DNA of 33,985 nt from Algoriphagus marincola HL-49. GTDB taxonomy: Bacteria; Bacteroidota; Bacteroidia; Cytophagales; Cyclobacteriaceae. The DNA lies in assembly GCA_001314815.1 (NCBI GenBank), contig LJXT01000027.1, positions 1 through 33,985 of the forward strand. The letters are read 5' to 3'. Both the position numbers and the translations under genes were made by a program. Below the pieces are notes generated by a model, which was not told the DNA's origin, did not search any database, and saw only the letters and a list, made by a program, of their open reading frames with translations. Positions 1 to 33,985 of this stretch are shown piece after piece; within the stretch, counting starts at the first letter, position 1; each line of letters opens with the position of its first letter.

Positions 1-24
1 TCTGCCAGCTAGTTATCCAGTATG

Positions 25-83
25 CTATGTGCGCTTTGTTTCTATGTGGTTTTAAAAAAGAAAAGAACCACATAGTCACATAG
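25..83. repeat. Nested palindromic intergenic repeat
   Basis: Two nested perfect inverted repeats are visible. The outer arms are CTATGTG at 25-31 and CACATAG at 77-83. The inner arms are CTATGTGGTT at 42-51 and AACCACATAG at 66-75, around a 14-nt A-rich loop. The top arm contains GTGCGCTTTGT (29-39), which recurs exactly inside the dyad at 21823-21888, so the two look like members of one dispersed family. It could act as a transcript end for a gene left of the window or as a non-coding mobile repeat. No transposase lies nearby. Confidence 0.7.
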
Positions 84-123
84 AAAAGACTCTTATTTGC
101 CTTTCCTGTTTATTTTGGTTTTG

Positions 124-261
124 ATGATGTATTCTTTGAATAAGGGCTTGAAATCAGAGTACCTGAAAATGACTCAATTGGAAAAAGAGCCGGATACCAA
201 GCGTTATGAGAAGAAATTGGAGCGAACACTTTCCAAAAAGAAAGCTCCTCAAAAAGATTAA
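124..261 (+). CDS. Possible small single-pass membrane protein (45-54 aa), unknown
   Basis: An open frame ends at the TAA at 259-261, 32 nt before the UspA gene. ATG codons at 124 and 127 give 45 or 44 residues. An in-frame TTG at 97 would give 54 residues with an N-terminal hydrophobic stretch (PFLFILVLMMYSL) followed by a very basic and acidic tail ending KKKAPQKD. That shape, a short membrane anchor plus charged tail, resembles real small membrane proteins, but the length is near chance and I recognise no family. It could equally be the 3' remnant of a lost gene. Its spacing would allow co-transcription with the UspA gene. Confidence 0.3.
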   Translation: MMYSLNKGLKSEYLKMTQLEKEPDTKRYEKKLERTLSKKKAPQKD

Positions 262-293
262 AGACATTTCTACCACCGAAAAAGACGTTAAAA

Positions 294-1154
294 ATGAAAG
301 AATTTCGAAAAATAGCCCTCTTTGCGGATCTCACTGAGATGGATGAACTGCTTTTGAAATTTATCAAAGGCTATGATAAGCTCTTTGATTTCGAAGAGCT
401 TTACTTGGTTCACCAGATAGAGGTCGAAGCCCTTTCGTCTGACCTGAAAGAGATGTTGGATGAGAAAAATCAGACCTTGGAAGGTTTGATCGAGGAGGAT
501 ATTCAATCCAAAATCGAGGAGGTTTTTGGTCCGGGAAAGTCCACGATCAAATCCTACATACATCCCAGGCCCGACTTTAGCGAATTGGTTCAGTGGCTGA
601 ATAAACAAAAGTTTGATCTGGTTTTCTTGGGTAAAAAGAAAGGGCTTGAGGGTAGCGGTATTTTCAGCAGTAAGCTGGTTCGCCTGCTTCGCACCAATCT
701 GATTTTGGTCCCTGAAACGGCTATAGCTACGATCACAGATGTGGTCGTTCCCATTGATTTTTCGGATTATTCTCCGAAAGTCCTTCAATCAGCTGAGTTT
801 ATTGCTCAAAAAACGGATGCCAAGCTCACGCCTCTTCATGTGTTGAAAATTGGGATTCATTATTTCCCATTTGTGGCTGGGGAAAGTCAGATTCAAAAGA
901 GTTTGGAAAAGGAAGCCCGATCCAAATTTGAGAAATTGATGAAAAAAGCGAAGACCGATCGTGAGCTGCTTACTATTCGATCATTTGGAAAGCCGATCGG
1001 GAATGCGATTTACAACAAGGCAAGGGAGCTAAATTCCGACCTGATTATCATTTCGAAGAAGGGGAAATCTGACGATGAGGATTTGCTAATCGGTAGTGTA
1101 GCAGAGAACCTTATCGCCAATGATAAGGATATCAGCGTAATGATTTTGCAATAG
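294..1154 (+). CDS. Universal stress protein, two tandem UspA domains
   Basis: This 286-aa cytoplasmic protein has the length of two fused Usp domains. The N-terminal half (about residues 1-140) starts KEFRKIALFADLTE and ends at LILVPETA, the usual last strand of a Usp fold. The second half starts at about 147 (ITDVVVPIDFSDYS) and carries the nucleotide-binding type signature near its end: ISKKGKSDDEDLLIGSVAENL, then the hydrophobic strand VMIL. The first copy lacks a clear G-x2-G-x9-G-S/T signature, so only the second domain is likely to bind ATP. Tandem Usp proteins of this size are common in Bacteroidota and are linked to stress or growth arrest. The ATG at 294 follows an A-rich leader. 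The stop is 2 nt from the stop of the convergent methyltransferase gene, leaving no room for a separate terminator. Confidence 0.85.
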   Translation: MKEFRKIALFADLTEMDELLLKFIKGYDKLFDFEELYLVHQIEVEALSSDLKEMLDEKNQTLEGLIEEDIQSKIEEVFGPGKSTIKSYIHPRPDFSELVQWLNKQKFDLVFLGKKKGLEGSGIFSSKLVRLLRTNLILVPETAIATITDVVVPIDFSDYSPKVLQSAEFIAQKTDAKLTPLHVLKIGIHYFPFVAGESQIQKSLEKEARSKFEKLMKKAKTDRELLTIRSFGKPIGNAIYNKARELNSDLIIISKKGKSDDEDLLIGSVAENLIANDKDISVMILQ

Positions 1155-1156
1155 TT

Positions 1157-1771
1157 TTATTGCTTCTGAAGTAAAAAGACACCCATTTCTCGCTGTTCCA
1201 AGACTAAAACGGTTTTGGGAGCTTCCAGAAATTGAAAGCCCATTTTCTGCAACTTATCCACATGGCTTTGGGTCAGCACAAAACGTTCTGATCCGTCCGG
1301 CAAGCGGTATTTGCCGCCTTCCAGTTTTTCTGACTTCTCTAAGATATTGCTAAAGCCGGTACACATCCGAAACCAAAAAATTCCTCCCGGCTTTAGTACC
1401 CGATGAATTTCTTTGATCATTTGCCAAAAGTTATCCACATTTTCTGCAAAATGCAGCACTGCTGAGCAAATAAGGGCATCGAAGGCCTGATTGTGGAATG
1501 GAATTTCTTCCAATCTTCCTAGCTGAAACCGATGCGAATCATAGTTTGGGTCAAGACTCTTTGCCTGATAGCGACAGTACTGAATAGCCAATTCATTTGG
1601 GTCGATTCCAAAGATCGAATAGCCTTGATTGATAAAGTAAACCGTGTTCCTTCCTTCTCCACAACCCGCGTCAAGGATTTTCATTTCCTTGGTAAACCTA
1701 CCCTTCAGGATCTGATCCAAGAGGTAGTTATCCACATTGCCCAAAAGCCGATTTAACTCCTTAATCTCCAT
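1157..1771 (-). CDS. Class I SAM-dependent methyltransferase
   Basis: The protein has 204 aa with the Rossmann-fold methyltransferase motifs in order. Motif I is ILDAGCGEGRNT (residues 32-43), motif II ends in the acidic residue of FGIDPNE, the motif IV region is ALICSAVLHFAEN, and post-motif is HRVLKPGGIFWF. It matches the Methyltransf_11/25 type. The substrate cannot be told from sequence; small molecules are more likely than nucleic acid. Its start overlaps the end of the upstream patatin-like gene by 11 nt, so the two are probably co-translated from one minus-strand mRNA. Three perfect TTATCCACA 9-mers lie inside it, which is exceptional for a 615-bp gene. They read TGTGGATAA on the coding strand and encode Val-Asp-Lys/Asn. 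Confidence 0.85.
   Translation of the reverse strand: MEIKELNRLLGNVDNYLLDQILKGRFTKEMKILDAGCGEGRNTVYFINQGYSIFGIDPNELAIQYCRYQAKSLDPNYDSHRFQLGRLEEIPFHNQAFDALICSAVLHFAENVDNFWQMIKEIHRVLKPGGIFWFRMCTGFSNILEKSEKLEGGKYRLPDGSERFVLTQSHVDKLQKMGFQFLEAPKTVLVLEQREMGVFLLQKQ
1254..1736. promoter_or_regulatory. Three perfect DnaA-box 9-mers
   Basis: TTATCCACA occurs on the plus strand at 1254-1262, 1431-1439 and 1728-1736, all inside the methyltransferase gene. The 9-mer equals the strongest E. coli DnaA box. The sequence match is exact; that DnaA binds here is inference. They open a series of 15 such sites spread over 10.2 kb. Confidence 0.5.
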
Positions 1772-2663
1772 TTTCTAGTTTGTCCAAGGCCTTTCGGGCT
1801 TTAATCCGACCAATTTCTATCATTTCTGCTGCTCGATAAAACTCCAATGTTCCTGCTTGCTTTCGAGCCACTTTTACTTGTACATCTACCGCATGCTTTT
1901 CCAAAAGCAGTTCACAAAAGCGGTCTTGCAAAAGGTCGAATGAGCGCTTCACCAAGTTCAAGGTGGAATAATTGATGTCTTTCTCCAAAGATTTTTCCTC
2001 CGGAAAGTACTGGGTCATTTTATTTTTATAATCAATCATCCAAGCAGGAAGGCTTTTGATAAATCGGTTTCCTTTTGAATCTTTTTTGGGAGGGGCGATG
2101 TATTCTTGATCCAGCCCATTGACATCTACTACGACCAAAAGGGTATCATTTTGGGGTGTCAGAAGGGAAATGGGAATCGGATTCAACACGCCGCCATCTA
2201 CTAAGAGCTGTCGTCCCTGCTTAGCGGGAATAAATACAGAAGGAATGCTACCGGATGCTCGAATGGCTGCAAATAGGCTTCCTTTATTAAAAACGACCTC
2301 TTTTCCGCTTTCTACATCTACTGCATTGCAGGAAAAAGGCAAGGCTAAATCCTCTATCTGACAGTCTGGAACTACCTTTTTTAAAGCCGAAAAGACTTTT
2401 TCTCCTTTAATAAAACCCTTACTCGAAAAGGTAAAGTCCATCAGGGAAAATACATCGATCCGGTCCAAATTGCAGATCCAGTTCTTAAACTCTTCCATTT
2501 TGCCACTGGCGTACATTCCGCCTACCAGAGCACCTGCTGAGCAACCCGCGATTTCGGCTATTTCGTAACCCCGCTCCTCCAATTCCTCAATCACTCCGAC
2601 ATGCGCCAATCCTCGAGCTCCACCGCTACTCAAAACCAATGAAACTTTCTGCTTTTTTGCCAT
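1761..2663 (-). CDS. Patatin-like phospholipase family protein
   Basis: All the patatin signatures are present in this 300-aa protein. The glycine-rich oxyanion loop is SSGGARGLAHVGV (residues 12-24), the nucleophile elbow is G-C-S-A-G with Ser42, and the second half of the Ser-Asp dyad is the DGG at Asp156-Gly158. It is expected to hydrolyse acyl esters of phospholipids or other lipids. I see no signal peptide and no membrane domain, so it resembles the RssA-like cytoplasmic type. The open frame continues upstream to 2855, but that would cover the start of the divergent VOC gene. The ATG at 2661-2663 (MAKKQKVSLVLSSGG) places the first beta strand where the family has it. The gene is followed with an 11-nt overlap by the methyltransferase. 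Only 39 nt separate it from the divergent gene, so promoters must be compact. Confidence 0.88.
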   Translation of the reverse strand: MAKKQKVSLVLSSGGARGLAHVGVIEELEERGYEIAEIAGCSAGALVGGMYASGKMEEFKNWICNLDRIDVFSLMDFTFSSKGFIKGEKVFSALKKVVPDCQIEDLALPFSCNAVDVESGKEVVFNKGSLFAAIRASGSIPSVFIPAKQGRQLLVDGGVLNPIPISLLTPQNDTLLVVVDVNGLDQEYIAPPKKDSKGNRFIKSLPAWMIDYKNKMTQYFPEEKSLEKDINYSTLNLVKRSFDLLQDRFCELLLEKHAVDVQVKVARKQAGTLEFYRAAEMIEIGRIKARKALDKLENGD

Positions 2664-2702
2664 ATCTTTAGGATGAAAAATCAATAAACGAAAGTAATAA
2701 AT

Positions 2703-3125
2703 ATGAGCGAATTCAAACCCTTTCACCTTGCATTCCCTATTCGTGATATCGAAGAGACCCGTGCTTTCTATGGAGAATTGCTTGGATGTGATATCGGTAG
2801 AAGTACTGATAAATGGATCGATTTCAACTTTTTTGGGCACCAATTGTCTGCACACATCAAGCCTGAGGAATTAGCCAAAGCAAATACCAATGCAGTAGAT
2901 GGCAAAAATGTGCCGGTTCGACATTTTGGGGTGATCCTCCCTTGGGACGAGTGGCATGATCTGGCTGATAAATTGAAATCTCATGGGATAGATTTTGTCA
3001 TCGAGCCATACATCCGTTTCAAAGGTGAAGTAGGCGAGCAAGCGACGATGTTTTTCTTGGATCCCTGCGGAAATGCACTTGAATTCAAGTCTTTTCAAGA
3101 CGAATCTCAGATTTTTGCCAAGTAA
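2703..3125 (+). CDS. VOC (glyoxalase/bleomycin-resistance) family protein
   Basis: This 140-aa protein has the beta-alpha-beta-beta-beta pattern of the vicinal oxygen chelate fold. The first module starts [22 protein letters not shown] and the second contains [16 protein letters not shown]. The closing motif [14 protein letters not shown] supplies the usual C-terminal metal-ligand Glu; other candidate ligands are His8 and the His of RHFGV. Members include glyoxalases, ring-cleaving dioxygenases and antibiotic-binding proteins, so the reaction cannot be assigned; single-gene members of this length in Bacteroidota are mostly uncharacterised. It is the first gene of a tightly spaced plus-strand operon. 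The next coding region starts 6 nt after its stop, which suggests that it acts with the PLP enzyme downstream. Confidence 0.82.
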
Positions 3126-3131
3126 TATCTC

Positions 3132-4190
3132 TTGAAGAAACACAAATTAAATACAGGCATCGGTCGAATGATCGAAATCGAAGGAAAGGACTACCTCTAT
3201 TTCAGCGGGACTTCCTATCTGGGAATCCCCCAGGATATAGATTTTTTGGACATTCTGGCCAATAATGTGTTCGAGTATGGTTCTAATTTCGGCCAAAGCA
3301 GAAAGAATAATATACAGCTGGAAGTCTTTGATGAATTTGAAAGCTTTTTTGCTGATGAGGCTGGCGCTGATGCAGGAGCACTTTTCAGTTCGGGTTACCT
3401 TGCAGGGATTGCTGCTTGGAAGAGTGTCATTAATCTTGTAGATGAGGTCTGGATTGCCCCAGATGCCCATCCGGCGGTTATTCCAGACGGACATCTAGCA
3501 AGTGATCAATTAAATTTTAAACAATGGAAAATTGATTGTCTGGAAAAAGCTGAATCTCTTTCTTCTCGAAGCATATTGATAGTTGTTAATGCCGTGGATG
3601 CTTTAAATGTGCAAATCCATGATTATTCTTGGGTGGAGGAAATTGGCAAAAAGCACAAAGTCTGGTTGTTGGTTGATGACTCACATGCTTTTGGGATACT
3701 GGGACATGGAATATTTGGCACTTACTCCAAGCTGCAATATGATGCCGTTTCGGTAATTGTGAGCGGTTCTTTGGGTAAGGGTTTGGGCCTGCCAGCCGGA
3801 ATCGTTCTCTGTCCGGATTATCATATAGACCATATTAAAAATTTGCCTCTTTTCGCTGGGGCTTCTCCTGGATCTCCTGCCCATATCCGGACTTTTTTGG
3901 AAATGCAGCATACTTATGAGGCGGCACACGAACACCTGAAGGAATTGTGTCAATACTTTTATGAGTTGATTGCCTTTATGCCACAGATCATAGGAAACCC
4001 TGACTACCCGGTTTTTCGATATACCGAAGACTCTTGGGTGGAGCAATTGGAAAAATCCGGGATCATCACCTCCAGTTTTCCTTATCCACATGCAGATAGT
4101 CCTAAGGTTAACCGGATTGTTCTTTCAGCTTTCCACGAAAAAGAAGATATTGAATACCTCGCTGATATTTTAGAAAACCTAGCCCTTTAA
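3132..4190 (+). CDS. Alpha-oxoamine synthase / BioF-like PLP enzyme (fold type I)
   Basis: The protein has 352 aa from a TTG start at 3132, and an alternative ATG lies at 3168. I prefer TTG because it keeps the segment leading into MIEIEGKDYLYFSGTSYLG, which resembles the usual N-terminus of 8-amino-7-oxononanoate synthase relatives, and because it sits 6 nt after the previous stop. Family features seen are YGSNFGQSRKNNIQLEVF (substrate/PLP entry region), a glycine-rich ALFSSGYLAG, DDSHAFGILG with the cofactor-binding Asp and His, and SGSLGKGLGLPAG with the likely Schiff-base Lys216. BioF, Kbl and SPT enzymes join an amino acid to an acyl-CoA with loss of CO2. Its shortness (about 350 rather than 390 aa) and missing biotin neighbours argue against being the housekeeping BioF. 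Its partners are the VOC protein upstream and the lipoprotein 2 nt downstream. Confidence 0.78.
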   Translation: MKKHKLNTGIGRMIEIEGKDYLYFSGTSYLGIPQDIDFLDILANNVFEYGSNFGQSRKNNIQLEVFDEFESFFADEAGADAGALFSSGYLAGIAAWKSVINLVDEVWIAPDAHPAVIPDGHLASDQLNFKQWKIDCLEKAESLSSRSILIVVNAVDALNVQIHDYSWVEEIGKKHKVWLLVDDSHAFGILGHGIFGTYSKLQYDAVSVIVSGSLGKGLGLPAGIVLCPDYHIDHIKNLPLFAGASPGSPAHIRTFLEMQHTYEAAHEHLKELCQYFYELIAFMPQIIGNPDYPVFRYTEDSWVEQLEKSGIITSSFPYPHADSPKVNRIVLSAFHEKEDIEYLADILENLAL

Positions 4191-4192
4191 CA

Positions 4193-5425
4193 ATGCAAAA
4201 GCTATCGATTCTATTTCTGATTGTTTTATTTTCATTCGCTTGTTCTCAAAAAGAGCCCGTACTTTTTGAAGATGGTTTGGAGGATTTTCCGACTCTTGAG
4301 AGAGTCTTGGATAGTGTGGATAAGTATCAAGTTCAGATTCTTTTTACGCAAATTGATCGAAATGAGCACATGAATCCCATGATGGAAACCTTTTCATTCA
4401 ATTTGGATGATGAGCGCTATTTCTATCCGGCTTCCACGGTAAAGTTGCCAGTGGCAATTCTAGCCTTAGAATGGCTCGAAGAGCAGAATGTGGATAACTT
4501 AACCTTGGACACGCCTATGCTGACAGATTCGGTCAGGCCCTCACAGCTTCCAGCGTATGTGGATAAGTCCTCTATGGATTCACTCCCCAGCATAGGGCAT
4601 TACATCAAAAAAATCCTTTTGGTTTCTGACAATGACGCATACAATCGCTTGTATGAGTTGCTTGGTCAAGACTACATTAATCAAAAGCTTGCCGAAAAGG
4701 GCTTGAATCATACAGTAATTAATCATCGACTGAGTTATCCGGCAAATGAGGTAGAAAATCGTTTCTTCAATCCCATTCGATTTGTGGATAAGTCGGGAAA
4801 TGTTCTATTGGAATTGCCTGAAAGAACGACCGAAAAGGTTTATTCCAATCCTGAGCGACCCATGATTGGGCGGGCCTACTATGCCGGAGATTCGCTGATT
4901 GAGACAGGGATGGAGTTTACTTTCAAAAATAAATTTGCCTTGTCCGACTTGCATGGAGTCGTTCAGCGAATTGTATTTCCTCGTTCATTTATGGAAACCG
5001 ATCGTTTTAACTTGAATGAGGAGCATCGGGAGTTTATACTAAAATACATGAGTATGCTACCCGGCGAGTCTGATTTTCCGAAGTACGAAGGACCTGATTA
5101 TTACGACAGCTATTCCAAGTTTTTAAAGTTTGGAACAGATAAAAACCCCATCCAGGACCGCTTCCGGATTTTCAACAAGACTGGTTGGGCTTATGGTCAC
5201 CTGATTGATGGAAGCTATTTTGTGGATTATGAGAATGGCGTCGAATTTTTTGTGTCGGCGGTGATTTATACCAACCAAAATGAAACCCTGAATGATAATA
5301 CTTACGAGACGGAGGGAATTGGATTACCCTTCTTTGCCGAATTGGGTGAGTATCTTTATCAGCGGGAGTTGAATCGTAAGAAAATATTGAAGCCGGATTT
5401 TGAAGGATTGAAATTTGAGTACTAA
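4193..5425 (+). CDS. Class A beta-lactamase-like serine hydrolase, lipoprotein
   Basis: The 410-aa precursor has a lipoprotein signal (lipobox SFAC, Cys17). The penicillin-recognising fold is marked by S81-T-V-K84 (SxxK) in FYPASTVKLPVA, S145-D-N147 in LLVSDNDAYN, and K329-T-G331 in FNKTGWAYG. These are the three hallmark motifs in the right order. I do not find the E-x-x-L-N omega-loop element that deacylates penicillins in true class A enzymes; the stretch at about 180-193 has Glu186 and Glu188 but no such pattern. A peptidase or esterase role at the cell envelope is therefore as likely as beta-lactam hydrolysis. It is also about 120 aa longer than TEM-type enzymes, with an insertion between SDN and KTG. 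It sits 2 nt after the PLP enzyme and 3 nt before a small membrane protein gene. Four perfect TTATCCACA sites lie in its first 600 bp. Confidence 0.8.
   Translation: MQKLSILFLIVLFSFACSQKEPVLFEDGLEDFPTLERVLDSVDKYQVQILFTQIDRNEHMNPMMETFSFNLDDERYFYPASTVKLPVAILALEWLEEQNVDNLTLDTPMLTDSVRPSQLPAYVDKSSMDSLPSIGHYIKKILLVSDNDAYNRLYELLGQDYINQKLAEKGLNHTVINHRLSYPANEVENRFFNPIRFVDKSGNVLLELPERTTEKVYSNPERPMIGRAYYAGDSLIETGMEFTFKNKFALSDLHGVVQRIVFPRSFMETDRFNLNEEHREFILKYMSMLPGESDFPKYEGPDYYDSYSKFLKFGTDKNPIQDRFRIFNKTGWAYGHLIDGSYFVDYENGVEFFVSAVIYTNQNETLNDNTYETEGIGLPFFAELGEYLYQRELNRKKILKPDFEGLKFEY
4315..4791. promoter_or_regulatory. Four perfect DnaA-box 9-mers
   Basis: TGTGGATAA (the complement of TTATCCACA) occurs at 4315-4323, 4489-4497, 4558-4566 and 4783-4791, all in the same orientation and all coding Val-Asp-Lys/Asn in the lipoprotein gene. 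The spacings between starts are 174, 69 and 225 bp. The match to the DnaA consensus is exact. Binding is inferred. Confidence 0.5.
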
Positions 5426-5428
5426 GCG

Positions 5429-5671
5429 GTGAAGCTGTTTGTCAAATATTTTAAGAAGAATTGGGCTTGGGGATTATTGTTTGCAGTTCCTCTAGTCTTT
5501 TGGCAAAAAGGCTATGTCTATCCCGAGTTGCGTTTCGAGTATGATTTTCTTCGGGAAAATGCCACTTACTATGAAATGCTATTTTATTGGGCCTTTTGGA
5601 CTGCCACTCAATTCTTCGTCTGGCGTCCTGCGTATTTATTCCGAGAAAGAAATTCCATGAAGAATGACTGA
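5429..5671 (+). CDS. Small two-TM membrane protein, unknown (tandem paralogue 1)
   Basis: This 80-aa protein starts with GTG, 3 nt after the lipoprotein stop. Two hydrophobic segments (about residues 11-27 and 49-65) flank a loop of charged and aromatic residues. The loop has GYVYPELRFEYDFLRENATYY. The next gene has GYVSFKEGFNWDFLNEGETY at the same place, so the two are clearly related and arose by tandem duplication. I recognise no named family. The last 8 nt overlap the next gene, which supports coupled translation. The operon context suggests an envelope partner of the serine hydrolase lipoprotein, but this is inference. Confidence 0.65.
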   Translation: MKLFVKYFKKNWAWGLLFAVPLVFWQKGYVYPELRFEYDFLRENATYYEMLFYWAFWTATQFFVWRPAYLFRERNSMKND

Positions 5672-5954
5672 ATTAAGAAAAAAGCGATTTAGCATCACAT
5701 TGATCGAGCCAAGACTGTTTTTGAAGACTTTTTGGCCAGCGATTTTGATATATCCTGTACTCATCGCCATTCTAACCGATGGTTATGTAAGTTTTAAAGA
5801 GGGCTTTAACTGGGATTTTTTGAATGAAGGCGAGACTTATATTAAGTTCATTTTCAATCTTGCCTACTTGACAGTTTTTAATTATTTCATCTTTTGGAGA
5901 TGGAATCAAAAATTGATAGAAAAGGTCAAAGCGAAAAATGGAGCAAAAAAGTAA
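5664..5954 (+). CDS. Small two-TM membrane protein, unknown (tandem paralogue 2)
   Basis: This 96-aa protein begins with ATG at 5664, overlapping the previous gene by 8 nt. A basic N-terminus (MTELRKKRF) is followed by hydrophobic segments at about 24-41 and 63-80 and a basic tail ending KAKNGAKK. The shared pattern with its neighbour is G-Y-V, then F-x-(W/Y)-D-F-L-x-E-x-x-T-Y, then a second helix ending in F-W-R. It is the last gene of the five-gene operon. Its stop is 19 nt from the stop of the convergent photolyase gene, and a perfect TTATCCACA (5955-5963) lies in that gap. No function can be assigned. Confidence 0.65.
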   Translation: MTELRKKRFSITLIEPRLFLKTFWPAILIYPVLIAILTDGYVSFKEGFNWDFLNEGETYIKFIFNLAYLTVFNYFIFWRWNQKLIEKVKAKNGAKK

Positions 5955-6060
5955 TTATCCACATTCTCCACTATCAAAAAACCCCTTCTAAATCAACCAT
6001 CGACTGTGGATAAGTATTGCCCATTTGAATTCCGATCTGTTTTAGTTGCGCTGTGGATAA
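5955..6060. promoter_or_regulatory. Three perfect DnaA-box 9-mers within 106 bp
   Basis: TTATCCACA occurs at 5955-5963 and its complement at 6005-6013 and 6052-6060. This is the densest group of the series and the only one reaching non-coding DNA (the convergent gap at 5955-5973). The two sites in the photolyase gene are read in different frames (Tyr-Pro-Gln and Leu-Ser-Thr), so a shared peptide motif does not explain them. The 50- and 47-bp spacings are close to five and 4.5 helical turns. Confidence 0.5.
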
Positions 6061-7407
6061 CTCCCAAGGGTGATGAATATCAAAGCCTTTGATATCCGCT
6101 AATTCAGGAACCCACAATCGAACATAGTCTCCATTTCTGTCATAATTTTTTCCTTGCCTCAGAATATTGAAGTAGCGGTTTTCTCGTGGATCATTTCCTA
6201 CACCACCTACGTACATCCAATTTCCCCAATTGGAACAAACATCATAATCGATCAGCTGGCTTTCGAAATAACTAGCCCCCCAAGTCCAATCAATTCCTAA
6301 ATCATTGACCAGAAAACTCGCCACATTTTGACGGCCACGATTTGACATGAAGCCGGAGAATTTGAGTTCTCGCATATTGGCATCTACAAAGGGGACTCCT
6401 GTCTGCCCCTCACACCAGCGCTTAAAATCAGCACTATCTCTGCGCCAGGAGTCCCTTGTATTTTTAATCCCTTCTATCTTGAAGACTTTATTCCCGTGTT
6501 TTTTGGTGATAAAGCGAAAATAATCTCTCCAAATCAGCTCAAAAATCAACCAATAAGTACTTTGGTTTTTCTTTCGCTCCTTTTCATATTGCTTCACTTC
6601 CTCGTATATAGTACGAGGCGACAAACACCCTAAAGCTAGCCAAGCGGAAAATTTTGAACTGTAGTCGGCACCGATAAGCCCATTTCGGGTTTCTTTATAA
6701 ACTTTCAGGTGATCACCTTCCCAAAAATAGGATTGGATTCGCCCGAGGCCAGCGCTTTCTCCACCATCAAACTCCATCACCGAACGGCGCTCAGGCTCAG
6801 GGTCCTCCAATCCGTAACTTTTCAAATCAGGCAATTCACCACTTTGAGGAATCACTGATTCATTTGGAAATTTTATTTTATTGGGTTGTGGATAAATGGG
6901 CCTAACAGAAGCCATTTTCTCCACCGATTTTCTGAATTGGGTAAAAACTTCAGGAACTTGTGTCACAGGAAATGGTAAATCCTCAATGTGATAAAGGGTT
7001 GATTGCCAAAACCTTTCCGTGGCAATCCCCTTGGACCAAGCAGCTTTCTCCAAAGACTTATCCACATGCTGTTCTTCTGCAGTCACCTCTTCCGAGAAAA
7101 ATATAGCATCTGCTTTTATTCGCTCAGCTAAGGTGATTATTTCGACCTCAGGATTTCCTCTTAGGATTACTAAGTCTCCGTCAATCTTGCGTAGATTTCT
7201 TCTTAAATCCACCACAGATTCCAATAGGAATTTACCTCTGAAACTTCCGGTTTTCGGAAAACCAATTTCCGTCGTCTCAAAATGTCGAGGATCAAAGCAG
7301 TAAACAGGAATCACCTCGGCTCCGCCAGAGCAGGCCTTGTGTAATGCTTCCTGATCTTTTACGCGAAGATCATTTCGAAACCAAACGATAATCCTATTGA
7401 AGTTCAT
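5974..7407 (-). CDS. cry: DASH-type cryptochrome / single-strand DNA photolyase
   Basis: The protein has 477 aa from the ATG at 7405-7407; a TTG nine bases further upstream is less likely. The N-terminal photolyase alpha/beta domain begins NRIIVWFRNDLRVKDQEALHKA and contains PVYCFDPRHF. The C-terminal FAD domain has SSKFSAWLALGCLSPRTIYEE, the RDYFRF helix, and WCEGQTGVPFVDANMREL. The stretch GNDPRENRYFNILRQGKNYD followed by GDYVRLWVPEL is characteristic of the DASH subfamily. DASH enzymes use blue light, FADH and usually MTHF to repair cyclobutane dimers in single-stranded DNA, and some act as light sensors. Length matches the family. It is transcribed alone and faces the end of the plus-strand operon. 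Four perfect TTATCCACA sites lie inside it. Confidence 0.92.
   Translation of the reverse strand: MNFNRIIVWFRNDLRVKDQEALHKACSGGAEVIPVYCFDPRHFETTEIGFPKTGSFRGKFLLESVVDLRRNLRKIDGDLVILRGNPEVEIITLAERIKADAIFFSEEVTAEEQHVDKSLEKAAWSKGIATERFWQSTLYHIEDLPFPVTQVPEVFTQFRKSVEKMASVRPIYPQPNKIKFPNESVIPQSGELPDLKSYGLEDPEPERRSVMEFDGGESAGLGRIQSYFWEGDHLKVYKETRNGLIGADYSSKFSAWLALGCLSPRTIYEEVKQYEKERKKNQSTYWLIFELIWRDYFRFITKKHGNKVFKIEGIKNTRDSWRRDSADFKRWCEGQTGVPFVDANMRELKFSGFMSNRGRQNVASFLVNDLGIDWTWGASYFESQLIDYDVCSNWGNWMYVGGVGNDPRENRYFNILRQGKNYDRNGDYVRLWVPELADIKGFDIHHPWELSTAQLKQIGIQMGNTYPQSMVDLEGVF
6887..7066. promoter_or_regulatory. Two perfect DnaA-box 9-mers
   Basis: TGTGGATAA is at 6887-6895 and TTATCCACA at 7058-7066, in opposite orientations inside the photolyase gene. 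The first encodes Tyr-Pro-Gln and the second Val-Asp-Lys on the minus strand. They belong to the 15-site series. Confidence 0.5.
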
Positions 7408-7503
7408 ATTGTGCAAACATGCTGTCTAGGTGAAGTGTTTGGGAGAAAAATAAAAATTGAGTTGTAGCGATTTTGTTTAATTTCAGCTTTGATTCGATTG
7501 ATT

Positions 7504-8445
7504 ATGAAAAAAATTCCGTTGCTCCTCGTTTTACTGGGTCTTGTCCCTTTTTCTGCTTTTTGCCAAAGTCTTCAAGAAAAATTGGGTTATCCCAAAGATT
7601 CCAAACTTTTGATCATTCATGGAGATGATGTGGGAGTTTCTCATTCTCAGAATAAAGCTACGTTTGAGGCGATCAAAAATGGCTTGGTCACTTCTACCAG
7701 TATGATGGTACCGGCGGCTTGGTCTTCAGAAGTTGCGGTGATGACAAAGGAAATTAGAGATCCCGATATTGGGATTCATATTACTCTTACCAATGAGTGG
7801 CTTCATTATAATTGGGGTCCCGAAGTAGGAAAGTCTAATGCTCCAGGTTTGGCAAATCCATTGGGCCACATGTATCCTACTTGCGTAGAAGTCAGTGAGC
7901 ATGCTAGCCCGGAGGAAGTGGAAATGGAGGTTCGTGCTCAGATTGAATCCGCAAAATCCTTAGGAATTGATATCACACATCTGGATTCCCACATGGGCTG
8001 TATGTTTTTTGGTAGGCCGGAGTATTTGAAAATCTATGTCAAGCTAGCATTGGAATATGAAATTCCTGCCATGCTCAATCAGCAGATTTTACAAAGTTTA
8101 ATTCTTCCCAATAAGCCCCTTTTTGAAGGCTTAAATGTGGATAAGTTGCCTGTGATAGATCAAATAATTATGGCAGATGAGGCAGCTTATGAAAGTGGAA
8201 TGGAAGAATTTTACACACAAGCCTTGAAAAATCTGCCTGCAGGAGTCCATGTTTTGTTGATTCACCTCGCTTTTGATGATGAGGAAATGAACGCTGTGAC
8301 GGCAGGCCATGACAGTTTCCATGCGCCTTGGCGACAGGCCGATTATGATTTTTTCACGAGTGAAAAAGCCAAGAATTTAATCGAAAAGGAAGGGATCAAA
8401 TTGATTACTTGGCGGGAAATAGGAAAGGTGATGAGGGACTTATAA
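7504..8445 (+). CDS. Exported ChbG/YdjC-family carbohydrate deacetylase-like protein
   Basis: The protein has 313 aa from ATG 7504; an in-frame TTG at 7489 would only lengthen the signal peptide. The signal sequence is KKIPLLLVLLGLVPFSAF, with cleavage probably near Cys20/Gln21; a Cys there leaves lipidation open, though the lipobox is poor. The metal-binding motifs of the YdjC/ChbG polysaccharide deacetylases are present: H39-G-D-D42 and H159-L-D-S-H163. A late IHLAFDDEEM is also family-like. ChbG removes an N-acetyl group from chitobiose; other members act on diverse sugars, so the substrate is open. An exported enzyme fits the glycosidase-like lipoprotein encoded about 1.3 kb downstream, possibly in one glycan-use locus now separated by the ATPase gene. 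One TGTGGATAA site (8136-8144) lies inside. Confidence 0.83.
   Translation: MKKIPLLLVLLGLVPFSAFCQSLQEKLGYPKDSKLLIIHGDDVGVSHSQNKATFEAIKNGLVTSTSMMVPAAWSSEVAVMTKEIRDPDIGIHITLTNEWLHYNWGPEVGKSNAPGLANPLGHMYPTCVEVSEHASPEEVEMEVRAQIESAKSLGIDITHLDSHMGCMFFGRPEYLKIYVKLALEYEIPAMLNQQILQSLILPNKPLFEGLNVDKLPVIDQIIMADEAAYESGMEEFYTQALKNLPAGVHVLLIHLAFDDEEMNAVTAGHDSFHAPWRQADYDFFTSEKAKNLIEKEGIKLITWREIGKVMRDL
8136..8144. promoter_or_regulatory. Perfect DnaA-box 9-mer
   Basis: TGTGGATAA is exact here and encodes Val-Asp-Lys in the deacetylase gene. It is an isolated member of the series. Confidence 0.4.
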
Positions 8446-8453
8446 TCGATAAA

Positions 8454-8502
8454 TGCACTGCAATAGTGCAAAAAATCTTAAAAAGCGCACTGTCATAGTG
8501 CA
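8454..8502. promoter_or_regulatory. Two operator-like dyads upstream of the ATPase gene
   Basis: The first dyad is TGCACT-GCAAT-AGTGCA at 8454-8470. The second is GCACT-GTCAT-AGTGC at 8487-8501, with a trailing A. They share arms and length, and their centres are 32 bp apart, close to three helical turns. The second dyad ends 7 nt upstream of a -7 box (8510-8517), where a -33 element would be expected. Binding of a dimeric regulator would therefore block or position RNA polymerase. The regulator is unknown; the ATPase encoded downstream has a winged-helix-like segment and could be autoregulatory. Confidence 0.6.
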
Positions 8503-8509
8503 GATTATG

Positions 8510-8517
8510 TATCTTTG
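8510..8517 (+). promoter_or_regulatory. Bacteroidota -7 box for the ATPase gene
   Basis: TATCTTTG matches TAnnTTTG exactly, 15 nt before the ATG at 8533. No TTTG/TTG -33 element is seen at the expected distance; that position is occupied by the second dyad. Transcription would start only about 10 nt before the ATG, so the leader would be very short. Confidence 0.5.
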
Positions 8518-8532
8518 GTACAAAATGTCCAA

Positions 8533-9702
8533 ATGGAGCAGTTACTTCAATATTCTCAACAATTAATCAACCAAGTAGATACAGCATTTACTCGCTATGT
8601 CTATGATCGAATTAATTGGAAAAATCGTCTGGTTGGCCTTGTTGGTTTTCGAGGTGTCGGAAAAACGACCCTTATCCTTCAACATATCAAGAAAAATCTG
8701 GACCTCAAAGAAACCTTATATGTGACTGCGGAAGATTTTTATTTTGCGAAGAACCGCCTACTAGACCTTGCTGATGATTTTGTGAAAGCTGGCGGTAAAT
8801 ATCTTTTTATAGATGAGATTCATAAATATCCGGATTGGTCCAAAGAGATTAAATTGATCTACGATTACCATCAGAAGCTCAATGTAGTATTTACGGGATC
8901 TTCCATTCTTGATATCAAAAGAGGGAGTTCTGATTTGAGTAGGAGGGCTGCAATGTATTCAATGCAAGGGCTTTCATTTCGTGAATACTTGATGCTTAAA
9001 CACCAAATACAAGTTCCAATTTTCTCCATCAATCAGATTATAAATCATCAGGTTGACATTCCTCAAATATCTCACCCCTTGCCCTTATTCAAGGAATATT
9101 TAAAATATGGTTATTATCCTTTTGCAAAGGATGAGGATTTTGAATTGAAACTTCAACAGGTTGTAAACCAAACATTGGAGGTCGATATTCCAACCTATTC
9201 TCAAATGAACATTTCAACAGGAAGGAAATTGAAACAACTCTTGGCAATTGTAGCAGAGAGTGTACCATTCAAACCCAACATGAGTAAAATAGCAGAAATG
9301 CTAAATATCAGCCGGAATAATATAGCGGACTACTTACTTTATATGGAGGAGGCAGGAATGACATTACAATTAAGAAGTCAAACAGGTGGAATTCGGGCTT
9401 TGGGAAAAATCGAAAAAGTGTATTTGGACAATACCAATCTAGTATTTGCCTTAGCAAAGGAAAATCAGAATACAGGTAATCTTCGAGAAACCTTTTTTCT
9501 CAATCAAACAAGGCTAAATCACCAGATTACTTCATCCGCCGCAAGTGATTTTAAAATTGGGGATTTAGAATTTGAATTGGGAGGAAAAAATAAAGGGGAA
9601 AAGCAGCTTAAAAATGTCGAAAAAGGATATTTAGTAAAAGATGATATTGAAATAGGTTTTCTAAATACTATTCCCCTTTGGCATTTCGGCTTAATGTACT
9701 GA
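8533..9702 (+). CDS. AAA-type ATPase with DUF4143-like C-terminal region
   Basis: This 389-aa protein has Walker A GFRGVGKTT (Lys44) and Walker B YLFIDEIHKYPDW at about residue 100, followed by the sensor-like VFTGSSILDIKRG. Mid-protein is PFKPNMSKIAEMLNISRNN, a helix-turn-helix/winged-helix type segment typical of the DUF4143 ATPases. The C-terminal end has FFLNQTRLNHQI and then SDFKIGDLEFELGGKNKG, which resembles a PD-(D/E)xK nuclease fold core. Such proteins are abundant in Bacteroidota and archaea, and their cellular role is largely unknown. The track-style extension to TTG 8515 would place the start on top of the -7 box, so I chose ATG 8533. It stands alone between two carbohydrate genes, and its AT-rich composition and own operator sites suggest a separately acquired gene. 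Confidence 0.85.
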   Translation: MEQLLQYSQQLINQVDTAFTRYVYDRINWKNRLVGLVGFRGVGKTTLILQHIKKNLDLKETLYVTAEDFYFAKNRLLDLADDFVKAGGKYLFIDEIHKYPDWSKEIKLIYDYHQKLNVVFTGSSILDIKRGSSDLSRRAAMYSMQGLSFREYLMLKHQIQVPIFSINQIINHQVDIPQISHPLPLFKEYLKYGYYPFAKDEDFELKLQQVVNQTLEVDIPTYSQMNISTGRKLKQLLAIVAESVPFKPNMSKIAEMLNISRNNIADYLLYMEEAGMTLQLRSQTGGIRALGKIEKVYLDNTNLVFALAKENQNTGNLRETFFLNQTRLNHQITSSAASDFKIGDLEFELGGKNKGEKQLKNVEKGYLVKDDIEIGFLNTIPLWHFGLMY

Positions 9703-9760
9703 CAATAACCCTGATGAGTTGACTCATACTAACTTGGCCGAGTATTCTAAAAGAAGAAAA

Positions 9761-12187
9761 ATGAAAATGATAAATAAGTATCCAAAAAGCATGAAAGCAG
9801 CTTTTCCCTTTTTAATTTTTGCAATCATTATCTCTTGTCAAACATCAATTGATTCTCCATCTCTTATTTTCGAAGACCTTGAAAATCAAGAGGGAATCGA
9901 AGGTAAAGCGGAATACCTCAACTCCCCATTTTCGGCTGCAGGGGATCGATTGTACTTAGTCGGTCATCAAAATGGCTCATTTCCGGATTTGGGTTGGCAT
10001 GTGGAAGGAGAAATGGGAGGAATCTGGTTGCATCCAATTAAGTTGCTTGATGGTTTTGTAGCACAGCTTGGAGATGATTCTCAAAGCATTTGTCTGACGG
10101 AAGGAAAGACTTTTACCAATTATCCATTTGCCAATACGATTTATTATGGAAGCGTATTAGCAGATTTGGAAGTAGAACGTATGCACTTTGTACCGGATGC
10201 GAGGGAGGGAATGGTCGTTTTGTATCGTTTTCGAAATACTGGTTCTGTGGATAAATCATTTGATTTTTCATGGACTTCCAAGGTAGACTTGAGGCCGGTT
10301 TGGCTGGGTGAGCAAAGTGGGATGATTGATCAAGCGGACGAGGTAGCTTTTAATGAGTTGACCGGAACATTCACTGCAAAGGACCAAGGGAATGATTGGT
10401 ATGCCGTATGGGGAACCGACGTGGGAATTCCGCTGACACCTATTGAGCCGACTTGTACTTTTGAATCTAAAGGCATGGGTACTTCGGCTGCCTTCGGGGT
10501 CCAACTGAATATTCCATCAGGGTCGGAATTGATTTTTCCCATCTATATCGCAGGCTCTACTGAAAGCGAATTAAGGGCTTTGGAAACCATTGCTGATTTG
10601 AGAGAAAACCTGGAGGCTGACTGGTTTTCCAAAAAGCGACGTTATGAGCAAATCTCCGAGAAATCCGCCATTGACATCCCGGATAAGCAGCTCCAAAAGG
10701 CATTTGAGTGGACTAAGTACAATACGGATTGGTTGGTACGCGATGTGCCCGATTTAGGGAGGGGTTTCGGTGCAGGTTTGCCGGATTACCCTTGGTTTTT
10801 TGGTGTGGATAGTGAATATACCATTCAGGGACTTTTGGCCACTGGTAGAAAGGAACTGGTGTATAGTACTGTGGAATTGATTCATGAGCTATCCGAAAAA
10901 ACCAACGGAAATGGTCGAATTGTCCACGAAGCATCCACCAATGGGGTAGTTTTCAACCCCGGTAACATCAATGAAACGCCGCAATGGGCTTCCATGATTT
11001 GGGAGGTTTACCGCTGGACTGGAGATAAAGAGTTTTTAGAGAAGTATTTTCCATCTGTGGAAAAAGGGCTTATTTGGCTCCTTGAAGAAAATGATCAGGA
11101 TGGGAATTTATTGGCAGATGGCTATGGAATGATGGAAATCCACGGATTGGAATCAGAGATGATTGATGTGGCGGCCTACAGTTACAAGGCTTTTGCGGAT
11201 GCAGCGAAAATGGCTGAAATACTCGGAAAAACCGAACTTTCTGAAAGTTATCAACAGACTGCTGATGCTTTGGCAGAAAAAATCAATAGCGATTTCTGGG
11301 TGCCTGAATTTGGGAGTTATGCAGATTTTATCGGTACAGCGGAAGAAGCCTTGCACCTGATTGATGGAGCGATTACCCGTGCAGATACCTTGAATAAGCC
11401 TTGGGCTGTGGATGAGTTGAAAGCCACCAAAAAGTATTTATCCACAATCCCAGCAGATCAAAAGCAGGGCTTTGTATTGTATCACAATTGGGTGGTCAAT
11501 ACACCGATGGAAGTAGGAGTAGCAGATCCAGAGAAAGCCCAAATCGCATTGGAGACAGCACGGAATTATACCAATCCTTTTGGCACCTTTGTGACGGGAA
11601 TTGACCGTGACGAAAGCGCGGAGTCCGAAGATGGTTCTTTTTCCGGGAGTAAGGTTTTTTCTTACACAGGAGCCGTGATGACTTTGCCGACAGGTGTCTC
11701 CGCTATTGGAGAAAACAGGTATGGAAACCCGGATGCGGCCTTGGATTACCTTCAGCGAATGACCCGCAGTTTCAGCTTTGCATTGCCAGGCTCGATCTAC
11801 GAAGTTTCTCCTGATTACGGCATGTTTACCCAAGCTTGGAATTTGTATAGCTATGCGATTCCCATCGTCACACAGTTTTTTGGGATTCAGCCGGATGCAG
11901 GAAATCGGGTGATTTATATCCGGCCTCAAATGCCCTCGGATTGGGAAAGTGCCAGCATTGAAAAGGTGCAAATAGGAGACAATGAAATTTCCCTTAGCTA
12001 TGAAAAGATTGATGGGGAGTTGACAATTGAAGTGTCCCAAACTCAGAAAAAATGGGGTTTGTCCATTGAAATTCCGGAAAGCTATGAGCAGGTGAAAATC
12101 CTTGGTAAAGAGGTGAGTTCGGATACGCAGAATGGCTATCGCAGGATCTTGATGACAGGAGCCAAGGTTCGGGTGGAGGCTAGGTAA
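9761..12187 (+). CDS. Six-hairpin (alpha/alpha)6 glycosidase-like lipoprotein, glycogen-debranching type
   Basis: From ATG 9761 the precursor has 808 aa. ATG 9791 is an alternative, and the upstream TTG 9719 is unlikely. The signal has a lysine-rich start and lipobox IIISC (Cys26). Residues about 30-290 form a beta-rich N-terminal domain. Residues about 310-740 look like an (alpha/alpha)6 barrel of the amylo-alpha-1,6-glucosidase kind, with FEWTKYNTDWLVRDVP, GAGLPDYPWFFGVDSEYT (Asp350 a candidate catalytic or substrate-binding acid), GRIVHEAS, and the ETPQWASMIWEVYRWTGD helix. A short C-terminal beta domain starts with YIRPQMPSDW, as in many GH63/78/116-like enzymes. It is probably surface-anchored and acts on an alpha-glucan or related glycan, possibly with the deacetylase at 7504. 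Substrate is not deducible. TTATCCACA sites lie at 10246 and 11438. Confidence 0.75.
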   Translation: MKMINKYPKSMKAAFPFLIFAIIISCQTSIDSPSLIFEDLENQEGIEGKAEYLNSPFSAAGDRLYLVGHQNGSFPDLGWHVEGEMGGIWLHPIKLLDGFVAQLGDDSQSICLTEGKTFTNYPFANTIYYGSVLADLEVERMHFVPDAREGMVVLYRFRNTGSVDKSFDFSWTSKVDLRPVWLGEQSGMIDQADEVAFNELTGTFTAKDQGNDWYAVWGTDVGIPLTPIEPTCTFESKGMGTSAAFGVQLNIPSGSELIFPIYIAGSTESELRALETIADLRENLEADWFSKKRRYEQISEKSAIDIPDKQLQKAFEWTKYNTDWLVRDVPDLGRGFGAGLPDYPWFFGVDSEYTIQGLLATGRKELVYSTVELIHELSEKTNGNGRIVHEASTNGVVFNPGNINETPQWASMIWEVYRWTGDKEFLEKYFPSVEKGLIWLLEENDQDGNLLADGYGMMEIHGLESEMIDVAAYSYKAFADAAKMAEILGKTELSESYQQTADALAEKINSDFWVPEFGSYADFIGTAEEALHLIDGAITRADTLNKPWAVDELKATKKYLSTIPADQKQGFVLYHNWVVNTPMEVGVADPEKAQIALETARNYTNPFGTFVTGIDRDESAESEDGSFSGSKVFSYTGAVMTLPTGVSAIGENRYGNPDAALDYLQRMTRSFSFALPGSIYEVSPDYGMFTQAWNLYSYAIPIVTQFFGIQPDAGNRVIYIRPQMPSDWESASIEKVQIGDNEISLSYEKIDGELTIEVSQTQKKWGLSIEIPESYEQVKILGKEVSSDTQNGYRRILMTGAKVRVEAR
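10246..11446. promoter_or_regulatory. Two perfect DnaA-box 9-mers, last of the series
   Basis: TGTGGATAA is at 10246-10254 (Val-Asp-Lys) and TTATCCACA at 11438-11446 (Leu-Ser-Thr), in opposite orientations within the glycosidase-like gene. No further exact match was found from 11447 to the window end. Confidence 0.4.
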
Positions 12188-12254
12188 GAAAGTGCTATTG
12201 AAAAAAGATTGAACGCATTCTCAAACTTTTTGACTTCCGAATAGTCCTTAAGGA

Positions 12255-12665
12255 ATGGAAAAAAATTATCCCAATTGGATGGCGACTTGCCTGAAATTGG
12301 CAGCGGTTTATAATATTCTCTGGGGAGCCTGGGTGGTTATTTGGCCCAACAGTTTTTTCGAATGGACGGGAATGGCTCCTTTGCAGCACCCTACCATTTG
12401 GCAAGGGACCGGAATGATCGTCGGGGTTTATGGGTTGGGTTATTGGTGGGCAAGCTACAATCCGCTCAAACATTGGCCCATCGTCGCCGTTGGCTTTCTG
12501 GGAAAAATTTTCGGGCCTCTAGGCTTCCTTTTCAACTACCTCGTTTTAGGGGAAATCCCTTTTCAGTTTAGCTACACCCTCTACACCAACGATCTGATTT
12601 GGTGGATTCCTTTTTTTCTCATTCTAAAAAAGGTACATACCGAAACGCAATGGCAACTCCGATAA
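12255..12665 (+). CDS. Four-TM membrane protein, unknown (dispersed paralogue A)
   Basis: This 136-aa protein has about four hydrophobic helices: residues 10-30, 45-66, 74-98 and 111-127. The pattern is LAAVYNILWGAWVV, then PTIWQGTGMIVGVYGLGYW, a GFLGKIFGPLGF helix with Gly-Lys, and TNDLIWWIPFFLIL. The gene at 19595-20038 on the other strand shows the same pattern and length, so the two are paralogues 7 kb apart. I recognise no characterised family; database relatives may carry misleading labels. It sits 67 nt after the glycosidase gene and 13 nt before another membrane protein gene, with which it may form a small operon. Confidence 0.72.
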   Translation: MEKNYPNWMATCLKLAAVYNILWGAWVVIWPNSFFEWTGMAPLQHPTIWQGTGMIVGVYGLGYWWASYNPLKHWPIVAVGFLGKIFGPLGFLFNYLVLGEIPFQFSYTLYTNDLIWWIPFFLILKKVHTETQWQLR

Positions 12666-12678
12666 CCCAAAATGAAAA

Positions 12679-13098
12679 ATGATGGAATGGATTCGGATTT
12701 CGGTAGACTCGGGACTTTTCGTTTTGATCTGGCTGGTGCAAGTGATTATTTATCCATCCTTTCTGCATGTGGACAGAGAAAAACTGAATTACTGGCATCA
12801 AGTATATACCCGCAAGATTCTCTATTTCGTGGCACCTTTGATGTTTATTCAGACTGGGGTAATTGCACTCCAATTCCTCTTTAATCCGTTTATTTTTCTT
12901 TTGGATGGATTGCTTTTGGCAATGGTTTGGATCAATACCTTTTTCATTGCTATCCCCATTCACAATGCGATCGATCGGGAGGAAAGGATTGATGCAAATA
13001 TCTTGAAACTTCTCCAAGTAAACCGATGGAGAGCTTGGCTTTGGACGGCCTTATTTCTACTCACAGTGGGTCGACTTCTTATAGACTTATTAGGTTAG
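12679..13098 (+). CDS. Four-TM membrane protein, unknown
   Basis: This 139-aa integral membrane protein has hydrophobic segments at about residues 9-27, 45-68, 70-92 and 118-137. Distinctive residues are IYPSFLHVDREKLNYWHQVYTRK between helices 1 and 2 and an AIPIHNAIDREERID loop after helix 3. The His and Trp residues near the membrane face recall the DUF1772/anthrone-oxygenase-like shape, but I would not assign that. It starts 13 nt after the preceding membrane protein gene. Its TAG overlaps the stop codon of the convergent reductase gene by 3 bases of a 4-nt overlap (13095-13098). Confidence 0.68.
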   Translation: MMEWIRISVDSGLFVLIWLVQVIIYPSFLHVDREKLNYWHQVYTRKILYFVAPLMFIQTGVIALQFLFNPFIFLLDGLLLAMVWINTFFIAIPIHNAIDREERIDANILKLLQVNRWRAWLWTALFLLTVGRLLIDLLG

Positions 13099-13637
13099 CT
13101 TCTATTCCGAACATAGAAGCTTTGAGCGATTTTCCCCAAAAAGACTTTGGACGACAGACAATCAAAAAGTAGCGGTTTTGGTAAGTCCGAAAACAAGGGA
13201 ATACCGGAACCTAAAAGCAATGGGATGGTGGTAATGGTCATAGCATCGATCAAGTCAGCTTTCAGGAAACTCTGAATTGTCTTTCCACCGTCGATGTACA
13301 ACCGTCGGTATCCCTGTTGATTAATGCCCTCAATTTCTTGGGGAAGTGGACCGCTGACGATCTTCACCTTTTCTTCGAGAGTATTCGGAACTTCTTTCAG
13401 GGAATTGCTTAGTACAAAGACCGGTTTCTCATAGGGCCATGGAATGTCAAAACCACATACAGTTTCATAGGTGTTTCTTCCCATCACTAAAGCATCTACC
13501 CCCTGCATAAAGTCCGCATAACCCATATCATTTTGCTCAGGATTGGGGATGGAGTGCAACCAATCTATGCCTCCATCTTTATCGGCAATAAAACCGTCTA
13601 GACTGCATGCGATAAAGATTTTGTTGGAGTTTTTCAT
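13095..13637 (-). CDS. Dihydrofolate reductase-family protein (RibD C-terminal type)
   Basis: The 180-aa protein starts MKNSNKIFIACSLDGFIADK, the typical first strand and NADPH-side loop of the YyaP/YwjB group in the DHFR/RibD superfamily. The nucleotide-binding motif VMGRNTYETV is present, with KPVFVLSN and the glycine-rich YIDGGKTIQSFL near the C-terminus. These proteins bind NADPH; their substrate is generally unknown, and they lack the full folate-binding set of true FolA. The ATG at 13635-13637 is well placed. It is transcribed toward the plus-strand membrane protein gene, and the two stops interlock. No other pathway gene adjoins it. Confidence 0.85.
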   Translation of the reverse strand: MKNSNKIFIACSLDGFIADKDGGIDWLHSIPNPEQNDMGYADFMQGVDALVMGRNTYETVCGFDIPWPYEKPVFVLSNSLKEVPNTLEEKVKIVSGPLPQEIEGINQQGYRRLYIDGGKTIQSFLKADLIDAMTITTIPLLLGSGIPLFSDLPKPLLFDCLSSKVFLGKIAQSFYVRNRS

Positions 13638-13708
13638 TTTAAAGTGAATCTGTAGAAGAATTTTCCAATTGAAATAAAGCCATTAATGAGCATCTTGTGC
13701 CATCCTAT

Positions 13709-14059
13709 TTACTTTTGAAAGCTGGCTAAAAACAATGCAACTGACAAGGTTATTCCTACTAGTGTGAATATTAGAAGTTGGGGTTTATGCATCTGGCTGT
13801 TTGTTCCGATTCTTTTTGTAATTACTCCAAAAGTTAAGACTCCAATCGAGCACAAGAATAGTGTTGTTGCCGCTAATAAATTGGAAGAATTTAATAGAAT
13901 TAAATTTCCGATTATGATGAATCCCAAGCTAGAAGTATAACCCCTAAAATTGGTGATATCTGAAAAGGTCTGACCGTCAGTGCTTTTTGATGCTAAAATT
14001 GTAAATCCAAAAGTTCCACCGACAATAAGTAATACTCCAGTTATTGGATGTTCGAGCAT
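13709..14059 (-). CDS. Small integral membrane protein, unknown
   Basis: This 116-aa protein has four predicted helices, at about residues 7-24, 44-58, 62-82 and 93-113, separated by short loops. It is rich in Gly, Leu, Ile and Ser and has a loop SKSTDGQTFSDITNFRGYTSS after helix 1. I recognise no family or catalytic motif. The ATG at 14057-14059 is the only good start. The base composition is more AT-rich than the flanking housekeeping genes, similar to the neighbouring toxin-antitoxin genes, so this 13.7-14.9 kb stretch may be accessory DNA. Confidence 0.55.
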   Translation of the reverse strand: MLEHPITGVLLIVGGTFGFTILASKSTDGQTFSDITNFRGYTSSLGFIIIGNLILLNSSNLLAATTLFLCSIGVLTFGVITKRIGTNSQMHKPQLLIFTLVGITLSVALFLASFQK

Positions 14060-14220
14060 ATTTTCTTGATGAATTTATTGAGAATGGGATTCAGCTTGGG
14101 GATGGCGGGTATTTGAGACACTTCTCTTCTAACCTACATCTCACTTCAAAAGCATACTGATTTTCATATTTACTCGATACCGTCCATTGCATCCAAGGTG
14201 ATGTCAGCGAAAGTTGTTTC

Positions 14221-14619
14221 TTATCTAGTAACCCAGTTTTCTAACTTAATACCAGAGATTCTTTGAAACTCTTTCAAGTTTTCTGTCACCATTATAAGGT
14301 CTTTTTCTAATGCTGTGCATCCAATTAAAAGATCAAAATCGCTTATCATCAGGCCTTTTGACCTTAAACGGGCTTTCTCTTTTCCATACAAGTAAATTGC
14401 ACTAAAAATTGGAAGGATAACAACCTGGTTAGCAAACACTTCAACTAAATCAAGATTCTTTTGAGGGTTTTTACTGTTTTCAGCTCCAAAAACTAATTCT
14501 GCCAAAGTAATTTCTGAAATAGCAAAATTCTCAGTACCTAGCTGTTCAAACTTTTCTATCAGTTCATACTTTCCTCTTAAAAAATGGATGCAAATATTTG
14601 TGTCTAAAAGATATTTCAT
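14221..14619 (-). CDS. vapC: PIN-domain ribonuclease toxin, VapC family
   Basis: This 132-aa protein carries the PIN-domain acidic residues: Asp6 in KYLLDTN, Glu41 in EITLAELVFGA, and Asp94/Asp96 in ISDFDLLIGCTAL. The usual closing strand, VTENLKEFQRISGIKLENW, follows. VapC toxins are Mg-dependent endoribonucleases that cut tRNA or rRNA and are held inactive by the cognate antitoxin. Length is typical. Its ATG overlaps the antitoxin stop by 4 nt (ATGA), the usual arrangement with antitoxin first. All catalytic residues are intact, so the module should be active. Confidence 0.9.
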   Translation of the reverse strand: MKYLLDTNICIHFLRGKYELIEKFEQLGTENFAISEITLAELVFGAENSKNPQKNLDLVEVFANQVVILPIFSAIYLYGKEKARLRSKGLMISDFDLLIGCTALEKDLIMVTENLKEFQRISGIKLENWVTR

Positions 14620-14858
14620 TCGAAACCAAGATCTTCTGATTTTTCAACTTTTGATTCTCTAATTTCTTTGATGATTTCATCAGCATCTTTGTCGTCTTCC
14701 CACGCTCCAAAAAGTGATCGCAAATCCACCTTCTCTTCTTTCATTTCAAGAGACTCGGTCAATTTTATGATAAGTTTTTTCTTGGAAAGATTATCCAAAC
14801 CTTTCAAGAGACCGAAATACTTTTCTAATGTCTTGTTGTTTAAAGTGAGGTTTGCCAT
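14616..14858 (-). CDS. VapB-type antitoxin of the adjacent VapC
   Basis: The small acidic protein has 80 aa from ATG at 14856-14858; the longer reading from TTG 14873 adds only MDKKS. It starts MANLTLNNKTLEKYFGLLKG, followed by a Lys-rich helix, and then a C-terminal stretch DLRSLFGAWEDDKDADEIIKE. That tail, with its FGAW-acid motif, is typical of antitoxins that thread into the VapC active site. It overlaps the toxin gene by 4 nt. The N-terminal half probably binds the operon promoter, but I could not identify an obvious operator dyad within 100 nt upstream. Confidence 0.82.
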   Translation of the reverse strand: MANLTLNNKTLEKYFGLLKGLDNLSKKKLIIKLTESLEMKEEKVDLRSLFGAWEDDKDADEIIKEIRESKVEKSEDLGFE

Positions 14859-14965
14859 GCTTTTTTTATCCAATTTACTAAATTAACGATTTGCCTCATC
14901 GCTTGTTGGTTCATTTCCACTTATTTTGAAAAGGAGGCAACTAATTTCTAAATATAAGATTAAAA

Positions 14966-15006
14966 AGAGAATAGTGACAAGTCACGGTAAACCTCTCTAA
15001 TTCTCT
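14966..15006 (-). terminator. Hairpin with T-tract downstream of radA
   Basis: Perfect 7-bp arms AGAGAAT (14966-14972) and ATTCTCT (15000-15006) enclose a second perfect dyad GTGAC-AA-GTCAC (14974-14985). Read on the minus strand, the final arm is followed by TTTT. It lies 31 nt beyond the radA stop, as expected for an intrinsic terminator that would also insulate the toxin-antitoxin operon. The two-tier dyad resembles the nested repeats elsewhere in this window. Confidence 0.5.
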
Positions 15007-15036
15007 GTGGTCGAATCTGTTAATTTCTTAAATCAA

Positions 15037-16410
15037 TCAAAAAATCAACTGATACATTTCCTCCAATTTGCTGACTTGGATGACCTTGATTTTGAATTTG
15101 GAAAGGTCCAAGCCCTTGACGGCGTATTTGGATACCATGATCTTTTTGAAACCTAGCTTTTCTGCTTCGGAAATTCGGTTTTCTATCCGGGAAACGGCAC
15201 GAACCTCTCCGCCCAAACCCACTTCTCCCGCAAAACAAATCTGTTCGGACACCGGAGTATCCTCATAGCTGGAAATCAAACTCGCACAAACGGCCAAATC
15301 CAATCCTGGATCGTCCACACGCATGCCGCCTGCGACATTCAGAAAGACATCCTGATTCCCAAGCCGCATCCCGCCTCGCTTTTCCAATACAGCCAATAGC
15401 ATATTCAGTCGCTTGGCATCGTGTCCGGTACTGGTACGCTGAGGCGTGCCATAGGTAGCAGGGCTTACCAGGGATTGGATCTCGATCAGAAGTGGGCGGT
15501 TGCCTTCCAACATGGCGCCAATAGCTACCCCATTCAAGACTTCCTCTCGCTGAGTCAGTAAAATTTCCGATGGATTGGCAACAGAGCGAAGACCATCTAC
15601 CCGCATTTCATAGATCCCCAATTCATGCGTGGATCCAAAACGGTTTTTGGAAGTTCGCAAAATCCGATAGGTGAGGTGTCGGTCCCCTTCAAATTGTAAA
15701 ACGGTATCCACCATGTGTTCCAAGACCTTGGGTCCGGCAATGGATCCTTCCTTAGTGACATGCCCGATCAGAAAGACTGGTGTACCTGTCTCTTTGGCAA
15801 ATTTCATCAGCTCTGCCGTGCATTCCCTCACTTGCGAGACCGAACCGGCAGCGGATTCGACATATTGGCTATTCAAAGTTTGAATGGAGTCAATGACCAA
15901 AAAATCGGGCTTGAGCAGTTCGACCTGCTGAAATATCTGTTGGGTGTTTGTTTCAGAGAGTACATAGCAATCCGGATTGGAGACAGCCATTCGATCTGCA
16001 CGCATTTTGATTTGGGCTTCCGATTCTTCACCGGAGACATAGAGAATGGTTTTCCCGGTAAGCGTCAATGCGATTTGAAGCATTAAAGTGGACTTGCCGA
16101 TCCCCGGTTCCCCTCCAATCAGGACCAAAGATCCCGGGACGATTCCTCCGCCAAGCACCCGATCTAATTCCGAGTCCCCAGTCACCCATCGAGCTTGTTC
16201 CTCGTAGTTGACCTCTTTGATTTTTTTGGGGGTATTGGTTTTTTTTGTTCCGCTACCACTTGGTTTCCAACTCCCCTTTCCGCTTTCTTCCTTTTGGATG
16301 ATTTCTTCCACATAGGTATTCCATTGCCCGCAAGCCGGACATTTTCCCAGCCATTTTGGGCTTTGAGCCCCACAGTTTTGACAGAAGAAAGAGGTTTTTA
16401 TTTTAGCCAT
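15037..16410 (-). CDS. radA: DNA repair protein RadA (Sms)
   Basis: The 457-aa length is typical. The N-terminal C4 zinc finger is Cys10, Cys13, Cys24 and Cys27. The RecA-like core has Walker A GGEPGIGKST (residues 99-108) and Walker B FLVIDSIQTL. The RadA-specific KNRFG motif is at about 255. The C-terminal Lon-protease-like domain (about 280-457) has FLNVAGGMRVDDPGLDLAV and FAGEVGLGGEVRAVSRIENR. RadA is a helicase-like ATPase that drives branch migration and processes recombination intermediates. The ATG at 16408-16410 is certain from the conserved start MAKIKT. The same 18-nt start region is duplicated 135 bp upstream. polA lies upstream in the same direction, separated by 250 bp of repeat DNA. 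Confidence 0.97.
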   Translation of the reverse strand: MAKIKTSFFCQNCGAQSPKWLGKCPACGQWNTYVEEIIQKEESGKGSWKPSGSGTKKTNTPKKIKEVNYEEQARWVTGDSELDRVLGGGIVPGSLVLIGGEPGIGKSTLMLQIALTLTGKTILYVSGEESEAQIKMRADRMAVSNPDCYVLSETNTQQIFQQVELLKPDFLVIDSIQTLNSQYVESAAGSVSQVRECTAELMKFAKETGTPVFLIGHVTKEGSIAGPKVLEHMVDTVLQFEGDRHLTYRILRTSKNRFGSTHELGIYEMRVDGLRSVANPSEILLTQREEVLNGVAIGAMLEGNRPLLIEIQSLVSPATYGTPQRTSTGHDAKRLNMLLAVLEKRGGMRLGNQDVFLNVAGGMRVDDPGLDLAVCASLISSYEDTPVSEQICFAGEVGLGGEVRAVSRIENRISEAEKLGFKKIMVSKYAVKGLDLSKFKIKVIQVSKLEEMYQLIF

Positions 16411-16662
16411 AAGGGAAGTAGCAAGTATTTAGTAGCAAGTAGATAGAAACAAGAGGCGAGAACCAAGAGACAAGAGCATTTAAATCAGACAGTTTTGCTT
16501 CTAATATCTTGCATCTTGACTCTAAGTGGTTTTTATTTTAGCCATTAGAGGAGTAGCAAGTAGTTAGTATCAAGTATCAAGTAGATAGAGTCAAGAATCG
16601 AAAAGATAAGCGTTCTGATTAGAAAGTCTTGCTTCTATCATCTTGCTTCTAGCTTCTAATTT
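16393..16662. repeat. 135-bp tandem duplication carrying the radA start
   Basis: The 18-mer made by the first six radA codons is present twice, at 16393-16410 (real start) and 16528-16545, exactly 135 bp apart. Each copy is followed by a similar but diverged A/G-rich arm (GTAGCAAGTA..TCAAGTAGATAG) and, about 80 bp later, its inverted counterpart (CTTGCTTCTA..CATCTTG). Each unit is thus an imperfect long palindrome. The distal copy gives a seven-codon minus-strand mini-ORF, MAKIKTT, ending at a TAG (16522-16545). Together the units fill the whole polA-radA gap; no gene is present there. Confidence 0.75.
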
Positions 16663-19489
16663 AATGCGCTTCCAACCAATCATTCCCCAATCCAACTTCC
16701 ACTTCGATCGGCACAGGAAGGTCAATCGCTTCGGACATCAGCTTGGGAACTTCTTTTTTCAAAAGCTCCACCTCATCTCGATGGGCATCAAAAACCAATT
16801 CATCATGCACTTGCAAGATCATCTTGGATTTCAGCTTTTCCTTTTTCATCCAATCATGAACTCGAATCATGGCCACTTTAATCAGGTCAGCTGCTGAACC
16901 CTGGATTGGCGCATTGATGGCATTTCGCTCAGCAAATCCACGCATGGTTTGATTCCGGCTATTGATATCCCGAAGGTAGCGGCGGCGGCCCAAAATGGTC
17001 TCCACAAATTCATCGGTTCGGGCTTTTTCAATCACTCCATCCATATAGGCTTTGACCGCAGGAAATTCCTTGAAATAGGCATCGATGATTTCTTTGGCCT
17101 CTCCTCTTGGGATGGAAAGCCGCTGGGACAGCCCAAAGGCCGAAATACCGTAAATGATCCCAAAATTGGCCGTTTTGGCTTTTCTACGCATATCAGAGGT
17201 CACTTCCTCTAAGGGTACCTGGAAAATCTTGGCAGCTGTCGTAGCATGAATATCCCGACCGTTTTTGAAGGCTTCGATCATGGATTCATCCTTGGAAAAA
17301 GCCGCCATAATTCGAAGCTCGATCTGAGAATAATCTGCCGCCAGAAGGACATGATTTTCATCCCGTGGCACGAATGCTTTTCTGATTTCCCTCCCCCGAT
17401 CGGTACGGATAGGAATATTCTGCAAGTTTGGATTGATCGAAGAAAGTCGACCTGTAGCTGCCACAAATTGATTGTAAGTGGTATGAATTCGACCGGTTTT
17501 CTTATTGATCATGGTGGGTAAGGCATCCACGTAGGTGGACTTGAGTTTTACCATTTGACGGTAATCCAAAATAGCTCGGGCGATTTCATGCTCGCCGGCT
17601 AGTTTGCTCAAGATTTCCTCCCCGGTGGCATATTGGCCTGTTTTGGTCTTTTTTGCTTTCGGATCAAGTTTCAGCTTTTCAAATAATACATCGCCCAACT
17701 GCTTGGGAGAGGCGAGATTGAATTTCACACCAGCCAATTCATAGACCCGCTTTTCGATTTCCTGACTTTCGGTTTCGAGTGATTTGCTCAATTCAGCTAA
17801 GCTGTCTGTATCGATGCGCACCCCTTCAAATTCCATATCGGTTAGGACTGGAATCAATGGATTTTCCACCTCGTAAAACAACTTTTCAAGCTCATTTTCC
17901 TTGAGGGTTGGGTCGAGTTTTTCTTTCACTCGGAGGGTAATGTCCGCATCCTCCGCAGCATATACGGTGACCGTGTCTTCATCCACATCCCGCATATTGC
18001 CTTGATTTTTGCCTTTTTTGCCGATCAGTTCGGTAATGGACACTGGTTTGTAATGGAGGTATTGCTCCGCTAAAACGTCCATGCCATGCTTGCCTTCCGG
18101 CTCGATCAGGTAATGGGCTAGCATGGTATCATAGAGGGATCCTTTGACCTCGATGCCGTAATTTTTCAGCACCAAAAGGTCATATTTGATATTTTGGCCG
18201 ATTTTGAAGATGGATTCATTTTCAAAAAAGGGCTTCAACTCCTGCAGAATCGCTTCGGTTTCCTGCTGATCTTCCGGGCAAGGGATGTAATAGGCCTCAC
18301 CGCACAGATAGGCGAAAGAAAGCCCGACCAGTTCCGCTTCCATGGCATTGAGCGATGTGGTCTCTGTATCAAAGCAAACTTCTTTTTGCAACAATAAATA
18401 TTTCGAAAGTTCCTTGACAGCTTCCTTTCCTTTGATTTTGTGGTAATTGTGAAAGTTCCCGTCAACAGTCTCTAAAATAATCGGAGCGCGGGTATTGACG
18501 GTATCTTCTTCAAATTCTACTTCCGGACTTACCGATGTGCTGCCGCTGCTTACATCCGCAAAAAGACCCAATTGCTCATTTTGCTGAATTACTGCCTTTT
18601 TGCCCTCTTCTTTGAATACCCGCTTAGAGAGCGTACGGAATTCCAATTCGGTGAAAATGGCCTGAAGCTTTTCCTCGTCAAAGCCATCGTAGCGTAGTTC
18701 CTCTTCTACAAAGTCCACCGGCACATCGATTTTGATGGTGGCCAATTCTTTGGATAGGAGCCCCTGCGCTGCAAAGTTCTCCACATTTTCTTTTTGCTTT
18801 CCTTTGAGCAGATGGGTGTTTTTGACCAATTCTTCTATTGTGCCAAACTCTTTGAGCAGTTTGGTGGCTGTTTTGGCACCGATACCCGGGATACCGGGAA
18901 TATTATCTACCTTATCCCCCATCAAGCCTAAGATATCAGTGACCTTGTCCACATGATCAATTTCCCACTTGGCACAGACTTCCTTTGGTCCCATGATGTC
19001 TACCCCATTTCCCATAAATGCGGGTTTGTAGAGAAAAATATGATCATCCACCAACTGTCCGTAATCTTTGTCCGGAGTCATCATGTAGACGGTGAATGAT
19101 TCACGCTCAGCTTTTTTGGCAATCGTGCCGATGATGTCATCCGCTTCAAAGCCATCCATTTCCAAAAGGGGGATGTTGAAGGCTTTGACAATTTCTTTCA
19201 CCCATGGAATAGAAACCGTGATATCTTCCGGCTGTTCCAGTCGGTTAGCTTTGTATTCTACAAACTGCGTATGTCGAAAGGTGGGGGCTGAAGTATCGAA
19301 AGCGACTGCGATGTGCGAGGGTTTTTCTTTATTCAGCACTTCCAAAAGTGTATTGGTAAAGCCCAACATGACCCCGGTGTTGAGACCTTTGGAATTGATT
19401 CGGGGGTTTTTGCTGAAGGCAAAATGGGCCCGGTAAATCAGGGCCATCGCATCGAGAAGGAAAAGTTTATGGGTTTGTTTTTGAGTCAT
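16661..19489 (-). CDS. polA: DNA polymerase I
   Basis: The 942-aa protein has all three Pol I domains. The 5' nuclease domain (about 1-290) has LFLLDAMALIYRAHFAF, the metal-site acids of DGFEADDIIGT, and helix-hairpin-helix IPGIPGIGAKTA at about 200. The 3'-5' exonuclease domain (about 350-540) has the Exo I motif CFDTETTSL at about 372, and Exo II/III residues are also visible (IGQNIKYDLL, YAAEDADITL), so proofreading should be active. The polymerase domain has motif A DYSQIELRIM at about 718, motif B RRKAKTANFGIIYG, and motif C QVHDELVFD at about 895. It fills gaps in excision repair and removes RNA primers. The ATG at 19487-19489 gives the expected N-terminus. It reads toward radA. Confidence 0.97.
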   Translation of the reverse strand: MTQKQTHKLFLLDAMALIYRAHFAFSKNPRINSKGLNTGVMLGFTNTLLEVLNKEKPSHIAVAFDTSAPTFRHTQFVEYKANRLEQPEDITVSIPWVKEIVKAFNIPLLEMDGFEADDIIGTIAKKAERESFTVYMMTPDKDYGQLVDDHIFLYKPAFMGNGVDIMGPKEVCAKWEIDHVDKVTDILGLMGDKVDNIPGIPGIGAKTATKLLKEFGTIEELVKNTHLLKGKQKENVENFAAQGLLSKELATIKIDVPVDFVEEELRYDGFDEEKLQAIFTELEFRTLSKRVFKEEGKKAVIQQNEQLGLFADVSSGSTSVSPEVEFEEDTVNTRAPIILETVDGNFHNYHKIKGKEAVKELSKYLLLQKEVCFDTETTSLNAMEAELVGLSFAYLCGEAYYIPCPEDQQETEAILQELKPFFENESIFKIGQNIKYDLLVLKNYGIEVKGSLYDTMLAHYLIEPEGKHGMDVLAEQYLHYKPVSITELIGKKGKNQGNMRDVDEDTVTVYAAEDADITLRVKEKLDPTLKENELEKLFYEVENPLIPVLTDMEFEGVRIDTDSLAELSKSLETESQEIEKRVYELAGVKFNLASPKQLGDVLFEKLKLDPKAKKTKTGQYATGEEILSKLAGEHEIARAILDYRQMVKLKSTYVDALPTMINKKTGRIHTTYNQFVAATGRLSSINPNLQNIPIRTDRGREIRKAFVPRDENHVLLAADYSQIELRIMAAFSKDESMIEAFKNGRDIHATTAAKIFQVPLEEVTSDMRRKAKTANFGIIYGISAFGLSQRLSIPRGEAKEIIDAYFKEFPAVKAYMDGVIEKARTDEFVETILGRRRYLRDINSRNQTMRGFAERNAINAPIQGSAADLIKVAMIRVHDWMKKEKLKSKMILQVHDELVFDAHRDEVELLKKEVPKLMSEAIDLPVPIEVEVGLGNDWLEAH

Positions 19490-19594
19490 TTTATCTTGTG
19501 TCCAAATGAGCAGTTGAAGTTACAAAAAATCCCCTGCCTGAGGTCCCAATCCGAGATACAGAAAGGATTTAATTAAAAATATTCCTGCTTGGAT

Positions 19595-20038
19595 TTAAGA
19601 ACTGGTCTCCTCTTTCCTTAAATATTCCCGGACTTGCAAAGCACGCAAGAAGATGAGGATAAGCGGAATCAGCCAAAGTAGTTCATTGAAAATCAAGTGA
19701 AAACCTGTCCGTTTATTCCAATCAAGATCTGGTAGAAAACCCAATGAAAACCAGATGGTCAGGATTATTTTGCCCGTAAGTCCTGCAAGAATCAGGTAAA
19801 CCCAACTGACCGGGTAAAAGGCCGACACAAATATGATCAGCCCAACTACTAGTCCTAAGTTGCCATACCACATCGCCGGAACGTCAAAAACTTGTCCAGG
19901 CTGAATGGCTAGCCAGGCGATCAATTCCTCCCCAAACCACTTGAAAAATGCGGACCAAGCGATTGTGTACATGCCTGCTAGTAAGAGCAGGCCTCTGAAA
20001 TGCATAGGAAAAATGGGGAAATCAGGCTTTTGATCCAT
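19595..20038 (-). CDS. Four-TM membrane protein, unknown (dispersed paralogue B)
   Basis: This 147-aa protein has four hydrophobic segments, at about residues 15-34, 53-74, 80-101 and 117-134, and a charged tail KEETSS. Key stretches are LLAGMYTIAWSAFFKW, VPAMWYGNLGLVVGLIIF, LAGLTGKIILTIWFSLGFL and FNELLWLIPLILIFLRA. They line up with the protein encoded at 12255-12665: (Y)-(N/T)-I-x-W, P-x-x-W-x-G-x-x-x-x-V-G, a Gly-Lys in helix 3, and N-(D/E)-L-x-W-x-I-P in helix 4. The function is unknown. A CAAAACTA at 20101-20108 (TAGTTTTG, a -7 box on this strand) lies 62 bp upstream of the ATG and may be its promoter. Confidence 0.75.
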   Translation of the reverse strand: MDQKPDFPIFPMHFRGLLLLAGMYTIAWSAFFKWFGEELIAWLAIQPGQVFDVPAMWYGNLGLVVGLIIFVSAFYPVSWVYLILAGLTGKIILTIWFSLGFLPDLDWNKRTGFHLIFNELLWLIPLILIFLRALQVREYLRKEETSS

Positions 20039-20112
20039 GAACGGTTTGAATTATTTAAGCTAAATAAACACCTTCGGTGCATGCTTGTTTTTGCATAATA
20101 CAAAACTATCTC

Positions 20113-21789
20113 ATGGAAAGAAAAAATAGACCACATTCTGGCTTTTTTGTAGCCCTTGGAATCGGAGCTGCTTTAGGACTTGGATTTACTGCTGGAAAAA
20201 TGATGGGAGAAATCACTCCTCAAACCATCGATCATGCTGCGGACTTGATCGGGCTTTCGTTCACTCCTGCGGAAAAGGACAGTATGATTTCCCGACTGGA
20301 AAATCAACGCTCCAATCTCCAATCTTCCAGAGAATACAAACTAGAGAACGCCATCGCCCCATCTTTGGTTTTTAATCCACTTCCTATTGGATATCAGCCA
20401 GAAACCCGGCAAATGCCGGTGAATTTTGGCCTGGATGAGGATGTGTCCCTACCCGCATCATATAAGGATATCGCTTACACTCCTGTGCATCAATTAGCTG
20501 GTTTGATCAAAACAGGTAAGCTTTCCAGCGAGCGATTGACAAAAATCTACTTAGATCGAATCAAAAATTATTCAGATACTTTACAATGCCTGATTACACT
20601 GATGGAGGAGGATGCGCTTCGCAAAGCTAGATTAATGGACGCAGAGCTTGCTTCCGGACGCTATCGAGGCCCACTTCACGGAATTCCCTACGGGATCAAG
20701 GATTTGTTAGCTGTAAAAGGAACGAAAACCACTTGGGGGGCCGCGCCTTACCAAGATCAGGAAATCGACGAAACTGCACAGATCGTCACACAGTTGGATG
20801 AAGCAGGAGCGATTCTAGTGGGTAAATTCACTTTAGGGGCCCTTGCCATGGGAGATGTTTGGTACGGTGGAGTGACCAAAAACCCTTGGAATCTGGAGCA
20901 GGGATCAAGCGGTTCTTCCGCAGGTTCGGCTTCAGCTGTATCCGCAGGTTTGGTTCCTTTTGCCATTGGTACCGAGACGCTTGGATCTATCGTCTCTCCC
21001 AGTACTCGGAATGGGGTAACTGGCCTGCGACCTACTTATGGGCGAGTGAGCAAGCATGGGGCCATGGCCCTTAGCTGGTCTATGGATAAAATCGGTCCGA
21101 TCTCCCGCTCAGCTTTGGATAATGCTATCGTACTTTCGGTTTTGAATGGGAAGGATTTCAAGGATCCGAGTACCATTGAAGCCGCTTTCAATTTTGATGG
21201 AGATAAAAACCCTAAAGACTTAAAAATCGGCTATTTCAAGTCCTTTTTCGAAGGAAATCGTAGTTCGGAGAATGATCGTAACGTATTGGAATTTTTGGAA
21301 ACAGAGGGATTTGAACTGCATCCTGTAGAATTGGAGACTTCAGTTTCTGCAGGTCCTTTGACCATGATGTTGATGGTGGAAGGTGCTGCGGCTTTTGATG
21401 AACTCACTCGATTAGGGTGGGATGACGAATTAGTTGCTCAGGGAAAAAGTGCCTGGCCGAACCTATTCCGAGCCGCCCGTTTGATTCCGGCGGTAGAATA
21501 TGTGAATTTGGCTCGGCAACGCAGTGTGTTGATCCAAGAGATGCATGACTTGATGAAGGATTATGACGTGATCGTGACCCCGAGCTATGGTGGTCAGCAA
21601 CTACAAATCACTAATTTGACCGGGCATCCGGCTCTTTGTATGCCAAATGGTTTTAATCAGAGCGGAAGTCCCACATCGATTACTTTACTTGGGAATCTCT
21701 TCGAAGAGGATAAATTGGTGCTTTTGGGAGAATATATTCAACGCAAAACGGACTGGCAAGCCAAGCGGCCTCCTTTGTTTGATAAGTAA
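20113..21789 (+). CDS. Membrane-anchored amidase (amidase-signature family)
   Basis: The protein has 558 aa from ATG 20113; the upstream extension to 20077 has no support. A single N-terminal hydrophobic segment, FFVALGIGAALGLGFTAGKM (residues 11-30), suggests a signal anchor or uncleaved signal, so the enzyme probably faces the periplasm. The Ser-cisSer-Lys triad can be placed at Lys196 (GIPYGIKDLL), Ser268 (GSSGSSAGSA) and Ser292 (TETLGSI). The spacing of 24 between the serines and 96 from Lys to Ser fits the family. The usual GGS around the nucleophile reads LGS. The substrate is unknown; a peptide or small amide is likelier than misacylated tRNA, because GatA is cytoplasmic and has no such anchor. 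No partner gene adjoins it. Confidence 0.86.
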   Translation: MERKNRPHSGFFVALGIGAALGLGFTAGKMMGEITPQTIDHAADLIGLSFTPAEKDSMISRLENQRSNLQSSREYKLENAIAPSLVFNPLPIGYQPETRQMPVNFGLDEDVSLPASYKDIAYTPVHQLAGLIKTGKLSSERLTKIYLDRIKNYSDTLQCLITLMEEDALRKARLMDAELASGRYRGPLHGIPYGIKDLLAVKGTKTTWGAAPYQDQEIDETAQIVTQLDEAGAILVGKFTLGALAMGDVWYGGVTKNPWNLEQGSSGSSAGSASAVSAGLVPFAIGTETLGSIVSPSTRNGVTGLRPTYGRVSKHGAMALSWSMDKIGPISRSALDNAIVLSVLNGKDFKDPSTIEAAFNFDGDKNPKDLKIGYFKSFFEGNRSSENDRNVLEFLETEGFELHPVELETSVSAGPLTMMLMVEGAAAFDELTRLGWDDELVAQGKSAWPNLFRAARLIPAVEYVNLARQRSVLIQEMHDLMKDYDVIVTPSYGGQQLQITNLTGHPALCMPNGFNQSGSPTSITLLGNLFEEDKLVLLGEYIQRKTDWQAKRPPLFDK

Positions 21790-21822
21790 ATTTCTTTAGC
21801 CACAATCAGAGAGAAGTTTTTG

Positions 21823-21888
21823 AACCACTAAGTACACGATGAGCACTAAGGAAAAATAAGCTTGGTGATCTTGGTGCGCTTTGTGGTT
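21823..21888. repeat. Nested imperfect dyad, same family as 25-83
   Basis: The outer arms are AACCACTAAG (21823-21832) and CTTTGTGGTT (21879-21888), with one mismatch. The inner arms are CACTAAG (21844-21850) and CTTGGTG (21861-21867), pairing as RNA with one G-U. GTGCGCTTTGT at 21874-21884 is identical to 29-39. The hairpin starts 33 nt after the amidase stop and is followed by a T-rich run, so it may also end that transcript. Confidence 0.6.
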
Positions 21889-21992
21889 TTATTTTTTCTA
21901 CTGAGGGCACAGAATTTTGTGAAAAGTCTACTCGCTAACGTATGTGTCTGCCTAAGGGACAAGTAGGTCTTCACGAACTTTTTCCTTTGCCG

Positions 21993-22016
21993 ACGTGCGT
22001 GTCTCACGCACGTTTT
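21993..22016 (+). terminator. Strong 9-bp hairpin followed by TTTT
   Basis: ACGTGCGTG (21993-22001) and CACGCACGT (22005-22013) pair perfectly around a TCT loop, with T residues at 22013-22016. This is an intrinsic-terminator shape for plus-strand transcription. It is 204 nt past the amidase stop, so it may instead be a dispersed repeat element. Confidence 0.45.
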
Positions 22017-22187
22017 CAATGAATATAAATAGTATGCATTGCAAGGAGGATTATTGAAGGGGAAACACTTCTATTGCAAAAAATAGTTTTGAAGAAATAG
22101 ACTTTTGAGACTGTTAAACTTCGCTGGCGATGATGACTGATTAAAAATCTTTAGATTTAGATAGATATCTTATTTATAATATCGGTC

Positions 22188-22273
22188 ATGCCTCCGGCAT
22201 TTTCTGAACTCTGTAGCTTACATTTTCCAGCCATTGAAATGGCTGGCTAGACTATAATTCATGCCTAAGGCAT
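22188..22273. repeat. REP-like cluster of three palindromes
   Basis: ATGCC-TCC-GGCAT (22188-22200) and ATGCC-TAA-GGCAT (22261-22273) share arms and flanks (preceding C, following TTT). Between them is CCAGCCATT-GA-AATGGCTGG (22227-22246), with perfect 9-bp arms. Short GC-containing palindromes in this arrangement resemble REP sequences mobilised by RAYT-type transposases; none is encoded in this window. Confidence 0.6.
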
Positions 22274-22322
22274 TTTGTGGTAAAGCCTCGCTGTCACGTT
22301 ATGGTTTTTTAACCTTAGTTTA

Positions 22323-23363
22323 TCAATACCTAAAACAAGGAATTGTTCGTGCTCGCTGGTTTCGGCTTTTTGGATCCCCCCAAAGGAATCGGTAAGTCAC
22401 AGAGACTTCATGAGCTCCACCCGAGTTGCGAAGGCCTAATTTGGAAACGGTGTAGTCGAAAGAGTAGCCGATATCTAATCCACTTGGTAGGGAAACCCCA
22501 ATCAGAGCTATCAGTGCTTCATTATTGGGAAGGGCATTTTTGGTAGGTAAACCACGATACCACAATCCTAGGACGAGCGGATCGAGATAGAGTTGAGTCC
22601 CGATATCCAATTGATTGAATGGGTCTTGTTGCTTGTAATTGAAGGCAAAGGAAATCGCTCTTTCCTGATAGGCATGGGTAAAATAGTCCCTTCGGCCTCC
22701 CGTTAGATCAAATTTGATCCCTCCCTGAAGCGATAGTTTCATGGGCAACTCCGAAATCTGATCTTCGACAAAACTAATATTGGGTTCTCCTAAGTGGTGT
22801 GCAGAAGCACCTAGCCAGATATTTTTGGTATAAAACATGCCGCCTACAGCAAAATCAAAAAAGCTATAGCGACTGTCGATGGGTACGCCATCTAATTCAT
22901 CCGTAATTCCGCCTACTGTTCCGTTAATGATATCTATTTGCGTCCCAAAGACCAAATCTGAGAAAAAGGCATCACGCTGCATGTAACTCGCCTGTCCTCC
23001 TAGACGGAAGTATGTGTCCTCACCGAGTTGGAGCTTGTAAGCGTAGGAAAGGCCTATTTCGTTGGTGGAGAGGTTAGCCATACTCTCTTGATTTCCATTG
23101 AATATCAAGCCGATTCCAGAATTGTAATCAAAGACGTAATGGTCGATATAAAAGGAGTAAGAATTGAAGCTTTGATCCAGACCGGGCCATTGATTCCGAT
23201 AATTGACGCCGATTCTTGTGAGTTCAGAGCCACCGGTAAGTGCAGGGTTTAGGTAGAGTGGAGCAGCGTAGAATTGGGAATACTGTACGTCTTGGGCTTT
23301 TGCCAAGCCAGCATAAACCCAAAAAATCAGAATACCTACGCTATATAATATCCCTCTCCTCAT
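22323..23363 (-). CDS. PorP/SprF-family type IX secretion outer-membrane protein
   Basis: The 346-aa precursor has a signal peptide with cleavage AKA|QD after residue 23. The family start follows directly: DVQYSQFYAAPLYLNPALTG, then RIGVNYRNQWPGL and IDHYVFDYNSGIGLIF. Alternating aromatic/polar strands through to the C-terminus predict a beta-barrel, with SLPSGLDIGYSFDYTVSKLG near the end. PorP/SprF proteins work with the T9SS in export or attachment of large cell-surface adhesins with type B C-terminal domains; in gliding Flavobacterium, SprF serves SprB. Its ATG directly abuts the stop codon of the giant adhesin gene upstream with no intervening base, which strongly suggests a dedicated secretor-cargo pair translated from one mRNA. 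Confidence 0.93.
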   Translation of the reverse strand: MRRGILYSVGILIFWVYAGLAKAQDVQYSQFYAAPLYLNPALTGGSELTRIGVNYRNQWPGLDQSFNSYSFYIDHYVFDYNSGIGLIFNGNQESMANLSTNEIGLSYAYKLQLGEDTYFRLGGQASYMQRDAFFSDLVFGTQIDIINGTVGGITDELDGVPIDSRYSFFDFAVGGMFYTKNIWLGASAHHLGEPNISFVEDQISELPMKLSLQGGIKFDLTGGRRDYFTHAYQERAISFAFNYKQQDPFNQLDIGTQLYLDPLVLGLWYRGLPTKNALPNNEALIALIGVSLPSGLDIGYSFDYTVSKLGLRNSGGAHEVSVTYRFLWGDPKSRNQRARTIPCFRY

Positions 23364-26300
23364 TTATCTGATCAACACAAAAACTCCTGACCTTTCTTCT
23401 TTTTCCCCAGATCGTGTGGTGAAGACTGCCCGGTAAACATAATTTCCATTAGGGACTTTCTTTCCGTTTAGTGTTCCATCCCACCCCATCGTCTCGAGTG
23501 AGTTGGCTTCAAATATCAATTCTCCCCAGGTATTGAAGATATAAAACTCCATGGAGGCTATTCCTCTATATTGAGGTTTGAAATATTGATTCTTGGTGCC
23601 ATCAGGAGTGAAAGCATTTGGTACCATGATTATATAGTCGTCAAATACCTGAATGACTCGCTGATACTCTGCCACACATCCAAATTCGTCTATGGTAGTC
23701 AAAGTAACGGTGTAGCTTCCCTTCTTTTGATATTCATGACTTGGGTTTTGTGCAGAGCTAGTAGAGCCATCACCAAAATCCCAATTCCAAATAATGACTT
23801 TACCTAGGGACACATCTTGGAATTGTACAGGTTCCTGGATTTGCACTTCCGCATTCGCGAGAATATTGCCACCTCCTAGGTCGATTTCATAGTTGAATTC
23901 AGGTATCAATTCAGTATCAGAAATAATCACTTGGATTCGCTGTTCTGCTGACCAGCAATCTGCTCCTCTCAGGCTAGTGCTGACTTGATAAGAACCACTC
24001 AAGTTTACAGCATCAATTTCATCCATTCTCATTGATCCTCCAGTCGGGTCAATGATGTTGTAGTCGTAGATATTCGGATTAAACCCTTCGATAAACTGTG
24101 TCAGGTCAACTGTGCCTTGGGGATCGCAGACGATCGATGGGTTAGATACCCTTAAATTAGGTATTGGATAGACAAATACTTCTACCGGCACGAGTTCTGG
24201 TTCACAAACTCCATTTCCGGAAATACCCACATAGTACACATAAGGATCGCTTTGACCACTTAATCCGCTAATGGAAAGTTCCCCCGTTGAGCTATTGATT
24301 TGATAGCTTACAGAGCCTGATGTTCCGTTATTTATTTCGCCTGTTCCGTTGGCATTTTGATACCAGGTAAATACAGGACTGATACCCGTTTGGGTAGTGC
24401 TTGCTTGAATACTTGCTGTCTCTCCTTCGCAGATTTCGACCCCGGATGCAGAAAGAGGAGTTGGAAGATCCTCCAATTCAATCTGAGCAGGAATACTCAG
24501 TTGACAATTTATTCCATCTGGATTTTCATCCAAGATCAAGAAAGAATAGCTCCCTGATTCCAAATCTTGAAGATCTACCTGACCTGAAGGAGAAGCAAAG
24601 GTCCCAAAGCTAGCTCCGTCTTTGGTCACCTCAACAGAATAGTTTCCATAGCCTCCACTGATTGTAAAGGAAATGCTTCCATCAGCCGTGTTACATGTAG
24701 GATCTACGAGTGCGGGTTCGGAATAGCTCAGTGGAGCGGAAGGGCCTTGTACTTCAATATTTGGGCTTGATACGATACATCCTGCCCCACTTCGTACATA
24801 TCCGGTATAAATCCCCGGGGCAACATCAAAAGTCCCTGAGCTCTGCCAGTCATTGCCGTTTAGAGAATATTCAAATGTGCCATCGCCGGCGCTTCCTTGT
24901 AGATTGATGGTTCCATTATCCCCAAAACAAACCTCATTACTCACTGCATAGCTAAGTGAAGGGATTCTATTGATCACAACTTGCGCCGAGCCGATAAAAC
25001 CTGCACAAACATCAGTGCCAGAAACAGTTGCATAGTAAGTCTGAGGAGAATCTGAGGCATCCAATCCTGAAATAGTTAAAGTGCCATCTGCTGCTATTTG
25101 GAAAATGTGACCGTTTGCGTCTGGATTCGGATCAGATACAATTGGAATAGTTGCTGCAGCATCTTTAAACCAGGAATAAGTGGGATTGGGTGCTGAAGGA
25201 TTGATCGAAGGAATCAGCACGGCATCTTCTCCTTCACAAATCTCTGCATCGTCGATGATGACCTGAGTAGGACCATATACCAAAGTAACGGTGTTAGAAG
25301 TTTCTACGCATCCCTCGGCATCGGTGACTGTCAAATAATAATCTCCTGGGGCTAAATCATCAAATTCAACTTCCGGTCCTTGGAAGGTGGAGGTTTCAAT
25401 GGCCGAGCCATCTCTGAAAAGCGTCACCTCATAAGGAGCCCAGCCTCCACTAACTTCTGTAGAGATTACACCGATATCTGCTCCACATCCAGGATCAATC
25501 TGTGTAAGAGGATCTACTTCCAAAGGTGCATCAGGGCCTTCTACCACAACGGTGAAGTCTTGGAGACAAAATCCTTCATTGCTTACTGAAATGGTATAAG
25601 TCCCCGGTGCATACTCAGCGGCTTCAAGTTCAGCCTGTGTCAAATTGTTTCCAGAAATGGAGTATTCGTAGAGTGGGTCAGCTCCGGCTATTATTCTGAT
25701 TTTACCATCTTCTGCTCCAAAACACTGCTCTGGATCTGTTTCGAAATCAAGATCTGGAACAGTACGCACCAAGGCATCTACAGGGACCATCTCATCATTA
25801 CAAACCACATGGAGATAATAGGTATAAGGATCTCGGTCGCCCGATAGTCCCGTAATGGTCAAAACCCCATCTGGATCAAGCGCATAGCTTACAGCCGGAT
25901 CATTCGGATCTGGACCATTGCTGATTTCTTGGGTTCTGGAAGCATCCTTATACCATACCAAATCAGACCCTGATGATCCGGAAACAGTATTAACTGGGGT
26001 CAATATGACTTCTTCGCCTGCACAGATTTCTACAGGAGCAATCACAAATTCAGGTCGAGGCTGTTCTTCCAGTACAAAACTTTCGACAAATGGACATCCT
26101 TCATCGTCGGTGATAAGCAAGAAATAAGTGTCTGGTGCTAAATCTACTGCTTGCGTAGGATCCGAGGAGACTACCGGCCCTGTTTCACTTCCCTGTCTCC
26201 ATTCTACCGAGTAATTTCCCCAACCACCCGAGATCTGAAGATTTTCGATGCTACCATTAGACAGACCGCAACTGCTGCGGAGAATATCAGGCGCATTGAT

Positions 26301-29300
26301 CGCGATTGGTGTTGTTCCCAATACTTCTCCACTTACATTGAAAACACAATCATTGCCTCCGGTGCTCCTTATGTCTATGGTGTAAGTTCCAGGACTTAGA
26401 TTGCTGAAAAGCGTAGTACTTTGCCAGTCGGTGCCACCATTGATACTATATTCAAAATTCCCATCTGAGCCACTAGCTGAAACCTCGATGCTTCCGTCTC
26501 CTGCATCAAAACAAGCTTCATTTTCTATGGCTAATGTTGCTGAGATCGGTTCTAGCACCGTTATGTTTGCCTCAAATGGAGGATTGGGACAATACCCCGG
26601 TCCTTCGGCTACCAGATAATATGTGTATGTGCCCGGTTGTAATCCAGTGACCTCAAGCTGCATGGTCGAGGCATCTACATCAAATGTCAATCCATCTGCA
26701 TCGGGAGTTGCACTGGTACTGATTTCATCCTGTCGGTTGGCGTCTTTGTACCAGGTTAGTTCTGGATTTCCGGCTGTAGTGATTACCGGTAAAATGGTGG
26801 CTGCATCTCCCGCACAGATTTCATCACTCATCGGATCTACAGAAATCTGTATCCCCACATCATTGATCAGTTGCTGATTAAGAGAATGAGGGCATCCATT
26901 ATCATCAGTCAAGCGAATTTCATAATCACCCGGAGCAAGGTCTCGAAACTCCAAGGGGGAAGATGCGTCATTTTCAGTTCGTATCGAGGAGCCATCTTGG
27001 AAAAGCTCTACGTCGTAGGGACCCACGCCTCCGCTGAAATCCACCCGGATCAATCCGTTTGCTTCATCACAGGCAGGCTGTATGACTTCATCAAAGTCAA
27101 ATAAAACTTCGGCTGGTTCGGTTAAGGTGACATCGGGCAGGGTAGTAGTACAGCCGGTATTGGTATTTCGTACTTCTGGACTGTATGTACCTGAAGGGAG
27201 ATTATTGAACACAGGGCCTTGCCAAGAAGTGGCTTCCTTGTCAAGTTTATATTCATAATCTGCTCCGGCAGTATCATCCTCTGGGATAAAGGTGATACTT
27301 CCGGTCGCCTCTCCAAAACACAAGATATTGACAGGCTGGGCTTCTAGGATTTTAGGAACCGGATTTACCGTCACAGTTGCAGGTATCGGATCCGAATTAC
27401 AAAGATTATCTCCGGATACAATTACTTGAAACTCGTAAGGATCTACATTTTCACTCAGACCAGTGATTTGAAGCTCACCGGTTGTTGCATTGGCCGAATA
27501 ACTGATTCCATTTCCATCGCTAAGTGGATTACCGTTTTCATCTCTCCAGGAGTAACTCAGATTTGTAGCATTGCTTAGCTCAACGGTTTGAACAGTGAGA
27601 ATGGCCGTTTCGCCAGGACATATTACTGCATCCGTTGCATCAAAAGTAGGGATTGGAATAGGGTCGAAGGCAGATGTGGTAAAAGTGGCATTACAATTAT
27701 TACTATCGATCACCTCGATGATATGGGTAGGAGCATCGTAGAGCCCATCAATGGTATAAGTATTACCATTGAGCTGTGGGGTAATTGGGTCGCCATTTAA
27801 CGTAAATGTGTAACCTGGAGTACCGCCTGCTACTTCAAATGTTACGATTCCATTCTCTAGACCACAAGAAGGGTTGGTTTGGTCTAGTTGGGTGATGGAT
27901 AGAGTTTCTGCTGGTCCTTCGATCGTTTCGGTGATAGTTCCTATACAATTACTTCCAGCACTGACATCTATTGTATAAGTACCTGGCAAAAGACCCGAGA
28001 AGGTGTTGGAGGATTGAAAAGCTCCCCCATCCAAACTGTATTCATATGTGCCAAATCCTCCAGAGGCATTTACGACTATCTGTCCAGCCCCTAACCGACA
28101 TAAATCGTCTGACACGGTAGCATCTAAGGAAAGAGGAGGTAGTACCAAAACTTGGACAGGTTTCAAGCTTCCTGCAGGAGTGGCGCAAAGATTTTGGCTT
28201 GGATCAGCAACCACCTCCACAAAATATTCATACGGAGTACCGCTTTGAGGAAGTCCTGTTATGGTTAATGTGCCTGTGTTGGTGTCAATATTGTACTCAA
28301 TGGGGCCTTCAGTTTGACCGTCTGTGATTTGTTCTCCTGGAGTCTTGTTTGCGTCTTTCCACCAAAGAAAACTAGGGTTGGTGGCATCACTAGCATCAAA
28401 AAGCCGAGGTTCAAAAACTACTGGCGTTCCTTCACAAACTTCTTGATCGTCTAAATCTACTTCTACAGGGGTACCTGTTACGTTTGTTATGGTTGAAATA
28501 GGAAGTCTTATATCGCAATCGTCATCAGTAATATTATCAAAATTCCCACTGCAAATATTTCCGAGGCTAGAGTTACTTATGTTTGAAGCTTCTACGAAGA
28601 AATCTCCAAGGTTTAGACCAGACACATCAATAGTTACAGTACTATAACCCTCTGGGTTTGTTGTTTCACTAATTATGTTAAAGGGGAAAGTATCTCCATC
28701 TTGGTTCTCAACCTCCAAGGTGTATTGTCCTGGAACTAAAAAATCAATTACCACGTTCGACAAACTTCCATCAGATTGTCCATCACAAGTAGGGTCTTGT
28801 ACTACCCCTGGGTTTAATATTTGAGGTAGAGGGTTCACCGTAATCGTGATGGGCGTGCCATCTGACTCAAGACCGAAATTATCAATAATCTTATACCAGG
28901 CGGTTACAGTTCCATAAAAGGATAAATCTGTTCTTTCATATCTGATCAAAGCCTGATTAAATTCTCCCGGTTCTACCTCATCAGAAAGTTCCGCTATTAA
29001 TTCACCAACCTGTCTTGTTGGGTCATTAGGGTCAAATACAGGGATTCTTTTATTCTGATCTAAACATCTTTCACTACAAAAAGGAGATAGACCACAATCG
29101 AATGTATCTTGCGTAAAATCATTGTTCCCTGGTCCAGGGTCAGTATCAAAAAGCTGAATACACTGGATAAATGCGTTTACACTCGAAGGTAGATTTACAC
29201 AAAAAGGGAATTCAACTTCATCACTTTGATCAATACAAACCTCCCTGAAAAGCGAAGGAGGCTGAGGCTTGTCTTGCTCCTCAATACTAGAAACCTGAAG

Positions 29301-30461
29301 CGCAACATTTCGAATTTCATGAATGCTATAAAAGTCGGATCCTGTGGAAGCTGCAAAACCAATTTTTAAAGTTTCTGGTGCTGGATTATCTGAATAAAGC
29401 AAACCATTAAAAATTGATACTGGGGTTGGATTATTATCTACCAACATATCCAAGGAAATTCGATAAGGTGAAGTCGGATTTCCAGTAGGCTCAAGATCAA
29501 TAAAAACTTTTCGATAGCCATTTGGGATTGTTCCACAACTAGTATCTTGGGGCCGTAGCCCAGACCCTATTTTAAATTGCTCACTTGTGCCTAGAAAAAA
29601 AGAAGGGTTTGAACTCCAAAGAGCTGCTGAACCATTGCTTACTCGATTTAAATAATATCCAGGTGAGGAATAGTCACTTAAATCTGTGTCAAAATAGGTT
29701 ATTAATCCATCAATAAACTGATAGCTATCTACAGTTAGATTGGTTTGATCTAAAAAAGGCTCATTATTGCGTCTTAATGCATCAGACGGATGTACAGGCC
29801 CTCTGATAGAGATTGCATCTGGGTAAAACTCGAGATTCGAAGATGGAGTAAGAAAATTAAATTGATTAGGATTTGAAAACCCACCATATTTTTTTTCATG
29901 GAAGTTTCCATAGTTCCCTAAAACATCAAACCCAATTCCAACATAACCACCAGTTACCCCGCCAGTCGTATATGCTCCAGAGTTTAGGCCATGAGGGGCA
30001 TAGCCCAATGACCCACCAACTCCTCCAATTTCAAAAGTTGATGCATCAATTGCTCCGTCAATCAAAAAGAAACTCAATCCATCTCCTAATCCATTACCTC
30101 CTGGCGTATGTATAAAATATTCAAACGAGGCTTTTATACCATATTCTGAAGAGAAAGGAAGGTCTATTAAAACATAACCTCTTTGATTTTGCTCAGAGGG
30201 AGTTAATTGCAATGCATTCCCAGTTAAAATCAGATCTCTATCGCTCGATAGATTAAGAGGGAAATAATTAAAAATTTCATTTCCTCGTGCAATTGTAAAC
30301 GGAATATCATTTGGATTCCCGGTCGAAGTAAATGGTTGGCAATAAGGAAAACCTGCTCTTGGAATTCTTACCACTCCTTGCCCAAAAGCAGACAGCATCC
30401 CCAACCCCATCCAAAAAATGGAAAAAACAACTAGTAGACTGACCGATCTCTTCGTTCGCAT
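23364..30461 (-). CDS. Giant surface adhesin: L-type lectin, Ig/SprB repeats, PKD, T9SS type B CTD
   Basis: The 2365-aa precursor has a signal peptide to about residue 27 (SAFG|Q). Residues about 35-400 form an L-type (legume-like) lectin domain (FEYFIHTPGGNGLGDGLSFF, GGYVGIGFDVLGNYGN, closing GFAASTGSDFYSIHEIRN). From about 670 to 2100 comes a regular series of six Ig-like modules (each starting x-(E/V)-(I/V)-C-x-G-E and containing W-(Y/W)-K-D-A) with five pairs of SprB-type repeats between them (C-F-G-x-x-x-G and x-C-x-x-x-x-G starts; PGTYT and APGDY cores). A PKD domain lies near 2224 (WNWDFGDGSTS). The gliding-type C-terminal domain starts VPNAFTPDG at about 2282 and ends GVFVLIR. The protein is expected on the cell surface, in adhesion or motility, binding glycans through the lectin. 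It is coupled to the PorP/SprF gene with zero spacing. Confidence 0.93.
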   Translation of the reverse strand: MRTKRSVSLLVVFSIFWMGLGMLSAFGQGVVRIPRAGFPYCQPFTSTGNPNDIPFTIARGNEIFNYFPLNLSSDRDLILTGNALQLTPSEQNQRGYVLIDLPFSSEYGIKASFEYFIHTPGGNGLGDGLSFFLIDGAIDASTFEIGGVGGSLGYAPHGLNSGAYTTGGVTGGYVGIGFDVLGNYGNFHEKKYGGFSNPNQFNFLTPSSNLEFYPDAISIRGPVHPSDALRRNNEPFLDQTNLTVDSYQFIDGLITYFDTDLSDYSSPGYYLNRVSNGSAALWSSNPSFFLGTSEQFKIGSGLRPQDTSCGTIPNGYRKVFIDLEPTGNPTSPYRISLDMLVDNNPTPVSIFNGLLYSDNPAPETLKIGFAASTGSDFYSIHEIRNVALQVSSIEEQDKPQPPSLFREVCIDQSDEVEFPFCVNLPSSVNAFIQCIQLFDTDPGPGNNDFTQDTFDCGLSPFCSERCLDQNKRIPVFDPNDPTRQVGELIAELSDEVEPGEFNQALIRYERTDLSFYGTVTAWYKIIDNFGLESDGTPITITVNPLPQILNPGVVQDPTCDGQSDGSLSNVVIDFLVPGQYTLEVENQDGDTFPFNIISETTNPEGYSTVTIDVSGLNLGDFFVEASNISNSSLGNICSGNFDNITDDDCDIRLPISTITNVTGTPVEVDLDDQEVCEGTPVVFEPRLFDASDATNPSFLWWKDANKTPGEQITDGQTEGPIEYNIDTNTGTLTITGLPQSGTPYEYFVEVVADPSQNLCATPAGSLKPVQVLVLPPLSLDATVSDDLCRLGAGQIVVNASGGFGTYEYSLDGGAFQSSNTFSGLLPGTYTIDVSAGSNCIGTITETIEGPAETLSITQLDQTNPSCGLENGIVTFEVAGGTPGYTFTLNGDPITPQLNGNTYTIDGLYDAPTHIIEVIDSNNCNATFTTSAFDPIPIPTFDATDAVICPGETAILTVQTVELSNATNLSYSWRDENGNPLSDGNGISYSANATTGELQITGLSENVDPYEFQVIVSGDNLCNSDPIPATVTVNPVPKILEAQPVNILCFGEATGSITFIPEDDTAGADYEYKLDKEATSWQGPVFNNLPSGTYSPEVRNTNTGCTTTLPDVTLTEPAEVLFDFDEVIQPACDEANGLIRVDFSGGVGPYDVELFQDGSSIRTENDASSPLEFRDLAPGDYEIRLTDDNGCPHSLNQQLINDVGIQISVDPMSDEICAGDAATILPVITTAGNPELTWYKDANRQDEISTSATPDADGLTFDVDASTMQLEVTGLQPGTYTYYLVAEGPGYCPNPPFEANITVLEPISATLAIENEACFDAGDGSIEVSASGSDGNFEYSINGGTDWQSTTLFSNLSPGTYTIDIRSTGGNDCVFNVSGEVLGTTPIAINAPDILRSSCGLSNGSIENLQISGGWGNYSVEWRQGSETGPVVSSDPTQAVDLAPDTYFLLITDDEGCPFVESFVLEEQPRPEFVIAPVEICAGEEVILTPVNTVSGSSGSDLVWYKDASRTQEISNGPDPNDPAVSYALDPDGVLTITGLSGDRDPYTYYLHVVCNDEMVPVDALVRTVPDLDFETDPEQCFGAEDGKIRIIAGADPLYEYSISGNNLTQAELEAAEYAPGTYTISVSNEGFCLQDFTVVVEGPDAPLEVDPLTQIDPGCGADIGVISTEVSGGWAPYEVTLFRDGSAIETSTFQGPEVEFDDLAPGDYYLTVTDAEGCVETSNTVTLVYGPTQVIIDDAEICEGEDAVLIPSINPSAPNPTYSWFKDAAATIPIVSDPNPDANGHIFQIAADGTLTISGLDASDSPQTYYATVSGTDVCAGFIGSAQVVINRIPSLSYAVSNEVCFGDNGTINLQGSAGDGTFEYSLNGNDWQSSGTFDVAPGIYTGYVRSGAGCIVSSPNIEVQGPSAPLSYSEPALVDPTCNTADGSISFTISGGYGNYSVEVTKDGASFGTFASPSGQVDLQDLESGSYSFLILDENPDGINCQLSIPAQIELEDLPTPLSASGVEICEGETASIQASTTQTGISPVFTWYQNANGTGEINNGTSGSVSYQINSSTGELSISGLSGQSDPYVYYVGISGNGVCEPELVPVEVFVYPIPNLRVSNPSIVCDPQGTVDLTQFIEGFNPNIYDYNIIDPTGGSMRMDEIDAVNLSGSYQVSTSLRGADCWSAEQRIQVIISDTELIPEFNYEIDLGGGNILANAEVQIQEPVQFQDVSLGKVIIWNWDFGDGSTSSAQNPSHEYQKKGSYTVTLTTIDEFGCVAEYQRVIQVFDDYIIMVPNAFTPDGTKNQYFKPQYRGIASMEFYIFNTWGELIFEANSLETMGWDGTLNGKKVPNGNYVYRAVFTTRSGEKEERSGVFVLIR

Positions 30462-30669
30462 GTACCTTACGCCACCAATATTACCAAGTTAAAGGTAGGC
30501 ATTTTACCTTGGGCCTCAGTAAATTGAATTATGAAATTTAGGTTGTGAAACTACTAGGGCTTACGATTGGGGTGATCAATCAATTTGGGTTTCTAGACCT
30601 TAATCTTAATAGTCTCTCTCCAATCTCAATAACTATACCAAAGCAAAAAGCTTTCCCCTTTTTTCTAGT

Positions 30670-31902
30670 CTACCATTCGATTGGCACTTGATGCCTGATC
30701 AAATCTTCAAATTCTTCCCGTTTTCTGATCAAATGCGCTTTCCCTTTCCAAATCAGTACTTCTGCGGGTCGAAGTCTTGAATTATAGTTGGATGCCATGC
30801 TAAATCCATACGCGCCGGCATTTTTCAAAACCAATACATCGCCTGCTCTTACTTCTGAAAGTTTCCGATCCGCAGCCAAGGTATCCGTCTCGCAGATATA
30901 CCCTACGATATGATACGTTTTCTCCGGCCCGTTTGGATTGCTCAGGTTATACACATCATGGTAGGCATCATACATCATCGGACGAATCAGATGGTTCAGC
31001 CCAGAATCTACCCCTACAAAAGTCACCGTGGGCGTTTCCTTCACCAAATTTGTTTTGGCTAAGAAATACCCACTTTCACTGACCAAAAACTTACCCGGTT
31101 CCAGCCATAATTCTAGCGGTCGGCCATAGTCTTCACAAAAGTCCAAAAAAGCCTTGGAAACAATCCTGCCTACTTCCCGGATATCCGTGAAAGGGTCTCC
31201 AGCTTTATAAGCCACCTTGAATCCGCCGCCACAGTCAATGAATTTCAATGCTTTGAAATGCTTTGCTGCGTCAAATAGAACTTTGGCACCACGGAGGAAT
31301 ACCTCCGCGTCCAAAATATCCGAACCAGTGTGCACATGCAGTCCTACGATGCTGAGCTGATACTTTTCAACAGTTTGCACTATCTGTTCAAGCTGCTCAA
31401 TGGAAATTCCAAATTTGCTGTGTTTGTGCCCCACGGAAATCTTGGAGTTTCCTCCAGCCATAATATGCGGATTGATCCGAATACAGGCAGGCACTCGATT
31501 TCCATATTTTTCACCAAATTCCCGGATAAGTGGAATACTGTCCAGATTGACCATCACGCCCAGATCCACGGCCTCCTCGATTTCCCGCCAGGACACTCCA
31601 CTGGGTGTATACATGATTTCGGAGGCTTCATAGCCCGCTAGCATACCCAGTCTCACTTCTTCAATGGAAACTGCATCGATCCCAGCCCCTGCATTCCGGA
31701 CTAGTTTCAATACCGAAATGTTGGGAAGGGCCTTGGTGGCATATTTGATTTTGAGGGGAACTGATGCAAAAGCCTCCTGCATCGCTTGGATCTGATTAAC
31801 GATTTTTTCACCGTCGTACACATAAAGTGGCAGCTCATATTGATCAGCTAGCGAAAGTAGATTTACTCCTTGAATATCTTGTGGATGTTGGTTTGAATTC
31901 AT
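30670..31902 (-). CDS. lysA: Diaminopimelate decarboxylase
   Basis: The 410-aa enzyme converts meso-diaminopimelate to L-lysine, the last step of lysine synthesis. It is a fold type III PLP protein: Schiff-base Lys57 in YATKALPN, GLHVHTGSDI, the phosphate-binding GGGFKVAY, EPGKFLVSESGY, and the C-terminal active-site pieces CETDTLAADR and GAYGFSMASNYNSR from the partner subunit. The open frame extends to 32202, but that would run under the divergent sensor kinase gene. ATG at 31900-31902 (MNSNQHPQ) gives the family length. A CAAAGATA at 31920-31927 (TATCTTTG on this strand) is a perfect -7 box 17 nt upstream of the start codon and supports this choice. No other lysine genes are adjacent. Confidence 0.95.
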   Translation of the reverse strand: MNSNQHPQDIQGVNLLSLADQYELPLYVYDGEKIVNQIQAMQEAFASVPLKIKYATKALPNISVLKLVRNAGAGIDAVSIEEVRLGMLAGYEASEIMYTPSGVSWREIEEAVDLGVMVNLDSIPLIREFGEKYGNRVPACIRINPHIMAGGNSKISVGHKHSKFGISIEQLEQIVQTVEKYQLSIVGLHVHTGSDILDAEVFLRGAKVLFDAAKHFKALKFIDCGGGFKVAYKAGDPFTDIREVGRIVSKAFLDFCEDYGRPLELWLEPGKFLVSESGYFLAKTNLVKETPTVTFVGVDSGLNHLIRPMMYDAYHDVYNLSNPNGPEKTYHIVGYICETDTLAADRKLSEVRAGDVLVLKNAGAYGFSMASNYNSRLRPAEVLIWKGKAHLIRKREEFEDLIRHQVPIEW

Positions 31903-31919
31903 GGTCTGAAATTTGCCCT

Positions 31920-31927
31920 CAAAGATA
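31920..31927 (-). promoter_or_regulatory. Bacteroidota -7 box for lysA
   Basis: On the minus strand this reads TATCTTTG, an exact TAnnTTTG. It lies 17 nt upstream of the chosen lysA ATG, implying a very short leader. No clear TTTG/TTG element is seen 19-21 nt further upstream, so confidence is limited. Confidence 0.4.
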
Positions 31928-32031
31928 GGCATCAAGCCGGCAAGCAGCGAAGAATTCGCATAGAATTGATGCGAGAAGCTATTTATTGCAGTAAATAGGC
32001 TAGATCTCAATCGGTTAAAACTTGTTAAGCA

Positions 32032-32063
32032 TTGACCCCTAGTAGTCAAAGGCCGTAAATTTG
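32032..32063 (+). promoter_or_regulatory. Bacteroidota-type promoter of the sensor kinase gene
   Basis: TTG at 32032-32034 and TAAATTTG at 32056-32063 match the -33 and -7 elements, with a 21-nt spacer. The -7 box ends 4 nt before the ATG at 32068, so transcription would begin at or next to the start codon, giving a leaderless or nearly leaderless mRNA. Confidence 0.5.
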
Positions 32064-32067
32064 TCAT

Positions 32068-33789
32068 ATGTCCAAGCGCAAAATAAACCTGATCATCATC
32101 CTGATGTCCGTCGCCAGTTTTGGTTTGATGGCCTTTCAGTACTATTGGGTGAATAATGCCATCAGTATCAATCAGCAGCGCTTTGATCAGGAAGTCTATC
32201 AAGCATTAGCCAGTACGGTGGATGAATTAGAAAAAAGTGAGGCCAGTGATGTGGTGCTTACCCAACTCGCTCGAGACCCTAAGCTAAGAGAATCACTTTT
32301 TCAAAAAATCGAACCCATTGACTTGGATGAAATCAGGCCTCGATTACAAGTGCGTTCCAAAGCTTCCATCTTGGACACACTTGACATCGGAAAAGTACCT
32401 GAAGTAAGTACGACTTTTAAGCGAATGCTCGAAGTCCGCGGAATCAACATCTCTTTATTGGATGAATTGGAGCAATTTTTCACCTACATGACCCCCGAGG
32501 TAGCTTCTACGATGTTTACTCCTGATGAAATGGCCATACTTTTGGAAGAAAAAGAAAGGCAGCTTCAGTATTTGAGCAAGCTGGAGAAGGCTTCAGAAAG
32601 AAATTCAAATCAAAGCATTGTCGAAGAGGCTTTTATTCAATATGAGACCAATGTATCGCAAGAGGCATTAAATAAAATCCGGCGGGTAAACTTGAAGATT
32701 GACATGATGAATCGGGCATGGGATGAGTATTCTCAGGGGCAAAGGGCTATCATGGAAAGACTGGACACCGCACAAGTTCGGAAAATTGTCAAAAGCTTTC
32801 TGCTCGAGCGGGGAATCATGGAGAATTTTGAATTGGGCATTTTGAAAGATGATGGACTCTTAATGGGAATTGGTCCGGTGGATCAGCCTTTTAGATTGGT
32901 GCAGTATGGAATTCAAGCCAAGCTATTTCCACGTGATATTGTCGGTAAGGAAAACTATTTGTATATCTTTTTCCCAGAAAAAAATAAACACGTCCTACGA
33001 CAACTTTGGATTCCGCTAGCTTCTTCGATTCTATTTATCGGAGTCATTATTTGGTGTTTTATCTATGCAATACGGGTCATTTTCAAACAAAAGGCCTTAT
33101 CCGACATCAAAAATGATTTCATCAATAATATGACTCACGAGTTTAAGACTCCGCTAGCAACAGTGAGTCTTGCTGTGGAGGCACTTCAAGATCCCGAGCT
33201 CTCATCCCAGGATAGGTTCCGGGATAGATATCTGGGCATTATCAAAGATGAAAATAAACGACTCGTCTCTCAGGTCGAAAATGTCCTTCAGGCTGCGGCA
33301 CTGGAAAAGCAAGATTTCAAGCTTAAACTGGAGGAGGTCAATATTTCCGAACTCCTCGGGGATGCAGTAGATCATTTTTCGCTGCAAATCGAAAAGCGAT
33401 CGGGAGAATTGACTTTCGAAAACGAGTTAGAGCACCCAATCCTTCTAGCCGATAAATTTCATATCGCCCATATCTTCAACAATCTGTTGGACAATGCCAA
33501 TAAATATTCTCCTGAAAAACCTGAAATCAGTGTGAAGGCTTGGGAGGATAAGGATCAGATATTTGTCAGTATTCAAGATCAGGGGATCGGCATGAGCAAG
33601 GATGCACTGCGAAAGATTTTTGACAAATTCTATCGGGTTCCTACCGGAAACGTACACGATGTAAAGGGTTTCGGACTGGGGCTCTCCTATGTTAAAACTA
33701 TGCTGGAAGCCCACAAGGGCGGAATCAATGTCCAAAGTGAAATCGGAAAAGGAAGTACCTTTATCATAAACTTACCCAAAACAACATGA
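32068..33789 (+). CDS. Membrane sensor histidine kinase
   Basis: The protein has 573 aa. TM1 is at about residues 6-27 (LIIILMSVASFGLMAF) and TM2 at about 312-332 (WIPLASSILFIGVIIWCFIY). Between them is a roughly 285-aa periplasmic sensor region rich in Glu, Leu and Lys with likely long helices and no recognised domain. The kinase core follows: HisKA NNMTHEFKTPLATVSL with phospho-acceptor His357, N-box HIFNNLLDNANKYSPE, G1 DQGIGMSKDAL, F-box FDKFYRVPTG, and G2 GFGLGLSYVKTM. It autophosphorylates and passes phosphate to the response regulator, whose ATG overlaps this stop by 4 nt (ATGA). The predicted promoter sits immediately before the start, in the 165-bp divergent gap with lysA. The signal sensed is unknown. 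Confidence 0.94.
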   Translation: MSKRKINLIIILMSVASFGLMAFQYYWVNNAISINQQRFDQEVYQALASTVDELEKSEASDVVLTQLARDPKLRESLFQKIEPIDLDEIRPRLQVRSKASILDTLDIGKVPEVSTTFKRMLEVRGINISLLDELEQFFTYMTPEVASTMFTPDEMAILLEEKERQLQYLSKLEKASERNSNQSIVEEAFIQYETNVSQEALNKIRRVNLKIDMMNRAWDEYSQGQRAIMERLDTAQVRKIVKSFLLERGIMENFELGILKDDGLLMGIGPVDQPFRLVQYGIQAKLFPRDIVGKENYLYIFFPEKNKHVLRQLWIPLASSILFIGVIIWCFIYAIRVIFKQKALSDIKNDFINNMTHEFKTPLATVSLAVEALQDPELSSQDRFRDRYLGIIKDENKRLVSQVENVLQAAALEKQDFKLKLEEVNISELLGDAVDHFSLQIEKRSGELTFENELEHPILLADKFHIAHIFNNLLDNANKYSPEKPEISVKAWEDKDQIFVSIQDQGIGMSKDALRKIFDKFYRVPTGNVHDVKGFGLGLSYVKTMLEAHKGGINVQSEIGKGSTFIINLPKTT

Positions 33790-33985
33790 GCAAGGCCAGA
33801 CTATTAGTAGTAGAAGATGACCCTAATCTGGGTGATATTCTCAAGGAATATTTAGAAATGAAAGGCTATGAACCCACTCTCTGCAGGGATGGGGAAGAAG
33901 GCTGGAGTAAGTTCAAAAAAGACAAATACGATCTTTGTCTGCTAGACATCATGATGCCCAAAAAAGATGGGTTTACGCTTGCCCG
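33786..33985 (+). CDS. Response regulator receiver domain, partial (cut by window end)
   Basis: The first 66 residues are present. They begin MSKARLLVVEDDPNLGDIL, with the acidic pair Asp11-Asp12 and the phospho-acceptor Asp54 in LLDIMMPKKDGF. The frame is open to the last base. It overlaps the kinase gene by 4 nt and is surely its cognate regulator. The output domain lies outside the window; OmpR/PhoB-type DNA binding is the commonest partner of this receiver type and kinase type, but that is inference. Confidence 0.92.
   Translation, partial: MSKARLLVVEDDPNLGDILKEYLEMKGYEPTLCRDGEEGWSKFKKDKYDLCLLDIMMPKKDGFTLA

Follow-up and report, generated by a model that had tools for sequence, protein, structure and literature searches.

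Initiator titration was proposed decades ago. The DARS1 and DARS2 loci of E. coli are compact. Passages of Olivi et al. 2025 (PMC12371093) describe DnaA boxes as enriched around oriC in E. coli and DnaA as titrated on the chromosome, and state that experimental evidence for titration was lacking before the E. coli work. The same passages give DARS1 and DARS2 as non-coding, with a total of nine boxes, and datA is described there and in passages of a review (PMC5295017) as a non-coding locus of about 1 kb with five boxes and a requirement for IHF. For B. subtilis, the passages of that review report that a strain without six DnaA-box clusters initiates early, which fits titration. Our literature search covered titles and the openings of abstracts, in which we found nothing on fields of DnaA boxes like the one described below in Bacteroidota, and it returned no DnaA binding or replication data for Cyclobacteriaceae.

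Number and placement of the boxes

The window, by which we mean the whole 33,985-nt stretch of Algoriphagus marincola HL-49 DNA that was analysed, contains 16 exact copies of TTATCCACA at 1254-11446 when both strands are read, and a recount confirmed the preliminary description in finding none on either strand of 11447-33985. All 15 boxes listed in that description are exact matches, but its count was low by one because the box at 4082-4090 (+) had been overlooked. Its remark that most boxes lie in unrelated genes and in both orientations also holds, with 15 of the 16 being gene-internal, 7 on the plus and 9 on the minus strand, and the box at 5955 the single intergenic one. The methyltransferase gene carries three, the BioF-like aminotransferase gene one, the beta-lactamase-like gene four, the DASH cryptochrome gene four, the YdjC-like deacetylase gene one and the glycosidase-like gene two. 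The features are as follows, with the fraction of orthologue rows in which the column is boxed.

1254..1262, +: box in the methyltransferase gene (1157-1771, -); 14/30 rows
1431..1439, +: box in the methyltransferase gene (1157-1771, -); 19/30 rows
1728..1736, +: box in the methyltransferase gene (1157-1771, -); 4/30 rows
4082..4090, +: box in the BioF-like aminotransferase gene (3132-4190, +); 7/36 rows; absent from the earlier list
4315..4323, -: box in the beta-lactamase-like gene (4193-5425, +); 8/35 rows
4489..4497, -: box in the beta-lactamase-like gene (4193-5425, +); 13/35 rows
4558..4566, -: box in the beta-lactamase-like gene (4193-5425, +); 15/35 rows
4783..4791, -: box in the beta-lactamase-like gene (4193-5425, +); 19/35 rows
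5955..5963, +: intergenic box; its neighbours are a 96-aa ORF of no known family and the cryptochrome gene
6005..6013, -: box in the DASH cryptochrome gene (5974-7416, -); column 1463, 20/20 rows; common to Belliella
6052..6060, -: box in the DASH cryptochrome gene (5974-7416, -); column 1416, 17/20 rows; common to Belliella
6887..6895, -: box in the DASH cryptochrome gene (5974-7416, -); column 581, 8/20 rows
7058..7066, +: box in the DASH cryptochrome gene (5974-7416, -); column 410, 11/20 rows
8136..8144, -: box in the YdjC-like deacetylase gene (7489-8445, +); 7/15 rows
10246..10254, -: box in the glycosidase-like gene (9719-12187, +); 3/24 rows
11438..11446, +: box in the glycosidase-like gene (9719-12187, +); 19/24 rows; common to Belliella
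1254..11446, no strand: whole DnaA-box field; excess over shuffles, genome count and opportunity test

Dinucleotide shuffles of the window (n = 100) contain 0.35 copies of TTATCCACA on average and at most 2. The draft assembly (3.80 Mb, 93.8% complete) contains 57 copies of the 9-mer, 16 of them in the field, and the next densest place holds 3; this is the single genome-wide peak that the preliminary description had said would support its claim. One-mismatch boxes, of which the window also has 16, are not clustered in the field (6 in the first 11.4 kb and 10 in the remaining 22.5 kb), so the enrichment concerns the exact word. The GC content of the first 12 kb is 37-45% in 2-kb windows, and an Rfam scan of the window at gathering thresholds returned no known RNA elements. 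A longer dispersed repeat was rejected because the flanks of the boxes share little besides an A at -2, and a strand bias was rejected because the boxes divide 7/9 between the strands in the window and 17/18 in Mariniradius.

Selection on the DNA and turnover of single sites

The view that selection maintains the boxes at the level of the DNA, as the preliminary description had supposed, is strongly supported by comparisons of codon choice. Our opportunity test considers the places in genes at which the encoded residues are compatible with the 9-mer, and compares the number realised with the expectation from codon use. All 15 of the 15 opportunities in the genes of 1-12187 are realised, against 1.8 expected, whereas the rest of the window realises 0/5, the other comparison stretches 1/8, 12/105 and 8/101, and 60 permuted control words pooled gave 8 realised against 6.1 expected. 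The same test gave 15/15 for the same field in A. formosus and 4/8 for a second cluster there, 26/30 in Mariniradius, and 15/21, 13/14 and 9/10 in Belliella, so that the pattern is found in three named genera. Codon-preserving shuffles of 1-12187 (n = 1000), a comparison proposed in the preliminary description, gave a mean of 2.97 boxes and a maximum of 8, and protein sequence together with codon use thus fails to predict the sites.

Synonymous choice at the conserved sites points the same way. Among the rows with LST at these places, Belliella included, the tripeptide is written TTATCCACA in 17/17 for the cryptochrome and in 19/20 for the glycosidase, which makes 36/37 for the two sites together. 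An earlier per-column test on single conserved residues was weak, with 2/8 box codons above 95% invariance. The triplet test, devised after it, used column triplets with one tripeptide in at least 15 rows (n = 986); the share of the commonest 9-mer has a median of 0.24, and of the six triplets that reach 0.95, four are in boxes. The beta-lactamase-like protein differs at its boxes, where QNIEGL or similar has become QNVDNL and PKYEGP has become PSYPQS.

Most site positions turn over among the orthologue rows. Boxes are missing from the beta-lactamase-like gene in 3/26 rows of the Algoriphagus clade and from its homologues in nine outgroup rows. Comparable fields occur in other Algoriphagus, in Mariniradius and in Belliella, partly in different genes: the Mariniradius field and two Belliella clusters occupy other genes than the field of the window. 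Boxes at this locus are few in A. resistens (2), A. antarcticus (4) and A. aquimarinus (4), the number in A. resistens being no higher than codon shuffles yield (mean 1.21), and in one relative, G009, the boxes are dispersed over about 500 kb. The low numbers in these three species and the dispersal in G009 indicate that a dense field here is not required throughout the genus. Since 20 copies of ASTTATCCACA are reached in only 28 of 148 Cyclobacteriaceae genomes, the majority of the family is without such an excess.

Proposed titration near the origin and alternative explanations

The window lies on contig C99 of the A. marincola HL-49 draft and parS on C102; distances to the origin come from relatives, in which 18-229 kb separate the fields from the origin region around parS and mnmG. 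Two parS-type sites stand beside mnmG in 7/7 genomes searched; in A. formosus, the nearest named relative, the parS pair and mnmG mark the switch of third-position GC skew and are 114-123 kb away from the homologous field. Within 300 kb of parS, a radius picked after the box positions were known, lie 47/74 boxes in A. formosus (9.9 expected), 26/37 copies of ANTTATCCACA in G009 (4.6 expected) and 24/25 copies of ASTTATCCACA in Belliella (3.3 expected). One DnaA_C protein was found in A. marincola HL-49 and in each of 8/8 relatives, and a second DnaA_C protein was accordingly rejected for all nine genomes. Domain IV of DnaA reads GGRDHSTVIHA, close to GGRDHTTVIHA of B. subtilis. PF00308 has three matches in the draft genome, one being DnaA; on visual inspection of their sequences, the other two resemble ATPases of the IstB transposon type and of the AAA_14 type. 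An Hda-like protein was not found by this search, a result that would agree with titration acting as the principal brake.

From the sequence comparisons we infer that the stretch is probably an origin-proximal DnaA titration field, with putative binding of DnaA, titration and an effect on timing. It would consist of sixteen consensus boxes, presumably of high affinity and mostly inside the reading frames of unrelated genes, and their two orientations and irregular spacing (47-2354 bp in the window) suggest that every box would bind DnaA as an independent site. Given the early-replicating position predicted from A. formosus, the field would be copied soon after initiation, and the doubled sites would soak up free DnaA; its level would fall under the initiation threshold and recover with growth and synthesis, so that the chromosome would be hindered from being copied again too early. 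Selection would then bear more on how many sites the neighbourhood contains than on which gene contains them, which would explain both why single sites come and go and why the field genes bear boxes even where this costs amino-acid changes. We suggest, more tentatively, that in a clade of Cyclobacteriaceae the timing of replication may depend chiefly on a count of DnaA against consensus boxes in coding genes near the origin. These boxes would form a movable field, a regional trait that outlasts many of its sites and host genes and that rewrites the proteins of its occupants.

The alternative that survives best, though we think it unlikely, is that another chromosome-organising protein, acting in condensation of the ori domain, anchoring or segregation, reads ASTTATCCACA, with the overlap with the DnaA box borrowed or coincidental, or that DnaA itself serves segregation and not timing. 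The flanking bases speak for it, the preference exceeding the 9-mer, but the additional consensus A at -2 also counts in favour of the titration field; this A is present in 15/16 window boxes, 24/24 in the relative G010, 29/35 in Mariniradius, 18/23 in A. formosus at 1245-1300 kb, and 10/17 and 10/13 in two Belliella clusters, against 5/16 in A. formosus at 900-1240 kb. Field boxes mostly have C or G at -1, unlike those of the mtgA-ClC intergenic element, which have T or A and never C or G, so the preference is particular to field boxes. The fields also share their region with the two parS sites. However, the word is the exact consensus DnaA box, the separate parS-type sites already provide a centromere, and the dispersal in G009 is easier to reconcile with titration than with a compact domain. 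The flank preference would also be explained if ASTTATCCACA bound DnaA more tightly than ATTTATCCACA and one-mismatch boxes.

It seems very unlikely that the locus is datA- or DARS-like, with a structured complex that changes the nucleotide carried by DnaA, by ATP hydrolysis or ADP release. Consensus boxes are clustered outside oriC, and the cryptochrome boxes at 6005 and 6052, 47 bp apart, are kept in 20/20 and 17/20 rows, but the sites extend over 10 kb with 15/16 in genes, compared with the roughly 1-kb non-coding datA described in passages of PMC5295017 and PMC12371093. Pooling 72 spacings of four fields showed no helical phasing (R 0.08-0.14, where about 0.12 is expected), and most positions turn over. 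The datA-like titration locus of the preliminary description therefore stands as to titration, which is the best reading, while the architecture, with 15 of the 16 sites in frames, gives no support to a datA-like element; nor does it support the DARS-like element of that description, being 10 kb long, irregularly spaced and mostly coding rather than a compact non-coding array.

DnaA acts as a transcription factor both in E. coli and in B. subtilis, yet its use here as a regulator of, or roadblock to, the host genes appears highly improbable, with 15/16 boxes inside reading frames of unrelated genes and Mariniradius and two Belliella clusters using other genes. There is scarcely any likelihood that the window holds or immediately flanks oriC, which the preliminary description had offered and for which the density of perfect boxes speaks: the sites are in genes and not in an AT-rich intergenic array at a GC-skew switch, the switch, parS pair and mnmG of A. 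formosus are 114-123 kb off, and the six relatives examined have a better candidate at about 4.5-5 kb from parS. The triple box between mtgA and ClC (gene names assigned by eye) is likewise a weaker oriC candidate than the mnmG side, since the third-position skew of A. formosus does not switch at this element, which is 238 kb from parS. Boxes around dnaA are inconsistent, with an exact box in 1/9 loci and near-boxes in five others. That the boxes are due to chance, to base composition or to constraint on protein and codons has practically no probability and is refuted by the codon shuffles and the opportunity test, for although opportunities per codon are about four times as frequent in the amino-acid sequence of the field as in comparison stretches (0.38% against 0.08-0.10%) and codon shuffles give 2.97 sites, above composition alone, all shuffles are exceeded, every opportunity is used, synonymous codons are frozen and the beta-lactamase-like homologues of nine outgroup rows are boxless.

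Comparison with known systems

In the proposed titration field, nature provides a case where selection for additional DnaA boxes would be legible codon by codon. Synonymous recoding could remove single sites while the genes stay intact, and related species vary in the number and layout of sites. Selection at the level of the chromosome apparently alters proteins, such that replication-control DNA would override amino-acid choice in unrelated enzymes.

Like the field, datA is a non-origin locus with high-affinity boxes that lower DnaA activity, the affinity and the effect both being predicted ones for the field; unlike datA, the field measures 10.2 kb, with 16 boxes, 15 of them in genes, and is not a compact non-coding locus. 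DARS1 and DARS2 are likewise DnaA-box groups away from oriC, but the field is without their non-coding, compact grouping. The E. coli chromosome as described in passages of PMC12371093 resembles the field, as placed by the relatives, in having boxes that are commoner around oriC than elsewhere, whereas its enrichment is broad, covering several centisomes and degenerate motifs, and that of the field is on a kilobase scale, with exact boxes and codon-level selection. The same passages report that E. coli boxes prefer the lagging strand; those of the field are about equally divided between the DNA strands (7/9 in the window and 17/18 in Mariniradius), a count that does not consider the replication strand. 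The DnaA-box clusters of B. subtilis (Okumura et al. 2012, as presented in passages of PMC5295017) are, like the field, clusters outside oriC, and they lie near it, as the fields of the relatives do. As far as those review passages give their layout, the field differs in having 16 perfect boxes in 10 kb, 15 of them in frames, with proteins reshaped and host genes that partly vary by genus. Origin-proximal DnaA-box clusters are already known, and the field in coding genes is best read as a variant of them.

The DnaA-box field and selection on its DNA

The exact consensus DnaA box, TTATCCACA, occurs 16 times in 1254-11446 and is absent from 11447-33985 of the window; the cluster and the empty remainder noticed in the preliminary description are thus borne out, with one box, at 4082, that it had overlooked. 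Shuffling the window (100 shuffles) gave a mean of 0.35 sites per window and a maximum of 2. Fifteen of the boxes lie within six functionally unrelated genes and the remaining one (5955) is intergenic. One-mismatch boxes are not concentrated in the field: of 16, the first 11.4 kb hold 6. The flanks of the field boxes share an A two bases 5' of the word (15/16) and are otherwise little alike; ASTTATCCACA, the box extended by its preferred flank bases, is matched by 11/16 field sites versus 2/41 other sites of the genome. The genome-wide count suggested earlier gives a single peak: 16 of the 57 sites in the assembly (3.80 Mb, 190 contigs, 93.8% complete) fall in the field, where 0.17 would be expected at mean genome density, and the second-densest place, a 106-bp stretch of contig 133, has 3.

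The DnaA-box field is real and selected. Shuffling synonymous codons within each gene of 1-12187 (1000 trials) gave a mean of 2.97 boxes and a maximum of 8, against the 16 observed. We also counted the places where the amino-acid sequence of the called genes permits the word, taking both strands and all frames; in 1-12187 all 15 of 15 carry it, with 1.77 expected from codon use, so that protein sequence plus codon use, the explanation held out in the preliminary description as one that could undo the claim, does not predict the sites. The same count gave 0/5 in the remainder of the window, 12/105 (4.9 expected) in 900-1240 kb of A. formosus, the nearest named relative, 8/101 (4.8 expected) in 17 samples of 20 kb away from the origin in the single-contig relative G009, and 1/8 in 130-165 kb of Mariniradius. 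Within fields it gave 15/15 and 4/8 in A. formosus, 26/30 in Mariniradius, and 15/21, 13/14 and 9/10 in Belliella. For 60 permutations of the word, the count over these 12 kb came to 8 realised places altogether (6.1 expected), with a maximum of 2 for any one. Permitted places per codon are about fourfold denser in the field, which suggests that the amino acids of field genes have shifted too.

Other features of the window were as follows. An AAA_14/DUF4143 ATPase ORF (8515-9702), between the YdjC and glycosidase genes, is boxless and may have been inserted into the field only recently, since among the loci compared it was matched only in one (L016). To the right of the field, 15037-19489 holds the genes for a RadA-like protein and DNA polymerase I, both boxless. 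In 22323-30461 a PorP/SprF gene adjoins one whose 2365-aa product has SprB, PKD and CHU_C domains; the two genes probably form a pair for type IX secretion or a gliding adhesin.

Conservation, turnover and fields in other genera

The beta-lactamase-like protein of the window is 98% identical to its A. formosus counterpart, and the box positions are parallel, which puts the window in Algoriphagus. Through this protein 50 loci were found in relatives, and boxes were counted in up to 21 kb of each. Named Algoriphagus loci have 2-17 boxes (A. resistens, with 2 versus a mean of 1.21, shows no excess over codon shuffles), and two Cyclobacteriaceae MAG loci 5 and 3. No more than 2 stand at any of nine loci from Aquimarina and Cellulophaga, and none at two Microbulbifer loci and five of uncultured Bacteroidetes. 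Among seven further Cyclobacteriaceae, Cognataquiflexum, Aquiflexum, Mariniradius, Mongoliibacter, YHN15, Cecembia and Belliella have 0, 0, 0, 1, 0, 0 and 0, although these outgroup counts refer to the beta-lactamase-like locus only, and Mariniradius and Belliella do have fields elsewhere.

In the beta-lactamase-like codon alignment (35 rows) seven columns are boxed, in 1, 8, 13, 15, 19, 1 and 6 rows, and residues are altered where boxed (QNVDNL in place of QNIEGL or similar; PSYPQS in place of PKYEGP); boxless rows make up 3/26 of the Algoriphagus clade and 9/9 of the outgroup. One column of the DASH cryptochrome is boxed in 20/20 rows and another in 17/20, Belliella included. LST is there written TTATCCACA in 17/17 LST-encoding cryptochrome rows, as it is in 19/20 rows of the glycosidase-like gene. 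Among 986 column triplets from seven field genes (tripeptide free of Met and Trp and common to at least 15 rows), the commonest 9-mer had a median share of 0.24; a share of 0.95 was reached by six, four of them in boxes. A cruder and weak per-residue test found codon invariance above 95% in 2/8 box codons. Many single sites turn over, as the remaining box columns are boxed in few rows only and the patatin gene (1761-2855), inside the field, is boxless in 30/30 orthologues.

In Mariniradius, 27/31 ASTTATCCACA sites lie inside 32 kb of one contig, a stretch without a match at 1e-20 to any of 17 window proteins tested. Belliella aquatica has 24/25 in three clusters, of which the first contains homologues of the window cryptochrome and glycosidase, the second an amidase homologous to 20077-21789, outside the field of the window, and the third no match to window proteins. 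With the Mariniradius stretch unmatched and the Belliella clusters matched in part, the place of the field is ancestral in some cases, while in others different genes hold it. At least 20 copies of ASTTATCCACA occur in 28/148 Cyclobacteriaceae genomes, from 17/84 genera (tally by eye), and of the reversed word in 0/148; these counts measure enrichment rather than clustering, positions being listed for part of the genomes. The threshold is strict, being missed by the genome of the window (13) and by G156 (16), both with fields. Among 119 genomes drawn from the class it was reached by one, from the window's own genus; the best outside the family had 17, its control 10.

Distance to the origin and a candidate oriC

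Two parS-type sites adjoin mnmG in 7/7 genomes searched. Third-position GC skew in A. formosus turns from negative to positive at ~1.16 Mb, near parS (1173.0 kb) and mnmG, and the homologous field lies 114-123 kb from parS and mnmG. The earlier suggestion of an oriC flank is therefore not supported; selection on the DNA, with 15/15 opportunities taken, and DnaA titration as the likely role are the parts retained. The field is origin-proximal in relatives where this is measurable: the dense field is 31-59 kb from parS in G004, 31-61 kb in G010 and 18-51 kb in Mariniradius, and of the Belliella clusters two lie to one side of it, at 217-229 and 107-115 kb, and the third to the opposite side, at 172-182 kb. 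In G009 the sites are dispersed over ~500 kb around parS, with 26/37 ANTTATCCACA within 300 kb of it (4.6 expected), and the skew switch is in the same region, though noisy. In both G009 and A. formosus the dnaA gene is ~1 Mb away from parS.

On the mnmG side, ~4.5-5 kb from the parS pair, one exact box stands among near-boxes in 5/6 relatives (near-boxes only in G004). This stretch is the best candidate for, and likely to be, the real oriC of these bacteria, judging from sequence. In A. formosus it is an AT-rich (71%) intergenic gap; in four others it is AT-rich DNA, 62-71% AT over the stretches inspected, with many degenerate boxes (by eye).

Candidate oriC stretches
A. formosus, G018:C10:1168097-1168570
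G009:C1, ~4399.9 kb
G010:C3, ~411.0 kb
Mariniradius, G025:C28, ~240.4 kb
G026:C1, ~282.6 kb

A compact AT-rich element with three perfect boxes (four in Mariniradius) may be a second control site bound by DnaA, or else a displaced origin. In the genome of the window it lies between transglycosylase-like and ClC-type channel genes (named by eye); in A. formosus it is not at the skew switch.

Compact AT-rich box elements
Genome of the window, contig 133, L004:5124-5229
A. formosus, C10:934748-934853
G009, C1:4285765-4285870
Mariniradius, C28:168108-168212

A proposed role in DnaA titration

We infer that DnaA binds the field boxes and is titrated there. Once initiation had occurred, the field would be copied early and its strong DnaA sites would soon be doubled; free DnaA would then drop, preventing re-initiation. 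A study on E. coli describes origin-proximal box enrichment and titration (PMC12371093). In B. subtilis, loss of six box clusters brings initiation forward, according to a review that elsewhere plays down such clusters (PMC5295017). An Hda-like protein was not found by PF00308 in the draft genome of the window (matches named by eye). The field is probably a novel form of the known DnaA titration clusters, and is unusual in that its boxes are written into genes, with the protein sequence paying, and in that the host genes are partly different in different genera.
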